This document shows positions 1 through 64,000 of a stretch of 64,000 nucleotides of DNA, one piece after another. A program made the position numbers and the translations under genes. The stretch is taken from positions 62,001 to 126,000 of the forward strand of contig JAKSLG010000001.1 of assembly GCA_024401295.1 (NCBI GenBank), read 5' to 3'. Numbering within the stretch: the stretch's first letter is position 1; each line of letters opens with the position of its first letter. The stretch is from Bacteroidales bacterium. GTDB taxonomy: Bacteria; Bacteroidota; Bacteroidia; Bacteroidales; Marinilabiliaceae. The notes beneath the pieces are model-generated. The model had not been told where the DNA came from and did not search any database. It was given only the letters and a program-made list of their open reading frames with translations.

Positions 1-977
1 GAAATCGACTTGAGGTCATTCTTGTCAATCACGCCCGTCGCGCAGAATACTGCCAATGGAATAAGTGCAACAATGTTGGCGTTCATGCCGGTCTTGTCGT
101 CGAGCATCCAGAGGAGAACTGTAATTGCAAATGTTATATATACGATGATTGATTTTGTATCTTTCTTGAAAGCACCATGGATAGTAATCTCGATGTTCTT
201 CTGCTTGAAAGGGTACATCTTGATGAGAAGGAACCATGCGAATGCGAGAACGACAATCACGAATGGAACCATGATGAGCATCCACTGACCGAAACCAATA
301 GAACCGAGGTCACTCTCTTCCATGTATTTCAATGCAATCATGTTAGGAGGTGTGCCGATTGGCGTTCCAATGCCACCTACATTGGCTCCCACAGGAATCG
401 AGAGCGCGAGAGCAATCTTGCCTTTGCCGTCTGCTGGAAGCGAACGAAGCACTGGCGCAACGATTGCAAGCATCATGGCTGCTGTTGCTGTGTTGCTCAT
501 GAACATCGAGAAGACTGCTGTTACAATCATAAAGCCGAGAACGACAGTCTCACTCTTTGTGCCAAATGGCTTCAACAGCACTCGGGCAAGGTTGATATCC
601 AGACCTACTTTTGTTGCAGCCATCGCAAGTGCAAATCCACCAAGGAAGAGCATGATGATTGGGTCGGCAAACGACGCCATGATGGCCTTGTAAGAGATTG
701 CTGTGCCATAAACTTCAGGAGCGATGTCGCCGGCCTTGAAGAAAACGAGTGAATTGTTTGATACGGTGAGAAGCATCGCAACCATTGCGAAGACAGATGT
801 TGTCCAGATTGGAATGGTTTCGAGAATCCACATGAGCGCTGTGAATGCAAAAAGTGCAATGACACGCTGCTCAATCATAGTCAGATCTGGCATGCCGAGG
901 AATGATGCAGGAATATTCCATAGCGTCAAAAGAACGGCTACGCATACCAAAAGTTTGATAGTTTGTGACTTATCCAT
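1..977 (-). CDS. SLC13/DASS-family sodium:anion symporter (3' end outside window)
   Basis: The reading frame opens at ATG 977 (MDKSQTIKLL) and runs off the left edge, so about 325 residues are seen. It is strongly hydrophobic, with many membrane segments. It carries the two family hallmarks: an SNT motif (FMSNTATAAMML) and, after it, IGTPIGTPPNMIALKY. In the SLC13/DASS family these SNT and GTPPN segments form the sodium and carboxylate site, so the likely role is uptake of dicarboxylates or another small anion across the inner membrane; the substrate cannot be read from sequence. A promoter with both Bacteroidetes elements lies 47-76 bases upstream, so it appears to start its own transcript. 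Confidence 0.85.
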   Translation of the reverse strand, partial: MDKSQTIKLLVCVAVLLTLWNIPASFLGMPDLTMIEQRVIALFAFTALMWILETIPIWTTSVFAMVAMLLTVSNNSLVFFKAGDIAPEVYGTAISYKAIMASFADPIIMLFLGGFALAMAATKVGLDINLARVLLKPFGTKSETVVLGFMIVTAVFSMFMSNTATAAMMLAIVAPVLRSLPADGKGKIALALSIPVGANVGGIGTPIGTPPNMIALKYMEESDLGSIGFGQWMLIMVPFVIVVLAFAWFLLIKMYPFKQKNIEITIHGAFKKDTKSIIVYITFAITVLLWMLDDKTGMNANIVALIPLAVFCATGVIDKNDLKSI

Positions 978-1023
978 GTTTCTAGTTGAATTTCTCCTTT
1001 TTTAACCTTTTTGTTAAGGCGTG

Positions 1024-1053
1024 CAAAGGTAACTAAAAAAGATGTGTGAGCAA
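1024..1053 (-). promoter_or_regulatory. Promoter of the SLC13 transporter
   Basis: On the minus strand TTG (1053-1051), 19 bases, then TACCTTTG (1031-1024). This fits the Bacteroidetes TTTG/TAnnTTTG consensus and leaves a leader of about 40 bases before the ATG at 977. Confidence 0.65.
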
Positions 1054-1135
1054 GATTAATAGCAATAAAATTGCGACGTTTTTCGATAATAGGGCAAAAA
1101 AAATAGATAAATCCTTTTTTGTGACTAAAAGAAAT

Positions 1136-3292
1136 CTATTGCATCATATTTCGTACGGATACACCAACGAGAACTGCATCGTCGGTTTGTTCGCATACCT
1201 TTTCAGGTGAAGTCGCCGATGTGCGCCATCTGAGCATCTGTTCTTCAATGAGTTGCTTCTGCTCGTCGAATGCCATCAGATGGATTTTCCTGAGCATTTC
1301 GAGCAGTCGTTTTGTCTTGAATGTTTCAAGCTGCTGGTTCTTATTGTAGCCGAACTGATCCGTGAATCCGTCGGAGTACATATATATGACATCATCAGCT
1401 TCGATGTCAAAGACGTGGTTAGTGAAGTGGTCAAGTTCTCGATAATATGTGCCGATTGGCATTAGGTCGCCCTTTGTTCGTATGATTTCACCGTTTCGGA
1501 ATATCACGACAGGGCGGAAAGCACCGGCATATTGCATCTTCATATTCTGGATGTCGAAGATCGCAAGTGAGATGTCTATGCTATCGACATTTTCCAATAC
1601 TGAATAGTTTTTCTGATTGAGTGTATGCTTGAATGTCTCACGCATCTCATCAAGAATTTGCGATGCTACTATTTCTCCGTCCGTGCTGGTTTTGACGGTA
1701 TATTCGAGAATCGACATTCCGAGCATGCTGAGCAATGCTCCAGGCACACCATGTCCCGTGCAGTCGCCGACAACGAGAATCTTGAAGCGATCGACTGTCG
1801 CTGCCCAATAGAAGTCTCCCGATACGATGTTGAGCGGGTGGTAGATGGCCATGTGATCACCGAAGATTTTGCTTATTCGCTTCTCAGAAGGCATTGTGGC
1901 ATTTTGTATCATACTTGCATAGTCGAGACCTTCGGTAATCTGTTTGTTTTGCTCTGTCACAAGTTGGTTGAGCTTGCGTGTACGCTTGTAGTTTCTCTTT
2001 AGGATAAATCCATTTAAAAGCATTACAACCACGATGATGGCCAGCATTACAATCAGGAAACCTCGCATATATGATTTTGCGTGCAGTTCGTTCTCGCGAC
2101 CTTTCGCTTTCATTAATTCGCTTTCATATTGTCCACGAGCCATCATTACAGACAATTGCACGTTTTTTGTTGTCGCAATGGTCATATTTCGTTGCAACTC
2201 AGCAAGTTTGAGATGCTTGAGCGCATTTGCGGCATCGCCTTTGGCCTCATAAACCAGAGCGAGCAGATTGTACGCATTTTCTGTGCGTATGTAGCTGTGG
2301 CGGTCAATGTTTATGTTATCGTAGCAATAGTTGGCCAGTTTCTCTGCTTCGTCGATTTTGCCTTCACCAATCAACAGCTGTATTTCAACGCGATTGAGTC
2401 TGAGCTCTTGTTCGATGTCGTGTTCAGCGTAGGCCATGTCTCTTGCACGCTGGAGTCTTGCACGGCAAAGTGCAAGCATCTCCCTGTATTTTTCACTGTT
2501 TTTTGGCTCGGTTTGAGCTTTGAGAATATATAGTTCTGGCAGGTTGCTTTCGACCGAAGCCCTTGCCAGCTCATAGCCGTAGTCGTCGTTCTGTTTGTAT
2601 ATACTTAAAGCTTTTTCGCAATAGCGAAGGGCTTCGCCTAGGATCGTCGTATCGGAATTGATAATCCTTGCTTTGTACTTGTACAAATTCAAAGCTCCGA
2701 GGTAAGCGTAGTCTATCGAAATTCCTGCAGTGTCATGGCGTATCACGTCAAGGTCATATGCTCGCTTGAGGTTGGCTTGAGCAGAGTCATAGAGACTGCT
2801 CAGATAGTTGTTCTTGGCCATGTCGCGTATGGTCGTACAAACCCAGAATGTGTCTTTCAGTTCAGAAAAAATACGAATTGCGTTATCGAGATTTTTGTTT
2901 GCAAGCGAGGTTTGCTTCATTTTGCTGAAAATGATGCCAAGGGATTGCGCACTTTTTGCTTTGAGGCGCTGATTGTTCGATGAATCGGCAATGTTATAAG
3001 CCTCACTTGCACACTCGTAGGCATTCCTGATTTTGTCATCAAAATAGTATGACCAATAGAGAATATCAAGGGCGTGTATCTCCGATGAAGCATCACCGAG
3101 TCGGTGAGCTGCCTCTTTTGCCTGATTGAGATGGAATCGTACGGAATCGCTGTTTCTGTATCGCGTTGTAATGCTGCCAATGTCCTTGACGAGTTCTATG
3201 TCATTATCGTCAAAATATTGATTGCCACCATGTCTGCTTGTGCACGACACGAATATCACAGCTACGATAACGAAATAAAAAGCGTTTCTCAT
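1136..3292 (-). CDS. TPR-containing SpoIIE/PP2C-type serine/threonine phosphatase
   Basis: 718 residues from MRNAFYFVIV. Upstream in-frame codons exist, but this ATG gives a clean signal segment ending in a lipobox-like VSC. The N-terminal ~380 residues are alpha-helical TPR-type repeats (for example SEIHALDILYWSYYFDDKI). A membrane segment follows at about residues 390-410 (GFLIVMLAIIVVVMLLNGF). The C-terminal ~280 residues are a SpoIIE-type PP2C domain with metal-binding motifs SGDFYWAA, VVGDCTGHGVPGALLSML and MYSDGFTDQFG, and a final DDAVLVGV. I infer a sensor-phosphatase: TPR domain outside the membrane and phosphatase in the cytoplasm, probably acting on an anti-sigma-factor antagonist. 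No partner-switching genes are adjacent. The lipobox may simply be part of an uncleaved anchor. Confidence 0.85.
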   Translation of the reverse strand: MRNAFYFVIVAVIFVSCTSRHGGNQYFDDNDIELVKDIGSITTRYRNSDSVRFHLNQAKEAAHRLGDASSEIHALDILYWSYYFDDKIRNAYECASEAYNIADSSNNQRLKAKSAQSLGIIFSKMKQTSLANKNLDNAIRIFSELKDTFWVCTTIRDMAKNNYLSSLYDSAQANLKRAYDLDVIRHDTAGISIDYAYLGALNLYKYKARIINSDTTILGEALRYCEKALSIYKQNDDYGYELARASVESNLPELYILKAQTEPKNSEKYREMLALCRARLQRARDMAYAEHDIEQELRLNRVEIQLLIGEGKIDEAEKLANYCYDNINIDRHSYIRTENAYNLLALVYEAKGDAANALKHLKLAELQRNMTIATTKNVQLSVMMARGQYESELMKAKGRENELHAKSYMRGFLIVMLAIIVVVMLLNGFILKRNYKRTRKLNQLVTEQNKQITEGLDYASMIQNATMPSEKRISKIFGDHMAIYHPLNIVSGDFYWAATVDRFKILVVGDCTGHGVPGALLSMLGMSILEYTVKTSTDGEIVASQILDEMRETFKHTLNQKNYSVLENVDSIDISLAIFDIQNMKMQYAGAFRPVVIFRNGEIIRTKGDLMPIGTYYRELDHFTNHVFDIEADDVIYMYSDGFTDQFGYNKNQQLETFKTKRLLEMLRKIHLMAFDEQKQLIEEQMLRWRTSATSPEKVCEQTDDAVLVGVSVRNMMQ

Positions 3293-3402
3293 TGTTTTTA
3301 TGCAATCTCCTGCACACAAGTACGAACAAACGTCATAAATGTTTGCATGAAAGCGCTTTTATGATTAGATTCTGTGCAAAAAAATGTGTATATATATTTT
3401 TT

Positions 3403-4899
3403 TTAAAGCGTAACTCCAGTTTTGAAAATGGCTATTTCGCGATAACCTTTCTTCTCGTTATTCACTTGCAAACCACTAGCAACGCTTACTATGTAATCGA
3501 CAAAACGAGTTTTTACACTTTCAGTTGATTCGCCTTCAAGCAAAACGCCTGCATTAAAATCGATCCAAAGTGGTTTGTTTTGGGCCAGATTGGAGTTGGT
3601 GCTGATTTTCATGGTTGGTACAAATGTGCCAAATGGTGTTCCGCGGCCAGTGGTGAATAGCACAATTTGGCAACCCGAAGCCGCCAATGCTGTTGAGGCT
3701 ACAAGGTCGTTGCCTGGCGCTTCAAGCAGGTTTAGTCCGTTGGTTGAAATGCGTTCGCCGTAGCGTAGCACATCGCAAACGGTTGATTTTCCGCACTTTT
3801 GGGTGCATCCTAGTGCTTTTTCTTCAAGCGTTGAAATGCCGCCAGCTTTGTTTCCCGGCGATGGATTCTCGCCTACTGGTTCGCCATGACTTATAAAGTA
3901 TTGCTTGAAATCGTTAATAAGGCTTACTGTTTTTTCAAACAGAGTGTTGTTTTTGCAACGGTTCATCAAAATGGTTTCGGCGCCAAACATTTCGGGCACT
4001 TCGGTTAAAACCGATGTGCCGCCCTGCCCAATGATAAAGTCGGAAAAAACGCCCAACAACGGGTTGGCTGTAATGCCCGAAAATCCGTCAGAACCGCCAC
4101 ATTTGAGTCCTACGCGCAATTTTGAGATTGGCTGCGGTGTGCGCACATCGGTTTTGGCAACTGCATAAAGTTTGCGCAAAATGTTCATACCTGCCTCAAC
4201 CTCGTTACCTTCAACCTCTTGCGACACAAGAAATTTTACGCGCTCTTTGTCGTAGTTGCCGCAAAATTCCTCAAACACATGCGGTTGGTTGTTTTCGCAG
4301 CCCAAACCAACTACCAGAATAGCACCTGCGTTTGGGTGATGCACCATGTTTCGCAATATGCGTTTGGTGTTTTCGTGGTCGTCGCCAAGTTGCGAGCAAC
4401 CGTAGTTGTGCGGAAAAGCCACAATGGCGTCAACGCCTTTGCCGCCTTCGGTTTCGGCTTTTAATTGTGCAACTAGCTGATTAACAATTCCATTTACGCA
4501 ACCCACAGTAGGAATTACCCATATTTCGTTGCGTATGCCCACTTGTCCATTTTTGCGCTCGTAACCGTTAAATGTCAAACCTTTGTTGGGTTGAGCAACA
4601 TCAATCAGTTGCGGATTGTAGGTGTAGTTGAGCAGTCCGGCAAGGTTGGTTTTTATGTTGTTGTGGTCCATTAGTTCGCCGGCTTCAACATTGGCAGTTG
4701 CATGGCCTATTGGATAGCCATATTTTACCACATTTTGGCCTTGAGCCATGGTTGCAAGTGCAAATTTGTGTCCGGCAGGAATGTTGTTTTTTAGCACAAT
4801 GTTAGTTCCGTCAACAACTACTTCGGTGCCGTTTTTTAGTTCCGAAATGGCAACGGCAACATTGTCGTCTGCGTTTATTTTCAAATAATCGGTAGTCAT
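3403..4899 (-). CDS. uxaA: Altronate dehydratase UxaA
   Basis: 498 residues from MTTDYLKINA. ATG 4899 is preferred over an in-frame TTG at 4908. The protein has an N-terminal SAF-like domain (residues ~1-100) and the large UxaA domain, with conserved segments FNGYERKNGQVGIRNEIWV, FPHNYGCSQLG, GLGCENNQ, LKCGGSDGFSGITANP and CTQKCGKSTV. The enzyme removes water from D-altronate to give 2-keto-3-deoxy-D-gluconate. It is the last gene of the six-gene operon and lies 15 bases after uxaB. In that context it is the last committed step before the KDG pathway; no KDG kinase or aldolase is in the window. Length and motifs fit the family well. Confidence 0.93.
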   Translation of the reverse strand: MTTDYLKINADDNVAVAISELKNGTEVVVDGTNIVLKNNIPAGHKFALATMAQGQNVVKYGYPIGHATANVEAGELMDHNNIKTNLAGLLNYTYNPQLIDVAQPNKGLTFNGYERKNGQVGIRNEIWVIPTVGCVNGIVNQLVAQLKAETEGGKGVDAIVAFPHNYGCSQLGDDHENTKRILRNMVHHPNAGAILVVGLGCENNQPHVFEEFCGNYDKERVKFLVSQEVEGNEVEAGMNILRKLYAVAKTDVRTPQPISKLRVGLKCGGSDGFSGITANPLLGVFSDFIIGQGGTSVLTEVPEMFGAETILMNRCKNNTLFEKTVSLINDFKQYFISHGEPVGENPSPGNKAGGISTLEEKALGCTQKCGKSTVCDVLRYGERISTNGLNLLEAPGNDLVASTALAASGCQIVLFTTGRGTPFGTFVPTMKISTNSNLAQNKPLWIDFNAGVLLEGESTESVKTRFVDYIVSVASGLQVNNEKKGYREIAIFKTGVTL

Positions 4900-4914
4900 T
4901 TTTAGCAAATAAGC

Positions 4915-6357
4915 CTAATCGTTCAAAACATACTCAACAGCTTTGCGCATTCCTTCAGCATCAATTTTTTGTAGCAAAGTGACAAGCAAATCGGTAAGCC
5001 CAGAAATTTGGTTCAAATCTTCGTCCCAAATGAAGGAGGCGCCAAGCACTCCGGTTGCAATTTTCTGCATGTCGGCAGTTTGCCACAAATCGTGTAGTAG
5101 CGCCATAATGCGAGCATCGTCGTTTACCTCAATTTTGTCGGAGCCGCGCATTCCACCTCGGTAATAGGTAATAATGGCCGCCAAACCAAGCACCAAACCT
5201 TTTGGCAGTTTGCCGTTTCGTTGCAAGTAAATTTTCAGTCCGGGAAGGTCGCGTGTTTTGTATTTTGGAAACGAATTAAGCATTATGCTTGTAACAAAAT
5301 GCTTAACGTATGGATTAACGAATCGGTCGAGCACATCGGCAGCAAACGATTCTAGTTCTTGCTTTGGAAGGTTCAGAGTTTCAAGCAGTTCGGTAAACAT
5401 TACCTTGCGAACAAACTTGCCAACTAATTCGTCTTCAACGCACTCGCGAACAATGTTTAGTCCGCTGAGGTAACCCACTGGCGACAACACGGTATGTGGT
5501 CCGTTGAGCAGAGTAACCTTGCGCTCGTGGTATGGAGCCTCGCTTTTAACAAACAAAACATTCAATCCGGCTTTGTCGGCTGGAAATTCCTTTGCAACGC
5601 TTTCTGGCGCCTCAATTACCCAAAGGTGAAAAACCTCGCCAACAACCAGCAACTGGTCGTCAAAACCAATTTTTTGCTTCAGTTGATCGGCATTGTCTTT
5701 TGGATAGCCTGGCACAATTCGGTCAACCAAGGTGTTGTAAACACCGCAAGCGGTTTCAAACCAATTCTTAAAATCGTTGCCTAGATTCCAAAGGTCGATG
5801 TATTGTAAAATGCACTTTTTCAGTTCGTTACCATTGTGAAATATTAGTTCGCATGGCAAAATGATAAAGCCTTTCGAACTGTCGCCGTTGAAGAATTTGT
5901 AGCGATGATAGAGCAACTGCGTTAGTTTGCCCGGATACGAACTGGCTGGCGCATCGGTAAATTTGCAAGTGTTGTCAAACACAATTCCGGCTTCGGTTGT
6001 GTTCGATACAACAAAACGCATTTCGGGTTGCTCGGCAAGTTTCATAAACTGGTCAAAGTCGCGATAAGGATTTAGTCCGCGACTAACCACATCAATCAGT
6101 TCAATGCTATCAACCGTTGTTCCGTTGCTAATACCTTGAAGGTTAAGATGATACAAACCATCTTGAGCATTCAGGACATCGATGGCGTTTTTGTCGCGTG
6201 GCTGAACAACAACAACCGATGCATTGAAATCGGTCTTTTGATTGGTTTTTTGAACTATCCAATCGACAAAAGCACGAAGAAAATTGCCTTCGCCAAACTG
6301 AATAATCTTTTCGGTATAGGTGTTAGACTTTGCAGTCTTTCGGTTTAATTTTTCCAT
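4915..6357 (-). CDS. uxaB: Tagaturonate reductase UxaB (altronate oxidoreductase)
   Basis: 480 residues, a member of the mannitol-dehydrogenase-like polyol/uronate family. The N-terminus has the dinucleotide-binding start IIQFGEGNFLRAFVDWIV. Later segments include PCELIFHNGNELKKCILQY and VTLLNGPHTVLSPVGYLSG, with the catalytic-type KVTLLNGPH region typical of UxaB. It reduces D-tagaturonate to D-altronate with NADH. It lies 12 bases downstream of the sugar transporter and 15 bases upstream of uxaA, so co-transcription is likely. In this operon it would accept tagaturonate made by the Zn-dependent dehydrogenase encoded two genes further upstream. Confidence 0.92.
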   Translation of the reverse strand: MEKLNRKTAKSNTYTEKIIQFGEGNFLRAFVDWIVQKTNQKTDFNASVVVVQPRDKNAIDVLNAQDGLYHLNLQGISNGTTVDSIELIDVVSRGLNPYRDFDQFMKLAEQPEMRFVVSNTTEAGIVFDNTCKFTDAPASSYPGKLTQLLYHRYKFFNGDSSKGFIILPCELIFHNGNELKKCILQYIDLWNLGNDFKNWFETACGVYNTLVDRIVPGYPKDNADQLKQKIGFDDQLLVVGEVFHLWVIEAPESVAKEFPADKAGLNVLFVKSEAPYHERKVTLLNGPHTVLSPVGYLSGLNIVRECVEDELVGKFVRKVMFTELLETLNLPKQELESFAADVLDRFVNPYVKHFVTSIMLNSFPKYKTRDLPGLKIYLQRNGKLPKGLVLGLAAIITYYRGGMRGSDKIEVNDDARIMALLHDLWQTADMQKIATGVLGASFIWDEDLNQISGLTDLLVTLLQKIDAEGMRKAVEYVLND

Positions 6358-6369
6358 ATTAAATTATTG

Positions 6370-7620
6370 CTAATCAATTACTTTGTAGCCACGCCAACCG
6401 TAGTATGCACAAACCGCAAAACACACAAGCGGAACAATGTATGCAATGTGATAAACGGCGGCAGTGTCCATTATTTTTGCTGTGAGCGGTGGCAGAATAA
6501 CGTTGCCTACAATGGCCATAACCAAAAAAGCAGAACCACTTTTGGTGCGTGGACCAAGGTTTTCGAGTGCCAGCGAGAATTGTGTTGGATACATAATCGA
6601 CATAAAGAACGATACTCCAAGCATTGCGTAAACGCCTGCCATTCCGCCAACTACAATAATCACTGCGCAAAGCACTACGTTAATTAAAGCATATACTACT
6701 AGCATATCTTGTGGACGAAAACGCCCCATAAGCAATGTGCCAATCCATCGGCCACCAAGAAACGCAAGCATATAAAGGCCAAAAAATGTGGTGGCTGTGC
6801 TTTCTGACAAACCAACGTATTTGCAACTGTAAATCAAGAACATGGCATTTACAGCAGTTTGTCCGCCGTTGTAAAAGAACTGAGCAATAACACCATTGCG
6901 CAAGTGCGAACGACGCAACACACCAAAGTCAATCAGCTTGGCGTTGGCATCGGGCTCGCTCTCCTCCTCTATTCGTGGCAGTTTGGTGATTGCTATTGCT
7001 GCTGCAATTACAATAAGCACAGTTGCCAGAATAAGGTATGGAATTTTCATTGAGTTGGTGGCAGTTGCAACAAAACCATCCCAGCCGCCAGGATAGTCGG
7101 CAGGCAAAGTTTCGCGTGTAAAGTCGCTGTCGCCAAGCACCAATTTGCTCAAAAACATTGCGGCAATAAAAGCACCCAAACCATTGAACGATTGCGCCAA
7201 ATTCAGTCGGCGAGGTGCACTTTCGGCATCACCAAGAACTGTAACATACGGATTGGCAGCGGTTTCCAAGAAACACATTCCGGTTGCAATTACGAAAAAG
7301 ATGCCCAAGTAAGCCCAATATTGCTGTATTTGCGATGCTGGAAAGAAAAGCAATCCGCCCACAGCGGCAATAAGCAAACCAACCACAATGCCAGCCTTGT
7401 AGCTATATCGTTTCATGAACATTGCAATTGGTATTGGGAAAATAAAATAGGCAATCCAATACGATGCCTCGGTTAGCGATGCCTGAAATGCCGACAATTC
7501 AAATGTCTTCATCAATTGGCGAATCATGGTAGGTAGCAGGTTGCTGCTTATGGCCCATATAAAAAACAGGCTGAAAATCAGCGTTAAAGCCACCACTAAA
7601 CGGTTTTTGTTTTCTTTCAT
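6370..7620 (-). CDS. FucP-like MFS sugar:proton symporter
   Basis: 416 residues and about 12 hydrophobic segments. The protein has the FucP-subfamily look: N-terminal FFIWAISSNLLPTMIRQLMK, GMCFLETAANPYVTVLGD in the first half (the FLETAANPY segment is typical of FHS/FucP symporters), RRLNLAQSFNGLGAFIA, and LGGRWIGTLLMGRF in the second half. Family members import fucose, glucose or galactose with protons across the inner membrane. Here it sits between the lactonase and uxaB genes. I infer that it imports the operon's own sugar, most likely L-galactose, but the substrate is not readable from sequence. Confidence 0.88.
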   Translation of the reverse strand: MKENKNRLVVALTLIFSLFFIWAISSNLLPTMIRQLMKTFELSAFQASLTEASYWIAYFIFPIPIAMFMKRYSYKAGIVVGLLIAAVGGLLFFPASQIQQYWAYLGIFFVIATGMCFLETAANPYVTVLGDAESAPRRLNLAQSFNGLGAFIAAMFLSKLVLGDSDFTRETLPADYPGGWDGFVATATNSMKIPYLILATVLIVIAAAIAITKLPRIEEESEPDANAKLIDFGVLRRSHLRNGVIAQFFYNGGQTAVNAMFLIYSCKYVGLSESTATTFFGLYMLAFLGGRWIGTLLMGRFRPQDMLVVYALINVVLCAVIIVVGGMAGVYAMLGVSFFMSIMYPTQFSLALENLGPRTKSGSAFLVMAIVGNVILPPLTAKIMDTAAVYHIAYIVPLVCFAVCAYYGWRGYKVID

Positions 7621-7654
7621 AGTATTGAGATTTGGTTTTGGTTTGATGCTTTTT

Positions 7655-8581
7655 TTAGTCTTCCACCATATTTTTCACGTATGGCAGTTTTTCAAGGTTT
7701 TTCAACCCATAAAAGTCAATGGCATTTTGTCCAAGGAACAAACGCAACTCATTGTCGTTTAGCAATTTGCTACCGAACAGAAAGTTATACGACATTGTGT
7801 AGGTTATAGCAACCATTGTGCGCGGATAGTCCGATCCCCACATCAGTTTTTCAATGCCAACGGTATCGGCAGCTTTGCGAATGGCCTCAACTGCGCCTTT
7901 GTATGGATAAAACTCATTGTGAAACAGCCAAGTAATGCCTCCCGACTCTATCATCACGTTTTTGTTAAGCGCCAATTTAAGTTGATGCTCCCAACCCGGT
8001 CGGTTAACCATTCCAAAGTGACCGAGTGCCACTTTTAAGTTTGGGTACGATTGTATAATTTCTTGCATTTCAGCAATTTGGGTGTCGCCTTCGGCCAAAT
8101 CGATTGACAGAATAATGCCTTTTTGCTCCATCAACGCATACATTTGCATCAATTCTGGAGTGTTGAGCATATAGCGTTTGGCTGATGTAATCATTTTTTC
8201 GGCTGGCAGTTTAATGGCCTTGAAACCTCTTTCAATCAGCAATTTGCCTTGCTCAAAAGCGTTTGGCTTGCGCACATCGACCAATCCACAGCAGAAAAAA
8301 CGATTTGGATATTTTTCCTGAACATGTTGCAAATAATCGTTTTGGTCGCCATCAAGATACTCTTGTGTAACCACAGCTGCACTAACGCGAGCATAGTTCA
8401 TATTGGCCAAAAACATTTCGGCATTGTTGCAACCGTCAGTCATATATGGTGGCATCATTTGCCTAACGCTGCCCATAAAGAGGCTTTGTCCGCCTTGCAA
8501 CGACTTTACAGGCAGTCCGTTCAGCTCGGTATCTTGCTTGAGCCACAAATGCGAGTGGGCATCAACAATTGTAAAGTCCAT
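7655..8581 (-). CDS. Amidohydrolase-superfamily sugar lactonase (L-galactono-lactonase-like)
   Basis: 308 residues, a TIM-barrel amidohydrolase of the cog3618/COG2159 type. Visible metal and active-site motifs are the N-terminal DAHSHLW, KAIKLPAEK in the middle, VALGHFGMVN, and the C-terminal MWGSDYPR. Members with this layout hydrolyse sugar-acid lactones (L-rhamnono-, L-fucono- and L-galactono-lactones). The start codon overlaps the stop of the upstream alcohol dehydrogenase by one base (TAATG), which indicates tight coupling. In this operon it would open the lactone made by the aldo/keto reductase to give L-galactonate. The enzyme class is well supported; the exact lactone is inferred from the gene set. 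Confidence 0.8.
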   Translation of the reverse strand: MDFTIVDAHSHLWLKQDTELNGLPVKSLQGGQSLFMGSVRQMMPPYMTDGCNNAEMFLANMNYARVSAAVVTQEYLDGDQNDYLQHVQEKYPNRFFCCGLVDVRKPNAFEQGKLLIERGFKAIKLPAEKMITSAKRYMLNTPELMQMYALMEQKGIILSIDLAEGDTQIAEMQEIIQSYPNLKVALGHFGMVNRPGWEHQLKLALNKNVMIESGGITWLFHNEFYPYKGAVEAIRKAADTVGIEKLMWGSDYPRTMVAITYTMSYNFLFGSKLLNDNELRLFLGQNAIDFYGLKNLEKLPYVKNMVED

Positions 8582-9600
8582 TATTCAAAATTTATAAGAA
8601 TGCGGAAAACATTGCCAGGAGCGGCGTTCCATTTTTCAAGTGCGCTGTGTGCCTGGTCGGGATAGAAAATGCCCGATATGAGTTCGTCGACCGGACAAGT
8701 GCCGCGTTTCATGTACTCCATCACAGCCTTAAAGTCGGCTGGCATTGCGTTGCGCGAACCACGAATGGTAATCTCCTTTTTCACAAAAAGCGATGTGTTG
8801 AACGAAATATTCTCTTTTGCATAACCGATGCAAACTACACGTCCGGCAAACGCAACCTCCTCAATAGCAGCAACGTACGTTTGTGGACGGCCAACAGCCT
8901 CAATTACCACATTTGGACCTTCGCCCGCAGTTATTGCCTGCAACTTGTCGTGCAAATTTTCGGTAGCCGAATTTATTGTGAACGATGCACCAAGACGTTT
9001 AGCAAGTTCAAGTTTGGTGTCGTCAACATCAACCGCAATAACTTTTGCACCACGCAACGACGAACGTACAATTGCTCCAACGCCAATCATGCCGCAACCA
9101 AACACCATAACGGTATCGGAGTCGGTAACTTCGGCACGATTAACAGCATGAAAACCAACGCTCATTGGCTCAACCAATGCAAAATCGCGAGCCGATATGC
9201 CTGCATCAGGAATAACTTTTTCCCATGGCACTAGCAAATAATCGCGCATTGCGCCATCGCGTTGTACTCCAAGCGTTTGATTGTGCTCGCACGCATTTGG
9301 CTGACCGTGTTGGCAGGCAGCGCAATGTCCGCAAGCTGTGTATGGGTTAACGGTTGCATTCATTCCCGGTTTCAAGAATTCGGGAACCGACTCGCCCACT
9401 TCCTCAATTATTGCACCTATTTCGTGCCCTGGAATGACTGGCATTTTAGCCAATCCGTTCATTCCACGAAAAGTATTTAAATCGGAGCCGCAAAAGCCCA
9501 CGTAACGTATTTTTAGCAAAACATGTCCTGGCTTAACCTCTGGCATTGGTATATCGGCAAGCACAACCTTGCCTTTTTCAATTATTTGTACAGCTTTCAT
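8581..9600 (-). CDS. Zinc-dependent medium-chain alcohol dehydrogenase (L-galactonate 5-dehydrogenase-like)
   Basis: 339 residues, a typical MDR enzyme. Catalytic zinc ligands are seen in GFCGSDLNTFRG and PGHEIG. The structural-zinc cysteine cluster is in TACGHCAACQHGQPNAC. The Rossmann segment is VMVFGCGMIGVGAI with VIAVDVDDTKL. Relatives include threonine, sorbitol, idonate and L-galactonate dehydrogenases. Placed between the aldo/keto reductase and the lactonase, it most plausibly oxidises L-galactonate at C5 to D-tagaturonate, which uxaB then reduces. Class and zinc sites are certain; the substrate is inferred from context. Confidence 0.85.
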   Translation of the reverse strand: MKAVQIIEKGKVVLADIPMPEVKPGHVLLKIRYVGFCGSDLNTFRGMNGLAKMPVIPGHEIGAIIEEVGESVPEFLKPGMNATVNPYTACGHCAACQHGQPNACEHNQTLGVQRDGAMRDYLLVPWEKVIPDAGISARDFALVEPMSVGFHAVNRAEVTDSDTVMVFGCGMIGVGAIVRSSLRGAKVIAVDVDDTKLELAKRLGASFTINSATENLHDKLQAITAGEGPNVVIEAVGRPQTYVAAIEEVAFAGRVVCIGYAKENISFNTSLFVKKEITIRGSRNAMPADFKAVMEYMKRGTCPVDELISGIFYPDQAHSALEKWNAAPGNVFRILINFE

Positions 9601-9656
9601 TTTATTCTATTATTATGTTTTTATTATATGATAACTTGCTAATAATCATAAACTTA

Positions 9657-10589
9657 CTAACTATTAACCCAAGTATCGCGAAATCCTGGCTCAAAAATCT
9701 TTATCACATCGGCCAACAATTGCTCGTCAATAGGTTCGTCGGCATATTTTATGGTTTTAAGCACATTATTTGGATTGGTTGTGCTGAACAATGTGGTGGC
9801 AATGTGCGGATTGTTCATTGAAAAATGCACAGCCAAGCGCTCAATTGATTCGCCCTTCGATTTGCAGAACTCACAAGCCTTGCGAGCCAAACGTTGCAAT
9901 GCCGCAGGAGCTGGATGCCAGTCGGGTGCACCACGTTCGGTGAGCAATCCCATTGAGTATGGCGATGCGTTGATTATGCCTAAGTCGCGCTGCTCAAAAT
10001 AATCGAAGTAATCTGAAAGCGCATCATCGTTAAGTGTGTAGTGGCAAAACGATAAAATTGACTCAACAAGGCCCTTTGGTGTATGCTCAATAACGTATTT
10101 AAAGTGGCGCAATGTTAAGTTGGTTATGCCAACGTGCTTAACCGTTCCTTGCTCACGCAATTCGGCAAGTGCTGGCAATGTCTCGTTGCAAACCTGCTCA
10201 AGGTCAGCAAACTCAATGTCGTGTACATTAATAAGATCGATGTAGTTAACATTCAAGCGGTCCATGCTTTCAAAAACGCTCTCTTTTGCGCGTTTGCCCG
10301 AGTAATCCCAAGTGTTTACACCGTCTTTGCCGTATCGGCCCACCTTAGTCGAAAGGTAATATTTGTTGCGGTCGATATTCTTAAGCGCTTTGCCAAGCAC
10401 TGTTTCTGCTTTGTAGTGGCCATAATATGGCGACACATCAATAAAGTTGATGCCATTTTCAACGGCTGTATAAACGGCTTTGATGCCCTGCTCTTCTTTT
10501 AGCGAATGAAAAACGCCGCCAAGCGACGATGCACCAAAGCCTACATTGCTGACCTTCATTCCGGTCTTTCCAATCTCTTTGTAGTTCAT
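9657..10589 (-). CDS. Aldo/keto reductase (L-galactose 1-dehydrogenase-like)
   Basis: 310 residues, full-length aldo/keto reductase. It has GMKVSNVGFGASSLGG at the start, the Asp/Tyr catalytic pair in FIDVSPYYGHYKAE, the lysine in YLSTKVGRYG, and the histidine in DLINVHDIEF. It resembles the L-galactose / L-fucose (D-threo-aldose) dehydrogenase branch, which oxidises the aldose at C1 to a lactone with NAD. It is the first gene of the operon, with 56 bases to the alcohol dehydrogenase gene. A possible -7 element (TACATTTG, 10693-10686) lies ~95 bases upstream. The substrate call rests on the neighbouring lactonase, dehydrogenase, UxaB and UxaA. Confidence 0.82.
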   Translation of the reverse strand: MNYKEIGKTGMKVSNVGFGASSLGGVFHSLKEEQGIKAVYTAVENGINFIDVSPYYGHYKAETVLGKALKNIDRNKYYLSTKVGRYGKDGVNTWDYSGKRAKESVFESMDRLNVNYIDLINVHDIEFADLEQVCNETLPALAELREQGTVKHVGITNLTLRHFKYVIEHTPKGLVESILSFCHYTLNDDALSDYFDYFEQRDLGIINASPYSMGLLTERGAPDWHPAPAALQRLARKACEFCKSKGESIERLAVHFSMNNPHIATTLFSTTNPNNVLKTIKYADEPIDEQLLADVIKIFEPGFRDTWVNS

Positions 10590-10802
10590 ATTTCGTTCTT
10601 TTGATTTCTGTTGAGGTTATATCTGTTTGTAACTTGAGTGTGTCAATATTTTTTTCTGCTCATTAAATTAAAACGATTATTTCTGCAAATGTAAAAAAAT
10701 GTTTTCTGATGCTGTACGCAAAGAGCGATTAATAAATGAGAAGATTATGCATTGTAATAGTTCTGTTATAGACTTATATATTACATATTGCCTAAAAATC
10801 AT

Positions 10803-10810
10803 TATTTTTG
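10803..10810 (+). promoter_or_regulatory. Possible -7 element of cstA
   Basis: TATTTTTG fits TAnnTTTG, 33 bases before the ATG at 10844. No convincing -33 TTG is seen at the right spacing. Confidence 0.35.
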
Positions 10811-10843
10811 CCGTGTTTTTCAAACAACGCAAAATTTCTAGCA

Positions 10844-12301
10844 ATGATAACATTCCTAATTGCCATAGCGATGCTCGTATGCGGCTATTTTGTCTATGGC
10901 GCATTTGTTGAGAAGGTGTTTGCTCCGCAGTTCGATCGTCCGACGCCTGCTATAGAGCATCCCGACGGTGTCGATTTCATTCCGCTTCCAACGTGGAAGG
11001 TCTTTATGATTCAGTTTTTGAATATTGCGGGCACAGGTCCGATTTTTGGCGCAATTCTGGGAGCGCAGTTTGGTCCTGCAGCCTATTTGTGGATTGTTCT
11101 CGGATGTATCTTTGCCGGTGCTGTCCATGACTATTTGAGTGGTATGCTCTCGATACGCCACGATGGTGCAGGACTTCCTGAAATTGTCGGTCATTATCTT
11201 GGCAGTCGGACAAAAAAGGTCATGCTTGTCTTCACGATGTTTCTTATGGTGATGGTCGGCGCCGTGTTTGTTTATAGTCCGGCTCTCATCCTTGGTAATA
11301 TGACGCTCGATACGCTTGGCGACAAGTCTGTTTTCATGTGGTGTGGAGTCATCTTCGTCTATTATCTCATTGCAACGATGTTGCCTATCGACAAGATTAT
11401 TGGCAAGATATATCCAGTTTTCGCCATTGCAATACTTTTCATGGCAGTTGCCTTGTGCGTCGTCCTGATAGGAAAATGGCCATCATTGCCGGAGATATAT
11501 TCCGATGGCGTGTTGAGCGATTCATTCAACGGCAAGACAATTTTCCCAGCGTTGTTCCTGACCATTGCCTGTGGCGCAATCAGTGGTTTTCATGCCACTC
11601 AGAGTCCGCTCATGGCGCGATGCCTCAAGAGTGAGAAACTTGGTCGTCCGGTCTTTTTCGGCAGCATGATCACCGAAGGTATCGTGGCTCTCATTTGGGC
11701 AACTATATCGATGTATTTCTTCTATGGCGGTGGTGCTGCAGACCTCGGTGTCGACAATACGCTTCAGGCTCCGCAGGTCGTGACGGCCGTAAGCAAAGGC
11801 TGGCTTGGCACTTTCGGCGGCATCTTGGCACTTTTGGGTGTTGTCGCAGCTCCGATCACGAGTGGCGATACGGCATTGCGAAGCGCACGTCTCATCGTTG
11901 CAGACTTCATCCATCTCGATCAGAAACCAATAGGCAAGCGTCTCTATATCTGCATTCCGCTTTTTGCAGCTACGATGGCTCTGCTTTGGTTCAACATTGC
12001 TAATCCTAATGGATTCAACGTCATTTGGAACTACTTTGGCTGGGCCAATCAGGCGCTCTCTGTGTTCACTCTATGGGCTATCACGGTATATCTCGTGCGC
12101 AATGGCCGTCTATATCTGATCACTCTTTTGCCGGCAGTTCTCATGACATCTGTCTGCACAACATATATCATTGTCTCGCAACAAGGATTCGGACTTTTTG
12201 CTTCGTATGCTTTTGCACCACACATTATTGGTGTGTGTGTTGCAATTCTTGCGCTTGCATTGTTTGCGATGTGGGTTAAGAAGGAGAATGTCAGAGCATA
12301 A
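10844..12301 (+). CDS. cstA: Carbon starvation protein CstA family transporter
   Basis: 485 residues from MITFLIAIAM. An in-frame ATG 36 bases upstream would add a non-hydrophobic tail, so this start is preferred. It is a multi-pass membrane protein with CstA hallmarks: a first helix followed by a PTWKVFMIQFLNIAGTGPI segment, AVHDYLSGMLSIRH, GAISGFHATQSPLMAR, and later ITSGDTALRSARLI. CstA proteins take up peptides or pyruvate in E. coli; the substrate in Bacteroidales is not settled. This is the shorter version usual in Bacteroidota (E. coli CstA is about 700). It begins a plus-strand group: the SDR gene starts 6 bases after it and serB 6 bases after that. Confidence 0.88.
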   Translation: MITFLIAIAMLVCGYFVYGAFVEKVFAPQFDRPTPAIEHPDGVDFIPLPTWKVFMIQFLNIAGTGPIFGAILGAQFGPAAYLWIVLGCIFAGAVHDYLSGMLSIRHDGAGLPEIVGHYLGSRTKKVMLVFTMFLMVMVGAVFVYSPALILGNMTLDTLGDKSVFMWCGVIFVYYLIATMLPIDKIIGKIYPVFAIAILFMAVALCVVLIGKWPSLPEIYSDGVLSDSFNGKTIFPALFLTIACGAISGFHATQSPLMARCLKSEKLGRPVFFGSMITEGIVALIWATISMYFFYGGGAADLGVDNTLQAPQVVTAVSKGWLGTFGGILALLGVVAAPITSGDTALRSARLIVADFIHLDQKPIGKRLYICIPLFAATMALLWFNIANPNGFNVIWNYFGWANQALSVFTLWAITVYLVRNGRLYLITLLPAVLMTSVCTTYIIVSQQGFGLFASYAFAPHIIGVCVAILALALFAMWVKKENVRA

Positions 12302-12307
12302 CGACGG

Positions 12308-13324
12308 ATGGATTTGACGCAGAAAGTACTCGTAACCGGTGCAACGGGCATGCTTGGTACGCATGTCATGCTTCAGCTCATCAGCTGTGGCTACGCTGTG
12401 CGTGCACTTGTGCGTCAAGGGTCGAGCAAGGCTGAAGTCGAAAATGTATTTGCATTCTATGGCCGAAGTGCCGATCTTGAGAAAATCGAATGGGCCGAAG
12501 GCGATGTCTGTGATATCGATTCGCTTGTCGAGGCCATGAACAATGTCTCGGCTGTCTATAATTGTGCGGCAATCGTATCTTTTGACAAGCGTGACCATGT
12601 GGCAATGTGGCAGACTAACGTAGGCGGCACGGCGAATGTTGTAGAGGCATGCATACGCTGCAATGTCGATGCCTTGTGTCATGCAAGTTCGATAGGTGCG
12701 CTTGGCCACACATCAGATGGATCTGATATCGACGAGACAACGCCGTATCAGTCCGATTCACGTCGTTCGGTCTATTCGCAGAGCAAGTTCCGTCAGGAGA
12801 TGGAAGTCTGGCGAGGCATTGAGCGCGGTCTCAATGCTACAATCGTCTGTCCGGGAGTCATACTTGGGCCATCGCGACTCGATCGAAGCAGCGGTCAGAT
12901 TGTGGCAACCGTTCAGCGCGGCATCAGCTATTACATCAAGGGCCATACGGGCTATGTCGATGTGCGCGATGTTGCGCTGGCGATGGTTAGCCTCGTCGAA
13001 GGCAAGTATTTCGGTCAGCGTTATGTTGTTGTTGGCTCAAATGCTGATGCTCTTGAAATACAGACTCTTATAGCGAAAAATCTGGCTTGCCAAGCCCCTT
13101 CAAAGGAGGCAAAACCATGGATGTTGCGTGTGGTGAGCCGATTGCTTGCCGTGGCATCATTTTTCACAGGCAAACGACAACCATTGACGCCCGAGAGTGT
13201 GCGTTCGATGGGCGGAAATCACAACTATACGTCAGCTAAAATCGTCGCCGCAACAGCGATGAATTTCATTTCAATCGAAGAAAGCATTTCTAATATGTCG
13301 CGCTACGCGACTTTTAAACGATAG
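12308..13324 (+). CDS. NAD(P)-dependent epimerase/dehydratase family protein (extended SDR)
   Basis: 338 residues. The Rossmann start is VLVTGATGMLGTHVMLQL, followed by acidic loop residues. The active-site tyrosine and lysine are in SVYSQSKFRQE (YxxxK), and a conserved ATIVCPGVILGP segment follows. It resembles the dihydroflavonol-4-reductase-like extended SDRs of Bacteroidota, whose substrates are mostly unknown. It is translationally close to cstA and serB (6-base gaps on both sides), so the three probably share a transcript. No pathway can be assigned from the neighbours. Confidence 0.82.
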   Translation: MDLTQKVLVTGATGMLGTHVMLQLISCGYAVRALVRQGSSKAEVENVFAFYGRSADLEKIEWAEGDVCDIDSLVEAMNNVSAVYNCAAIVSFDKRDHVAMWQTNVGGTANVVEACIRCNVDALCHASSIGALGHTSDGSDIDETTPYQSDSRRSVYSQSKFRQEMEVWRGIERGLNATIVCPGVILGPSRLDRSSGQIVATVQRGISYYIKGHTGYVDVRDVALAMVSLVEGKYFGQRYVVVGSNADALEIQTLIAKNLACQAPSKEAKPWMLRVVSRLLAVASFFTGKRQPLTPESVRSMGGNHNYTSAKIVAATAMNFISIEESISNMSRYATFKR

Positions 13325-13330
13325 GATTTT

Positions 13331-14575
13331 ATGGCATTGGAGAATAACATGAAAAACAAGTCACGCGAACTTATCCTGATGAACGTTCAGGGCGAGGACC
13401 ATCCTGGTGTGACGGCAACGCTCACATCTGTATTGGCTGAGCATAATGTTGATATTCTGGACCTTGGTCAGGCAACTATTCACAATGACCTCGGACTAGG
13501 AATACTCTTCGCGTTGAATGACGACTCCGATGATTCATCGTCGATTCTCAAAGACTTGCTCTTCAAGGCATACGAACTTGGAATGACCATAAAATTCACG
13601 CCGATTGCTCCGGAACGATACGAAGAGTGGGTTTCGCAGCAGGGCAAGCAACGTAGCATCATAACGCTCATGGCCCGCCATTTGACAGGCGTTCATCTGG
13701 CCGAAGTGACTAAAATAATTTCGGAGCAGGGACTCAATATTGACCTCATTTCGCGTCTGACAGGTCGTCGTTCGCTCAAAGTCGATACGGGCAATGTCAT
13801 GTCTGTCGTTGAATTCTCAGTCAGAGGTGTTCCAAAAGATGCTTCGCAGCTCAAGGAAGACTTCATAAAAGTCTCAAAGGAAACGGGCGTTGACATCGCA
13901 TTTCAAGAGGATAATATCTTCCGTCGCAATCGTCGTCTCGTATGTTTCGATATGGATTCGACGCTCATCCAGACCGAGGTTATCGACGAACTCGCTCGTC
14001 GTGCCGGAGTTTATGATGAGGTCAGCTCAATCACCGAATCGGCCATGCGTGGAGAGATCGATTTCAAGCAGAGTTTCATGAAACGAATAGCTTTGCTCAA
14101 GGGTCTCGATGTCTCGGTGATGAAGGATATTGCAGAAAATCTCCCGCTCACAGAAGGTGCAGAACGTCTGTTCCGCACGCTCAAGAAATCGGGTTATAAG
14201 ACAGCAATTCTTTCGGGCGGATTCAACTATTTTGGCAATTATCTGAAGCAGAAACTAGGCATCGATTACGTGTTTGCCAATGAACTCGAAGTCGAAGACG
14301 GACGATTGACAGGACGCCACGTCGGCGATATTGTCGATGGCGCAAAGAAGGCTGAAATGCTCAAGCTTCTTGCCTTCAAGGAGGACTTGCACCTTGAGCA
14401 GTGTATTGCTGTTGGCGATGGTTCCAATGACCTTCCGATGATTCAGCTCGCAGGTCTCGGCATAGCCTTCCATGCAAAGCCAAAAGTCAAGGCAACAGCG
14501 CAGCATGCCATTTCTGAAAATGGCCTCGATACGATTCTCTATCTCATTGGTTTCCGCGATCGCGAAATTGGCTAG
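13331..14575 (+). CDS. serB: Phosphoserine phosphatase SerB with N-terminal ACT domains
   Basis: 414 residues. The first ~190 residues form a double ACT-type regulatory region (LILMNVQGEDHPGVTATLTS and IITLMARHLTGVHLAEVTKI). The C-terminal ~210 residues are the HAD phosphatase with motif I DMDSTLIQTEVIDELA, motif II ILSGGFNYFG, and motif IV VGDGSNDLPMIQLAGLGIAF. It dephosphorylates phosphoserine in the last step of serine synthesis; the ACT region suggests feedback control by an amino acid. Its stop codon and that of the convergent dgt gene share the sequence CTAG, leaving no intergenic space and no visible terminator. Confidence 0.93.
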   Translation: MALENNMKNKSRELILMNVQGEDHPGVTATLTSVLAEHNVDILDLGQATIHNDLGLGILFALNDDSDDSSSILKDLLFKAYELGMTIKFTPIAPERYEEWVSQQGKQRSIITLMARHLTGVHLAEVTKIISEQGLNIDLISRLTGRRSLKVDTGNVMSVVEFSVRGVPKDASQLKEDFIKVSKETGVDIAFQEDNIFRRNRRLVCFDMDSTLIQTEVIDELARRAGVYDEVSSITESAMRGEIDFKQSFMKRIALLKGLDVSVMKDIAENLPLTEGAERLFRTLKKSGYKTAILSGGFNYFGNYLKQKLGIDYVFANELEVEDGRLTGRHVGDIVDGAKKAEMLKLLAFKEDLHLEQCIAVGDGSNDLPMIQLAGLGIAFHAKPKVKATAQHAISENGLDTILYLIGFRDREIG

Positions 14576-15885
14576 CCAAGGCCGATGCCTTTGATCTTCT
14601 TGAAGAGGTCGAGTGCATATATGTCGGTCATTCCCGACACGATGTCAACAGCCGAAAGAAGTCTGTCGTAGTCAGATGCATTGCTGCTGACAACGAACTG
14701 CTCGGGGATGAACGGCTGCAATAGTTTTGAATAGTATTTGCTAGGCTCGTTTATCGCATTGACGAAGGTGTCGAGCAGTGTTCCGAGGATGGTGAAGCCG
14801 GAAAGTTCAATCTCAACAACGGATTGATGTCCGTATATCTGGCTGACCGATAGCTTTTTAATTCGTTCCATGGCAGCGAGTTCAACCGCTGGCATATCCT
14901 TGATGAGCGAAGTGTTGTATGTTCCGTTGAGAATCTCTTCGCGATGATTCCAGAACGTCTCTGTGCAGATCTTGACAAGTTTTCCGATAACGATAGAGCG
15001 CATGTAGGCCACTTGCTCATGCTTGTCCGTCACCTTTTTACAAACATTTTCGAGGTTTTCGTGCGTATGACGTTCTTCATCCTTGTCGAAAAACGCCATC
15101 AGCAGATCGCGCGTCTCGTCATAAGACAGGATACCAAGGCGATAGGCATCTTCGACATCCATGATTTCATAGCAGATGTCATCTGCCGCTTCGACGAGAA
15201 AGACGAGCGGGTAGCGGCAATAGCAGCCGTCTGAAAGCTTGTTCACGCCAAGGCGCTCCATTATATATTCAAACGAGGCTTTGTCCTGCTGGAAATAACC
15301 GAATTTCTTGTGACCTACCGAAGGTCGAGGATATTTTGCGATAGACGCAACCGTCGGGAATGTGAGCGCATAGCCGCCATCGCGTCGGCCGGCAAACGTA
15401 TGCGACATGATTCTGAACGTATTTGCATTGCCATCGAAGTTCGTCAGGTCGCCGAGCTCCATATCTGTCAGATTGCCAACCATTTCGCGTCCATTGCCGC
15501 TGATGAAATAGTGCTGTATGGCACTCTCGCCCGAATGTCCGAATGGCGGATTTCCCATGTCGTGGGCAAGGCATGCCGATGCCACTATGGCGCCGATTTC
15601 GCCGATGAATTCACAGCCGTCTGTCTCTCCGCTGTCTTCAATATTATGTGCGATAATGTCACCCAAAGAACGGCCGACACTCGACACTTCAAGACTGTGT
15701 GTCAAGCGGTTATGCACGAAAATGCTGCCTGGCAGAGGAAAGACTTGTGTCTTGTTCTGCATGCGTCGGAATGGTGCCGAAAAGATAATGCGGTCATAGT
15801 CGCGTTGGAATTCCGTGCGAGCATGGCTGATTTTATCAACAGACTGTCCTGTGCGCTGTGTCGTTAGCAGTTCTTTCCAATTCAT
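14572..15885 (-). CDS. dgt: Deoxyguanosinetriphosphate triphosphohydrolase (dGTPase)
   Basis: 437 residues. The HD-domain metal site is visible: NRLTHSLEVSSVGRSLGD (H), then CLAHDMGNPPFGHSGESA (HD) and EAADDICYEIMDVEDA. The N-terminal YDRIIFSAPFRRMQNKTQVF is characteristic of Dgt. The enzyme splits dGTP to deoxyguanosine and tripolyphosphate and so affects dNTP pools. It is the last gene of a minus-strand group, 11 bases after the EEP-family gene, and ends tail-to-tail with serB. Confidence 0.92.
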   Translation of the reverse strand: MNWKELLTTQRTGQSVDKISHARTEFQRDYDRIIFSAPFRRMQNKTQVFPLPGSIFVHNRLTHSLEVSSVGRSLGDIIAHNIEDSGETDGCEFIGEIGAIVASACLAHDMGNPPFGHSGESAIQHYFISGNGREMVGNLTDMELGDLTNFDGNANTFRIMSHTFAGRRDGGYALTFPTVASIAKYPRPSVGHKKFGYFQQDKASFEYIMERLGVNKLSDGCYCRYPLVFLVEAADDICYEIMDVEDAYRLGILSYDETRDLLMAFFDKDEERHTHENLENVCKKVTDKHEQVAYMRSIVIGKLVKICTETFWNHREEILNGTYNTSLIKDMPAVELAAMERIKKLSVSQIYGHQSVVEIELSGFTILGTLLDTFVNAINEPSKYYSKLLQPFIPEQFVVSSNASDYDRLLSAVDIVSGMTDIYALDLFKKIKGIGLG

Positions 15886-15896
15886 TTTAAAGCATT

Positions 15897-16982
15897 TTAT
15901 TCGATGACAAAACGTGCCATGACGGCAAAATGATCGCTCATTTCCGACGACTTATTCACCTTATATTCAACAGCTTGGAGTCCTTTGCTGTGCAGAATGT
16001 GGTCAATTCTGAGTGGTGGCAGGTTTCCGTTAAACGTGTCGCCGATACCGATATCTGCCACTTCAAAGGCATCTTTCAAATCTGTCGTGACTTGTTTGTA
16101 TGTATATGATGTCGGAATGTCGTTGAAGTCGCCGCAAACGATTGTAGGACAATCATTTTCGCTGACCAGCTGTCGTATCTTGCGAGCCTGGACAGCCCGT
16201 TGTGTGAAAGCATCCATCATCTGCTTATACGTGCTCTTGAGATTGTCTTTTTCGCGTCGTGCATGAATGGCGTTATTAACGCTGGAAATCTGTTTGTCTG
16301 ACAATCTTATCGACTCTAGATGACAATTCAGGATTGCAATGTCGCGGTTGCCCACTTCGACAACGAGCGGCATAATGTGCGAATCAAGATCACTGGTGCC
16401 AAAGCTGTTGCCAACTCTCATCGGATAGTTGCTCATGACAATCTGAAAGACAGATGATCCTTTATTGCTACTGTAATTGTCGTATGCAACATATTTGAAG
16501 CCAAAATATTTTTCGAGCGTACTTTTCGTGAATTTGTCAAACGTACCTTTTCGTGGCATCTCTTGCAGACAGACGATATCGGCCTCGACAGAATCGATAA
16601 ATGTTTTCAATTCCTTAGCAATTTCGGCCTGCTTGTCGTTGCCTTTGTTCTTGAAGCCACATACATTGAGCGTAACGATGGTCAGCGTTTCGCTGTTTGT
16701 CTTCTTGACGACTGATGGCCAGGGCTTTATCTCGTTTGTGATGCCAGCGAATGTCGCAGCAAGCGAGAGAAACAGAACGACACTACTGCGGAAAAGACCT
16801 ACGCCAATCGTGACAAGGAAAAGCAGCAGCGACAGGCACCATAGATATTGGAACGCAAAGCCCAAAAAGGCTATCTGGCGAATCTTTTCAGGCGACATAT
16901 ACGACTGAAAATAACTCGCTGCAGTCAGCAAAGCCAGTAAAAGGCTAAAAGCAAATACTATGTTCTTGAAAAGTCGTTTCAT
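15897..16982 (-). CDS. Membrane-anchored endonuclease/exonuclease/phosphatase (EEP) family protein
   Basis: 361 residues. Two or three hydrophobic segments in the first ~90 residues (for example VFAFSLLLALLTAASYF) are followed by an EEP fold. EEP motifs include LTIVTLNVCGFKN, IVCLQEMPRKG, ILNCHLES, TIVCGDFNDIP, LRIDHILHS and the final SDHFAVMARF, so the metal and catalytic Asp/His residues are present. The catalytic domain is probably on the periplasmic side. The biological substrate (nucleic acid, lipid or phosphoester) cannot be told from sequence. It overlaps the upstream rhomboid gene by 4 bases, which indicates co-translation. Confidence 0.85.
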   Translation of the reverse strand: MKRLFKNIVFAFSLLLALLTAASYFQSYMSPEKIRQIAFLGFAFQYLWCLSLLLFLVTIGVGLFRSSVVLFLSLAATFAGITNEIKPWPSVVKKTNSETLTIVTLNVCGFKNKGNDKQAEIAKELKTFIDSVEADIVCLQEMPRKGTFDKFTKSTLEKYFGFKYVAYDNYSSNKGSSVFQIVMSNYPMRVGNSFGTSDLDSHIMPLVVEVGNRDIAILNCHLESIRLSDKQISSVNNAIHARREKDNLKSTYKQMMDAFTQRAVQARKIRQLVSENDCPTIVCGDFNDIPTSYTYKQVTTDLKDAFEVADIGIGDTFNGNLPPLRIDHILHSKGLQAVEYKVNKSSEMSDHFAVMARFVIE

Positions 16983-17824
16983 CGTTTGCTCTCATCAAAA
17001 AGCGTCTGCCGTTCTATGCTCGTAAGGCTTTCATAACCAGTCTCTTTGATCTTGTCCAATATGCGGTCAACCTCTTGCGAGTGTTTACGTTTCTGTTCGT
17101 TGTAGTTCATGTCATCCATATGCTTCGAATAGACAACGCGCATCTTTGTTTTTTTCTTTGCGAATATGCCCGTCGTGCTTCGTTGCTGTGGAAATCCGTT
17201 TTTCTTCCACGTCAAGGCCATTGCAAAACCCGCTGCCATGCCACCCAAATGTGCGATGTTTCCGCCGATATTGCTCTCGCCGCCAAGGATGAAAATCATG
17301 TAGAGGATTACGAAAAACAATGCGTAATATTTCAATTTGACTTGCCCGATGAAGACAACCTCAACGTAGTAGTTTGGGTAGAGCGTCGCAACGGCTGTCA
17401 GAATTGCCAGAACGGCTGCCGAAGCACCGAGCAGACTTCCATACGAATTGAAAATGAATTCATTGCATAGCAGGCTGAGGAATCCGCCAACCAATCCGCC
17501 AACAATATATGTCCGCAATATGACATGGTCGCCGACGAAACTTGACATAAGTCGGCCGAACCAATAAAGGCACATCATATTGAAGAGAATGTGGATGAAA
17601 TCTGCGTGGACAAACATGTAGGTAAGCAAGGTCCATGGCCTGTATATGAATGGCTCAAATGTCGTTGGCATCATCAGCCATCGCAATATGTCCGGTGTTC
17701 CGAGGGTCTTGCATAAAACACTTGAAAAAAGAATGATGACATAAACAAGGAAGTTTATGTATATCAATCGGACTGTTGTCCCTTCTTCAGCAAAACGTGT
17801 ACGTATCTTTTCGATGATGTCCAT
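16979..17824 (-). CDS. Rhomboid family intramembrane serine protease (second of a tandem pair)
   Basis: 281 residues from MDIIEKIRTR. This start overlaps the stop of the preceding rhomboid gene (TGATG), and the longer in-frame start at 17848 would lie inside that gene. Six membrane segments are visible. Rhomboid features are YMFVHADFIHILFNMMCLYWFGR, the serine motif as LLGASAAVLAIL (GASA in place of the usual GxSG), and the histidine in AHLGGMAAGFAMAL. The replacement of the last Gly by Ala leaves the nucleophile and histidine in place, so activity is plausible. A charged C-terminal tail of ~80 residues extends into the cytoplasm. It is co-transcribed with the EEP gene and dgt. Confidence 0.85.
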   Translation of the reverse strand: MDIIEKIRTRFAEEGTTVRLIYINFLVYVIILFSSVLCKTLGTPDILRWLMMPTTFEPFIYRPWTLLTYMFVHADFIHILFNMMCLYWFGRLMSSFVGDHVILRTYIVGGLVGGFLSLLCNEFIFNSYGSLLGASAAVLAILTAVATLYPNYYVEVVFIGQVKLKYYALFFVILYMIFILGGESNIGGNIAHLGGMAAGFAMALTWKKNGFPQQRSTTGIFAKKKTKMRVVYSKHMDDMNYNEQKRKHSQEVDRILDKIKETGYESLTSIERQTLFDESKR

Positions 17825-18648
17825 CACAATTCGCCCTCCCTGCGCCAACGTCTGATCAGGATAAATCCGAAAATCATGCCGCCAAGATGCGCCCAGTGTG
17901 CAACATTGTCGCCACTGAAATTGGCAACACCCTCAAAGAGTTCGATGAGGCCATATATGACAACGAAATATTTTGCTTTGAGAGGAATTGGCGGAATGAG
18001 CAGCATGATTGTAAGGTTTGGGAACATCATGCCGAATGCAAGCAATATTCCAAAGACAGCTCCCGATGCTCCGATGGTGTTCTGCGCATCAATATACATC
18101 GCCTGATACTGCATGATGAAGTCGCGCGCCATTCGGTTGGCTTCGGCTATGTCGCTGTTGCAGATGGCGTTATATTCTCTGGTAAACTCTCGCAGTGACA
18201 TCAGACTCTCTTGCGAGAATGGTCCATAGACAGCGAGAAAATCGTTGAGCGACTCTGTCGATTGGTTCGATAGATACGTGTCAACGGCTTCGATGAATGG
18301 GCGTATGTCAAAATAGAGAGCAACTTCCTGAATAAGTCCGGCACCAATGCCTGTGACGAAATAGTAGATGAGAAATCTGTTTGTTCCCCAGTATTGTTCA
18401 ATGAGTCGGCCGAACTGGAATACGGCAAACATATTGAAGAAGATGTGCGTTATGTCGGCGTGAAGAAACATGTAAGTAACGAACTGCCACAGACCGAAAT
18501 TTTCCGATTGGTAGTAGTGGAGTCCGAACATGCTGTTCAGGTCAATGTCCAGGCTTTTCCCGAACACGTACGATGCCGCAAAAACCAATATGTTTATTAT
18601 CAGAATGTTCTTGACGGCTGGGGGTATCTGTATCTGACCGAAATTCAT
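17824..18648 (-). CDS. Rhomboid family intramembrane serine protease (first of a tandem pair)
   Basis: 274 residues with about six membrane segments. Rhomboid motifs are FVTYMFLHADITHIFFNMFA, the catalytic TIGASGAVFGILLAF (GxSG complete) and the histidine in HWAHLGGMIFGF. Between membrane segments 3 and 4 there is a ~75-residue hydrophilic insert (about residues 113-187), not usual in a minimal rhomboid. Rhomboids cleave membrane-spanning substrates within the bilayer; targets are unknown here. It lies 45 bases after mutL, with a possible own -7 element (TATCTTTG, 18681-18674) inside the mutL 3' end. Confidence 0.88.
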   Translation of the reverse strand: MNFGQIQIPPAVKNILIINILVFAASYVFGKSLDIDLNSMFGLHYYQSENFGLWQFVTYMFLHADITHIFFNMFAVFQFGRLIEQYWGTNRFLIYYFVTGIGAGLIQEVALYFDIRPFIEAVDTYLSNQSTESLNDFLAVYGPFSQESLMSLREFTREYNAICNSDIAEANRMARDFIMQYQAMYIDAQNTIGASGAVFGILLAFGMMFPNLTIMLLIPPIPLKAKYFVVIYGLIELFEGVANFSGDNVAHWAHLGGMIFGFILIRRWRREGEL

Positions 18649-18693
18649 CTTCCAAGGATGTTATTTGACTTTGCAAAGATAGCGAAAAAAGCT

Positions 18694-20550
18694 TTAGAAA
18701 AGGCCGTCTATATCATCATTGCTGATGATGCGGAAGATGGTCTTGCCATGCGGACTGATTGAAGGCGATTCCGAGCTGAAGAGTTTGTCGTAGATTGACG
18801 ACATTTCGTCGGCCGAAAGCATTTTGCCGTTAGGAATGGCGCCTTTTGACGCGAGTTCCTTGACAACTAGTTCTTGCAGACTCGCGCATACGTCAGCTTC
18901 GCCGTTGTTCATGTCTTCGATGATTGTCACAATCAGGTTCGTTGCTTCGTTGGCTGTGATCTGCGACGGTATTGCGCTTATGTTGAGCATGCCTTTCGAT
19001 TCGTCGTAAGCCAGTTCAAAACCGATTTTGTCGAGCTCTGTGCTGATCTCTTCAACGATGCATGCATCTTCGCGGCTCATCGGCATCGACTCTGGAAAAA
19101 TCAGCCGTTGCGATGGATTGCTGCCAATTGAGACCATTCGGCTAATCGAGTCATATTCAATACGTTCGTGAGCTCGGTGCTGGTCGATGAACATCATGCC
19201 GCTTTTCACCGGCGTAACGATAAATCTGTTTCTGAATTGGAAGAAATTGTTGTTCGTCACCTGTGGACAGGCTTCGCTTGGCGTGAAAATGGTCTGCTGC
19301 TCCGCCTTTCCCATTCGGCTTTCGTAGAGCGTCTCCCAATTATCCACCGATTGTTTGTGGCGAGGTTCGTAGCTCGTTTCCGAACTGCTGTGCTTCGGAC
19401 TCTCCGAACGTGTGTCCCACGAGTTTGTCTCATGCTCAAATGGATTGTATGCCACATCGCTTGGTGCACTGATATTCGGAATGCTGCTGATACTGCGATT
19501 CGGCACGTACGTCGGGATGTCGATAGGCTTTGCCGTATCGAAATCGAGCGAAGGCAGGATGTTATATTTCCCGAGACAGTCGCGCACCGAAGCATTCAGA
19601 AGTTGCCATACTGCTGTGTCTTCCGAAAACTTGATCTCGGTTTTCTGCGGATGCACGTTGACGTCAATGCTCTGTGGATCAACATCAATATAGACGAAGT
19701 ATGAAGGCGTCAAATCCGGCGCAATGATATTCTTGTAGGCATCGACGACGGCTTTGTGGAAATATGGGCTACGCATGTAGCGATTGTTCGCAAAGAAATA
19801 TTGCTCCGTGCTTGTCTTCCTTGCCGTTTCCGGAGTGCCGATGAATCCTTTGATTGTTGCAAGATTTGTCTCGACGTCAATCGGCAGAAGGTCCTGAGAA
19901 AGAGCTTTGCCGGCAACGGCCGAAACGCGTTGCTTCATGTTCCCCTTCGGTAGTGCATAAAGTGTAACGCCATTGCTCGTAAGTGTCATTCCCACAGATG
20001 GATGAGCGAGCGCAACGCGCAGGAATTCTGCCGTTATGTGCTTCATCTCAACATTGTCCGATTTCATGAAGTTGCGTCGTCCTGGTGTGTTGAAGAAGAG
20101 ATTCTTGACGCAGAACTGGCTTCCGACAGCCACGTTGGCTGGCTCCTGACTCTGTATCTTCGAACCTGCAATTTCGATTTTGACTCCGAGCTCGTCTTCC
20201 GGACGTCGCGTGAGAAGTTCAACTTGAGCCACAGCGGCAATAGAGGCCAGAGCCTCGCCTCTGAAGCCCATCGTGTGTATGCTGTAGAGGTCTGCAGCCT
20301 GGTTTATCTTCGATGTCGCATGTTGCTCAAATGCCAGTCGGGCATCTGTCTCGGTCATTCCACAGCCGTCATCAATCACCTGGATGAGTGTTCTTCCTGC
20401 ATCGCGGATGACAATCTTGATGTTCTCCGCTCCCGCATCAATCGAATTCTCGACCAGCTCCTTGACAACCGATGCCGGTCGCTGAATTACCTCGCCGGCA
20501 TGAATCAGGTTTGCCACCGATTCCGGTAGCAGATGAATGACGTTAGACAT
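18694..20550 (-). CDS. mutL: DNA mismatch repair protein MutL
   Basis: 618 residues. The GHKL ATPase motifs are all present: LVENSIDAGAENIKIVI, IDDGCGM, and HTMGFRGEALASIAAV, followed by FFNTPGRRNFMKS. The C-terminal dimerisation domain holds MMFIDQHRAHERIEYDS, a variant of the DQHAxxExxxxE endonuclease motif with Arg for Ala and Asp for the final Glu, so nicking activity is uncertain. MutL links mismatch recognition by MutS to strand removal. It follows a small membrane-protein gene by 9 bases and probably shares a transcript with it and the Dabb gene. Confidence 0.95.
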   Translation of the reverse strand: MSNVIHLLPESVANLIHAGEVIQRPASVVKELVENSIDAGAENIKIVIRDAGRTLIQVIDDGCGMTETDARLAFEQHATSKINQAADLYSIHTMGFRGEALASIAAVAQVELLTRRPEDELGVKIEIAGSKIQSQEPANVAVGSQFCVKNLFFNTPGRRNFMKSDNVEMKHITAEFLRVALAHPSVGMTLTSNGVTLYALPKGNMKQRVSAVAGKALSQDLLPIDVETNLATIKGFIGTPETARKTSTEQYFFANNRYMRSPYFHKAVVDAYKNIIAPDLTPSYFVYIDVDPQSIDVNVHPQKTEIKFSEDTAVWQLLNASVRDCLGKYNILPSLDFDTAKPIDIPTYVPNRSISSIPNISAPSDVAYNPFEHETNSWDTRSESPKHSSSETSYEPRHKQSVDNWETLYESRMGKAEQQTIFTPSEACPQVTNNNFFQFRNRFIVTPVKSGMMFIDQHRAHERIEYDSISRMVSIGSNPSQRLIFPESMPMSREDACIVEEISTELDKIGFELAYDESKGMLNISAIPSQITANEATNLIVTIIEDMNNGEADVCASLQELVVKELASKGAIPNGKMLSADEMSSIYDKLFSSESPSISPHGKTIFRIISNDDIDGLF

Positions 20551-20559
20551 GACTTTTCC

Positions 20560-20892
20560 CTACTTGAAAATGACGTGTACGAACTCGTCCCAATAGTCGC
20601 GCATCATGTAGTATGCAACGACGCTTAGGCCAATGATGAGCGCAATAAGTATAAACTGCGAACGGCGTTTCTGCGCCTCCATTTTTTGCGCAAACTGATC
20701 ATGTCGGGCACGCATTGCGCCCGAGCGGATGAACTGACCTGCCTTGTATTTTCCGTCATCGTTGTTGTCGTCATCGGCCAGGCCCAGTTCGCGTCGGCGC
20801 TGTTCGCGCTGCTCCTTTTCCGGGTCGTAGTAGAGCGGACGATATTCAAAAACACGATGCTTAGGCAGCTTGAAAAACGATATGCCGCCCAT
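20560..20892 (-). CDS. Small conserved single-pass membrane protein, function unknown
   Basis: 110 residues. The N-terminal ~80 residues are soluble and highly charged (EKEQREQRRRELGLADDDNN, then QKMEAQKRR). One membrane segment follows near the C-terminus (SQFILIALIIGLSVVAYYMM). The orientation suggested by the basic flank is cytoplasmic N-terminus. I do not recognise a named family. It sits 9 bases upstream of mutL and 5 bases after the Dabb gene, so it is transcribed with them. Confidence 0.75.
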   Translation of the reverse strand: MGGISFFKLPKHRVFEYRPLYYDPEKEQREQRRRELGLADDDNNDDGKYKAGQFIRSGAMRARHDQFAQKMEAQKRRSQFILIALIIGLSVVAYYMMRDYWDEFVHVIFK

Positions 20893-20897
20893 GATAA

Positions 20898-21197
20898 TCA
20901 GAATTCAAAGTCGTTGCATGCTCTGACGTCTAGAATAGCTCTGATGCGCTTCGAAACGGCAACATGATCAGGATGAACAGCGTATGCGTTGAGGTCATCG
21001 AGGTTGTCGAAAGTCGCGATCAGCGAGAGATCGAATTTCTCGGCAGGATTGCAGTTGATGCCAACCTCAATCGAACGAAGCGTTGGAGCTATGCCCAAGA
21101 GCGCCTCAAGTCCCGCCTTGATGACTTTGAGTTCTACCTCTTTCTCTGCTGCTGCAATGTCATCGCGCATCTTGAAAAGTACAATATGCTTAATCAT
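20898..21197 (-). CDS. Dabb-family (stress-responsive alpha/beta barrel) protein
   Basis: 99 residues from MIKHIVLFKM; the upstream in-frame TTG/ATG codons would add a Lys-rich tail before the conserved start. The pattern IKHIVLFKM... at the start, a mid-section SIEVGINC, and SLIATFDNLDDLNAYAVHPDHVAV is the ferredoxin-like Dabb fold. These proteins form dimers, and their bacterial roles are mostly unknown. It is the first gene of the group leading into mutL and has a good promoter directly upstream. Confidence 0.83.
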   Translation of the reverse strand: MIKHIVLFKMRDDIAAAEKEVELKVIKAGLEALLGIAPTLRSIEVGINCNPAEKFDLSLIATFDNLDDLNAYAVHPDHVAVSKRIRAILDVRACNDFEF

Positions 21198-21228
21198 CTT
21201 ATTCTGTTTTTTCTGATTTATCAACACA

Positions 21229-21259
21229 CAAAATTAGCTATAATGGGCTTGAAATGCAA
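21229..21259 (-). promoter_or_regulatory. Promoter of the Dabb-mutL transcript
   Basis: On the minus strand TTG (21259-21257), 20 bases, TAATTTTG (21236-21229), matching the Bacteroidetes consensus. The ATG at 21197 lies ~32 bases downstream. Confidence 0.6.
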
Positions 21260-21261
21260 GT

Positions 21262-22002
21262 TTATGCATTCATTAATTCAAGCTTTCCATCTGTCATGAC
21301 GGCGTATGTGCTGCCACTCATCCATTGTCCGAGCACAATCAGTCGTGTGGCATCGTTGAGTGGATAGTCGGCTTCGACATGACGATGTCCAAATACGTAA
21401 TAATCAAAATGTTTGCCCTCCGAAATCTGTTTTCTTGCAAACATGACCTGATGCTCTTCCTCGTTTCTGAAGGTATGGAATTTGGTGTTCTTCTCATCGC
21501 GTTTGCGGCTGCTTCCGCTCCATGTCGTTGCAATCCAGTTTGCAAAATTCGGGTGGAGCATGGAATACAGGAATTGAGCAACGCGGTTTTCGAAAATCCA
21601 CTTCAGGAGGTTATATCCTCTGTCATAATTGCCAAGTCCGTCGCCGTGTCCGATGAAGAGTCTGCGTCCGTCACGCTCAATCTCGCAATGCTTATGATGA
21701 ACTTCAACGCCACACTCTTTTTCAAGATAATCCCACATCCAGACATCGTGGTTACCAGTGAAAAAATGCACCTTGATACCCTTGTCGGTCATTTGGCTTA
21801 TCTTGCCGAGAAAACGAACGAATCCTTTTGGCGCAACACTCTTATATTCAAACCAATAGTCGAATATGTCGCCCAAAAGGAATAGTTCATCGGCATCGTT
21901 TTCGATGCTTTCAAGAAAGCGTACAAACCGCATCTCGTGCGCACGATGGTCTTTTATCGAAGGCGCACCAAGATGAATGTCCGACGCAAAATAGATTTTC
22001 AT
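21262..22002 (-). CDS. lpxH: UDP-2,3-diacylglucosamine diphosphatase LpxH
   Basis: 246 residues, a calcineurin-type metallophosphoesterase. Metal-binding motifs are in order: FASDIHLG, LGDIFDYWFE, TGNHDVWMWDYL, IGHGDGLGNYD and FGHRHVEADY. LpxH cleaves UDP-2,3-diacylglucosamine to lipid X, an early step of lipid A synthesis on the inner leaflet. The start overlaps the stop of the upstream thioredoxin-like gene by one base, so they are coupled. It has family-typical length. Confidence 0.9.
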   Translation of the reverse strand: MKIYFASDIHLGAPSIKDHRAHEMRFVRFLESIENDADELFLLGDIFDYWFEYKSVAPKGFVRFLGKISQMTDKGIKVHFFTGNHDVWMWDYLEKECGVEVHHKHCEIERDGRRLFIGHGDGLGNYDRGYNLLKWIFENRVAQFLYSMLHPNFANWIATTWSGSSRKRDEKNTKFHTFRNEEEHQVMFARKQISEGKHFDYYVFGHRHVEADYPLNDATRLIVLGQWMSGSTYAVMTDGKLELMNA

Positions 22003-23159
22003 TAAAGAAGCTCTTTCATCTTGTTGTCAAGACGTGTGCCGCTCAGGTCTTTGCCAATGAGCTGACCATTGCGGTCGATGATGTAGTTCGAAGGCACCGC
22101 ACCGACGTTGTAGATGCCGACGGCACTCGAGTTCGAACCCTGAAGGTCACATACGTTTATCCATGTGATATCATCGTTCTTGCTCGCCTCTTCCCACAAA
22201 AGCTTGCTTGTGTCAAATGAAACCTGATAGATTTCAAGACCTCTGTTCTTGTATTGGCTATAGAGTTTTGCAAGTTGTCTGTTCATCTTTCGAGACTCTT
22301 CGCTCTGCGATGCCCAGAACTGAAGGATGACGATTTTGCCATGAAGGTCGCTGAGCTTGTGCATGTTGCCGTCTTTATCTGGCATGTTGAGGTCTGGCGA
22401 ACCGACTTCTTTTGCATCACGGATGAGGTCTTCGGTCTTCTGCTGCTGACGCATTACGGCACGTGCCTGAAGAACGATGTTGCAAAGCTGCTCAACTCGC
22501 TCATGTTCAGGGTATTTCAAGCGCATGTTTGTCGCAACTGTGCCATAGAGCGAGAGATCTTCCTTGTTCATGATGTTGAAAATCGACATGTTTGCAACAT
22601 TCTGGAAAAGAGCGTAATAGCTAACGAATGAGCTAGGATTTTCAAAGATGTATTTCTGAACGAACTCCTTGTGGCTTGCCACGTTGTCCATGAATTTCCT
22701 TGAAGCTGCCTGAGCATCGCTCTGCGACATGTTTTTGTCTGTTGCTATGCCGACATACTCTTTTTGAAGATTGTCAACGCGGGCAATCATATCTTGCAGA
22801 TTTGCCGATTCTGGTGAATTTGCAAATTTGATGCTGCCGAACCAATCTGCAGCCTTTGCATCGGCTTCAACATTGATGCCTGTTGTCAGCGAATCGACGA
22901 TGAAGGTTATCTGCTTCATGCCGTTGAGAAGGTTTGCGCTGAAGAATTCTGGCTTGTTGTTTTTTGGAGCTGTGAGGCTGAATGTGCCGTCTTCGGCAAT
23001 CTTTGCAGAATCGACAACGACATTGCCGTTGATGCCCATCTGTACGAGGTAGATGCTTTCTCCTGCGGCGTTGTCAATCTTTCCGCTCAGTTCCATTCCG
23101 CTTTTCTTGCATGATGTGATAGCGCAGATGGCTATTATCATTGCCAATATTTTTCTCAT
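22002..23159 (-). CDS. TlpA/thioredoxin-fold lipoprotein lacking the CXXC site
   Basis: 385 residues. A lipoprotein signal (MRKILAMIIAICAITSCKK) is followed by a DUF4369-like beta domain (~residues 25-130), a helical linker, and a C-terminal thioredoxin fold from ~residue 250. In the place where TlpA/ResA relatives have WCxxC, this protein has FWASQSEESRKM, with both cysteines replaced by Ser. The cis-Pro segment GAVPSNYIIDRNG is kept. It therefore cannot act as an ordinary disulfide reductase and may bind or sense rather than catalyse. It is probably anchored in the periplasm or at the outer membrane. It lies directly upstream of lpxH. The -7 element TATCTTTG lies ~55 bases before the start. 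Confidence 0.85.
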   Translation of the reverse strand: MRKILAMIIAICAITSCKKSGMELSGKIDNAAGESIYLVQMGINGNVVVDSAKIAEDGTFSLTAPKNNKPEFFSANLLNGMKQITFIVDSLTTGINVEADAKAADWFGSIKFANSPESANLQDMIARVDNLQKEYVGIATDKNMSQSDAQAASRKFMDNVASHKEFVQKYIFENPSSFVSYYALFQNVANMSIFNIMNKEDLSLYGTVATNMRLKYPEHERVEQLCNIVLQARAVMRQQQKTEDLIRDAKEVGSPDLNMPDKDGNMHKLSDLHGKIVILQFWASQSEESRKMNRQLAKLYSQYKNRGLEIYQVSFDTSKLLWEEASKNDDITWINVCDLQGSNSSAVGIYNVGAVPSNYIIDRNGQLIGKDLSGTRLDNKMKELL

Positions 23160-23213
23160 GTTCTGTTGTTTTGTTTACAAAAGAATTGTCTGTATTACCC
23201 TAATTTTGGCTTA

Positions 23214-23221
23214 CAAAGATA
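23214..23221 (-). promoter_or_regulatory. Possible -7 element for the thioredoxin-like lipoprotein and lpxH
   Basis: TATCTTTG on the minus strand, ~55 bases before the ATG at 23159. No -33 TTG at normal spacing. Confidence 0.4.
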
Positions 23222-23240
23222 ACAAGTTTTGGTCAATTTC

Positions 23241-24980
23241 TTATTTCTTAGCCTCTTTTGCCCATGAATCTTTAAGTCCAACAGTCTTGTTGAACACGAG
23301 ATGTCCAGGCTTTGTGTCTTTGTCGACATTGAAATATCCAATGCGCTGGAACTGCAGGTAGTCGAGCGGTTTTGCATCGGCAAGATATTTCTCGACATAG
23401 CAGTTTGTGAGCACTTTGAGTGAGTCTGGGTTGATCATCTCTTTCATCGCGTCGAGCGATTCACACTGCTTCTCTTCCTTGATGCGGGCCATCTCGTCGC
23501 GTGGATTTTCACATGTCCACAAACGGTCGTAGAGACGGACTTCTGCAGGAAGGCAGTGTGCAACGCTTAGCCAGTGCAATGTGCCCTTGACCTTGCGGTT
23601 GCTCTCCGGCATGCCGCTCTTGGTAGCTGGGTCATATTCGCAATATACTTCAACCACGTTGCCGTTGTCATCTTTCTTGCATCCTGTGCACTTCACGATG
23701 TATGCATTCTTCAATCGTACTTCCTGACCAGGCGTCATGCGGAAATATTTCTTTGGAGCGTCTTCCATGAAGTCGTCTCGTTCAATCCACAATTCGCGGC
23801 TGAATTCTATAGTGTGTGTGCCGGCGCTCTCATCTTCAGGATTGTTGACAGCCTCCATCTCTTCAACTTGTCCTTCAGGATAGTTCGTGATGATGCACTT
23901 GATTGGGTCGAGCACGGCCGAAACGCGTGTCGCACGGCTGTTGAGGTCATCGCGGACAACGCTTTCGAGAAGACCGAATTCGTTGAGGGCATCATATGTC
24001 GTATAGCCGATTTTATCGACAAATTTGCGTATAGACTCAGGCGAGTAGCCACGACGGCGGAATGCGCAGATTGTTGGCATGCGCGGATCGTCCCATCCCT
24101 TGACAAGACCTTCCTTTACAAGGATGAGAAGATTACGCTTGCTCATGAGCGTATAGCTGAGGTTGAGCTTGTTGAACTCATACTGACGCGGACGATTGTC
24201 GTCAAGATCCTTCTGCTCCTTCAGCTCGTCGATGAAGAAGTCATAGAGCGGACGGTGAACAACAAACTCAAGTGTGCAGAGCGAATGTGTCACGCCCTCG
24301 AAAAAGTCCGACTGGCCATGTGCAAAGTCATACATCGGATATGCGTTCCACTTCGTACCTGTGCGATGATGCGGATGCTTGACAACGCGATAGATGATAG
24401 GATCACGGAAATGCATGTTCGGATTGGCCATGTCGATTTTTGCGCGAAGAACCATCTCGCCTTCTTCAACTGCGCCGCTGTTCATCTTCTCGAAGAGAGC
24501 TATGTTTTCTTCGATCGGACGATCGCGATATGGGCTGTTTACGCCTGGCTCTGTCGGAGTGCCCTTCTGCTTCGCGATGTCTTCGGCCGACTGCTCGTCG
24601 ATATATGCTTTGCCCTCTTTGACAAGGCGCATAGCAAAATCCCACAGCTGTTGGAAATAATCCGAAGCATAGTATTCATTGCCCCACTGGAAGCCCAGCC
24701 ACTTGATATCTTCCTTGATGGCATCAACATATTCCACGTCTTCCTTGACAGGGTTTGTGTCATCAAAGCGGAGGTTGCACACGCCACCATATTGCTGCGC
24801 TGCACCAAAGTCCATGCAGATGGCCTTCGCATGACCTATATGAAGATAGCCATTTGGCTCTGGCGGAAAACGTGTCTGCACTTTTCCTCCGTTCTTGCCT
24901 TCGGCCAGATCCTTTTCTATTGCCTCAATGATGAAATTCGATTTCTTCTCTGTCGAATTTGTTGATGCGTCCGTACACAT
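23241..24980 (-). CDS. glnS: Glutamine--tRNA ligase
   Basis: 579 residues, class I synthetase. The HIGH motif is in PNGYLHIGHAKAI, the KMSKS-type motif is LMSKRNLL, and FPPEPNGYLHIGH precedes the catalytic core (RFDDTNP follows). The C-terminal ~220 residues form the anticodon-binding beta barrels (VEMEAVNNPED, RMTPGQEVRLKNAYIVKC). It charges tRNA-Gln directly. Divergent from folB, with facing -7 elements in the gap between them. Confidence 0.95.
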   Translation of the reverse strand: MCTDASTNSTEKKSNFIIEAIEKDLAEGKNGGKVQTRFPPEPNGYLHIGHAKAICMDFGAAQQYGGVCNLRFDDTNPVKEDVEYVDAIKEDIKWLGFQWGNEYYASDYFQQLWDFAMRLVKEGKAYIDEQSAEDIAKQKGTPTEPGVNSPYRDRPIEENIALFEKMNSGAVEEGEMVLRAKIDMANPNMHFRDPIIYRVVKHPHHRTGTKWNAYPMYDFAHGQSDFFEGVTHSLCTLEFVVHRPLYDFFIDELKEQKDLDDNRPRQYEFNKLNLSYTLMSKRNLLILVKEGLVKGWDDPRMPTICAFRRRGYSPESIRKFVDKIGYTTYDALNEFGLLESVVRDDLNSRATRVSAVLDPIKCIITNYPEGQVEEMEAVNNPEDESAGTHTIEFSRELWIERDDFMEDAPKKYFRMTPGQEVRLKNAYIVKCTGCKKDDNGNVVEVYCEYDPATKSGMPESNRKVKGTLHWLSVAHCLPAEVRLYDRLWTCENPRDEMARIKEEKQCESLDAMKEMINPDSLKVLTNCYVEKYLADAKPLDYLQFQRIGYFNVDKDTKPGHLVFNKTVGLKDSWAKEAKK

Positions 24981-25017
24981 AGTCTCTATGTTTGAGTTGT
25001 TTTTTTCCTTGTTTTTG

Positions 25018-25025
25018 CAAAATTA
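25018..25025 (-). promoter_or_regulatory. -7 element of glnS
   Basis: TAATTTTG on the minus strand, ~38 bases before the ATG at 24980. An ATG trinucleotide sits at the -33 position instead of TTG. Confidence 0.45.
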
Positions 25026-25069
25026 GTTGTTTTCTTTGGCTCTTCATACGTCCGTGTCCATTTAACAGC

Positions 25070-25077
25070 TATTTTTG
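25070..25077 (+). promoter_or_regulatory. -7 element of folB
   Basis: TATTTTTG, 20 bases before the ATG at 25098; no clear -33 box. Confidence 0.4.
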
Positions 25078-25097
25078 TCAAAAATTTAAATGGAATT

Positions 25098-25463
25098 ATG
25101 CAACTACAATCTACCATATCGCTCAATCAGCTCAAGATTTATGCCTATCATGGCTGCTATGCTGAGGAACAGATCGTTGGCAATTGGTTTCTCGTTGACC
25201 TTTCGCTCGATGTCAATGCAGGCAAGGCTGCCGAGTCCGACAACATCGCCGATGCTCTCAACTATGTTGAGGCATACGAGATTGTCCGTCGCGAAATGGC
25301 CATCAAGAGCCACCTCCTCGAAAATGTGGCAATGCGCATCTGTACGGCTCTCCGTGCGGCATTCGACAGCGAGAAACTTATCGGTGGCACACTGAAGATT
25401 GCAAAGCTTGCTCCTCCCGTTGGAGGCGAGATGCATAGCGTCTCGGTGACCATGCGTTTCTGA
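25098..25463 (+). CDS. folB: Dihydroneopterin aldolase
   Basis: 121 residues, family-typical length. Motifs include SLNQLKIYAYHGCYAEEQIVG at the N-terminus (with the substrate-binding Tyr/His/Gly region), DALNYVEAYEIV, SHLLENVAMRI and the C-terminal KLAPPVGGEMHSVSVTM. It converts dihydroneopterin to 6-hydroxymethyl-dihydropterin in folate synthesis. It is a single plus-strand gene, divergent from glnS and convergent with the next gene (6-base gap). Confidence 0.92.
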   Translation: MQLQSTISLNQLKIYAYHGCYAEEQIVGNWFLVDLSLDVNAGKAAESDNIADALNYVEAYEIVRREMAIKSHLLENVAMRICTALRAAFDSEKLIGGTLKIAKLAPPVGGEMHSVSVTMRF

Positions 25464-25469
25464 TTTTTT

Positions 25470-25982
25470 TTACATGCACTGCAGCCGTTTCAGCATCGAA
25501 CGTGTCACTATATATGGCCCGCACAGTGGCGCATAGCTGAAATCGACATAGCCAAAAACCATGCACACGCAAAATTCGCCATCGGCACTCTCCAGTGTGT
25601 CGATACGCATGTCTGCTTTTTTGTCGAAGTTGATGCTTCCTGTACATATATTGGCTTCATTCAGGCATTTACGTACGTTAGCAAGGTTGTTGTGCGAGAT
25701 ATAGTTGTTGTGCACGAAGACTTCGCTGTCTGTTGGCGTATAGCGTGGCGTGCCGCAGAAAAACAGCGATATGAATATCCCTGCGACAATTCCGGTAGGT
25801 CCGCTTACGATGCATAGCATTTCAATCCATTGCGATTCAATGTTAAGCACAAACGGGATGGCAAAAACGATAATGCCGGCTATAATCACGATAATTGATG
25901 CTATGCATTTTTTTATGTCGCGGCAGTTGGCTATGACGCCAAAACTGTCGTTGGCATAGCCTATGATTGAATGGTCTTTCAT
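25470..25982 (-). CDS. Hypothetical membrane protein with two transmembrane segments
   Basis: 170 residues from MKDHSIIGYA; an in-frame start 60 bases upstream is possible but less likely. It has a short cytoplasmic N-terminus, two adjacent membrane segments (IASIIVIIAGIIVFAIPFVL and MLCIVSGPTGIVAGIFISLF), then a ~90-residue soluble domain. I recognise no family. A second small unknown gene lies 80 bases upstream on the same strand. Confidence 0.6.
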   Translation of the reverse strand: MKDHSIIGYANDSFGVIANCRDIKKCIASIIVIIAGIIVFAIPFVLNIESQWIEMLCIVSGPTGIVAGIFISLFFCGTPRYTPTDSEVFVHNNYISHNNLANVRKCLNEANICTGSINFDKKADMRIDTLESADGEFCVCMVFGYVDFSYAPLCGPYIVTRSMLKRLQCM

Positions 25983-26062
25983 TTTTACATTGCTTTTTAT
26001 TTGTTGAATATTAGGATGTTGTGATGCACATCTCTTTGTCATTTCTTAAAAAAAAGCAACAG

Positions 26063-26404
26063 CTAAATCAGAAGTCGACGCAGACGTTTCACATAGAATG
26101 TCGTCTGGTCGTTCATCATATTTTCTCTTGATAGGATTTTCTTTTTATATGTTGATATTGCATTGGGGCTTGTGTGTGCCGTGCAATCGTTCAGTCTCTG
26201 GCATTTTTCTGCTCTTCTGTTAAGTATAGTGGTTGAAAACGAGAATGTTAGTGTGTTGTTTTCGATTGCAAAATTGTCGTGCGATGAGCATAGGAGCGCA
26301 TTCTGGACTGACGCGGGAAAATCTGTTGTTTCCGTATCTTGTCTCTCGTTGCCATGTATGGTCATGGCAAACAATAGCATTATGATTGTCAGAATATACT
26401 TCAT
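26063..26404 (-). CDS. Hypothetical small exported protein
   Basis: 113 residues from MKYILTIIML (or 115 from an ATG two codons earlier). It has an N-terminal signal peptide (ILTIIMLLFAMTIHG), then ~95 polar residues with no recognised domain and a basic C-terminus. There is no lipobox Cys. A -7 element TATCTTTG lies at 26431-26424, giving a very short leader. The frame is supported by the signal peptide and promoter only, so the call is modest. Confidence 0.5.
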   Translation of the reverse strand: MKYILTIIMLLFAMTIHGNERQDTETTDFPASVQNALLCSSHDNFAIENNTLTFSFSTTILNRRAEKCQRLNDCTAHTSPNAISTYKKKILSRENMMNDQTTFYVKRLRRLLI

Positions 26405-26503
26405 CGCCATATTGTTCTGATGGCAAAGATATTCATGCTGAAGTTCGATTTTTGGATCTGATCAAACGAAAAAGCGAATGCAATTATAAGTATGTCTTAA
26501 AAC

Positions 26504-26542
26504 AAAAAATCGCACAAACTGCATCTCTGCAATCTGTGCGAT
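26504..26542 (-). terminator. Terminator of the leucine operon
   Basis: On the minus strand, 23 bases after the leuCD stop: ATCGCACA ... TGTGCGAT stem (8 bp, arms 542-535 and 516-509), with an inner GCA/TGC pairing, followed by a run of T. Confidence 0.8.
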
Positions 26543-26564
26543 CAATTATTTGATTATAAGTTGT

Positions 26565-28682
26565 TTACTTTTTCTCGTAAGCTACAATGTCGCTCTCCTT
26601 TGACAACAAGTAGTCGATGTCATCATAGCCGTTCAAGAGGCAATACTTCTTGTAGCCATTGATGTCGAACTTCTCAGAGTGTCCTGTTGCTTCGTTAGTA
26701 ACAGTCTGATTAGGAACGTCAACAGTAACGATAGTGTTGGCATCCTTCTCGACAGAAGCAAGAAGTTCCTGACGGAATTCCTCACTCACGATAACAGGAA
26801 GTACGAAGCAGTTGAGGAGGTTGTTGCGGTGAATATCAGCGAATGAAGAGCTGATTACGACGCGAATGCCATAACCTGCAATAGCCCATGCTGCATGTTC
26901 ACGGCTTGAACCTGAACCCCAGTTCTTACCACCGATGATAATCTCGCGCTTGCCCTCTGATGGAGTCTCATTGAATGGAGCAACGTTCATTACGAAATCA
27001 GCAACTGGCTTGTTGTTGGCATCGAAGCGGATATCGTGCATGAAGGCATCACCATAGAACTTAGGATCACGAGTTGTGAACGCAAGGTAGCGAGCAGGGA
27101 TGATATTATCTGTGTTGTTGTTATCGATGTTGATAGGCAAGCATGTTGACTTAACAACGTTGAATGCCTTATGAACAGACTTAGCACCGTCGGCAGCCTG
27201 TGCACTCTTTGTTGCACCGAATGCGCAGTTAGGGCAATCCTGTGGCTGAGCAGCTACAACCTTTGTAACCTCAGGAGCAGCAATAGCTGAAATCTCAAGT
27301 GTACGTGGGTCAGTCACCTTACCTGTGATGGCGCTGGCTGCTACTGTAAGTGGAGAAGCCAAGATAGTACGTGCACCTGGTCCCTGACGACCAACGAAGT
27401 TACGGTTTGAAGTAGAGATTGAGAGCTTGCCTGCTGGTACCTTATCTGGATTCATAGCCAAGCATGATGAGCATGATGGAAGACGAAGTTCGAAGCCAGA
27501 CTCCTCAAGAATCTTGTCGATACCCTCTTCAATGATCTGCTGACGAACGAGCCATGAACCAGGAACGAGCCATGCAACAACATTAGCCGCCTTCTTCTTA
27601 CCCTTAACTACAGAAGCGAATGCACGGAAGTCTTCGATACGACCGTTAGTACATGCGCCAAGGAATACATAATCAACTGGAGTACCCTCGAGCTTCTGGC
27701 CTGGCTTGAACTGCATATAGTCGAGCTGGCTGATGAACTGAGCCTTTTCGCTTTCGCTCATGCCGTCGGTTGTAGGAATGCACTCATCAATTGCAATACC
27801 TGCACCTGGGTTTGTACCATATGTGATACGAGGCTTGATGTCCTCAGCCTTGAAAGTAAGTTCCTTGTCGAATACTGCATTGTCATCGCTCTTGAGCTGA
27901 CGCCACTTAGCAACAGCAGCATCCCACTCAGCACCCTTAGGAGCATACTCACGACCCTTGAGGTAAGCGAAAGTAGTCTCGTCAGGAGCAATAAGACCTG
28001 CACGTGAACCCATCTCGATAGAGAGGTTAGAGAGAGTCAGACGACCTTCCATGCTCATATTGCGGATTGCAGAACCTGCATATTCAACAGCATAGCCAGT
28101 AGCACCCGAAGTAGTAACCTGAGCCATGATATAGAGAGCTACATCCTTGGCTGTAACGCCAGGCTGAAGCTGACCTTCGATATTGATACGCATCGTCTTT
28201 GGCTTGCTCTGGAGGATACACTGTGAAGCGAGAACCTGAGCAACCTCAGAAGTACCGATACCCATAGCGATTGCACCTACAGCACCGTGAGTTGAAGTAT
28301 GCGAGTCGCCGCAAACGATAGTCATGCCAGGCAAAGAGAGAGCCTTCTCAGGACCAACAACATGGATAATACCATTGTCCTTAGTACCCATTGCAAAGTG
28401 CTTGATGCCGAACTCGGCGCAGTTTGATGAAAGAGTATCAACCTGCTTGCAGCCTATTGGATCGCTAATGTTCTTCTGCTGATCAGAAGGTGTATTATGG
28501 TCTGGCATAGCAACAACATGGTCAGGACGGAAAGCCTTGATGCCCTTGTCGCGCAAAGTGTCAAAAGCCTGAGGTGAAGTAACCTCATGAGCATAGAGAC
28601 GATCGATATAAAGTTGGGTAGGTCCGTCTTCGACCTTCTGCACAACGTGTGCATCCCAAATCTTATCAAATAAAGTGTTCAT
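26565..28682 (-). CDS. leuCD: Fused 3-isopropylmalate dehydratase large and small subunits (LeuC-LeuD)
   Basis: 705 residues in one frame. Residues ~1-470 are LeuC, with early [19 protein letters not shown] and the iron-sulfur cysteines in [14 protein letters not shown] and [14 protein letters not shown]. Residues ~500-705 are LeuD, with [19 protein letters not shown] and [13 protein letters not shown]. The linker (~residues 470-500) contains [17 protein letters not shown]. Together they isomerise 2-isopropylmalate to 3-isopropylmalate in leucine synthesis. In most bacteria the subunits are separate genes; fusions are well known in fungi. It follows leuA by 16 bases and ends at a strong terminator. 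No leuB is in the window. All catalytic motifs are intact. Confidence 0.93.
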
Positions 28683-28698
28683 TTATATTTTGTTTCTA

Positions 28699-30198
28699 TT
28701 ATTTCCTTACAAACTTATTGATACAGTCGATATAAGCTTCGACTGAAGCGCTGACGATATCAGTATTGGCACTGAAACCGTAGTAGATGCGTCCTTCGTG
28801 CTCAACCTGCATGTGAACCTTACAAGTGTCATCGGAACCCTTGTTGATGCTCTGGATAGTGAACTCCTTGATGGTCATGTGGCGCTTGATGATCTGCTTG
28901 AGAGCATTGATTGAAGCATCGACAGGACCATTACCGGTAGCTGCAGCCTCGAACTTTTCGCCTGCTATATCGACACCTACTGAAGCGACAGGGCGAACAC
29001 CCACACCACTTGTAACCTGGAGGAAATCGAGCTTGAGGTGATGGTTCTCTTTCATGTCAACACCACCGAGAATCAAGAGGTCGTCATCGTTGATTTCCTT
29101 CTTCTTGTCAGCGAGTTCGAGGAACTTCTCGTAAGTCTTGTCAAGACGTTCGCCTTCGAGGTTAACACCAAGAACTGCGAGACGATGCTTAAGAGCAGCA
29201 CGGCCTGAACGAGCAGTAAGTACGATAGAGTTATCGTCGATACCCACATCATGTGGATCCATGATTTCGTATGTCGACTTATTCTTGAGCACACCATCCT
29301 GGTGGATGCCAGAAGAATGTGCAAAAGCATTACGGCCAACGATAGCCTTGTTAGGCTGAACAGGCATGTTCATAAGGCTAGAGACCATGCGGCTTGTTGG
29401 ATAAATCTTCTGAGTATTGATGTTAGTCACGAGGCCGAGGTCGTGGTGGCACTTCATAATCATAGCACACTCTTCGAGAGAAGTGTTGCCGGCACGTTCG
29501 CCGATACCGTTGATAGTCACCTCAATCTGTCGAGCGCCGTTGAGCACGCCAGCCATTGTGTTGGCAGTTGCCATGCCGAGATCGTTGTGGCAGTGAGTAG
29601 AGATGATAGCATTGTCGATACCATCGACATGGTCGAAAAGATACTTAATCTTTGCGCCGAAGTCAGCAGGGAGACAGTAGCCGTTGGTATCAGGGATATT
29701 AACGACAGTAGCGCCAGCCTTGATAACAGCCTCAACAACACGTGCGAGGTAGTCATTGTCTGTACGGCCGGCATCTTCACAATAGAATTCAACATCATCG
29801 ACGAAGCGACGAGCATACTTGACAGCCTTCACAGCACGTTCGATAATCTCTTCGCGAGTAGAGTTGAACTTGTATTTGATATGAGAATCGGAAGTGCCGA
29901 TACCAGTATGAATACGCTTATGCTTAGCGAACTTTAGAGCCTCGGCAGCAGCATCAATATCCTTTTCAACGGCACGTGTTAGTGCACATATAGTTGGCCA
30001 CGTAACGGCCTTAGAAATTTCAACTACTGAATTGAAGTCACCAGGACTTGACACAGGGAAACCTGCTTCAATCACGTCAACGCCCAATGCCTCAAGCTGC
30101 TTAGCCACCTGAATTTTTTCAACAGTGTTAAGCTGGCAACCAGGGACCTGTTCTCCATCGCGGAGCGTTGTGTCGAAAATGTAGACTCTATTATCCAT
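28699..30198 (-). CDS. leuA: 2-isopropylmalate synthase
   Basis: 499 residues. HMGL-like TIM barrel with [17 protein letters not shown] at the start, then [20 protein letters not shown] with metal-binding histidines and [17 protein letters not shown]-terminal LeuA dimer regulatory domain (~residues 370-499) is present. It condenses 2-ketoisovalerate with acetyl-CoA, the committed and leucine-inhibited step. The ATG follows an attenuator by only ~15 bases, so expression depends on read-through of that site. It is first in the operon with the leuC-leuD fusion. Confidence 0.95.
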
Positions 30199-30212
30199 GT
30201 TTAATTAAATTA

Positions 30213-30246
30213 AAAAGCCCTTTCACTCTGGAGTGGGAAGGGCTTT
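30213..30246 (-). terminator. Leucine attenuator (intrinsic terminator)
   Basis: On the minus strand: AAAGCCCTT pairs with AAGGGCTTT (plus arms 238-246 and 214-222) and an upper CACTC/GAGTG stem, followed by TTTTTAATTT. It lies between the leader peptide and leuA. GGAGTG just after the leader stop (plus 278-283) can pair with CACTCC of the terminator 5' arm (plus 230-235), which would give a competing antiterminator. Confidence 0.85.
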
Positions 30247-30283
30247 ATATTTCTACGTCATTTCGCATACCTCATCTCACTCC

Positions 30284-30349
30284 TTATGGCTGCACCAATA
30301 GAAGCAAACCCAATAGGGCGAGACCAAGAATGTTCAACGACTTTGTCAT
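30284..30349 (-). CDS. leuL: Leucine-operon leader peptide
   Basis: A 21-codon frame with nine Leu codons; residues 8-19 read LGLALLGLLLLV, and there is one Ile and one Val. It is followed within 40 bases by the attenuator and then leuA. Leu codons are TTG, CTT, CTC and CTA. Function by analogy with classical leu leaders: stalling at Leu codons when charged tRNA-Leu is scarce favours the antiterminator. It is too short for ordinary gene callers, but position, composition, promoter and terminator all agree. Confidence 0.85.
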   Translation of the reverse strand: MTKSLNILGLALLGLLLLVQP

Positions 30350-30375
30350 TTTTTTCTTTTGCTTAAAATCCGATG

Positions 30376-30406
30376 CAAATATAGCGCACATTTTTCATAT
30401 TGCAAA
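30376..30406 (-). promoter_or_regulatory. Promoter of the leucine operon
   Basis: On the minus strand TTTG (30406-30403), 19 bases, TATATTTG (30383-30376). It is a near-perfect Bacteroidetes promoter, 27 bases before the leader-peptide ATG. Confidence 0.8.
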
Positions 30407-30635
30407 ATATAAATCGATAAATACATCGCGCTCATGCTCACATGAATATGTGATTATTTGCATGTTTATTTCTTTTGAGGGCTTAATCCGTTCATTTTTA
30501 TCTCAAAAGCAATTTTTAAGCTCTGTCGCATCATTGTTAATACCAAGAATCTTTCGCATTGGGCGGACATTCTCCTGTCGCTGATTCTGTCCACGCGTCT
30601 ATCTGCCATTGATCGTCAATAATGAACGTATGCAA
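30407..30635. other. Gene-free stretch upstream of the leucine promoter
   Basis: No supported reading frame, RNA gene or strong hairpin seen on either strand. It separates the leu promoter from the broken lipoprotein gene. Confidence 0.5.
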
Positions 30636-30980
30636 CTACTCATATTTACCAAGTTGTGTGTTATGGCAATTATACGGCCAATGTGAATAGTTGGAAGTGT
30701 CCAGCGCTATTATGTTGTCATTGCCGATTTGAATCTTCGGATTGCTTCCATACAGAGATTTGGAAATAGGACTATCTTCAAATTTTTCGTATGTAGCAGT
30801 ATCATTATTCTCGATATATGATGCTTCAAAAGTGTCCGATAAGAATGATATATCCTGTCCTGTTTTGTTGATTATAGTACAATGATGAATCTTAATATCT
30901 CCTTAGCAAGTGTCGTCGCACGACAATGTCAGGAGTGGCAACAATGTACTACTCGCAACGAGCAAAATCCTTGTTAATGT
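30636..30980 (-). pseudogene. Broken small lipoprotein gene (in-frame stop, no start codon)
   Basis: On the minus strand a lipoprotein-type signal (RILLVASSTLLPLLTLSCDD, ending at about 30910) is followed by TAA at 30905-30903. The very same frame then continues open for 88 codons to TAG at 30638-30636, with ordinary protein-like composition (DIKIHHCTIINKTGQDISF near its start). No ATG precedes the signal segment within ~75 bases. The simplest reading is a ~115-residue lipoprotein gene inactivated by a nonsense change and loss of its start. I recognise no family. A stop-codon recoding event is conceivable but unsupported. Confidence 0.55.
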
Positions 30981-31017
30981 CTGGATGTCGCGTTTTTTAT
31001 GATTTTTAGAATATCGT

Positions 31018-32013
31018 CTATTCCTTCTGTAGTTCGCGCCAAAGGATGTCCTTAAGTGCCTGGAGTCCAAATCCGGAGTGCGACGAGAATACGACGCAAG
31101 GCATGTCGTCAGGAAGCTGGCTCTGTATTTCGGCCATGCGTTTTTCATCGATGATATCGGCCTTCGAGATGGCCAAAACGCGGTGTTTGTCGAGCAACTC
31201 AGGGTTGTATTTCTTCAATTCGTTGAAGAGGATGTGATATTCTCCAACGACATCTTCCGTTTCGGCCGAAACGACGAAGAGAAGAATCGAGTTGCGCTCG
31301 ATGTGGCGTAAGAATCTGAGTCCGAGTCCCTTTCCTTCTGCTGCTCCTTCGATGATACCAGGAATGTCGGCCATGCAGAACGACTTGTGGTCGCGATAGG
31401 CGACGATGCCCAGATTAGGCACGAGTGTGGTGAATGGATATGCTCCGATTTCCGGCTTTGCTGCCGAAACGACGCTCAGCAAGGTCGATTTGCCTGCATT
31501 TGGGAATCCGACGAGACCGACATCAGCCAGCACTTTGAGTTCCAATATTGCGGAAATCTCTTGCTGTTCTTCGCCAGGCTGCGCAAATTTTGGCGTTTGG
31601 AATGTCGCCGTCTTGAAATGCCAGTTGCCCTGTCCGCCACGACCGCCTTTGCAGAGGATTTTCTCCTCGCCATCTTCGGTGATTTCAAAGATGACTTCTC
31701 CTGTCTCTGCGTCTTTGACAACAGTTCCGAGAGGCACTTCTATATACTGGTCCTTGCCGTCTTTGCCGAAAGAACGTTCCTTGCCGCCCGGCTCGCCGTC
31801 TTCAGCAAACACGTGGCGTGCGAATTTGAGGTGGATGAGCGTCCAATACTGGCTGTTTCCGCGAACGATGACGTGTCCGCCACGACCGCCGTCGCCACCA
31901 TCAGGACCGCCTTTGGCCATCGACTTTGCGTGGCGCAGATGAGCCGAGCCGGCTCCACCATGACCAGAACGGCAGAATATCTTAACGTAGTCTACAAAAT
32001 TTGATGCAGCCAT
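31018..32013 (-). CDS. obgE: GTPase Obg (ribosome assembly)
   Basis: 331 residues. The N-terminal Obg glycine-rich fold ([31 protein letters not shown]) spans ~1-158. The G domain has [15 protein letters not shown] (G1), [20 protein letters not shown] (G3 with the Obg-specific extension) and ISKADI for G4. No extra C-terminal OCT domain is seen, so it is the short form. It acts in late 50S assembly and the stringent response. It is downstream of adk, with a terminator between them. Confidence 0.95.
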
Positions 32014-32047
32014 TTCTTTAATTTTTGGTTAGATGTTCTTTAACGAT

Positions 32048-32083
32048 AAAAAGCCACGAGGCACACTTGTCGCACCTCGTGGC
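32048..32083 (-). terminator. Terminator after adk
   Basis: Minus strand GCCACGAGG/CCTCGTGGC arms (plus 75-83 and 53-61), 13-base loop region, then TTTTTATCG. Confidence 0.8.
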
Positions 32084-32102
32084 ATTATTGGTTGTCTTGC
32101 TA

Positions 32103-32678
32103 TTACTTTACAGCGTCAACAGCCTTGCAGATTGCACCAAAGATCTCGTCGATGGCACCAACACCCATGATGTTTGCAAGCTTGCCATCCTTCTTGTAGA
32201 AGTCGATAACAGGCTTTGTCTGTGAGTTGTAAACTGCAATACGCTTCTTGATTGTCTCTTCGTTGTCGTCTGAACGGCCTGAAGTCTTGCCGCGCTCGAT
32301 AAGACGTGTGAGGAGCTCTGCGTCTGGAACTTCGAGGTTGAGCATGACAGAAACGTCGCTCTTGTATTCGCCGAGGAGATTCTTGAGAGCCTCAGCCTGA
32401 GCAACTGTGCGTGGGAAACCGTCGAAGATAACGCCCTTAACCTTGCCGAAGTTCTTGTCGAGGAAGCTGTCGATCATACCGATGATAACCTCGTCTGGAA
32501 CGAGCTCACCCTTGTCCATGTGCTGTTTTGCGAGTGCACCGAGCTGAGTGTTTGTCTCGATTTCGTGACGAAGAAGGTCACCTGTTGAGATGTGTTCGAG
32601 TGCATACTTCTTGATGAGGTTCTCGCTCTGAGTTCCTTTGCCCGAACCTGGAGGGCCAAAAATGACGATGTTCAACAT
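32103..32678 (-). CDS. adk: Adenylate kinase
   Basis: 191 residues, the short type without a zinc LID. P-loop IFGPPGSGKGTQSENLI, NMP-binding region HISTGDLLRHEI, and FDGFPRTVAQAEAL are present, with a brief lid RGKTSGRSDDNEETIKKR. It interconverts ATP + AMP and 2 ADP. It is 34 bases downstream of hpt, so the two purine genes are likely co-transcribed, ending at the terminator before obgE. Confidence 0.95.
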   Translation of the reverse strand: MLNIVIFGPPGSGKGTQSENLIKKYALEHISTGDLLRHEIETNTQLGALAKQHMDKGELVPDEVIIGMIDSFLDKNFGKVKGVIFDGFPRTVAQAEALKNLLGEYKSDVSVMLNLEVPDAELLTRLIERGKTSGRSDDNEETIKKRIAVYNSQTKPVIDFYKKDGKLANIMGVGAIDEIFGAICKAVDAVK

Positions 32679-32712
32679 AATTCTATGGTTTTATTTGTTT
32701 ATTTCTTAGTGT

Positions 32713-33249
32713 TTATTCTGCAAGTTTGTAAATGTCGCGCAAGTTGCGGCCGTATCCGTCATAGTCGAGGCCATATCCGACGATGAATGCGTTTGGAATG
32801 TCCATCCCGACATACGAAGGCTTGACGCTGGCTTTGCACGATGCCGGCTTGAAGAGCATTGTGGCAACCTTAACCTCGCTTGCACCCATCTCCTCGACCT
32901 GTCTGACAAGACCTTCGATGGTGATGCCGGTGTCAACGATGTCTTCTATCAGCACGACGGTGCGGCCTTTGACGTCTTCGTTGAAGCCTATCAACTGCTT
33001 CACAGAGCCTGTTGTCGATGTCCCGCTATATGACGCAACTTTGACAAATGAGATCTGGCATGGTATTGTGACGCGCTTCATCAGGTCGGCTGCAAACATG
33101 AACGCACCATTGAGCACGCAGACGAAAAGCGGATTCTTGTCGCTCAGCTCGCTGTTGATCTTGGCTGCAACGCCATCAATCGCTTTCAGGATTTCGGCCT
33201 CTGGAATAGAGGTCTCAAACTCCTTGTCTAATATCTTTACCTTTGCCAT
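32713..33249 (-). CDS. hpt: Hypoxanthine phosphoribosyltransferase
   Basis: 178 residues from MAKVKILDKEF. The open frame extends far upstream but that part is non-coding in character and crosses the purE region. The PRPP-binding motif is VVLIEDIVDTGITIEGLV, with VCVLNGAFMFAADLMKR and FIVGYGLDYDGYGRNL. It salvages hypoxanthine (and guanine) to IMP/GMP. It is divergent from purE. A -7 element TACTTTTG lies at 33341-33334, ~85 bases upstream. Confidence 0.93.
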   Translation of the reverse strand: MAKVKILDKEFETSIPEAEILKAIDGVAAKINSELSDKNPLFVCVLNGAFMFAADLMKRVTIPCQISFVKVASYSGTSTTGSVKQLIGFNEDVKGRTVVLIEDIVDTGITIEGLVRQVEEMGASEVKVATMLFKPASCKASVKPSYVGMDIPNAFIVGYGLDYDGYGRNLRDIYKLAE

Positions 33250-33333
33250 TTTCTCTGTCTTTTCCGGGTGATATGTATGGTCACTGCCACGTAAGACAAT
33301 GCTAATATACGTATCAACCCCGAAAATGATTTG

Positions 33334-33341
33334 CAAAAGTA
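33334..33341 (-). promoter_or_regulatory. Possible -7 element of hpt-adk
   Basis: TACTTTTG on the minus strand in the 141-base gap between hpt and purE; no good -33 box at the normal distance. Confidence 0.35.
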
Positions 33342-33390
33342 CGAATTTCCATTTTTTATTACCACATTTGCACAATAAAATATCATATAC

Positions 33391-33906
33391 ATGAAACCAA
33401 TAGTTAGCATCATTATGGGCAGCACGTCTGACTTGAAGGTCATGGAAGGTGCAGCCAAATATTTTGAGGAGCAGGGCATTCCGTTCGAGATGAACGCTCT
33501 CTCGGCTCATCGCACTCCGAAACAGGTTCTCGCTTTTGCCGAAGGCGCACGCGAGCGTGGCATCAAGGTCATCATTGCCGGTGCCGGCGGCGCAGCTCAT
33601 CTTCCGGGCGTGATCGCAGCCATGACTCCGCTTCCTGTCATCGGTGTTCCTATCAAGGCTTCCATCTCGATGGACGGATGGGATTCGATGCTTTCAATGA
33701 TTCAGATGCCTCCGGGCATTCCTGTGGCAACTGTCGGAATGGACAATTCGACAAATGCTGCCATTCTTGCTTCGCAGATCATTGGTGTCGGCGATGAGGA
33801 AATCATGAAGAAGGTTATTGCATACAAGGTTAATCTCGAAAAGAAAATTGAAAAGGCCAATGCCGACCTCGCTGAGGTGAAGACTTGGAAGTTCAAGACA
33901 AACTGA
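33391..33906 (+). CDS. purE: N5-carboxyaminoimidazole ribonucleotide mutase PurE
   Basis: 171 residues, class I PurE. Active-site motifs are SIIMGSTSDLKVMEGAA, MNALSAHRTPKQVLAFAE, IIAGAGGAAHLPGVIAAMT and MPPGIPVATVGMDNS. It moves the carboxyl group of N5-CAIR to give CAIR in purine synthesis. A single plus-strand gene, divergent from the purine-salvage gene hpt, and ending at a two-way hairpin shared with the efflux operon. Confidence 0.94.
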   Translation: MKPIVSIIMGSTSDLKVMEGAAKYFEEQGIPFEMNALSAHRTPKQVLAFAEGARERGIKVIIAGAGGAAHLPGVIAAMTPLPVIGVPIKASISMDGWDSMLSMIQMPPGIPVATVGMDNSTNAAILASQIIGVGDEEIMKKVIAYKVNLEKKIEKANADLAEVKTWKFKTN

Positions 33907-33932
33907 TTTGTCTGAATGCCACGATATCAAAA

Positions 33933-33965
33933 CGAGGGCGTGTCACGTATGATGATGCGCCCTCG
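33933..33965. terminator. Bidirectional terminator between purE and the RND operon
   Basis: CGAGGGCG (933-940) pairs with CGCCCTCG (958-965), loop of 17 bases, followed by CTTCTTTTATG on the plus strand. It lies between two convergent genes. Confidence 0.65.
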
Positions 33966-33971
33966 CTTCTT

Positions 33972-36900
33972 TTATGCCGTCTGACGGCGGGTCCGTCGTT
34001 TGTCTCTTATGTAGAGGATTGGGAGGAAGATGGTTATTCCGATGATTGAGAATACCAGACCGCCGATTGTGCCGGCTGCAAGCGGAAACCAAATGCCCTC
34101 TTTTGCGCCGCCGATCAGGAATGGAATGAATCCGAGGATTGTCGAGAGAATGGTCAGCATGATAGGCACAATCTTGATTGTAAAGGCTTGCATGAATGCT
34201 TCGTGGCTGGAGCATTTATGCAGGTTTTTCTGTTTTACGCTTTCGTTGACGATGTAGATGTTTGCATTGACGGTGATGCCGCAGAGAAGAACGAGGGCCG
34301 CGAAACCGCCTTGGTCAAAGTTGATTCCAAACAGATAGAACGTCAGGAAGAGTCCTATGTATGATATCGGTATGATTCCGATGATGATGAATGGCAATCG
34401 GAGAGAGTTGAACAGGATTGACGTGATGAAGAAGATGATGGCAATGACGAGTCCGAGAAGCAGGTATTGATGCGAACTTTCGTTGCTCCAATACCATTGG
34501 TTGCGGTCATATTTGATCTTGTATCCGATAGGCATGCGTGCGTTGTATGTTGAGTCGGCCGCATGCGAGACTCTGTCGCCGACGAGGCTTGAGCCGATAT
34601 AGTCATACTGGAGACAAAGCCTGTATTGCTGATTGATTTTTTCGATGCTTTGTGGCGCCTGTGTCTTTTCAAACGAGCACAACTGGCTGATTTTGTACTG
34701 CCGGTTGTTGAATTCGACAGGCGTGTTGAGCAGGGCCCAGATGTCGTATTCGTGTGATTGTCTTGTGCGCAGTTTGATGGCTTCCGAGTTCGGGCCGTTC
34801 CAGACTACGCCACATTGCACATCGTTGACAAAGATGTGGTTGAGCGCATAGAAGAGCTGAACGGTCGTGATGTTCTGATGCGCCATGTATTCTGTGTTCG
34901 GCACGAGATGATATTCGACATAGTCGTCTTTGTAATATCTTACGGACGAGTTTATCTCGACCTCTTTGATGCGTTTGTGGGTGAGCAGATGTTGCTTTAC
35001 GCTGTCGGCCCATTGACTGAGCGTTTCGTAGTTATATCCGAGCATTTCCATCGTATATGAGCCAGAATTTTGCCGCACATCGTTGCTGAATCCGTTGTCG
35101 GGCAGGCCATATACCGCCCAGCTGCCACCGCCCAGTTGCAGCGCTTTGCTGATGATGTTGGATTTCAGCACGTATGGAAATGCGGAGTGCTGGGCTTGGC
35201 TGGTGAAATAGATGGAAATCTGCGATTCCTGTCCGCTGTATATCTGTGTCTGGAATTGTCTGATCTCTTCGAATTGGCTGAGGTAGCTCTCCATGCGTCG
35301 GGTGATGATGTCCATCTGTTCGATGGTGCTGCCATAGGGTAGGGTGGCGTTGACGTAGAGGATGACCTCGTTGGAGTTCGACCAGTAGCTGCCGTTGTAG
35401 ATCTTCTCGATAAAGAGTCGCAGTGAACCGCCGAGAACGATGTCGGTAATTGGGCGGATGGACTCTTGATAGACTTTCGTGCCAAGGGTGTTGTTATAGA
35501 TTTTTGCTCCTATTGAATCGGAATTGATCTCTTTCGGCAAGAGGAAGAGGGGGAGTCCGAAGCCTAAAACGGCAAGTATGATGAAGTATGTCTTGAACCG
35601 GCATACGAAGCGGACGACGGCGGAATAGGCATTTGTCAGAAGCGTGGTCAGGCGTCTGTGCTTTGGCTCGTTGGCGTTGTTCTCTTTTTCGCCGCATAGC
35701 TGCATCAGCGATGGAACGAGCCACATGGCGGTAAAGATTGAGATTGTCAGGTTGACAATCATGACGACGGAGAAGTCGTAGAGATTGAGCTTCAGCTTAT
35801 CGTCGAGGAAGAAGACGATGGAGAGTGCGCCGACTGTTGTCAGCGTGGCCGCAATGATTGGCAATATGGCACTGAGATTGTGTTCTCTGCGCCAATGGTC
35901 ATACATTATGATCGTGTTGTCGATGATGAGGTTGAGCGAGATGGTTATGCCCGCGAGGGAATAGATCTGCAGTTCGACGCCGAGAAGATAGTAGGCGATG
36001 ATGGCAACGGCCAGATTGCATGTGAGGCTACAGATGACAACGAAGACGGAACGCCAGTTGAGCGTCGTCAGGGCAATGAAAATGAGAAGGATGAGAATCG
36101 TCAGTCCCGAACGGAGATATATCTTGTCGAGTTCGGCTTCGATATATTCGGTCGCGTCGTACGTCTTGTGAAGTTCATAGCCGGAAGGCAGATTCCCTTT
36201 CAGCTCCTCGATGCGTCTCTTGCACTCTTTCTGCAAGGCCATCTGATTGGCATTGTCGGCGGCTCTGAGCGATATATAGATGGAGTTGAGGCCGTTGATT
36301 CTGAAGTATTGGTTTGGTCGTGCCTCAACGTATTTCATCTCGACAAGACGATCGAGTCCGATGTAGGATGAATCCGGTAGTTCGACATATATGTCTGAAA
36401 GACAGAGCGATGAGTCGTCGATTCCGGTTTTGATTATATAGCGTCCGGCTGTGGCTGTGTATCTGTATTTGCCGATGGCATCGGAGAGATTCTGTTCGGT
36501 GATGCCGAGATGCTGCAGCTTGTCGATGTCGTAGGTCAGCTGCCATTCCATCGGCTCTGCACCATAGATATCTACCGAACTTATGCCGCTGATATCGGCA
36601 AATCCTGTCTTGAAGACATCCTCGGCTTTCTGCTGGATTTCAGATGCTTTCGAGAGGCTGTTGATGGTATAGACGAGGAACGGCCGTTGTGCGTTGTCGT
36701 CCGAACTGTTGACGTAGATCGACGGAAAGGAGACGCCGTCCGGCAGTTCTGTCCAGGCCTGTCGGATGATGGTTGCGATTTCGAATCGGGCAGCTTCGAT
36801 GTCGGTGTGTTTGTCGAATGTCATCCGCACATTGCCATAGCCATTGCCCGAAGTCGAGCTCAGGTCTTCGATGCCTTTGACGCGTGCAAAAAGTGCTTCG

Positions 36901-37094
36901 AGGCGGCTTGTCACTTCGGATTCGACAATTTTCGACGTTGCATTGCGCATCGAATACGACACGCTTATCGACTGCATCTTCTCTGAAGGCGACAGCTTGA
37001 GCGGAAGCAATGGCAACAGCGCCGCGCCAATGATGGAGAGGCAGATGGCAATGACGACAATGGTGAATGGCGATATGGATGTCTTGTTTGTCAT
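33972..37094 (-). CDS. RND-family efflux permease (second pump of the operon)
   Basis: 1040 residues with the RND layout: a first helix (FTIVVIAICLSIIGAALLPL), a large periplasmic loop, a cluster of five helices, helix 7, a second loop and the final helix cluster. In TM4 the usual acidic pair is a single Asp (LNLIIDNTIIMYDHW), so proton coupling differs from AcrB-type DD pumps. The N-terminus lacks the strict FIxRP start seen in the partner pump. It overlaps the TolC-type gene by 4 bases (ATGA). It probably works with the operon's one adaptor and one outer-membrane channel; substrates are unknown. Confidence 0.88.
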   Translation of the reverse strand: MTNKTSISPFTIVVIAICLSIIGAALLPLLPLKLSPSEKMQSISVSYSMRNATSKIVESEVTSRLEALFARVKGIEDLSSTSGNGYGNVRMTFDKHTDIEAARFEIATIIRQAWTELPDGVSFPSIYVNSSDDNAQRPFLVYTINSLSKASEIQQKAEDVFKTGFADISGISSVDIYGAEPMEWQLTYDIDKLQHLGITEQNLSDAIGKYRYTATAGRYIIKTGIDDSSLCLSDIYVELPDSSYIGLDRLVEMKYVEARPNQYFRINGLNSIYISLRAADNANQMALQKECKRRIEELKGNLPSGYELHKTYDATEYIEAELDKIYLRSGLTILILLIFIALTTLNWRSVFVVICSLTCNLAVAIIAYYLLGVELQIYSLAGITISLNLIIDNTIIMYDHWRREHNLSAILPIIAATLTTVGALSIVFFLDDKLKLNLYDFSVVMIVNLTISIFTAMWLVPSLMQLCGEKENNANEPKHRRLTTLLTNAYSAVVRFVCRFKTYFIILAVLGFGLPLFLLPKEINSDSIGAKIYNNTLGTKVYQESIRPITDIVLGGSLRLFIEKIYNGSYWSNSNEVILYVNATLPYGSTIEQMDIITRRMESYLSQFEEIRQFQTQIYSGQESQISIYFTSQAQHSAFPYVLKSNIISKALQLGGGSWAVYGLPDNGFSNDVRQNSGSYTMEMLGYNYETLSQWADSVKQHLLTHKRIKEVEINSSVRYYKDDYVEYHLVPNTEYMAHQNITTVQLFYALNHIFVNDVQCGVVWNGPNSEAIKLRTRQSHEYDIWALLNTPVEFNNRQYKISQLCSFEKTQAPQSIEKINQQYRLCLQYDYIGSSLVGDRVSHAADSTYNARMPIGYKIKYDRNQWYWSNESSHQYLLLGLVIAIIFFITSILFNSLRLPFIIIGIIPISYIGLFLTFYLFGINFDQGGFAALVLLCGITVNANIYIVNESVKQKNLHKCSSHEAFMQAFTIKIVPIMLTILSTILGFIPFLIGGAKEGIWFPLAAGTIGGLVFSIIGITIFLPILYIRDKRRTRRQTA

Positions 37095-38572
37095 CGCAGA
37101 TTGTTGAAGTCAAAGATATCCGACAATGACTCGTTGAGCTGGAAATCGTAGAGCGTCTGCTTGCGAAGGTCATAGTAGCAGACCCAATAGTTGCGCATGC
37201 TTTCGAGATAGCCGTTCTGCGCATTCAGCAGTCGTTGCTGCGACTGCGAGAGTGCTGTGATGTCGCACGTGCCGTTGAGAAATCGCGCCGTGTTCTCCTT
37301 ATAGACTTGCTCGGCCAGGATAAGCGCCTCTTCTGCGCTCTCGATGAGGTTGACTCTCGACTGCAATTCGTCGATGGTGACTATGACATCCTGTTCGAGT
37401 TCCATGATCTTCTGCTGTGCATCAATCTTGGCAACGTTGAGGTTGTTTGTCGCATTGTTGCGCATTCCTCGTCCGACGCCCCAGTCGAGCAGCGGAATGG
37501 TGAGCGACACCGCAACGACATCTTTGCGCATCGGGTCGGAATATGAGTCGCCCAGCTTTTCGGCCTGCTGGTTGAAACCCACGCTGGCATTGACCGTCGC
37601 GTTGAATCGTGTCGATTTCTTGACCCTGTCGAGCTGTTTCTCGGCCTCGGTGACGGTCTGCATCTTTTCGAGAATCAGATAGCTGTTCTTGTGCATCATC
37701 TGAAGGGCCATGTTCGGGTCGATGCTGATCGGCGAAGGACGACCAGGCAGAATGATGTCGATGTCCGTATTGCGGTCGATGCCAAGAAACGATGTGAGAT
37801 TGAGCGAAGCGCGTTTCATTGCTACTTCGGCCGTCGTTATGGAGTTGCGTGCGTTGACGACATCGAGGCGCAGCGAAAGAAGGTCCGACTTGTTTATTGC
37901 TGCAATCTTGTATTTGCGTTCGCCAATCACCAGAAGCGAGTCGCACGAGGCCGCCTGCTCCTTTGCCAGCTTATATTGCGACTGAGCCTGAGCAAGTGCG
38001 AAGAAGTAGTTTACGGCATACGAAGCGATGCCTTCGGTATTGTAGAGGAATTCGAGTTTCGCCTTTTCGTATTTCATCGGCTCAATCTTCTTGTCCCATT
38101 TGAATTCGTTGAATCCCAGCATGTTGTGGCGATAGCCTACGATAAACGGAACCGATGAGAACTGATTATAGGTCGAAGCACCGAAATAGCGCAGGTAGTC
38201 GAGACTTGTCTCGACGAAGAATGAACCGCCGATCGGGTCGAAATTCTGTGTGAGCGACAATGCTCCTGAAGCTGAATATGAACGCTGTTCGCGATACACG
38301 TCCATGTCGGAGTTCGAATCGTAGCGCGAGATGAGGCTGCGGTTATATGTTGCCGGATTCAGGTTGAGCGTGAGCGACGGCTTGCGCTGAGCCTTGAAAC
38401 TGCGATAGTTCCAATAGTCGGCCAGATACATGTTCTTGTTCCTGAAAGCCGTCAGCGAGCTGTCCGAAGCCATCGCGATCACTCTCTGCAGGTCGAGAGT
38501 GATATGCTGGTTCTGTGCCAATGACGGCATTATTGCCATGATTATCAGCAGTATGGAAAGAAAAGGTCTCAT
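37091..38572 (-). CDS. TolC-family outer-membrane efflux protein
   Basis: 493 residues from MRPFLSILLI; an in-frame TTG lies 9 bases upstream. A cleavable signal peptide (LSILLIIMAIMPSLAQNQ) is followed by two OEP repeats of long amphipathic helices, such as ALAQAQSQYKLAKEQAASC and TALSQSQQRLLNAQNGYLES. It forms the outer-membrane and periplasmic channel of a tripartite efflux system. It sits between the two RND genes: 9 bases after the first and overlapping the second. Confidence 0.9.
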   Translation of the reverse strand: MRPFLSILLIIMAIMPSLAQNQHITLDLQRVIAMASDSSLTAFRNKNMYLADYWNYRSFKAQRKPSLTLNLNPATYNRSLISRYDSNSDMDVYREQRSYSASGALSLTQNFDPIGGSFFVETSLDYLRYFGASTYNQFSSVPFIVGYRHNMLGFNEFKWDKKIEPMKYEKAKLEFLYNTEGIASYAVNYFFALAQAQSQYKLAKEQAASCDSLLVIGERKYKIAAINKSDLLSLRLDVVNARNSITTAEVAMKRASLNLTSFLGIDRNTDIDIILPGRPSPISIDPNMALQMMHKNSYLILEKMQTVTEAEKQLDRVKKSTRFNATVNASVGFNQQAEKLGDSYSDPMRKDVVAVSLTIPLLDWGVGRGMRNNATNNLNVAKIDAQQKIMELEQDVIVTIDELQSRVNLIESAEEALILAEQVYKENTARFLNGTCDITALSQSQQRLLNAQNGYLESMRNYWVCYYDLRKQTLYDFQLNESLSDIFDFNNLR

Positions 38573-38581
38573 TGCGTGCAA

Positions 38582-41500
38582 CTAATTACGGGTTACGATT
38601 TTATATATCAGCGGAATCACAAAGAGGCTGACGAGCGTGCCGATCACCATGGTGGCAATCATGGCAATGGCCAACGGCTGCTGCATCTCTGAGCCCATGT
38701 CGCTGGTGAAGAGTATTGGCAGCATGGCTCCTATCGTTGTCAGCGATGTCATGATGATGGCTCTGAGGCGCCGGCTGCCGGCGGTGTGGATGGCCTGCAT
38801 GGTTGGCATGCCGCTTTTGCGCAGCTCGTTGATGGTGTCAATCTTGATGATTGAGTCGTTGACGATGATGCCGCACGAGACGATGATGCCGATGCCCGAC
38901 ATGAGGTTGAGCGTATGGCCCGTAAGCCAAATGACGACGAGCGCAAATGACGTGTCGATCGGTATTTCGGCCAGCACGACAAGCGGCTGGAGAAAGCTCT
39001 CGAACTGCGCACACAGGATGAAGTACATCAGCATGAGGGAGATGAAAAGGATGATGATGAGCTGGCTTATCATCTTCTGATTGCCATAGAAGGCACCAGA
39101 AAAACTGATGTCCACATTCGGATTGCTGACTGCGTTTCTGATATCGGCACATAATTTTTCGCCGTCGGAAACTTCGTAGAAGCATATCGGAATGAACTCG
39201 CCATCTTTTCCGGCTGTGATGATTTTGAGCTCTTCCGACTGCTGTTCGCTGACGAGCTGCCGCAGAGGTATCTCGCTCCTGATGCCATTCATGTCGGTGA
39301 TGCCGATGACTCCCGTGGCAAGCAGATTCTCAATGCTGTGCATGCTGCCCGAGATGCATACTGGCATGTATGAGTTGTATGAGTGGAGCGTCGTGACGAG
39401 CGAGCCCGACACGGCGTTCTCGATGAGTCGCTTGACCTGATCGACTTTGACATTGTATATCTCAAGCGCCTCGCGGTTGATGAGTATGTTCTTGACGTTT
39501 TTGAATGTCAGTCGCGATGCATGCACGCCCTCTGCGGCATTCGTGATCTCGTTTTCGAGAGAGCGTATCTCGTTGCTGTTCAGCTCGCGGCCATGACTGG
39601 CAATCTGCGCAACGATGTCCGGCTCCGACGTGTCGAATATCTTTTCGAATATTGTCGTCGGTGGCGCAAATGTTATGGAACTGTTGGGATAATTGGTTGC
39701 AATCCAGCTCATTGTGCGTGTCATGACCGATTCCACGCTGTCCGGATTCGAAACGCGCCAGTAGAGCTCGGCCTCTGTCTGCGAAAGCTCGTTCGACGCC
39801 TCAACGATGAAATCCTGAATGCCGACGTATGCACATTGCTCGTCCGAACTCTGTCTCGTCGCCTGCATGAGCGCCTCCGTGCGTGCCCTGTTCTCCTCGA
39901 CGTTTATCTCGTTGCCCCATTCAATATGGGCCGTGAGTTCGTTGTGGTCTATTTCGGGCATTCGGCCTTTGGGGATGATGCTGAACATCAGCCAGCATAG
40001 CGGCAACATGAGCAGGGCAACGGTGAGTATGACCTTCTGACGACGAACGACAAAATCGAAGCCCTTGTCATAGAATGATGAGACGAGCACTATCTTGTCA
40101 TCGCTTGCCATGCCGCCCTTTCTGCGCGATGCAAATTGCCTGTAGAGAACCGGAAGAAGGCCAATGCCGACAATGTATGACACGCCAAGTCCGGCGGTTA
40201 TGGCAAACGCCTGGTCGCTGAAGATGGCTCCGGCCATGCCTTGCACGAAGACGAGCGGCACGAAGACAGCTATCGTCGTGAGCGAGGAGCTGAGAAGAGG
40301 AGTGGCCATCTCGCGTGTCGCTCCAACACAGGCTGCCCGCATCGTCAGCCCTCGTTTCCGCCATTGGGCTATGTTCTCACTGATTATCAGCGCATTGTCT
40401 ATCATCATGCCAACCACAAGTATCAGACCTGACAGCGAGATGATGTTCAGCGACTTGTCTGCAACATAAAATGGTATGAATGAAATGATTACCGAGACAA
40501 TCATGCTGATGCCGACAACAAGCGACGAACGTATGCCGCCCATGAAAAACATGGCAACGATGATTATCAGAACAAAGCCGATGAGCAGATTCTGCTTGAG
40601 ATTGCTTATCGTATAGTCGAGCAATTCCGTTTGATTGCGGCTTATGCTGAATGTCAGATTAGGAAATTGATTCTCAAACTGCGAAACGATCTCGCCAATG
40701 CGTTTGCGCATCGCGTCCATGCCCTCGTCCGCCTGCTTTATGACTGCCAGCGTGACGACGCGTTTGCCATCCGCAAGCGACATGCCTTGCTCGGTCTTCG
40801 TCGTCATCTCGATGCCGCAAATGTCTTTCAGTTGTATGTAGCGATCGCCGCATCGCATGTAGATGTTCTCAACGTCTCTCTTGTCACGCAGAAGCGTCGA
40901 TACTTTGATGGTGTATTCATAAACCCCGTCTTTGACGTGCATGCTGCCTGCCTCCACGTTGTTGTTGACAAGCGCATTCTCAATGTCCGAAATCGACAGG
41001 TTATAGAGCTTCATCATCGACTCGTTGGGCGTTATGGTGATGCATTGCGAAGGCACACCCGTCATGTCGGCCATCGCCACCTCTGGCAGCTGCTCAATGC
41101 GCCGGCGTATCATGTTCTCAACGGCATTGCACATCTCCAGAAACTGCGCCTGACTGCCGTTGTCCTCTTTCAGGGCTATGTTGAGATAGAAAACGGGAAT
41201 GTCTGTCGCGCTTGCCTTGATCGCCTTCGGACGTGTCGTGCCATGAGGCATATAGTTCATCGCCGCATCAATCTTCTCGTTGACTTCGATATATGCATAA
41301 TCCGTATTGGTGCCAAATTTCAACTTCATCATGATGGTGCCGACACCATCGCGCACTTCGGATCTTATCTCTTCCAGACCGCCGACTTGAAGCAGCTGTT
41401 TCCTGACAGGCGCAATGATCGTATTCTCCATCTCGCGTGCCGACAGGTTAGCATCTGATGCCTGTATTGTAATCTGAGGAATGGCAATGTCGGGCAGCAG

Positions 41501-41596
41501 CGATACTGGCAGCGCCTTGTACGTCACGATGCCGATGGCGCAGAAGGCCACGAATGCCATGATGACGGCAATAGGGCGTCGAATGAGAAAGTCCAT
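38582..41596 (-). CDS. RND-family efflux permease (first pump of the operon)
   Basis: 1004 residues. It opens with the RND start MDFLIRRPIAVIMAFVAFCA, then a periplasmic loop with IPQITIQASDANLSAREMEN. TM4 carries ILVVGMMIDNALIISENIA, again with one Asp, and the helix cluster after it includes ATPLLSSSLTTIAVFVPLVF. The C-terminal half repeats the fold (GIIVSCGIIVNDSIIKID). It is a proton-driven exporter of the inner membrane. It lies 12 bases downstream of the adaptor gene and 9 bases before the TolC-type gene. The substrate class (drug or metal) cannot be fixed from sequence. Confidence 0.92.
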   Translation of the reverse strand: MDFLIRRPIAVIMAFVAFCAIGIVTYKALPVSLLPDIAIPQITIQASDANLSAREMENTIIAPVRKQLLQVGGLEEIRSEVRDGVGTIMMKLKFGTNTDYAYIEVNEKIDAAMNYMPHGTTRPKAIKASATDIPVFYLNIALKEDNGSQAQFLEMCNAVENMIRRRIEQLPEVAMADMTGVPSQCITITPNESMMKLYNLSISDIENALVNNNVEAGSMHVKDGVYEYTIKVSTLLRDKRDVENIYMRCGDRYIQLKDICGIEMTTKTEQGMSLADGKRVVTLAVIKQADEGMDAMRKRIGEIVSQFENQFPNLTFSISRNQTELLDYTISNLKQNLLIGFVLIIIVAMFFMGGIRSSLVVGISMIVSVIISFIPFYVADKSLNIISLSGLILVVGMMIDNALIISENIAQWRKRGLTMRAACVGATREMATPLLSSSLTTIAVFVPLVFVQGMAGAIFSDQAFAITAGLGVSYIVGIGLLPVLYRQFASRRKGGMASDDKIVLVSSFYDKGFDFVVRRQKVILTVALLMLPLCWLMFSIIPKGRMPEIDHNELTAHIEWGNEINVEENRARTEALMQATRQSSDEQCAYVGIQDFIVEASNELSQTEAELYWRVSNPDSVESVMTRTMSWIATNYPNSSITFAPPTTIFEKIFDTSEPDIVAQIASHGRELNSNEIRSLENEITNAAEGVHASRLTFKNVKNILINREALEIYNVKVDQVKRLIENAVSGSLVTTLHSYNSYMPVCISGSMHSIENLLATGVIGITDMNGIRSEIPLRQLVSEQQSEELKIITAGKDGEFIPICFYEVSDGEKLCADIRNAVSNPNVDISFSGAFYGNQKMISQLIIILFISLMLMYFILCAQFESFLQPLVVLAEIPIDTSFALVVIWLTGHTLNLMSGIGIIVSCGIIVNDSIIKIDTINELRKSGMPTMQAIHTAGSRRLRAIIMTSLTTIGAMLPILFTSDMGSEMQQPLAIAMIATMVIGTLVSLFVIPLIYKIVTRN

Positions 41597-41608
41597 GGCT
41601 GCCCGCTT

Positions 41609-42658
41609 TTAATAGTTGATCTCGCTGTTGTGAGCAAGGAATGTGTTGCCCGAAACAACAATGGTGTCGCCCTCCTGAATGTCGCTGCATTCAATGGCAA
41701 CCATCTCGCTGTTCTCTGTCGATGTCTCGACATAGCACCATTGTGCCTGACCATTCTTGGCTTTGAAAACTACGGGCTTGTTCGAGCGCATGACAACGGC
41801 CCCCTTCGGAACGGCCATGCAGATGCCGGCCTCCTGACGTATGCGCACGCTGATGTTCGTGCCCTCAAAGAGTCCCGTAGCATTCGCAATCCTCGCTTTT
41901 ATCTTGACCATGCCGTTGCTTTCGACATAGGGATTGATCTCGCTGACTACGCCCGACCATATCTTCCCAGGCATGGCAAATGCGCTTATCTCTACCGGCT
42001 CGCCTACTTTCACCATCGGCAATTCATTCTCGATGATGCTGAATTCGGCGGTCATCGTGTTCATGTCTATGATGCGGCAGAATGGCTTGTTCCTGTTCGC
42101 TTTGTTGCTCGCCATGTCGCTCTGGTTCGCCACAACACCGCCGATTGGCGCCTTCAAGACGCAATGCTCATAATCATATTGCGCAGACAGATAAGATGCT
42201 CTCGACTGCATGTAACCGCTCTTTATCTCGGCCAGACGACGAACATTTTCGGGTATGCTGTCGGCCTCCGGATCATACCCCTGACCGATAATCGTCTCAT
42301 ACATCGACAGTCGGGCACGCTCCATCTCCGCCTTCGCCGATTCAAGCGCATTCTTCGGACGAAACGACTCAACCTGAGCCAGAACCTCACCCGCACCTAC
42401 ATACTTGCCGTTGCAGACGGAAACAGACGCTATCGTCCCATCTACTTCCCAATAGACATCGGCATACTTGCCTGCCGATACCTTGCCGTTGCTCACTATC
42501 TCATTGTTGAATGGCGCCTTGCGAACAACATCGACAACTACCGTCGGACGGTCTTCAACCAACACGTTCTGCTGCTTGTCTTCGTCGCTGCTCTTCTTTT
42601 CCCCGCCGCACGAGGCAAGGACGAACATTGCTGACAAATAAACGAATCTGTATCTCAT
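41609..42658 (-). CDS. RND efflux periplasmic adaptor (membrane fusion protein)
   Basis: 349 residues from MRYRFVYLSA. The lipoprotein signal ends in FVLASCGGEKK. The body shows the adaptor order: beta-barrel start (VVVDVVRKAPFNNEIVSNGK), lipoyl half (VSVCNGKYVGAGEVLAQV), helical hairpin (residues ~90-150), second lipoyl half (LKAPIGGVVANQS), and membrane-proximal barrel (GDTIVVSGNTFL). It joins the RND pump to the TolC-type channel. It is first in a four-gene efflux operon. A -7 element TATATTTG (42693-42686) lies ~30 bases upstream, inside the tail of the preceding fragment's 3' flank. Confidence 0.92.
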   Translation of the reverse strand: MRYRFVYLSAMFVLASCGGEKKSSDEDKQQNVLVEDRPTVVVDVVRKAPFNNEIVSNGKVSAGKYADVYWEVDGTIASVSVCNGKYVGAGEVLAQVESFRPKNALESAKAEMERARLSMYETIIGQGYDPEADSIPENVRRLAEIKSGYMQSRASYLSAQYDYEHCVLKAPIGGVVANQSDMASNKANRNKPFCRIIDMNTMTAEFSIIENELPMVKVGEPVEISAFAMPGKIWSGVVSEINPYVESNGMVKIKARIANATGLFEGTNISVRIRQEAGICMAVPKGAVVMRSNKPVVFKAKNGQAQWCYVETSTENSEMVAIECSDIQEGDTIVVSGNTFLAHNSEINY

Positions 42659-42685
42659 GATAAGGTCGGTGTTTATATACATGTG

Positions 42686-42693
42686 CAAATATA
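42686..42693 (-). promoter_or_regulatory. -7 element of the efflux operon
   Basis: TATATTTG on the minus strand, 28 bases before the adaptor ATG; no -33 TTG at normal spacing. Confidence 0.45.
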
Positions 42694-42699
42694 ACATTT

Positions 42700-43116
42700 T
42701 TATTCTATTCTGGTCTTTTCCTTAATCTCGCGTGTCGCATCCGATTCAACTTTCCATTTGTGATTGAGAATGATATCGGCTTCAGCTTTCCGCTTTTTCT
42801 CGTTGTCATAGTCTTTTTCTGAATAGAGTTGATAAAGCAGATAATGTGGATAAATACGCTCAGGCAATCTGTCTGTCGAACGTTGGAAATATGTCTCTGC
42901 CTCAGCATAATTGCCCATTGCACGATAGTTCTTCCCAATGATGTTGAGAACCATTGGGTCACACGTCCGACGTATTGCCTCGGACATGATGCGGTTCGAC
43001 TCGCCATACTCCCCATTGCAATGAAGACTGTGACCATATTCATACAGAAAACGCCCGTTCCACTTCATCTTTTCATAAATCTTCTCATATGCAGCACAGC
43101 AATATGTATTTTCATT
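42700..43116 (-). pseudogene. C-terminal TPR fragment of an O-antigen-ligase-like (Wzy_C) gene
   Basis: The open frame starts within the stop region of the preceding DUF4221 gene (overlap 43112-43116), reads NENTYCCAAYEKIYEKMKWN with no early start codon, and then gives two TPR-like helices: RFLYEYGHSLHCNGEYGES and GKNYRAMGNYAEAETYFQRS. An internal ATG at 43068 could give 122 residues. From memory, this segment (LYEYG, SCDPM-like TCDPMVLNIIGKNY, LPERIYPHYLLYQLY) is the conserved C-terminal tail of membrane O-antigen-ligase-family proteins that accompany NVEAL/propeller genes in Bacteroides. The membrane part is absent, so I read it as a deletion remnant. It could still be expressed as a small TPR protein. 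Confidence 0.5.
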
Positions 43117-44251
43117 TCAATTCAAATAAATCAAAGTTAATGGCGTCTTCTTCGAATCCAGCATTCTCTACGTTGTTTGTAGAGATCCAAAGACCGGCTT
43201 CGTTGATGAAGAACATGTTTATGTTATAGATTTTTTCTGGCATGAGAGTTTCGCCGATCACTTTGAAATCCTTATCGATAACCATAATTGAGAATATCCT
43301 TTTGAATTCACCAAGCATAAGGACATCATCCTCGGGAGTTACATCAATACCCGGATACACCATGCGATAATAAACATCACGATATTTGTCGTATAACAGG
43401 ACACGATATTGAGGATGTTTGATATATTCTGTTTGACTTGCTATGAGGTCTGCCGGTGCAACTTTGTGATTGTCGAAATCCCTTTCTATGTAGCGGCTTC
43501 GTATGTCGTGGACAGTCCATGTCGTGTCTTGGTGAACAAATATCTGATGACTCTCAGCGAATGACAATATGTATTTGTTGTCATTTATGACAATGCTATT
43601 TACAGAAGGATACATATTTCTAATGTCAGGATAATGGATTCTTTCATTATAGAAACTGTCTCTTTTCATGTCGTAACAATACCCTATGCTATATTCGTGT
43701 ATGCTTTTGAAATAATCGTATTCATCCCTGTATTCGTTACCAGTAAATATCTTGTTATTATGCATGTAAACATTTTTCCCAAGACTTGACCAGAAAGCTG
43801 GCGGCAAAGCGATGAAAGGTTTTTCATTAAACACTATTGGTATCGTTTTTTTTAGATGGGCATCACTATCTATTATGTAGTATCTGTTGCCGAATCCATT
43901 TACAGAAACAAATATTGTATCTAGATTCACAATATCAAATCCCATCATTCTTCCATTTAACCCGTTAGGCCCTTGAATTTGAGGCACTACATCTTTGATA
44001 TGTGAGCAATCTGAGATCTTATAAATGGATATGGTAGAGGTTGTCTGCCCGTTTTCTACAGCAAGATATCCTTCGCCATTGTCCTCAAAATAGCGTATGT
44101 TTCTGCTCGTGGAATTTGACGTTGAAGGTATAGGAATCCTTAATGACTGTCCACTTCGCTCTAGACGTATTTCTTTATGTGTTTCTGACGATGTGCATCC
44201 AACCACCATAATAGTAGTAAGAATGCAAAGAATAACCCCAATATATTTCAT
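43112..44251 (-). CDS. DUF4221/TolB-like six-bladed propeller lipoprotein
   Basis: 379 residues from MKYIGVILCI, with lipobox MVVGCTSSE. The upstream in-frame starts fall in the hairpin region and are rejected. The body is made of beta-strand repeats (YYIIDSDAHLKKTIPIV, KYILSFAESHQIFVHQD) and ends in the family-typical segment INMFFINEAGLWISTNNVEN followed by FEEDAINFDLFELK. Proteins of this type are surface- or periplasm-facing lipoproteins of unknown function next to NVEAL genes. It is preceded by a perfect 15-bp hairpin 15 bases before the start. It is a paralogue of the gene at 46611-47792. Confidence 0.75.
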   Translation of the reverse strand: MKYIGVILCILTTIMVVGCTSSETHKEIRLERSGQSLRIPIPSTSNSTSRNIRYFEDNGEGYLAVENGQTTSTISIYKISDCSHIKDVVPQIQGPNGLNGRMMGFDIVNLDTIFVSVNGFGNRYYIIDSDAHLKKTIPIVFNEKPFIALPPAFWSSLGKNVYMHNNKIFTGNEYRDEYDYFKSIHEYSIGYCYDMKRDSFYNERIHYPDIRNMYPSVNSIVINDNKYILSFAESHQIFVHQDTTWTVHDIRSRYIERDFDNHKVAPADLIASQTEYIKHPQYRVLLYDKYRDVYYRMVYPGIDVTPEDDVLMLGEFKRIFSIMVIDKDFKVIGETLMPEKIYNINMFFINEAGLWISTNNVENAGFEEDAINFDLFELK

Positions 44252-44265
44252 AGTAAGATGTTTTA

Positions 44266-44300
44266 ACATATCGTGGTATTGTAAAAATACCACGATATGT
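44266..44300 (-). other. Perfect 15-bp RNA hairpin in the leader of the DUF4221 gene
   Basis: ACATATCGTGGTATT (266-280) and its exact complement AATACCACGATATGT (286-300) with a 5-base loop. It ends 15 bases before the ATG at 44251 and is not followed by a T run on the minus strand, so it is not a plain terminator. Confidence 0.75.
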
Positions 44301-44433
44301 AGGTTACATGCTAGTTCCAAAATACGCACAATATTTTTTAATTTTTCTCTCTTTTCGTGTATTTTTTTCTCCCTTTTCCCTCATTTCTCCGGCAAATTGA
44401 CATGAGATTATCAAAGTCGTAAATATCGAAGGT

Positions 44434-45582
44434 CTATTCATTTGAAAACTCCTTCAGGGTGTACAAAATCAAGAAAGGGTTATCATCATCTTGCATTGAT
44501 TCAAGAGTGTTTATATCATGTTCGGAGATATACTCACTACTTTCCAAACTCCCTTTTGGATACCTCATTGGCCAATCCAAAGTTATTATGGTGTCTTGGT
44601 ATGTATTCATTGCTGTATATATTCCTATTATTTCATTGTTTTTCCATCCAATGTTTTTTCCTCCTTTGACTACGCCAGTCCTCTTGTCTGTAAATGTCAA
44701 ATATGTATGTTCCGAATCGTGCAATTTCATAATATTGTGATTCTTTGTTTCCATATATTCGCACATGTGAAATATACCTTGTATTTCTCTTTTGTTGTTG
44801 ATATTCTCTTTGTTTACGACAGCTTTGTCTTTGTAATCTAATACATAAAGAGCCTTTAGCTCTCCATTAGAGTAATTGTATATTGTATCAGAACCAGGAA
44901 TGCTCAATGTATATGAACCGTCGCTATTGTTTATAACTGTGGACATCGCTAAATAGTTTGTTTGATTTCTCAACATAAAACCGATTGTGTTGAAATTTTT
45001 ATCTGTTATTTCAATAGCATAGTTATCATTGTCGTTTAAGTCTCTTTTGTATCCAGCTCCGCGCAATAACATGTAGCCATCCGTCGTCGAAATCGCTCCA
45101 AACGTGCCGTTTTGTAAATAATATGAGTTGACAAAATTCAGATTCTTATCGAGAATTGTTATTCGAGGATTATCGACTACGATAACCTGATTATTGATTT
45201 TGTCATAGCTGATATTGCATATGTGTAATATCTCTTCAGGACCTTGACCCATTTTTGCTCGATTTATGAATTTGCCATTTTTGTCAAAGCAAATGAGTCC
45301 TCCATAATTTATTCCATCCCAGATGTAAATTCGTTCGTTGGTGTAATATATGTCAAAAATTGGCTCATGAATCAATGATTCATCATTGGTTTCAAGCGGA
45401 ATGATTTTGACATCGTTGATGAATTCGCTTTCATCGCATATTGTTGAGCTTATAGCATCATTTAAGTTCAATTTTATAATGCCATCATTGCTACTATTTA
45501 TAATATGCCCAGTAGGTTTTCTGGAACAACTGATTGTACATACGGCTATCGTTAGAAATGTTCCTAATATTGTGTATCTCAT
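44434..45582 (-). CDS. Six-bladed beta-propeller lipoprotein (DUF5128/PF17170 type)
   Basis: 382 residues. Lipoprotein signal FLTIAVCTISCSRKP, then the family signature: DVKIIPLETNDESLIHEP, ICFDKNGKFINRAKMGQGPE, YDKINNQVIVVDNPRITILD, and a C-terminal DNPFLILYTLKEF. The pattern of NHL/6-bladed propeller blades repeats about every 45-50 residues. It is closest in sequence style to the gene at 49395-50546 (same C-terminus NPFL-IYTLKEF). Its start is 72 bases after the NVEAL peptide gene, with a 19-bp hairpin between. The function is unknown; members are lipid-anchored and accompany NVEAL peptides. Confidence 0.82.
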   Translation of the reverse strand: MRYTILGTFLTIAVCTISCSRKPTGHIINSSNDGIIKLNLNDAISSTICDESEFINDVKIIPLETNDESLIHEPIFDIYYTNERIYIWDGINYGGLICFDKNGKFINRAKMGQGPEEILHICNISYDKINNQVIVVDNPRITILDKNLNFVNSYYLQNGTFGAISTTDGYMLLRGAGYKRDLNDNDNYAIEITDKNFNTIGFMLRNQTNYLAMSTVINNSDGSYTLSIPGSDTIYNYSNGELKALYVLDYKDKAVVNKENINNKREIQGIFHMCEYMETKNHNIMKLHDSEHTYLTFTDKRTGVVKGGKNIGWKNNEIIGIYTAMNTYQDTIITLDWPMRYPKGSLESSEYISEHDINTLESMQDDDNPFLILYTLKEFSNE

Positions 45583-45598
45583 CTTTTACTTTAATGCC

Positions 45599-45644
45599 AA
45601 GAAATAGATATCTATTTTCGGATATAAATAGATATCTATTTCTT
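45599..45644 (-). other. 19-bp perfect hairpin between NVEAL gene and propeller gene
   Basis: AAGAAATAGATATCTATTT (599-617) and its exact complement (626-644), 8-base loop. Each arm also contains the 16-bp palindrome AAATAGATATCTATTT. It lies 9 bases after the NVEAL stop and 17 bases before the propeller start. Confidence 0.8.
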
Positions 45645-45653
45645 GATGTTTAA

Positions 45654-46199
45654 TCATTTAAATGTACATCCATAACCAGTACAACATTTATCGCTGTATA
45701 AATTCATGCAGTGGTAGTAGTAACTAGAAGTAACAGTCGCAGTGCTGTACTGAACGCTCCAGTTGTTTTCACTTGAATATGCCTGTGATACGCCATAATC
45801 ATCAGCAACAAAATTAACACTAAGTTGTTGTCCATTAGTATATTGGGTCGCATGCCCAATAGACACGGTTGTTCCGCTCTGGTTTGATGTCGTCTGTTGC
45901 CATTGTGGACCAGTTGTGTATCCATCATAATAGCTCTCTGCATAGGATGCAGGGTTGCAGTTGTTATAAATCATCTGTTGTACAGTTACAGCACCAGTGT
46001 AATTGTTGGTTATTGTAGAAATGCCGTAACCACAACCATTATATCCGCCGAGACTGATTGTATACGGGAATTCTCGTTGTGCCAACGCTTCGACATTGTC
46101 CAACTTGAGATCCGACATTGTTGTGTTTCCATTCAAGGAAGCGACAACATTCACAGCAGCTACAATAGCGATAGCCACCATTCCAAAAATCTTCTTCAT
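45654..46199 (-). CDS. NVEAL-domain exported protein (long form)
   Basis: 181 residues. The leader MKKIFGMVAIAIVAAVNVVA is almost identical to those of the two other NVEAL genes here. The NVEAL motif is LKLDNVEALAQ at residues ~32-42. The rest (~140 residues) is unusual for the family in length: rich in Tyr, Ser, Thr, Asn, Gln and Gly, with six Cys, and ending in DKCCTGYGCTFK. The CC-x-x-Y-x-C end is shared with the peptide at 47843. Family members are small, exported and of unknown function. The upstream ~150 bases are a near copy of those before the gene at 51805. I infer a secreted or surface product with disulfides. Confidence 0.82.
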   Translation of the reverse strand: MKKIFGMVAIAIVAAVNVVASLNGNTTMSDLKLDNVEALAQREFPYTISLGGYNGCGYGISTITNNYTGAVTVQQMIYNNCNPASYAESYYDGYTTGPQWQQTTSNQSGTTVSIGHATQYTNGQQLSVNFVADDYGVSQAYSSENNWSVQYSTATVTSSYYYHCMNLYSDKCCTGYGCTFK

Positions 46200-46351
46200 T
46201 CCTTATAAAGATTTTAGGTTATACTTCTGTTAATTGATTGTTTGCGATGTAAGGCTCCCCATCATCGTATTTCATAGGCATCATTATGTTTGACTTTCAT
46301 TTCTGTTTCCCCAAAGCAATGCTTCGAGTGTTACAAAGTTAATATATTTCT
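46200..46351 (-). repeat. Duplicated promoter/leader, copy 1 (before the long NVEAL gene)
   Basis: About 150 bases nearly identical to 52096-52251, with a 4-base gap and fewer than ten substitutions by eye. It contains a -7 element TAACTTTG (46341-46334), but the sequence at the -33 position differs from copy 2 and has no TTG. It also holds a possible short upstream frame (MPMKYDDGEPYIAN start) ending just before the gene. Confidence 0.85.
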
Positions 46352-46368
46352 ACAGAGATGTAGGTTTT

Positions 46369-46614
46369 TTATTCAGTAGCTTCACCATTAATCGTCATGA
46401 CAATTTGTTTTCCGCCACGGATATCGGCATAAATCTCACGCATGAACTGTTCTGGTCTGTCGGCTTTGAATATGACATTAACAATCGCTTTCCCGCGAGG
46501 TTCAATATCTGGCATTGATATCATTTTGTGACAAATTTCTTGTGTATGTTCCTTATATGATAGAGAACAAGAAGTACAGAAATATATTAATGCCAATGCT
46601 ATTAAAGGTTTCAT
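46369..46614 (-). CDS. Shortened DUF1573-like lipoprotein
   Basis: 81 residues. Lipoprotein signal ALIYFCTSCSLSY, then only the second half of a DUF1573-type Ig-like domain: IEPRGKAIVNVIFKADRPEQ, a strand, and GKQIVMTINGEATE. Full members are about 120-150 residues and carry an ASCGCT motif before this part; that region is missing here. The ATG overlaps the stop of the DUF4221 gene (ATGA). DUF1573 proteins often sit in NVEAL/propeller clusters. It may be a reduced but working lipoprotein or a decaying gene. Confidence 0.6.
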   Translation of the reverse strand: MKPLIALALIYFCTSCSLSYKEHTQEICHKMISMPDIEPRGKAIVNVIFKADRPEQFMREIYADIRGGKQIVMTINGEATE

Positions 46615-47792
46615 TTCTTTTCAAATTTTAAACAACGAAAAACCAGTAAATCTTCACTCATGTCAGTTCGTTCATAATTATTTTCTGACAACCAAAGGCC
46701 TTCCTCATTGACAAAAAACAACATCGGTGCGTAGCGGCCTGACGGAAATCTCGTCTCGCCGATGATGTTGAATTCCGCATCAAGAATTATTATGGAAAAC
46801 TCTTTTCGACAGAAGGATATCTCACTAGGCTCATCCTCTTTTATCTCATTTGAAGCAAAGTGAACAAAGCGATAATATACATTGTTGTGGGGATCATAAA
46901 CCATGTTGCCATAGCGTGGACGTTTAAATCCCCATAAAACAGCCTGATTCATATCATAATTCCTCGGATAACCTTTGTCCGTGATGTTTTTTTCATATCT
47001 GCTTCCAGCATAGAAAGCTGTCAATTTATCATGACTTTTATCCGTAACGTATATGCTGTCATTCTCCAAAAAACCATATATGAATTTTTCATTCCCATAC
47101 ACACGGCTACAGTTTTCTCCATGAACATTATTGTCTTTCTCGTATAGTTTCGGATAGCTGGCTGGGAGGTATGTCAAGGCGCATGTCGCTGTGTCTAGTG
47201 CAGCACATATTGCGCAATCCTTGAATTCAAAATTATTGCCATATGCTCTATCATCAATCCATCGTGTCAGGGGTATGAATTGCATACAGAATATCTTGCC
47301 GTCAATTATTACCAGTGGTTTGTTTATGAATGTCTCTATCGGTGATGACAGAACAACCATTCCATTTTCGTCCGTACCGTGATCAATCACTTTGGTCACG
47401 TTCCCGTCTCTATCGATAAGAAAGTATTTCAGCGTGTTTTTGTTCGCAACGATTATGCTGTCCAAAGACAATACAGCAATGCCTTCTGTATCATACATTT
47501 CGTTACGTCCATCAAGGTAGATGGGTACACTAATTTCTAATTCACTTGTTTGAATATTATAGAAATTAATTGAATGTCGGAAATTGTTCCGGTCATTATG
47601 AATGACGATGTATTTATTCCCTGTTGCTTTGTCAACGTGATATAGCAACGTGCCTGTATAGATATTGGTATTGTCGTCAATGTCGATGCGTATTTGCTTT
47701 TCTGATTCCACCAGTTTTGCTTCGTTGGCAGTTCGTTCTTCAGAACAGGACAAGATGACTAGTGACACAAAAAATGTTATTATTTTTTTCAT
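46611..47792 (-). CDS. DUF4221/TolB-like six-bladed propeller lipoprotein
   Basis: 393 residues from MKKIITFFVS, lipobox VILSCSEER. Beta-propeller-like repeats (KYIVIHNDRNNFRHSINFYN, YFLIDRDGNVTKVIDHG) and the same ending as the paralogue at 43112: PMLFFVNEEGLWLSENNYER then SEDLLVFRCLKF. It is preceded by the NVEAL peptide gene (50-base gap with a hairpin) and overlaps the DUF1573-like gene. It is probably a lipoprotein facing the periplasm or cell surface. The role is unknown; by position it pairs with the peptide. Confidence 0.77.
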   Translation of the reverse strand: MKKIITFFVSLVILSCSEERTANEAKLVESEKQIRIDIDDNTNIYTGTLLYHVDKATGNKYIVIHNDRNNFRHSINFYNIQTSELEISVPIYLDGRNEMYDTEGIAVLSLDSIIVANKNTLKYFLIDRDGNVTKVIDHGTDENGMVVLSSPIETFINKPLVIIDGKIFCMQFIPLTRWIDDRAYGNNFEFKDCAICAALDTATCALTYLPASYPKLYEKDNNVHGENCSRVYGNEKFIYGFLENDSIYVTDKSHDKLTAFYAGSRYEKNITDKGYPRNYDMNQAVLWGFKRPRYGNMVYDPHNNVYYRFVHFASNEIKEDEPSEISFCRKEFSIIILDAEFNIIGETRFPSGRYAPMLFFVNEEGLWLSENNYERTDMSEDLLVFRCLKFEKK

Positions 47793-47810
47793 GTTGCAGA
47801 TGGAAAATAG

Positions 47811-47830
47811 TGGGGAGATGGAACTCCCCA
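47811..47830 (-). other. Hairpin between the second NVEAL gene and the DUF4221 gene
   Basis: TGGGGAG (811-817) pairs with CTCCCCA (824-830), loop of 6, extendable by A/T pairs. It is 13 bases after the NVEAL stop and 19 before the DUF4221 start. Confidence 0.65.
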
Positions 47831-47842
47831 TTATCATTAATA

Positions 47843-48109
47843 TTACCTATTGTGGCAAACATAGTCCGGACAACAACTTCCCTTTGAGTGATAGTTGCAA
47901 TTAGACTTTCGGGGATCTTTTTCTTCAATATCAAAACGACACATTCCATCAGCCGTTTGATTACCATATCCCTCTCCGGCAGCCAAAGCCTCAATGTTCT
48001 CTAGCTGAAGGTCCGACAATTGTGCAGTTCCGTTGAGAGAAGCACGCACGTTCATTGTAGCAGCCAACGCTACAACTGCGATAGCCACCATTCCAAAAAT
48101 CTTCTTCAT
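47843..48109 (-). CDS. NVEAL-domain exported peptide (short form)
   Basis: 88 residues from MKKIFGMVAIAVVALAAT. It has the same leader as the other two NVEAL genes, with ~41 identical bases at the 5' end shared with the gene at 51805. The motif is LQLENIEALAAGE at ~residues 34-46. The core of ~42 residues has five Cys and ends GSCCPDYVCHNR, matching the CC-x-x-Y-x-C end of the long form. It is exported and probably disulfide-bonded; function unknown. It lies 45 bases after a propeller gene and 50 bases before a DUF4221 gene. Confidence 0.82.
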   Translation of the reverse strand: MKKIFGMVAIAVVALAATMNVRASLNGTAQLSDLQLENIEALAAGEGYGNQTADGMCRFDIEEKDPRKSNCNYHSKGSCCPDYVCHNR

Positions 48110-48154
48110 TCTTTCATGTTTTTTAGTTTCAGTCATTTTTTTCAGATAAATGTC

Positions 48155-49303
48155 TTATTCAAACGACTTAAATGAGTATAGGACAAGAACAGGATTTGCC
48201 TCCTCATCCATGTTTTTCAGGAGGTTATAATCTTCGTCAGAGACAAATGGACGTAAAATGTTGATGTTCGTTCCTATTTCTTCAGGGCTCAGTACGTAAA
48301 TGAATCTGTCACCGTAAGAAGTTTCTGGGAAAGCAAAAACGCGGCCTATTTTCCCCAGGTATTCTCTATCTATCTCCATCTTTATCATGTTGCCCGAATC
48401 TTTCTCACGGAAAGCGTAAATAAATAAGCCATCAGCATAATTGTCTATTCTCATAAACTGATGAGTGTCAGATTCATTGTATGTGCAACAAAATGAATAA
48501 CCGCTATGTTCATTTTTGTATTTTGAGAATTCTATGTCATCAGTTTCAAATAGTGTTCTTTCTATTTTTGATGGATAGTTCAGTACGTATTTTGGGACTA
48601 CTTGTGACTTGTTGACGAGATATATTGTATCGCAGAACATATGTGCAACACTTATGCCATCTTTAGTCTCATAGAGATCGGAAGCTGGTGCTATTGTGTT
48701 TTCTTTATTGGAGTAATATGCGGAGTTTTTAATGGCTAATGATTCATCCGTAACATATATTCGATGATAGTTATGTTCTGCTTCGAACTGTTCATCATTT
48801 TGTTTTTCAAGGGTTTTAAAAACATATTCGCCATCATGTATCTTGAAATGGTAAAATGCAAAAAAGTCTTTGTCTTCTATATGTCTCATGTTCTTGTCAA
48901 AAAAGGATAGCCTTCTGTTCTGGCTTACTACAATTTTTTCATTGACAAAGTCGTACGCCATATCATAGGCCTTCACGATTTCTCCAGGTCCTTGTCCCTG
49001 TGAACTTGACACAATCCATTTGCCTTTTTTATCAAATACTTTGATTTGATGCTGCATGTCATACTGGTCGAAAACGATGATTCTGTCATCGGTCACCATC
49101 AACGAATTTATATATCTGATGAAACTGTTTTCGGACGTTTCCAATGGGATAATCTGAACATCAGAGATGTAATTGTGGATGTAAGAGAAATCCTTGACCT
49201 TGTGTGCCCCAGTCAAGTCAATTTTTATGATGTCCGTATCAGAATGTTCATTTCTACAAGAAAACATCATGAATGTGATTGCGATTAAAATCCAGTTTTT
49301 CAT
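48155..49303 (-). CDS. Six-bladed beta-propeller lipoprotein (DUF5128 type)
   Basis: 382 residues. Signal with lipobox TFMMFSCRNEH, then the propeller signature ISDVQIIPLETSENSFIRY, QIKVFDKKGKWIVSSSQGQG, PGEIVKAYDMAYDFVNEK and SFFDKNMRHIED, ending in NMDEEANPVLVLYSFKSFE. It is a close paralogue of the gene at 50598: 55 bases at the two 3' ends are identical, silent sites included. A possible -7 (TACTTTTG, 49347-49340) lies ~40 bases upstream, so it may be transcribed separately. It is followed by the short NVEAL gene. Confidence 0.82.
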   Translation of the reverse strand: MKNWILIAITFMMFSCRNEHSDTDIIKIDLTGAHKVKDFSYIHNYISDVQIIPLETSENSFIRYINSLMVTDDRIIVFDQYDMQHQIKVFDKKGKWIVSSSQGQGPGEIVKAYDMAYDFVNEKIVVSQNRRLSFFDKNMRHIEDKDFFAFYHFKIHDGEYVFKTLEKQNDEQFEAEHNYHRIYVTDESLAIKNSAYYSNKENTIAPASDLYETKDGISVAHMFCDTIYLVNKSQVVPKYVLNYPSKIERTLFETDDIEFSKYKNEHSGYSFCCTYNESDTHQFMRIDNYADGLFIYAFREKDSGNMIKMEIDREYLGKIGRVFAFPETSYGDRFIYVLSPEEIGTNINILRPFVSDEDYNLLKNMDEEANPVLVLYSFKSFE

Positions 49304-49394
49304 TTTAATTCTTCTGCTTGATTATTTATTGCTTGTGTGCAAAAGTATATACTTCTCATTTGTGTTTTTCCGTCACTTCAAGATTTCTCGTCTT

Positions 49395-50546
49395 TTAGTC
49401 TTCATCGTCAAACTCCTTCAGGGTGTAAATTGCTAAAAAAGGATTGTCTTCCATATCCAAATCTTCTAAGTGCATACAGTCTTCGTGGGACAACGATGAT
49501 GCATCGGGATTAATGCTGCCCTTGACGTACGACAATGGCTGGATGTAGGATATGAATTTATTTCCATATGTACTTTTGGGAATGCTAATCGAGATTTCTT
49601 TGTCCCTCTCAAATAGCGCGTACAGTCCACCTTTTATAACCTCAGTTTCTTTATCACGAAACAGCGTGCATACACCTTTCGGTGTGGTGAAAACTATAAT
49701 CTGATGACGTGCTGTTTCTGTGTATGTCCCGTCATAGCTATAGACATCCATCTTGTAATTATGCATATAATCCTGCGTTTCGTCGTCGGGGAAATCCGTT
49801 TTTACACTAGAAAAATCAAAAGAGCAAACTGCGGTTAGTTTGTCATCTGTCCACTGATATATTGTATCTTTGTCTGCCAAACTTATGTATATTTGGTTTC
49901 CATTGCTTATCATTTTTGGGGCATATGCTCTTCTTGATTCATATTTGAGGCATAATCCTAAAACATTAAATTCCTTGTCTGTAACGACTAGTGAATAGTC
50001 GTCAAAATCATCAATCTCACTTTTGTGACCAGGACCTTTGCCAAATATATATCCATTTTCTGTCGCCATTACAGTTGTAGCAGGGAAAGGCAGTTTATAG
50101 CTACATTCGTATTTTCCATCTTCATCGAAAACGTACATATACGGATTAAAAACTATAAGTAATCTGTTCGTAAAGTGATCAAAAGAGAACCCGTGAAGTC
50201 CTAATATTTCTCCTGGACCTTGTCCTTTTGATATTCTCTTGATGAACTTTCCATCTTTGTCGAAAATAATTAACCCACCACCCAAATAACTGTCCTCGAT
50301 GTAGTATCGAGTATCACTAGCTACAATATTCATGATAGGACTATGAACCAAACTGTTTTCGTCCGTTTCCAAAAACACCAAGCTAATCGAATCGTAAATA
50401 TCTGATTGCAAATAGTAACTGTTGTCTATTTCGTCATTGAGGTCAAAACTATAGAAACCACTTGAAACATGTGTTTCATGCGAAAACTGTTTCGACGTAC
50501 ATCCTGCAAATAGAAAGGCAAAAACAATATATATTAGCTTTTTCAT
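49395..50546 (-). CDS. Six-bladed beta-propeller lipoprotein (DUF5128 type)
   Basis: 383 residues from MKKLIYIVFAFLFAGCTSKQ, which ends in a clean lipobox AGC; the longer in-frame start is rejected. Propeller signature: DSISLVFLETDENSLVHSP, LIIFDKDGKFIKRISKGQGP, GEILGLHGFSFDHFTNRLL, MYVFDEDGKYECSY, ending in NPFLAIYTLKEFDDED. It is most similar in layout to the gene at 44434. 51 bases separate it from the upstream propeller gene. Confidence 0.82.
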   Translation of the reverse strand: MKKLIYIVFAFLFAGCTSKQFSHETHVSSGFYSFDLNDEIDNSYYLQSDIYDSISLVFLETDENSLVHSPIMNIVASDTRYYIEDSYLGGGLIIFDKDGKFIKRISKGQGPGEILGLHGFSFDHFTNRLLIVFNPYMYVFDEDGKYECSYKLPFPATTVMATENGYIFGKGPGHKSEIDDFDDYSLVVTDKEFNVLGLCLKYESRRAYAPKMISNGNQIYISLADKDTIYQWTDDKLTAVCSFDFSSVKTDFPDDETQDYMHNYKMDVYSYDGTYTETARHQIIVFTTPKGVCTLFRDKETEVIKGGLYALFERDKEISISIPKSTYGNKFISYIQPLSYVKGSINPDASSLSHEDCMHLEDLDMEDNPFLAIYTLKEFDDED

Positions 50547-50597
50547 AAGAGTCCCAACATTAATTTTTTTATATCCGATTGCCAAAAATCTTCTCCA

Positions 50598-51749
50598 TCA
50601 TTCAAATGGCTTAAATGAATACAGAACAAGAACAGGATTTGCCTCCTCATCCATGTTTTTCAGGAGGTTATAATCTTCGTTAGAGACGAGCTCTTGCATC
50701 ATTTTCATGTGGTTTTGCAAATAGTCATATTCTAGGACAGATACGAAATAATCATTAAGTGCTGCTACAGGTAGTCTAAATGGATTCCCTATGGTATTTT
50801 CTCTGTCTACATGGATTTGCTTAGTTCTTTTATTGTTTTTATCCCGATAAGCGATGATTTGTTTCTTGTCTTTGCTGTTATCAATGCGAATAAACTGATG
50901 AGTATCATTTTCGTTATAAATGCCGTTGAAAGCATATCCGCTATGCGAAAATATGTAATCGTTTGCCTCTTCTACACTTAAATCAGCAGGCGGTGGAGCC
51001 AGTTTGTTTGGATATTTCAAAATGTATTTCTGAGATACTTTGTCCTCTGCAATATTGTATATTGTGTCGCATTCGATTTCAACAAACGAAGCACCATCTT
51101 TTGAAATAGCTATGTCAAATGAGGAAACAGAACTTGTTTCTACTTCAAATTTTCTTGCGGCATATTTTATGTTCAATTCACTATCGGTGACAATTATCTC
51201 ATAATCATTATACTCTTCGCCAATGCCTCTATTTGTCTGGCCATTCGCTCTTCTAAAAATATAATTGTCGCCACAAACTTTTAGGTGTACATATCCGAAG
51301 CACTTTTTGTCTTCGATGTATTTGAGATTTTTGTCAAATATGCTAACATATCCATTTTGATGAATAATGATTTTCTCGAGTTTCTCATCGTACGCCACAT
51401 CATAGGCTTTCACGATTTCACCCGGACCTTGTCCACGCGAACTTGTTGCAATGACTTTTCCATTTATGTCGAAGACTTTGACTTGCTGTTCCATATTGTA
51501 TTGATCGAAAACAATAATTCGGTCGCTGGAAACAATTAAGGAAGTAACATATCTTATAAAACTATTCTCTGAAGTTTCCAATGGAATGATTTTCAAATCG
51601 GAAATGTCTTTTGTAAACTCAGAGAAGTTTTCAGATTCTTCGACTTCTTCAATGCGTATTTCTTCTATTGATTTGCTGTTGCTTTGAGACTCATTACAAG
51701 ATTCAAGTGCCAATAGCAAAAATGCAAAAATGAAATTAATGTATTTCAT
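50598..51749 (-). CDS. Six-bladed beta-propeller lipoprotein (DUF5128 type)
   Basis: 383 residues. Lipoprotein signal FAFLLLALESCNESQ, then an acidic stretch (IEEIRIEEVEESENFSE), and the propeller signature ISDLKIIPLETSENSFIRY, QVKVFDINGKVIATSSRGQG, PGEIVKAYDVAYDEKLEK, ending NMDEEANPVLVLYSFKPFE. It is a paralogue of the gene at 48155, with 55 identical bases near the 3' end (50626-50680 against 48183-48237). It follows the third NVEAL gene by 55 bases with a hairpin between. Confidence 0.82.
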   Translation of the reverse strand: MKYINFIFAFLLLALESCNESQSNSKSIEEIRIEEVEESENFSEFTKDISDLKIIPLETSENSFIRYVTSLIVSSDRIIVFDQYNMEQQVKVFDINGKVIATSSRGQGPGEIVKAYDVAYDEKLEKIIIHQNGYVSIFDKNLKYIEDKKCFGYVHLKVCGDNYIFRRANGQTNRGIGEEYNDYEIIVTDSELNIKYAARKFEVETSSVSSFDIAISKDGASFVEIECDTIYNIAEDKVSQKYILKYPNKLAPPPADLSVEEANDYIFSHSGYAFNGIYNENDTHQFIRIDNSKDKKQIIAYRDKNNKRTKQIHVDRENTIGNPFRLPVAALNDYFVSVLEYDYLQNHMKMMQELVSNEDYNLLKNMDEEANPVLVLYSFKPFE

Positions 51750-51766
51750 AATATACTAAATTATAA

Positions 51767-51792
51767 AGAGAGTCGGTTGTGCCCGATTCTCT
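51767..51792 (-). other. Hairpin between the third NVEAL gene and the propeller gene
   Basis: AGAGAGTCGG (767-776) pairs with CCGATTCTCT (783-792) with one mismatch and a 6-base loop. On the minus strand it is followed by TTTATAATTTAG, so partial termination is plausible. It is 12 bases after the NVEAL stop. Confidence 0.7.
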
Positions 51793-51804
51793 TGTGTTCG
51801 CAAA

Positions 51805-52095
51805 TTATTTGTTAATGCCTTTCATGACTAAATGGGCGCATACATATGGAGTACAATAGTAATTTCCATCGCTTTCACATACCGTACATTGTGCATTGCA
51901 ATCCTGACAACGTACTGTGATTTTTGTTTTCCAGCAGTCTCTTTTCCCCTTGTACATCGGAATTTCACCATTATCTGCCAAGGATTCAATATTTGCGAAT
52001 CCTAGCTCATTCATGATGCTGGCGCTGTCGAAAGCGGCAACAACATTCACGGCAGCTACAACTGCGATAGCCACCATTCCAAAAATCTTCTTCAT
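51805..52095 (-). CDS. NVEAL-domain exported peptide, cysteine-rich
   Basis: 96 residues. Leader MKKIFGMVAIAVVAAVNVVA, variant motif LGFANIESLADNG at ~residues 31-43, then a core of ~53 residues with seven Cys (KRDCWKTKITVRCQDCNAQC, then TVCESDGNYYCTPYVC). The core ends with a Y-C-x-x-Y-x-C pattern like the other two. It is first in the larger module, driven by the copy-2 promoter/leader, and followed by a hairpin and three propeller genes. The odd Cys count could allow a disulfide to a partner. Function unknown. Confidence 0.82.
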   Translation of the reverse strand: MKKIFGMVAIAVVAAVNVVAAFDSASIMNELGFANIESLADNGEIPMYKGKRDCWKTKITVRCQDCNAQCTVCESDGNYYCTPYVCAHLVMKGINK

Positions 52096-52251
52096 CGTTT
52101 ATAAAGATTTTAGGTTATACTTCTGTTAGTTAAATGCTTGTTTGCGATGTAAGGCTCCCCATCATCGTATTTCATAGGCATCATTATGTTTGACTTTCAT
52201 TTTTGTTTCCCCGAAGCAATGCTCCGAGTGTTACAAAGTTAATATATTTTT
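52096..52251 (-). repeat. Duplicated promoter/leader, copy 2 (before the Cys-rich NVEAL gene)
   Basis: Nearly identical to 46200-46351. It spans from just before the ATG to the -7 element and a few bases beyond; the two copies diverge immediately upstream. It includes a ~130-base untranslated leader. Confidence 0.85.
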
Positions 52252-52265
52252 TTCGATAAGTGCAA
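52234..52265 (-). promoter_or_regulatory. Promoter of the larger NVEAL module
   Basis: Minus strand TTG (52265-52263), 21 bases, TAACTTTG (52241-52234). The -7 element is inside the duplicated block, the -33 element outside it. Confidence 0.6.
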
Positions 52266-52349
52266 TATCTCCTTCGATCGCCATTCTGACAATAGAGAAT
52301 GGTAGTTGCAATTCGCTTTCCTGAATTGCATGAGTTTGTCCTGTGGCGC

Positions 52350-52856
52350 TTATTCCCACAGGATCTTCAAATCGGGGTGACAGCCACGGAAAACGTCATC
52401 CTGAACACTCACACTGTCCTTTTGGTTTTTGATTATTGCCCAACGAAGTGATTTGCAATTTTGGAACGCATAGTTCCCGACCGTTTTAACGCTTTGTGGA
52501 AGTGTGATTGAGACAAGACAGTCGAAATCTGAGAAGGCGTAGTCACTAATAGTGGTCAGCGAATCATTTTCTGCCAGCTCCAAATATGTTGCTATCGACT
52601 TGTTGTGGAATGCATTCTTCATATTCGAATACCAGTCGCTGAGATCTGCGTCCGTCACATCCGTCAAGCGGACAAAGATGATGTCTCTGTCCTTGAATTT
52701 CAGATGGTCATAATCTTTCACATTGGTAAATTCCTCAAGCGTATATTCCTTATATGTGCAGGTTGCCGGCTCTGGCAGATTCTTAGGAATTTTTACGGTG
52801 CACGAAGATGCTGCGACAGACAGAATCGCGATTGCTAGACGTTTGCAAGTTTTCAT
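52350..52856 (-). CDS. Small BspA-like leucine-rich-repeat lipoprotein
   Basis: 168 residues from MKTCKRLAIA, lipobox VAASSCTVK. After a ~70-residue N-terminal part there is a short LRR_5/BspA-type array: SLTTISDYAFSDFDCLVSIT, LPQSVKTVGNYAFQNC, SLRWAIIKN, and VFRGCHPDLKILWE. BspA repeats mediate surface binding in other Bacteroidales, but here only about two full repeats are present, much shorter than typical. It is probably surface or periplasmic. It stands alone between the NVEAL module and a divergent CPBP-LOG gene. Confidence 0.75.
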   Translation of the reverse strand: MKTCKRLAIAILSVAASSCTVKIPKNLPEPATCTYKEYTLEEFTNVKDYDHLKFKDRDIIFVRLTDVTDADLSDWYSNMKNAFHNKSIATYLELAENDSLTTISDYAFSDFDCLVSITLPQSVKTVGNYAFQNCKSLRWAIIKNQKDSVSVQDDVFRGCHPDLKILWE

Positions 52857-53003
52857 TTTTTTTTGACGTGTTTGGATTGGCAATAGAGCAAAGTTAAAAA
52901 AAATGCATGAATATGCAAATATCCCATTTGAATAATTTCTGTCTGTTGCCTTTTTCTTTGTATGGTGATTCCTTTTTGACACTACAAAATATTAGGAGCG
53001 GGC

Positions 53004-53034
53004 TTGTTTTGTGTGGACAAATAATCTACATTTG
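53004..53034 (+). promoter_or_regulatory. Promoter of the CPBP-LOG fusion gene
   Basis: TTG (53004-53006), 20 bases, TACATTTG (53027-53034). The ATG at 53062 is 27 bases downstream, which supports that start over the upstream in-frame one at 53011. Confidence 0.65.
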
Positions 53035-53061
53035 CAATTAACATCTAAAAATGAAAAAGAC

Positions 53062-54918
53062 ATGGATTTCTTTTCACAGGCATATCGAGGCAAAACAGAA
53101 TGGTGGCGCTATGTCACCTATATTGTAACGTCAATAGTCGTTGCAGCAATTGTTCAGGTCATACTGTTTGTTCCGCTAATGATATTGTGCAACAAGAATG
53201 GTATTGTCATGAATCCGAATGAACTGCCATTCCCAATCGTGATGTTGTGCTTTGCCCCGTTCCTGTTCTCGTTCATGCTCTTAGCGAAGCCTTTCTTGAA
53301 AAGAAACGCGATGAGTTTCATAACGGCGCGTAAGTCGTTCAGCTTCAGAATATTCGGATGGAGTGCGTTGTGGTTTTGCGTAGTTCTCATACTGGATTTT
53401 GTCATCGGTTATCTTTGCGATACTGAAAACCATATTTTCAACTATACTGGCGCGGACTTCTGGATATTTGTCATCATGGCAATAATCCTGCTCCCAATCC
53501 AGACAGGCACAGAAGAATTTGTTGTCAGAGGTGTCCTTATGCAGTGGTTGGGTGTCATTTTCCGGAACAGGATTGCTGCAATTGTCGGCTCGTCAATTGT
53601 GTTCGCTTTGCTGCATTTTGCCAATGAGGAGGTGACGGATTTCGGTATGCCGATTTCGATGAGCATATATCTCATAACGGGACTGTCGTTGGGCTTGATT
53701 GCAACTGTTACCGATGGCATCGAGAGCTCGTGGGGTATGCACTATGCCAATAACCTGATGGCGTTTACCATTTGCAGCGTCGAAAAGAGATATAATCCAT
53801 TGTTTGTTCTTGATAACGTGGAAGTTACATGGTTTAGCGTCGTGTGTAGCCTGATTGAGACGGTGATTGTGATTTTGTTGATCAAGCGCTTTGTCCCTTT
53901 CAGCTTCTCAAGATTGTTTGACCCCGTCGCTAAAGAGGGAACTTCGTGTATGAACAAGAAGATTGATGTTGATCCCATTCGCGTCAGGCAATATGCGAAA
54001 TATCTGAAACAGGTGCCATATAATGTCTTGCCGCAATCGTTATATACAAAAGAGCATCTATACGATTGTTTTGATTTGAATAATCCTTCGTCATCCTTCG
54101 AACAATGCTATGACACGATTGTCTATCGCCACATGGTTGCAACGGGCAAGATCGCTCCCGATGCAATGGAGACGAGTGCGCGATGTATGCATGACTGCAT
54201 GATAAGCAACCACATGCGTGAATTTCTCAATCATTATGAAGAGCGCCGTGTGATTGGTGTGATGGGCGGACATGCGATGTTGCGTTCCGATGAAAAATAT
54301 ATGCAAACGGCTCGCATCAGCAAACACCTGACCGAACAGGGCTTTTTGATGATTAGCGGAGGCGGCCCGGGCGCGATGGAGGCAACGCATTTGGGCGCTT
54401 GGATGGCAGGACGGACCGACGAAGAGCTGGCAGATGCCATTGCGGTCTTGGCCGAGGCACCATGCTTCAAGGACGAATGCTGGTTGGCCAAGTCGTTCGA
54501 AGTGATGAACCGCTATCCACAGGTAAGTAACTACGAAAGTCTGGCAATTCCGACATGGCTCTATGGCCATGAGCCACCTGCACCTTTTGCTACGCACATA
54601 GCTAAATTCTTCAACAACAGCATTCGTGAAGATACTATTCTGACCGAAGCGTATGGCGGAATAATATACATGCCGGGAGGCGCAGGAACGCTTCAGGAGG
54701 TGTTCCAGGAGGCGGTGCAGAATCACTATGTCAGCTTAGGATATCCGAGTCCGATGATTTTTGTCGGTCGCAAACATTGGACTGAGACTACGCCTGTTTA
54801 TCCATTTATGGAACAGATGATTAAGACAGGACAATATCGCAATCTGATTCTCGAACTTGTCGATACCGACGAAGAGATTATCTCAGCCGTAATGAGGTTC
54901 AACCAGTCGGCTGAGTAA
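53062..54918 (+). CDS. Fusion of CPBP-family intramembrane protease and LOG-type nucleotide-binding protein
   Basis: 618 residues in one uninterrupted frame. Residues ~1-290 are a multi-pass CPBP (Abi) domain with the catalytic TEEFVVRG (E151, E152, R156) and FALLHFANEEV downstream. From ~residue 297 (an internal ATG at 53950) a soluble LOG-like Rossmann domain follows, with VIGVMGGHAML, LMISGGGPGAMEATHLGAW (~433) and MPGGAGTLQEVFQE (~538). The LOG family contains nucleotide 5'-monophosphate nucleosidases; the PGGxGTxxE signature is complete. The combination is not one I know. It could bring a nucleosidase to the membrane, or the internal ATG could also yield a free LOG protein. It ends at a two-way terminator. 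Confidence 0.85.
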   Translation: MDFFSQAYRGKTEWWRYVTYIVTSIVVAAIVQVILFVPLMILCNKNGIVMNPNELPFPIVMLCFAPFLFSFMLLAKPFLKRNAMSFITARKSFSFRIFGWSALWFCVVLILDFVIGYLCDTENHIFNYTGADFWIFVIMAIILLPIQTGTEEFVVRGVLMQWLGVIFRNRIAAIVGSSIVFALLHFANEEVTDFGMPISMSIYLITGLSLGLIATVTDGIESSWGMHYANNLMAFTICSVEKRYNPLFVLDNVEVTWFSVVCSLIETVIVILLIKRFVPFSFSRLFDPVAKEGTSCMNKKIDVDPIRVRQYAKYLKQVPYNVLPQSLYTKEHLYDCFDLNNPSSSFEQCYDTIVYRHMVATGKIAPDAMETSARCMHDCMISNHMREFLNHYEERRVIGVMGGHAMLRSDEKYMQTARISKHLTEQGFLMISGGGPGAMEATHLGAWMAGRTDEELADAIAVLAEAPCFKDECWLAKSFEVMNRYPQVSNYESLAIPTWLYGHEPPAPFATHIAKFFNNSIREDTILTEAYGGIIYMPGGAGTLQEVFQEAVQNHYVSLGYPSPMIFVGRKHWTETTPVYPFMEQMIKTGQYRNLILELVDTDEEIISAVMRFNQSAE

Positions 54919-54929
54919 GAAAAACGGAA

Positions 54930-54965
54930 AAAGTCAAGCAGGCTTGTAGCTCGCTTGACTTTTTT
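54930..54965. terminator. Bidirectional terminator
   Basis: AAAGTCAAGC (930-939) pairs exactly with GCTTGACTTT (953-962), followed by T on the plus strand and A-rich on the other side. It serves the CPBP-LOG gene and the convergent epimerase-family gene. Confidence 0.85.
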
Positions 54966-54968
54966 GCT

Positions 54969-55895
54969 TTAATGGCGTTCGATGACGATTGTATATTTTG
55001 TTTCGAAACTCTTGCCTTCTGGCAGTTTCTGAATCCAGTCCTTGTCCTCGTAGTCGCCTTGATAATTCATGCTGTCGCATCGTCCGTACCATGGTTCGAT
55101 GCATACGAAAGGAGCGTTTTTCTTTGGTGGCGACCACAATCCTACGAGAGGAGCGTCGAAACGCAATGTGAGATATGGCAGGCCTTTCTGGTCGGTGAGT
55201 GTCACTTCGCTGACCTGGCTGTTTTCGAGGATTAGGGCGTCATGGTTGAATGTTTCGGTAACAAGCGGAAGAAGTCCGTTCTCGTCGGTTTCGATTCTGC
55301 TCTTTTCCGATGTCGTATCGGCGCATCCCTTATCGCCGAGTGTCGTGTTCATGAGAACAATCTTCTTGTCTGATCCGAATCGGAAGAAGCCTCTGCGGTT
55401 GTCTGCCGCAAGCATCTTTTCCATCTTGCCGAGATTCTCTCTTTCGATGTTGCTGAGCATAGGCCAGTAAAATGCTGGATGTGCGCCGATTTGGAATGCC
55501 ATTTCACCTTTGCCGGTATTCCTGACCCTCCACATGACGTCAACTTCGTTATCCCTCAGCTGATAGCCTATTTCGAGACGGAAATCGTATGGATATTTCT
55601 CGCGTGTCTCTGGCGAACTCTCGAGTGCATACCAGATCTGGTTGTCGCTCTTTTCGATAAGTGTGAAATCCATATCGCGGGCAAAGCCGTGCTGCCCCAT
55701 TTTGTAGGTCGTGCCTTTTGACCGGTATTCACCGTTCCAGACGCTGCCGACAATAGGGAACAGGACAGGCGAATGTCTCTTCCAGTATTCCGGATTTGCC
55801 TGCCACAGATATTCTGTGCCTTCGTATTCTATCGATGTAAGCTCTGCACCATGTTCGGCTACGTCGATGCTTAAAATGCCATTGTTTATTCTCAT
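54969..55895 (-). CDS. Aldose 1-epimerase family protein
   Basis: 308 residues from MRINNGILSI. Galactose-mutarotase-like beta-sandwich with GAELTSIEYEGTEYLWQANP, SPVLFPIVGSVWNGEY, GQHGFARDMDF (with the conserved His), and QIGAHPAFYWP (second His). A late acidic segment and VCIEPWYGRCDSMN complete the usual pattern. Family members interconvert anomers of hexoses or hexose phosphates (LacX/YeaD type). No sugar operon is adjacent. It is a single gene ending at the shared terminator. Confidence 0.87.
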   Translation of the reverse strand: MRINNGILSIDVAEHGAELTSIEYEGTEYLWQANPEYWKRHSPVLFPIVGSVWNGEYRSKGTTYKMGQHGFARDMDFTLIEKSDNQIWYALESSPETREKYPYDFRLEIGYQLRDNEVDVMWRVRNTGKGEMAFQIGAHPAFYWPMLSNIERENLGKMEKMLAADNRRGFFRFGSDKKIVLMNTTLGDKGCADTTSEKSRIETDENGLLPLVTETFNHDALILENSQVSEVTLTDQKGLPYLTLRFDAPLVGLWSPPKKNAPFVCIEPWYGRCDSMNYQGDYEDKDWIQKLPEGKSFETKYTIVIERH

Positions 55896-56029
55896 GTGGT
55901 GTTTGTTTGCTTTCGGCAAAGATATCAAGAATTTCCATTGCCGTTGCCCTTTGATTTATAAAAAGCGACATGCGGACTGACTTTAATGTCTTCGGAATCT
56001 CCCAAAACACACACTCGGAGATGTCGCGA

Positions 56030-56062
56030 GGCTTCGGGATGCCTTCGAGATGCGTTCGGGAT
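56030..56062 (+). repeat. 11-bp-period tandem repeat downstream of carB
   Basis: Three units of exactly 11 bases: GGCTTCGGGAT, GCCTTCGAGAT and GCGTTCGGGAT. The gene-free stretch 55896-56173 also holds an 18-bp palindrome at 56082-56099 (CGTAGGCT/AGCCTACG) and the carB terminator. Confidence 0.7.
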
Positions 56063-56121
56063 GAGCCTGTTCTCTGTTCGGCGTAGGCTCCAGCCTACGT
56101 TGCAGCTCGTCGAAAGGCAAC

Positions 56122-56151
56122 AAAAAAAGGCGAAGTGGAAACTTCGCCTTT
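56122..56151 (-). terminator. Terminator of carB
   Basis: Minus strand AAAGGCGAAGT pairs with ACTTCGCCTTT (11 bp, 3-4 base loop) and is followed by seven T, 23 bases after the carB stop. Confidence 0.9.
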
Positions 56152-56173
56152 AATATATGGACTTGCCTATCTG

Positions 56174-59100
56174 TTAATATTCGTCCCAAGCCTTGATGCT
56201 GATCTGGTCGATGTCCATCTTGCAGAATGCACGGATGAAGGCTGATGCGAGACGTGCATTTGTGATCAATGGCACGTTGAAGTCGATGGCATCGCGACGG
56301 ATGCGATATCCGTTTTTGAGCTCATTGTGAGTGAGGTTCTTAGGTATGTTGACCACAAGATCCATCTTCTTTTCGCGGATATAGTCGATAACATTTGGCT
56401 TGACATCTTCGTCTGGCCAGTGGAGCAATGTCGAGTCAACGCCGTTTTCTGAGAGGAAACGATGTGTGCCGCCTGTTGCAAAGAGGTTGTAGCCCTTCTT
56501 CGCGAGCAGACGTGCGCTTTCGAGAAGCTCTGTCTTCGAACGTGCAGGACCTGACGAAATGAGGATGTTTCCACCTGCCTTTGGAATGCGATGTCCTACA
56601 GAGAGCATTGACTGGAGAACGGCGTCGTCGTATGTCTCGCCAAGACAGCCGACCTCACCTGTTGACGACATGTCTACGCCGAGAACAGGGTCTGCCTTCT
56701 GCAGACGTGCGAATGAGAACTGTGGAGCCTTGATGCCGACGTAGTCGATGTCGAAGAGGCTCTTTGCTGGTTTCTCAACTGGCAAGCCAAGCATTACGCG
56801 AGTTGCAAGCTCGATGAGGTTTACTTTCAAGACCTTTGAAACGAATGGGAAGCTTCGTGATGCACGGAGGTTACATTCGATAACCTTGATATCGTTGTTC
56901 TTTGCAAGAACCTGCATGTTGAATGGACCGCTGATTTCGAGCGCCTTGGCAATCTGACGTGCAATCTTCTTGATACGCTTGATTGTCTCAACGTAGAGCT
57001 TCTGCGGAGGGAAGACGATTGTTGCGTCGCCCGAGTGAACACCGGCGAACTCGATGTGTTCTGATATTGCGTATGCGATTACCTCGCCATCCTTTGCAAC
57101 GGCATCAATCTCAATTTCCTTGGCCTGCTCGATGAACTCTGATACAACAACTGGGAATTCCTTCGAAACGTTGGCTGCAAGGTTGAGGAAGTATTCAAGT
57201 TCTTCCTTGTTCGAAACGACGTTCATCGCTGCACCTGAAAGCACGTATGATGGACGAACGAGAACAGGGAAACCTACTTTGTCAACAAAATCATAAATGT
57301 CTTCGATAGTTGTCAGCTCGCTCCAACGAGGCTGATCAACGCCAAGCTCGTCGCACATTGACGAGAACTTCTGACGGTTCTCTGCACGGTCAATGTTGAG
57401 TGGAGAAGTACCAAGAATAGGCACATTGCGACGATGAAGCTTCATCGCCAGGTTGTTTGGAATCTGACCACCCACTGAGACAATGACGCCCTTAGGCTGC
57501 TCGAGGTCGATGATGTCGAGCACTCGCTCTTCGGTCAACTCGTCGAAGTAGAGACGGTCGCAGACGTCATAGTCCGTCGAAACGGTCTCCGGATTATAAT
57601 TGATCATTACCGAACGCAGGCCCTGCTGCTTGATCGTGTTGATTGCGTTGACCGAACACCAGTCGAACTCAACCGACGAACCGATGCGGTATGCACCGGA
57701 ACCAAGCACGATTACCGAACGATGGTCGCCCACATACTGAACATCGTTGGCTGTGCCGCTATATGTGAGGTAAAGATAGTTGATCTGTGCTGGGAACTCG
57801 CCTGCCATTGTGTCGATCTGCTTCACAACTGGCAAGATGCCACGGCTCTTACGATTCTCGCGGACTTCAAGGTTCTGCTCTTCCATCTTGCGGCTCTTGT
57901 CCTTGAACACGAGACGAGCAATCTGGAAGTCTGAGAAACCAGTCTTCTTGGCTTCGAGGAGAAGCTCGTCGCTGACATCCTTGATGTTGCTATGCTTTGC
58001 AAGCGCATTCTTCACGTTGAAGATATGGTAGAGCTTCTCGAGGAACCAGTTGTCGATCTTTGTCAAGTCGTGAACGTCCTTGACAGACATGCCCATTTCG
58101 AATGCTTCGGCGATGGCATATACACGCTTGTCCGTAGGATTGGCAAGCTCTTCCTTGATGTCCATGCCCTTGAGAGGCTGGTTGCCAACGAAGCCGTGTG
58201 TGCCCTGACCAACCATGCGCAAGCCCTTCTGGATGACCTCTTCAAACGAACGACCGATGGCCATGATTTCGCCTACAGACTTCATTGAAGAACCGATCTG
58301 CTTGCTCACGCCTGTGAACTTACCAAGGTCCCAGCGAGGGATCTTGCAGACGATATAGTCAAGCGCAGGCTCGAAATATGCTGGAGTAGTCTTTGTTACT
58401 GAGTTCTTGAGCTCCCAGAGACCATAGCCGAGCGAGAGTTTCGCTGCGACGAATGCCAATGGATAGCCTGTTGCCTTAGATGCCAAGGCTGACGAACGTG
58501 AAAGACGGGCATTAACCTCGATTACACGATAGTCTTCCGAGAATGGGTCGAGAGCATACTGAACGTTACACTCGCCGACGATGCCGACGTGGCGGATTAT
58601 CTTGATTGCAAGCTCACGGAGCTTGTGATATTCTGAATTTGAAAGTGTCTGCGAAGGAGCAACAACGATAGACTCACCCGTATGGATGCCCAGCGGGTCG
58701 AAGTTTTCCATGTTGCAGACTGTTATGCAGTTGTCGTATGCATCGCGAACAACCTCATATTCGACCTCTTTCCAACCCTTGAGCGACTCTTCGACAAGAA
58801 TCTGGTTTGAATATGAGAGCGCATTTTCGGCGCGTGCAATAAGTTCTTCTTTGTTGCTGCAGAAACCCGAACCCATGCCTCCGAGCGTATATGCAGCGCG
58901 AACGATGATTGGGAAGCCGATTTCGTCAGAAGCCTTCAGCGCATCTTCAACGCTTTCAACAGCGATGCTCTTTGGAGTCTTGACGTCGATCTCCTTCAGC
59001 TTGTTTGCAAAAATCTCGCGGTCCTCAGTGTCGATGATGGCCTGAATTGGTGTGCCAAGAACTCTGACTTTGTATTTTTCAAGAATTTTCTGCTCGAAAA

Positions 59101-59398
59101 GCTGGATGCCACAGTTGAGGGCTGTCTGACCACCGAACGACAGCAAAATGCCATCAGGATTCTCCTTTTTGATGACTTGCTCCACGAAGTATGGCGTTAC
59201 AGGCAAGAAATATATCTTGTCAGCAATGTTCTCCGATGTCTGGATTGTTGCAATGTTTGGGTTGATCAGGATTGTTCTGATACCCTCTTCCTTCAGGGCC
59301 TTTAGCGCCTGAGAACCAGAATAGTCAAACTCGCCAGCTTCGCCGATTTTGAGCGCGCCCGAACCAAGAATGACAACCTTTCTGACTTCGTGTTTCAT
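56174..59398 (-). CDS. carB: Carbamoyl-phosphate synthase large subunit
   Basis: 1074 residues from MKHEVRKVVI; a longer in-frame start at 59449 is not supported. It has two homologous ATP-grasp halves: the first with VVILGSGALKIGEAGEFDYS, IIVRAAYTLGGMGSGF and GECNVQYAL; the second with VIVLGSGAYRIGSSVEFDW and VLVRPSYVLSGAAM. The C-terminal MGS-like allosteric domain follows (~940-1074, starting ILISSGPARSKTELLESARL). It makes carbamoyl phosphate for pyrimidines and arginine with CarA, which is not in the window. It is divergent from the histidine operon, with a -7 element TAATTTTG ~40 bases upstream. Confidence 0.95.
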   Translation of the reverse strand: MKHEVRKVVILGSGALKIGEAGEFDYSGSQALKALKEEGIRTILINPNIATIQTSENIADKIYFLPVTPYFVEQVIKKENPDGILLSFGGQTALNCGIQLFEQKILEKYKVRVLGTPIQAIIDTEDREIFANKLKEIDVKTPKSIAVESVEDALKASDEIGFPIIVRAAYTLGGMGSGFCSNKEELIARAENALSYSNQILVEESLKGWKEVEYEVVRDAYDNCITVCNMENFDPLGIHTGESIVVAPSQTLSNSEYHKLRELAIKIIRHVGIVGECNVQYALDPFSEDYRVIEVNARLSRSSALASKATGYPLAFVAAKLSLGYGLWELKNSVTKTTPAYFEPALDYIVCKIPRWDLGKFTGVSKQIGSSMKSVGEIMAIGRSFEEVIQKGLRMVGQGTHGFVGNQPLKGMDIKEELANPTDKRVYAIAEAFEMGMSVKDVHDLTKIDNWFLEKLYHIFNVKNALAKHSNIKDVSDELLLEAKKTGFSDFQIARLVFKDKSRKMEEQNLEVRENRKSRGILPVVKQIDTMAGEFPAQINYLYLTYSGTANDVQYVGDHRSVIVLGSGAYRIGSSVEFDWCSVNAINTIKQQGLRSVMINYNPETVSTDYDVCDRLYFDELTEERVLDIIDLEQPKGVIVSVGGQIPNNLAMKLHRRNVPILGTSPLNIDRAENRQKFSSMCDELGVDQPRWSELTTIEDIYDFVDKVGFPVLVRPSYVLSGAAMNVVSNKEELEYFLNLAANVSKEFPVVVSEFIEQAKEIEIDAVAKDGEVIAYAISEHIEFAGVHSGDATIVFPPQKLYVETIKRIKKIARQIAKALEISGPFNMQVLAKNNDIKVIECNLRASRSFPFVSKVLKVNLIELATRVMLGLPVEKPAKSLFDIDYVGIKAPQFSFARLQKADPVLGVDMSSTGEVGCLGETYDDAVLQSMLSVGHRIPKAGGNILISSGPARSKTELLESARLLAKKGYNLFATGGTHRFLSENGVDSTLLHWPDEDVKPNVIDYIREKKMDLVVNIPKNLTHNELKNGYRIRRDAIDFNVPLITNARLASAFIRAFCKMDIDQISIKAWDEY

Positions 59399-59436
59399 GG
59401 TATGAGTAGTTTCTATAGAGTCCGTTTTTCCGCTCG

Positions 59437-59444
59437 CAAAATTA
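59437..59444 (-). promoter_or_regulatory. -7 element of carB
   Basis: TAATTTTG on the minus strand, 38 bases before the ATG at 59398; -33 box not clear. Confidence 0.4.
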
Positions 59445-59586
59445 ATCATTTTCTGAATATATTACGCATATACAATGTGAATGAATATTAATGATTCAAC
59501 TTTATTTTGCTCCGTTCGACCTTTTTCGATTTGTACGGAGTCGTGCCTTTTTCTGCAAAGACTCTTCTTTTGAATGGTTCTAAGCC

Positions 59587-59630
59587 AACGAAGAGATAAC
59601 GAAGGGATAACGAACCCCTGACGAAGGGAT
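59587..59630 (+). repeat. 11-bp tandem repeat upstream of the histidine promoter
   Basis: Four consecutive units of exactly 11 bases: AACGAAGAGAT, AACGAAGGGAT, AACGAACCCCT, GACGAAGGGAT. It lies in the 348-base gap between carB and the histidine leader; the rest of this gap holds the two promoters and nothing else that I can see. Confidence 0.75.
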
Positions 59631-59686
59631 GGATATGTGAAAAATGCACCTGAAATTCGACGTTTGACGTATAATTCCATAAAAAT

Positions 59687-59717
59687 TTGTTCCATCGGAA
59701 AATTTTCTATAATTTTG
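59687..59717 (+). promoter_or_regulatory. Promoter of the histidine operon
   Basis: TTTG (59687-59690), 19 bases, TAATTTTG (59710-59717), a textbook Bacteroidetes promoter. The leader-peptide ATG is 29 bases downstream. Confidence 0.8.
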
Positions 59718-59746
59718 CATCCGTAAAAACAAAAACAACGATTTCA

Positions 59747-59788
59747 ATGAATACTCTGCATCATCACCATCATCATACAGACGACTAA
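59747..59788 (+). CDS. hisL: Histidine-operon leader peptide
   Basis: 13 codons, MNTLHHHHHHTDD, with six consecutive His codons (five CAT, one CAC). A promoter lies 29 bases upstream and a terminator 46 bases downstream, before hisG. This is the arrangement of classical his attenuation: stalling at His codons prevents terminator formation. GGGC just after the leader stop (59789-59792) can pair with GCCC (59841-59844) in the 5' arm of the terminator. Confidence 0.9.
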   Translation: MNTLHHHHHHTDD

Positions 59789-59834
59789 GGGCGGCTGCGA
59801 TGAGGTTATGCAGATAATCAAGATAAACTCATAG

Positions 59835-59864
59835 AGGCTTGCCCGAGAAAGGCGAGCCTTTTTT
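59835..59864 (+). terminator. Histidine attenuator (intrinsic terminator)
   Basis: AGGCTTGCC (835-843) pairs with GGCGAGCCT (851-859) with one G-T pair, loop of 7 bases, then TTTTTT. It lies 31 bases before the hisG ATG. Confidence 0.88.
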
Positions 59865-59895
59865 GTTTCAGAAGAAAAATAAAAACAGAATATAT

Positions 59896-60762
59896 ATGTT
59901 ACTTAGAATTGCAGTACAGGCAAAAGGCCGTCTCTTTGAAGAGACAATGACAATGCTCAGCGAATCGAGCATCAAGATCGAATCTGGCAAGCGCACGCTT
60001 CTCGTGCCAGCAAAGAATTTCCCGGTAGAGATTCTCTATTTGCGCGATGACGATATCCCACAGGCTGTTGCAAGCGGCATCGCAGATGTAGGCATCGTTG
60101 GCGAGAACGAATATGAAGAGCGTCAGGAAGAGGCCGATATCATCAAGCGTCTTGACTTCAGCAAGTGCCGCATCTCGCTCGCCATACCTAATGCAAAGGT
60201 CGAGGAGTATGAAAAGGTCGGACTCAAATGGTTCGACGGCAAGAAGATTGCGACTTCATATCCTGGAATCCTTGAGCGTTTCCTCAACAAGAACGGCATC
60301 AAGAGCGACATCCACGTCATCACCGGTTCGGTCGAGATCGCACCGGGCATCGGTCTGGCTGACAGCATTTTCGATATCGTGAGCTCGGGCTCGACGCTCG
60401 TGAGCAACAATCTCAAGGAGGTTGAGGTCGTCATGAAGTCTGAGGCTGTGCTCATCGGCAACAAGAATATCTGTGCCGAGAAGAAGGCTATCCTCGACGA
60501 GCTTCTTTTCCGTTTCGACTCATACAAGAATGCTGAAGGAAAGAAATATGTCGTTGTGAACATTCCAAACGACAAGATTGCAGCAGCAACAGAACTTCTG
60601 CCAGGCATGAAGGCTCCAACGGTGACAAAGCTCGAGACAGAAGGCTGGTCATCGCTCGCATCGGTGCTCGAAGAGAAGCATTTCTGGGAAATCATCGGCA
60701 AGCTCAAGCAGCTTGGCGCAGAAGGCATCTTGGTCATGCCTATTGAGAAGATGATTCTTTAA
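59896..60762 (+). CDS. hisG: ATP phosphoribosyltransferase HisG (long form)
   Basis: 288 residues from MLLRIAVQAKGR; in-frame codons upstream fall within the attenuator and are rejected. Motifs: RIAVQAKGRLFEETM, ASGIADVGIVGENEYEE, KKIATSYPGILERFL (PRPP region), APGIGLADSIFDIVSSGSTL. The C-terminal ~75 residues (KYVVVNIPNDKIAAATELLP) are the HisG long-form ACT-like domain for histidine feedback. It performs the first step of histidine synthesis. First enzyme gene of the operon, after the leader and attenuator. Confidence 0.95.
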   Translation: MLLRIAVQAKGRLFEETMTMLSESSIKIESGKRTLLVPAKNFPVEILYLRDDDIPQAVASGIADVGIVGENEYEERQEEADIIKRLDFSKCRISLAIPNAKVEEYEKVGLKWFDGKKIATSYPGILERFLNKNGIKSDIHVITGSVEIAPGIGLADSIFDIVSSGSTLVSNNLKEVEVVMKSEAVLIGNKNICAEKKAILDELLFRFDSYKNAEGKKYVVVNIPNDKIAAATELLPGMKAPTVTKLETEGWSSLASVLEEKHFWEIIGKLKQLGAEGILVMPIEKMIL

Positions 60763-60785
60763 TTCCCTTTTTTGAGAATAATCAG

Positions 60786-62069
60786 ATGAGACTCGTTAAA
60801 TATCCAAATAAAGAGCAATGGGCCGAACTTCTCGCACGTCCGTCGTTTGACAATAGCAGCCTTATGGCTACGGTGCAGGGAGTGCTCAATGACATCAAGA
60901 CACGCGGCGACGAAGCCGTGAAGGAATATGAGCTCAAGTTTGACAAGGTGGAGCTCAAGACGCTTGCTGTGACCGAAGCTGAAATCGCAAAGGCTGAGGC
61001 AACTCTCAGCGATGAACTCAAGTCTGCCATACGTCAGGCAAAGGAGAATATCGCCAAGTTCCACGCCGCACAGGACACTCCGCTGCCTTGCATCGAGACA
61101 ATGGAAGGCGTGAAGTGTTGGCAGAAAGCCGTTGCCATACAGAAGGTCGGCTTGTACATCCCTGGAGGTACGGCTCCGCTCTTCTCGACGGTCCTGATGC
61201 TCGCTGTTCCGGCACAAATCGCTGGATGCAAGGAGATTGTGCTCTGCACGCCTCCGAACAAAGAGGGTGAAGTGCATCCGGCTGTGCTCTTTGCAGCAAA
61301 GGTTGCAGGCGTGAACCGCATCTATAAGATTGGTGGCGTTCAGGCGATTGGCGCTATGGCTTACGGCACAGAATCGGTGCCTAAGGTCTATAAGATATTC
61401 GGCCCTGGCAATCAGTATGTGACGGCAGCCAAGCAATGTGTAAGTCTCAAGGATGTTGCCATAGACATGCCTGCTGGTCCGAGCGAGGTAGAGGTGATTG
61501 CCGACGAGACGGCCAATGCGGCATTCGTGGCTGCCGACCTCCTTTCACAGGCCGAGCATGGTGCTGACAGTCAGGCTATATGTATCACCTCTAGTGAGGC
61601 ATTTGCCGGGCAGGTCTATGCTGAAGTTGAAAAGCAGGTGGCTGCATTGCCTCGTCAGGCACTGGCTGAGAAGTCGCTCGAACATAGCCGCATCATCGTT
61701 GTCCATGACTTTGAAGAGGTTATCGACATCACCAACGAATATGCGCCGGAGCATCTCATCATCCAGACAAAGGATTACATGGCGATTGCAGAGAGGATAC
61801 ACAGCGCCGGATCGCTCTTCCTCGGACATCTCACGCCAGAGAGTGCCGGCGACTATGCAAGCGGTACAAACCATACCTTGCCAACAAGCGGATATGCACA
61901 TGCATATAGCGGCGTCAACCTCGACAGCTTCCGCAAGAAGATGACCTATCAGGAGATAACTCCAAAAGGCATCAGAAACATCGGACACATAGTTGAAGTG
62001 ATGGCAGAGAACGAAAGCCTCTTTGCACACAAAAATGCTATGACACTGAGAATTAAGTCTATAGAATAG
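60786..62069 (+). CDS. hisD: Histidinol dehydrogenase
   Basis: 427 residues. Motifs: VGLYIPGGTAPLFSTVLMLA, YKIGGVQAIGAMAYGTESVP, KIFGPGNQYVTAAKQ, DMPAGPSEVEVIADE, DLLSQAEHGADSQAI (zinc/active-site His and Gln), EYAPEHLII and GTNHTLPTSGYAHAYSGVN. It oxidises histidinol to histidine in two steps with NAD. It lies 23 bases after hisG and 6 bases before hisC. Confidence 0.95.
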   Translation: MRLVKYPNKEQWAELLARPSFDNSSLMATVQGVLNDIKTRGDEAVKEYELKFDKVELKTLAVTEAEIAKAEATLSDELKSAIRQAKENIAKFHAAQDTPLPCIETMEGVKCWQKAVAIQKVGLYIPGGTAPLFSTVLMLAVPAQIAGCKEIVLCTPPNKEGEVHPAVLFAAKVAGVNRIYKIGGVQAIGAMAYGTESVPKVYKIFGPGNQYVTAAKQCVSLKDVAIDMPAGPSEVEVIADETANAAFVAADLLSQAEHGADSQAICITSSEAFAGQVYAEVEKQVAALPRQALAEKSLEHSRIIVVHDFEEVIDITNEYAPEHLIIQTKDYMAIAERIHSAGSLFLGHLTPESAGDYASGTNHTLPTSGYAHAYSGVNLDSFRKKMTYQEITPKGIRNIGHIVEVMAENESLFAHKNAMTLRIKSIE

Positions 62070-62075
62070 AAGACT

Positions 62076-63104
62076 ATGAAAACATTGAAGGAACTAGTAC
62101 GTCCCAACATATTTGCCTTGAAGCCATATTCGTGCGCCCGCAACGAATTCACCGGCGAGGCATCGGTATATCTCGATGCAAACGAGAATCCGCTCAACGG
62201 CCCGTATAACCGCTATCCGGATCCTCTGCAGCTCGAACTGAAGGCCAAGATTGCCAGAATGAAGGGCGTCAGAATTGAGCAGATAATGCTCGGCAATGGT
62301 AGCGATGAACCTATCGACCTCATTGTCCGCATCTTCTGTGAGCCGAAAGAAGACAACATCGTTGCAATTGCTCCATCATATGGCATGTACGAGGTGTGTG
62401 CCGACGTGAACAACGTAGAGTATCGCAAGGTGATGCTCAACGACGATTTCACGCTCGATGCCGCAAAGCTTCTTGCTGCAGTCGACAAAAAGACAAAGGT
62501 CATATTCCTCTGCTCGCCAAACAACCCGACAGGCAATCTGCTTAACCGCAAGGAGATGCTGAAGGTGGTTGAAGGCTTCGACGGCATTGTCGTCATCGAT
62601 GAGGCATATATCGACTTCGCATCGGAAGAATCATGGCTCAAGGATCTTGACAGATACAAGAATCTCATCGTGCTCCAGACATTCTCAAAGGCATGGGGCT
62701 TGGCTGCCGTGCGCTGCGGAATGGCGTTCGCTTCCGAGGAGATAATGGGCTATTTCAACAAGGTTAAATATCCATACAACATCAACTTGCTGACGCAGCA
62801 GTTCGTCAATGAGCAGATCGACATGATAGAGCGCAAGAAGGGTTGGGTGAAAATGCTTCTCGAGCAGCGCGACCGACTCGTAAATGCATTTGAGGCAATG
62901 CCTCTTGTGAAAAAGGTATATCCGACCGATGCCAACTTCGTGCTCATCAAGGTTGATGATGCCAATGGCGTTTATAAGTCACTCATGGAGAAAGGTGTCA
63001 TCGTCCGCAACAGAAACAACGTATCTCTCTGCGGAGGATGCCTGAGAATCACGGTTGGAACGGCAGAGGAGAACGACACGTTGCTGGCCGAGATTCAGAA
63101 ATAG
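62076..63104 (+). CDS. hisC: Histidinol-phosphate aminotransferase
   Basis: 342 residues, fold-type I PLP enzyme. Motifs: [56 protein letters not shown], and the PLP lysine in [20 protein letters not shown]-terminal [10 protein letters not shown] binds the substrate phosphate. It converts imidazole acetol-phosphate to histidinol-phosphate. It is the last gene of the operon within the window: hisB does not follow. Confidence 0.95.
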
Positions 63105-63124
63105 ATTCGTTTGCGAAAACGAAT
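63105..63124 (+). other. Hairpin after hisC
   Basis: ATTCGTTT (105-112) pairs exactly with AAACGAAT (117-124), 4-base loop, starting right after the hisC stop. It has no T run, so termination is uncertain; it may end or stabilise the his mRNA. Confidence 0.5.
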
Positions 63125-63141
63125 GTTTCAAAATAATAAAA

Positions 63142-63182
63142 TCGCCGATAGTTTTTGCATAAATTGTAAGGACAATCGGCGA
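63142..63182 (+). promoter_or_regulatory. Inverted repeat (possible operator) before the DUF1846 gene
   Basis: TCGCCGAT (142-149) and ATCGGCGA (175-182) are exact complements, 25 bases apart. They flank a TTG (164-166), and the right arm ends 7 bases before the -7 element. Confidence 0.4.
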
Positions 63183-63189
63183 AATTGTT

Positions 63190-63197
63190 TAACTTTG
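63190..63197 (+). promoter_or_regulatory. -7 element of the DUF1846 gene
   Basis: TAACTTTG, 36 bases before the ATG at 63234. A TTG at 63164-63166 is 23 bases upstream, slightly wide. The same TAACTTTGTAAC sequence occurs at the NVEAL promoters. Confidence 0.45.
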
Positions 63198-63233
63198 TAA
63201 CCCGATTTAAGGCATCGCACAATACTATATAAA

Positions 63234-64000
63234 ATGACACACATAGGTTTTGACAATGACAAATACCTGCAGATGCAATCGGAGCATATCAGAGAACGCA
63301 TTTCGCAGTTTGGTGGTAAACTCTACCTCGAATTTGGTGGCAAGTTGTATGACGACCATCACGCATCTCGCGTCCTTCCTGGATTCTTGCCTGATAGCAA
63401 GCTTCAGATGCTTTTGCAGCTGAAAGAGAAAGTCGAGATGGTTATTGCTATCAACGCCGACGACATTGAAAAGAACAAGATACGTGGCGACCTTGGAATC
63501 ACCTATGATCATGATGTGATTCGTCTCATTGGTGTTTTCCGCGGATTCGGTCTCTATGTCTCAAGTGTCGTCCTGACGCGTTTCAGCAATCAGCCTTTGG
63601 CATTGGCATTCCAGGAACGTCTCGAAGGAATGGGCATCCGCGTGTATCACCACTTCACAATCGAGGGCTATCCTTCAAACACTTCGCGTGTGGTTAGCGA
63701 AGACGGTTTTGGCAAAAACGACTATGTCGAAACTTCGCGCGAACTCATCGTTGTAACTGCACCTGGACCTGGTTCGGGAAAACTCGCTACATGTCTCAGC
63801 CAGGTCTATCACGAATATCAGCGTGGCATCAAGGCCGGATATGCAAAATTCGAGACATTCCCGATTTGGAACATTAACCTGAATCACCCTGTCAACCTTG
63901 CCTACGAGGCTGCTACGGCAGACTTGAATGATGTCAACATGATTGACCCATTCCACCTCGATGCGTATGGCATCACGACGGTCAACTATAATCGCGACGT
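63234..64000 (+). CDS. DUF1846 family protein (3' end outside window)
   Basis: The frame opens at ATG 63234 ([20 protein letters not shown]) and stays open to the window edge, giving about 255 of an expected ~500 residues. It matches the DUF1846 family in my recall: [20 protein letters not shown] at the start, [20 protein letters not shown], and the P-loop-like [18 protein letters not shown]. The family is widespread in anaerobes; its function is not established, although the ATP-binding-like motif suggests nucleotide use. It has its own -7 element and so is probably not part of the his operon. Confidence 0.88.

What the first reader, a model, noticed from the sequence alone, without database searches (positions are those of the whole stretch)
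45654..52095. Three NVEAL peptides with fixed leaders and diversified Cys-rich cores
Seen: the three genes (45654-46199, 47843-48109, 51805-52095) share the same N-terminal 16-20 residues (MKKIFGMVAIA...), identical over up to 41 bases at DNA level. They also share a spaced L-x-N-[VI]-E-[AS]-L-A motif. After that the cores share almost nothing in sequence or length (about 42, 53 and 140 residues), except a final C-x-x-Y-x-C pattern and 5-7 Cys. Known: NVEAL proteins are a small exported family without a function. Inference: this is a leader/core architecture, with conserved export and processing signal and variable mature product, as in secreted peptide families. The neighbouring propeller lipoproteins would be receptors, carriers or maturation partners.
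Basis: partly seen in the sequence, partly recalled or inferred. Interest (0 to 1): 0.8.

Follow-up and report, generated by a model that had tools for sequence, protein, structure and literature searches.

The report
Payload-swapping secreted peptides of gut Bacteroidales
Three small genes in this window belong to a system, found in many gut bacteria, in which one fixed leader carries interchangeable cysteine-rich peptides, each travelling with its own partner protein, and which probably serves dealings between neighbouring bacteria.

Summary
In detail: three NVEALA (PF14055) genes with a shared leader and unlike Cys-rich cores, each directly followed by a propeller-type gene. Comparison with 247 unique relatives goes further. 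(1) The motif ends in an AxA-type signal-peptidase-I site; residue -1 is A/G/S/T in 247 of 247. (2) NVEALA loci carry their own signal peptidase: 36 of 37 fall in one clade apart from the housekeeping copies. A TlpA-like redox protein, a Wzy_C-TPR protein, a transglutaminase and sometimes a histidine kinase recur. (3) In 119 pairs with alike leaders and unlike cores, DNA identity ends at the cleavage codon (median 0 nt). (4) Core type and downstream propeller travel together even when leaders differ (62 of 65; chance 27). (5) Two P. massiliensis strains, and two B. fragilis records, differ by whole core+propeller modules; a P. vulgatus plasmid carries a cassette. So this is a leader with exchangeable payload and cognate partner, not a fast-mutating core: where propellers are orthologue-like, the core is usually more alike than the leader. 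The window's copy is reduced (no LepB, transglutaminase or redox gene in the locus; Wzy_C remnant). Cleavage, export and antagonism or signalling are inferred. No paper in the library searched mentions NVEAL.

The parts
51805..52095 (-). NVEALA peptide N3; leader 51976-52095 (40 codons, ends ..NIESLA), core 56 aa with 7 Cys
   Evidence: PF14055 E 8.6e-7; cleavage position from the HMM alignment
50598..51749 (-). DUF5128 6-bladed propeller, directly downstream of N3 (its presumed partner)
   Evidence: PF17170 E 4.8e-18
49395..50546 (-). DUF5128 propeller, not directly preceded by an NVEALA gene
   Evidence: PF17170 E 1.4e-30
48155..49303 (-). DUF5128 propeller, not directly preceded by an NVEALA gene
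   Evidence: PF17170 E 1.2e-21
47843..48109 (-). NVEALA peptide N2; leader 47981-48109 (43 codons, ends ..NIEALA), core 45 aa with 5 Cys; an in-frame ATG at 48136 is also possible
   Evidence: PF14055 E 2.3e-12
46611..47792 (-). DUF4221 protein, directly downstream of N2 (presumed partner)
   Evidence: PF13970 E 2.9e-31; solved relative 3s9j E 3.6e-36
46369..46614 (-). 81-aa lipoprotein-like ORF between the DUF4221 gene and N1; weak Ig-like hits only; role unknown
46203..46349 (-). upstream region of N1, 94% identical to that of N3; holds a TAnnTTTG-like element (Bacteroides -7 motif as recalled)
52099..52249 (-). upstream region of N3, repeat of the one above
45654..46199 (-). NVEALA peptide N1; leader 46080-46199 (40 codons, ends ..NVEALA), core 141 aa with 6 Cys
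   Evidence: PF14055 E 2.5e-9
44434..45582 (-). DUF5128 propeller, directly downstream of N1 (presumed partner)
   Evidence: PF17170 E 1.7e-25
43112..44329 (-). DUF4221 protein (GTG start of the ORF list; true start unsure)
   Evidence: PF13970 E 2.2e-22
42700..43068 (-). C-terminal TPR remnant (122 aa) of the Wzy_C-TPR membrane protein of this system
   Evidence: 49% identical to residues 435-557 of the 566-aa protein of L080; A4 model E 2.4e-51
41609..42697 (-). HlyD-type RND adaptor, downstream of the remnant
   Evidence: PF16576 E 5.2e-16; HlyD lies beside the cassette also in L047, L080 and L222
38582..41596 (-). RND pump
   Evidence: PF00873 E 2.3e-154
37091..38581 (-). TolC-like outer membrane efflux protein
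   Evidence: PF02321 E 3.5e-29
33972..37094 (-). second RND pump of the same gene run
   Evidence: PF00873 E 2.5e-88

Best explanation
NVEALA genes are precursors of small, disulfide-bonded secreted peptides made by a modular, partly plasmid-borne system of Bacteroidales. The first about 43 residues are a leader: a membrane-spanning signal segment, then a spacer ending in N-[VI]-E-A-L-A, where the last A-L-A is a signal-peptidase-I (AxA) site. A dedicated LepB-type peptidase encoded in the same cassette cleaves there. A TlpA-like oxidoreductase forms the disulfides, and the Wzy_C-TPR protein, the transglutaminase and (where present) the HlyD-RND-TolC pump modify or export the product. Each core is used together with the propeller protein encoded directly downstream, its cognate partner. 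The promoter+leader repeat serves as a homology arm, so a new core+propeller unit can be dropped in behind the local leader. Copies beside the histidine kinase carry a special two-Cys core and are probably the signal that controls the system. Most likely use, inferred: antagonism between strains, with core as effector and propeller as immunity or binding partner (about 0.4 on its own). Shown by sequence: AxA site, dedicated peptidase clade, leader/core border of DNA identity, core-propeller coupling, module differences between strains, plasmid carriage. Inferred: cleavage, oxidation, export, recombination as the route, function.
For: Residue -1 is A236, G4, S4, T3 of 247 and -3 is A in 230 of 247; in an HMM alignment made without a regex A87 S3 G3 T3 and one gap of 97 rows. 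Variant leaders, read by eye, keep a small-residue site while NVE is lost: IAQA, VAMA, VMAQA, TYA/TYG. Cys counts are even in 205, odd in 38, zero in 4 of 247. Next same-strand gene (unlabelled ORFs under 90 aa skipped): propeller 196, another NVEALA 20, contig edge 9, other 22 of 247. LepB: 36 of 37 from NVEALA loci lie in one 100/99 clade of 40 in a tree of 62; the Ser and Lys that I take for the catalytic pair are kept in 35 and 37 of 37. CxxC in 73 of 81 redox proteins. NVEALA model (E<=1e-5) in 33 and Wzy_C-TPR in 46 of 392 order genomes, both in 26, Fisher p 5.8e-22. Identity break: 119 pairs, median 0 nt. Identical codons in leaders: 71.2% within a locus, 39.1% expected, 47.6% between loci. 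Nearest core of another locus with an unlike leader: its propeller is the best match in that locus in 62 of 65 (chance 27.3); 22 of 22 (chance 10.3) without two-Cys cores and among siblings of one propeller family (core similarity 0.25 or more, results alike at 0.30 and 0.35). Strain and plasmid evidence. HK-adjacent cores: 21 of 23 have two Cys against 66 of 224 others.
Against: No protein was seen cleaved or secreted. The spacer between hydrophobic segment and site (median 23 residues in the 86 of 97 rows measured) is longer than I recall for ordinary signal peptides. The window's locus lacks LepB, transglutaminase and redox genes and keeps only a Wzy_C remnant; its held genome shows the housekeeping LepB pair plus one weak 162-aa hit and no transglutaminase match, though it is 75% complete. 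Seven of the 33 NVEALA genomes lack the Wzy_C match and 20 of 46 Wzy_C genomes lack NVEALA; of 12 such genomes looked at, 3 showed an NVEALA-like or variant peptide gene near Wzy_C and 9 did not, so Wzy_C and transglutaminase may have other uses. No pump gene is in the 24-kb plasmid stretches shown, and HlyD is in 15 of 66 long loci. The 119 pairs were chosen for leader identity over the last 75 nt, so an earlier break was excluded by design; only the lack of identity beyond the site is free evidence. Upstream DNA was 93-100% alike in 5 of 43 within-locus pairs, lower in the rest. A within-locus, within-family permutation without two-Cys pairs was not significant (z 0.9, 386 of 2000). One LepB of an NVEALA locus (L073) falls outside the clade. 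132 of 321 propellers have no NVEALA directly upstream. A crude lipobox search fitted 102 of 183 TolB-like and 54 of 117 DUF5128 proteins, and acidic residues after the Cys were rare (11 and 2), so surface display is not shown. No toxin domain is known in a core.
Confidence: 0.55

Rival explanations
1. Every NVEALA peptide is a signal (pheromone) and the propeller its specific binding or receptor protein; the arrays are private communication channels, not weapons.
For: Histidine kinase genes stand divergent to 23 of 247 NVEALA genes, and those cores form one conserved two-Cys class. Cores are conserved between orthologue-like pairs. Core and propeller co-travel.
Against: Only that class sits with a kinase; the other 224 were not scored as divergent from one (contig edges included). 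One region holds nine tandem peptides (L077), many for separate signals.
Confidence: 0.22
2. The cores are structural or ligand-binding small subunits that assemble with their propeller in a cell-envelope complex (nutrient or mucin binding), perhaps glycosylated by the Wzy_C protein or cross-linked by the transglutaminase.
For: Coupling of core and propeller; Wzy_C (PF04932) and transglutaminase (PF01841) as recurrent partners, also in genomes where no NVEALA gene was seen nearby; similarity of the transglutaminase protein's C-terminal part to carbohydrate-binding modules (5g56 E 4.9e-7, 2yb7 E 9.3e-7).
Against: No glycan-degrading or glycan-uptake gene was among the ten recurrent families scanned. 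Module differences between strains and plasmid carriage fit conflict or communication better, though surface structures also vary in this way.
Confidence: 0.18
3. The sharp leader/core border reflects only selection on the leader: NVEALA must be kept, the rest drifts freely, and no recombination is involved.
For: The motif itself is under strong protein-level constraint, and the pairs were chosen for alike leaders.
Against: Synonymous identity of leaders within a locus is far above codon-usage expectation (71.2% against 39.1%) and above pairs from different loci (47.6%). Non-coding upstream DNA is 93-100% identical in 5 of the 43 within-locus pairs listed. Whole modules are moved or missing between two strains in blocks of about 99% identity. 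Orthologue-like cores do not drift.
Confidence: 0.05
4. NVEALA proteins stay uncleaved in the inner membrane as small membrane proteins with variable periplasmic tails; the AxA pattern is a coincidence of an amphipathic helix.
For: The long spacer is unusual for signal peptidase I. The window's genome shows no clear dedicated LepB.
Against: Only small residues at -1 in 247 of 247 and a dedicated LepB clade in the same cassettes; variant leaders keep a small-residue site while the rest of the motif changes.
Confidence: 0.1

Closest known systems
Pfam PF14055 NVEALA family
   Same: The three window proteins score over the cut-off, as do relatives in 23 of 392 order genomes.
   Different: To my knowledge the family has a name but no function. 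The model also misses variant leaders found here next to the same partner genes (IAQA, VMAQA, VAMA, TYA types).
GG-leader bacteriocins and RiPPs of Bacteroidales with C39 peptidase transporters (bacteroidetocins; PMC10352776, abstract, outline and passages seen)
   Same: Conserved leader, variable short core, gene clusters, same host order.
   Different: Site is A-L-A and not GG; the recurrent peptidase is LepB; no C39 transporter or known RiPP modification enzyme among the ten recurrent neighbour families scanned; a propeller partner instead.
Polymorphic toxin-immunity systems (recalled)
   Same: Conserved trafficking N-terminus, exchangeable C-terminal payload swapped with the next gene, mosaic break at the border.
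   Different: The payload is a peptide of about 40 residues with Cys pairs, no known toxin domain; the partner is a propeller-type protein; no immunity tested.
Peptide-pheromone three-component systems of class II bacteriocins (recalled)
   Same: One conserved peptide class beside a histidine kinase, other peptides nearby.
   Different: Gram-negative host, signal-peptidase-type leader; sensing not shown; not in the window.
B. thetaiotaomicron BT0662-BT0669 (tables in PMC10434189, passages seen)
   Same: O-antigen ligase family protein, hypothetical protein, 6-bladed propeller, lepB and RND adaptor at neighbouring locus tags: the same set of partners in a model strain.
   Different: Not fetched here; whether BT0663 is an NVEALA gene was not checked; the expression changes listed there were not pursued.

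Membership tests
PF14055 NVEALA | score over the curated cut-off of 27 bits | tested here: met
   37.1, 46.8 and 29 bits
Substrate of signal peptidase I | small residues at -1 and -3 of a site after a hydrophobic segment (recalled rule) | tested here: met
   -1 A/G/S/T in 247 of 247; -3 A in 230 of 247
Substrate of signal peptidase I | site a few residues after the hydrophobic segment, as in ordinary signal peptides (recalled) | tested here: not met
   median 23 residues from the most hydrophobic 15-mer to the site
Substrate of signal peptidase I | cleavage observed | not testable with these tools
   needs N-terminal sequencing or mass spectrometry
GG-leader peptide exported by a C39 peptidase transporter | double-glycine motif before the core | tested here: not met
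   -2 L and -1 A dominate (87 and 87 of 97 rows)
GG-leader peptide exported by a C39 peptidase transporter | C39 transporter gene in the cluster | tested here: inconclusive
   none among ten recurrent neighbour families scanned, out of 40 clusters of two or more; 213 singletons were not scanned
RiPP with a known modification enzyme | radical SAM, YcaO or lanthipeptide enzyme beside the precursor | tested here: inconclusive
   none among the ten recurrent families scanned; other clusters and singletons not scanned
Polymorphic toxin-immunity system | conserved N-terminus, variable C-terminus exchanged together with the next gene | tested here: met
   (in relatives; the window's own N1/N3 pair breaks inside the leader)
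Polymorphic toxin-immunity system | toxin domain in the payload | tested here: not met
   no Pfam or NCBIfam hit beyond NVEALA in the three window proteins, nor an NCBIfam hit in two relatives; PADLOC gave one weak hit, to N3; other cores not scanned
Polymorphic toxin-immunity system | next gene protects against the payload | not testable with these tools
   needs expression and competition tests
Peptide-HK-RR three-component system | peptide gene beside HK and RR | tested here: met
   23 of 247 NVEALA genes are divergent from an HK; 23 of 66 long loci hold an HK and 12 an RR of these families; not in the window
Peptide-HK-RR three-component system | kinase responds to the peptide | not testable with these tools
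   needs a reporter experiment

The most novel reading that the evidence does not exclude
A previously undescribed class of mobile peptide system in human-gut Bacteroidales: an extended signal leader with its own signal peptidase acts both as export tag and as homologous-recombination anchor, so that strains trade peptide+propeller modules like cartridges for antagonism or private communication, under control of a dedicated two-Cys pheromone-like copy.
Probability: 0.42. Interest if true: 0.93.

Novelty: new variant of a known kind. Interest (0 to 1): 0.82.

Why it matters
NVEALA genes occur in common gut species (B. fragilis, P. vulgatus, Parabacteroides), and no paper in the library searched names them. 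The evidence here turns an orphan domain into a testable system: a predicted cleavage site, a dedicated peptidase to delete, a paired propeller for most peptides, natural strain pairs that differ by modules, and a plasmid that carries a cassette. If right, it adds a large repertoire of disulfide peptides, with matched partners, to what is known of how Bacteroidales strains compete or talk in the gut.

Tried and rejected
Rejected: fast point divergence of cores (orthologue-like cores conserved). Rejected: GG-type processing (no GG). Rejected as far as Rfam goes: a known RNA element in the shared upstream region (no match at gathering score). Considered: solved structures as hints; DUF4221 has a clear relative (3s9j), the transglutaminase protein a partial one, the DUF5128 and TolB-like queries none useful. 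The pump was first taken as an obligate part; the plasmid stretches shown lack it, so it is now listed as optional. A first -1/-3 count by regex was circular and was replaced by an HMM-alignment count. The NVEALA-by-Wzy_C table uses a cut (E<=1e-5) set after seeing the list; with all 58 NVEALA genomes it is 27 of 58 against 19 of 334 (counted by hand). Literature searches on NVEAL; propeller and Bacteroides; DUF4221, DUF5128, three Pfam accessions and a TolB-like phrase; the B. thetaiotaomicron locus tags; bacteriocin, small-secreted-protein, RiPP and polymorphic-toxin terms; and the partner set gave two papers that I looked into. The five hits on PF14055 (four malaria papers by title) I took from the listing for chance matches to Plasmodium gene ids and did not open.
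Full report
WHAT IS IN THE WINDOW. The three genes exist as described and are PF14055 NVEALA proteins over the curated cut-off. They are the only three over it in the held genome (75% complete). On the minus strand the order is N3, three DUF5128 propellers, N2, a DUF4221 protein, an 81-aa ORF, N1, a DUF5128 propeller, a DUF4221 protein, a 122-aa TPR remnant of a Wzy_C-TPR protein, then HlyD adaptor, RND, TolC-like protein and a second RND. Each NVEALA gene stands directly before a propeller-type gene. N1 and N3 share about 150 nt upstream at 94% identity. The three cores share a C-x-x-Y-x-C tail found in none of the other 244 unique cores.

SURVEY. With the Pfam model 29 of 392 genomes of the window's order (Bacteroidales, judging by its named members) have a hit at E<=1e-3, 23 over the cut-off, the own genome included; in the window's genus 5 of 15; in its family, mostly genomes of at least 90% completeness, 4 of 56, all in that genus. 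I fetched 60 regions around these hits and 74 named loci: B. fragilis, P. vulgatus, B. cellulosilyticus, Parabacteroides and others. The two sets overlap in part. My HMM gives 270 matches there; 266 have the site column filled, 247 of them unique. A broader leader model (A3, built partly from these genomes) hits 58 of 392 at E<=1e-3. I used the 33 at E<=1e-5, a cut set after seeing the list: of the 25 dropped, 19 are shown in the match table, and 15 of those 19 end at model position 38 or earlier, before the motif is complete.

LEADER. In an alignment made without a motif regex, -1 is A87 S3 G3 T3 and one gap of 97 rows, -3 is A81, -4 E91, -6 N89, and an E follows at about +3 in 84. In the 247 unique proteins -1 is A236 G4 S4 T3 and -3 A230. 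This is the residue rule of signal peptidase I (recalled). The site lies a median 23 residues after the most hydrophobic segment (86 of 97 rows measured), more than in an ordinary signal peptide (recalled). Genomes missed by the Pfam model can carry variant leaders before the same propellers, with a small-residue site but without NVE (read by eye): VMAQA in G049 and G050 (L231, L232, L255; one copy in L255 reads MQQA), IAQA in G018 (L242), VAMA in G346 (L243), TYA/TYG in G108 (L251). Of 12 genomes with Wzy_C but no NVEALA match that I looked at, those last three showed such genes and nine did not.

CORE. The core has a median of 40 residues. Cys counts are even in 205, odd in 38 and zero in 4 of 247, as expected of disulfides; the rows are not independent. 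Recognisable core types recur in different genomes with unlike leaders, for example CPNGC..GCYC with TolB-like propellers.

THE CASSETTE. Neighbour clustering gives recurrent partners: TolB-like, DUF5128 and DUF4221 propellers; an AhpC/TlpA-like redox protein; signal peptidase I; a transglutaminase protein; a Wzy_C-TPR protein; a histidine kinase and a response regulator; HlyD (Pfam names). In 66 loci of at least 15 kb: TolB-like 55, redox 48, DUF5128 43, transglutaminase 39, LepB 33, Wzy_C 28, HK 23, HlyD 15, DUF4221 15, RR 12. The next same-strand gene of the 247, unlabelled ORFs under 90 aa skipped, is a propeller in 196, another NVEALA in 20, a contig edge in 9, something else in 22. Conversely 189 of 321 propellers are directly preceded by an NVEALA gene.

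DEDICATED PEPTIDASE. All 17 genomes searched have signal peptidase I. In 13 of them an extra copy, apart from the housekeeping ones, lies on a contig stretch with NVEALA hits (G001, G128, G156, G157, G205, G307, G348, G374, G388, G389, G420, G429, G442); several of these also have further copies elsewhere. In G005 and G407 the extra copy lies elsewhere but beside an NVEALA-like gene found later. G003 and the window's G000 show the housekeeping pair only, G000 with one weak 162-aa hit besides. In a tree of 62 sequences, 36 of 37 LepBs from NVEALA loci share a 100/99 clade of 40; L073 does not. Of the clade's four other members, L188 lies in the NVEALA contig of G389, L179 and L207 beside NVEALA-like genes, and L181 beside two transglutaminase genes. 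The Ser and Lys that I take for the catalytic pair are kept in 35 and 37 of 37.

CO-OCCURRENCE. Wzy_C-TPR (A4, E<=1e-20) is in 46 of 392 order genomes: in 26 of the 33 with NVEALA and in 20 of the other 359 (Fisher p 5.8e-22; genomes counted by hand). With all 58 it is 27 of 58 and 19 of 334.

BORDER. In 119 pairs with the last 75 nt of leader DNA at least 85% alike and unlike cores, the most likely end of identity is a median 0 nt from the cleavage codon (IQR -1 to +2; 78 within 3 nt). Taken as 48 locus pairs, 37 medians lie within -3 to +9. Six further pairs had alike cores and were set aside. The choice of pairs excludes an early break, so what is free evidence is that identity does not run on into the core. 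Constraint on the protein alone does not explain the leaders' likeness: within a locus identical residues use the identical codon in 71.2% against 39.1% expected and 47.6% between loci, and upstream DNA is 93-100% alike in 5 of the 43 within-locus pairs (the others lower). The window's own N1/N3 pair is an exception: it breaks earlier, inside the leader.

COGNATE PAIRS. Leaders are alike within a locus and unlike between loci (median similarity 0.59 against 0.27), while cores (0.11, 0.11) and propellers (0.03, 0.03) show no locus effect. Core and adjacent propeller agree across loci: permutation within loci z 8.7, with unlike leaders z 7.1, also within propeller family z 4.2, each 0 of 2000. 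Without two-Cys pairs the last test is not significant (z 0.9, 386 of 2000). The nearest-core test is clear even then: 22 of 22 against 10.3 by chance, and 62 of 65 against 27.3 without these restrictions.

NATURAL EXCHANGE. Two records titled B. fragilis (Q1F2, L112; S82, L132; kept as separate species in a one-per-species collection) are 90.4% identical up to 15 and 24 nt past the cleavage codon of the second NVEALA gene, then show no blastn match of 60 nt or more through core and propellers, then are 96.4% identical again from inside the redox gene. Two P. massiliensis strains (L144, 20 kb; L259, 40 kb, from a record called a plasmid) share five cores, in blocks 98.6-99.6% identical, while six cores of L259 and two (plus a fragment) of L144 are not in the other stretch; what lies beyond the stretches was not compared. 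One block sits in another order. Two block ends lie 5 and 10 nt after a cleavage codon and some starts lie in the upstream-leader repeat (135 to 206 nt before a site); other ends lie elsewhere. Plasmid pPvulCL10_1 of P. vulgatus carries NVEALA, propeller, redoxin, lepB, O-antigen ligase and transglutaminase genes. pBdorCL06T03-4 of P. dorei carries the same run with transposases in place of most of the redox gene. A B. fragilis plasmid has an NVEALA gene next to a recombinase gene.

CONTROL COPY. 23 NVEALA genes are divergent from the histidine kinase. Their cores have two Cys (21) or three (2), and the next gene is TolB-like in 18; of the other 224 cores 66 have two Cys. I read this class as the signal peptide of the system; this is inference.

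THE WINDOW'S VERSION is reduced: no LepB, transglutaminase or redox gene lies in the locus, no clear dedicated LepB and no transglutaminase match in the held contigs (the redox gene was not searched for genome-wide), and Wzy_C is a C-terminal remnant in the expected place before HlyD. A relative of the same genus keeps the full set (L047); another all but a labelled redox gene (L222). The three genes here may be processed by a housekeeping enzyme or by one in the missing quarter of the genome, or may be on the way out.

LITERATURE. No paper of the library names NVEAL. A Bacteroidales RiPP survey (PMC10352776; abstract, outline and passages seen) describes GG-leader peptides with C39 transporters; its main text has no mention of propeller, signal peptidase, O-antigen or transglutaminase. 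An iron-stimulon paper (PMC10434189; passages seen) lists BT0662 O-antigen ligase, BT0663 hypothetical, BT0664 propeller, BT0667 lepB and BT0669 RND adaptor. The library holds open-licence papers only, so this is no proof of absence.

LIMITS. Gene calls were made by a simple ORF script. Labels of neighbours rest on HMMs built from the same loci. Loci are related to one another, so p-values are guides. Function is not shown.

Noticed in passing
46200-46350 and 52096-52250: The shared upstream repeats hold a TAACTTTG element and a roughly 130-nt stretch before the ATG; no Rfam match in 42000-53000.
   Followed up: partly
42700-43068: Remnant of a Wzy_C-TPR gene where relatives have the intact gene: the locus has lost parts.
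   Followed up: partly
L144:5397-5531 and L144:18398-18550: Truncated NVEALA ORFs (a leader running into a stop; a start inside the leader), which look like scars of module exchange.
   Followed up: no
L077:1658-18543: Nine tandem NVEALA genes in about 17 kb, six of them directly before a labelled propeller gene.
   Followed up: yes
L251:4074-4367 and 5919-6233: Two tandem peptide genes with another conserved leader (..GIEIQLF..TYA/G) and Cys-rich cores, the first directly before a DUF5128 gene: a second leader family outside PF14055.
   Followed up: partly
L258:10788-12294: NVEALA gene after a recombinase-family gene on a mobilizable B. fragilis plasmid.
   Followed up: no
L047:6007-7962: The C-terminal part of the transglutaminase protein resembles carbohydrate-binding modules.
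   Followed up: no
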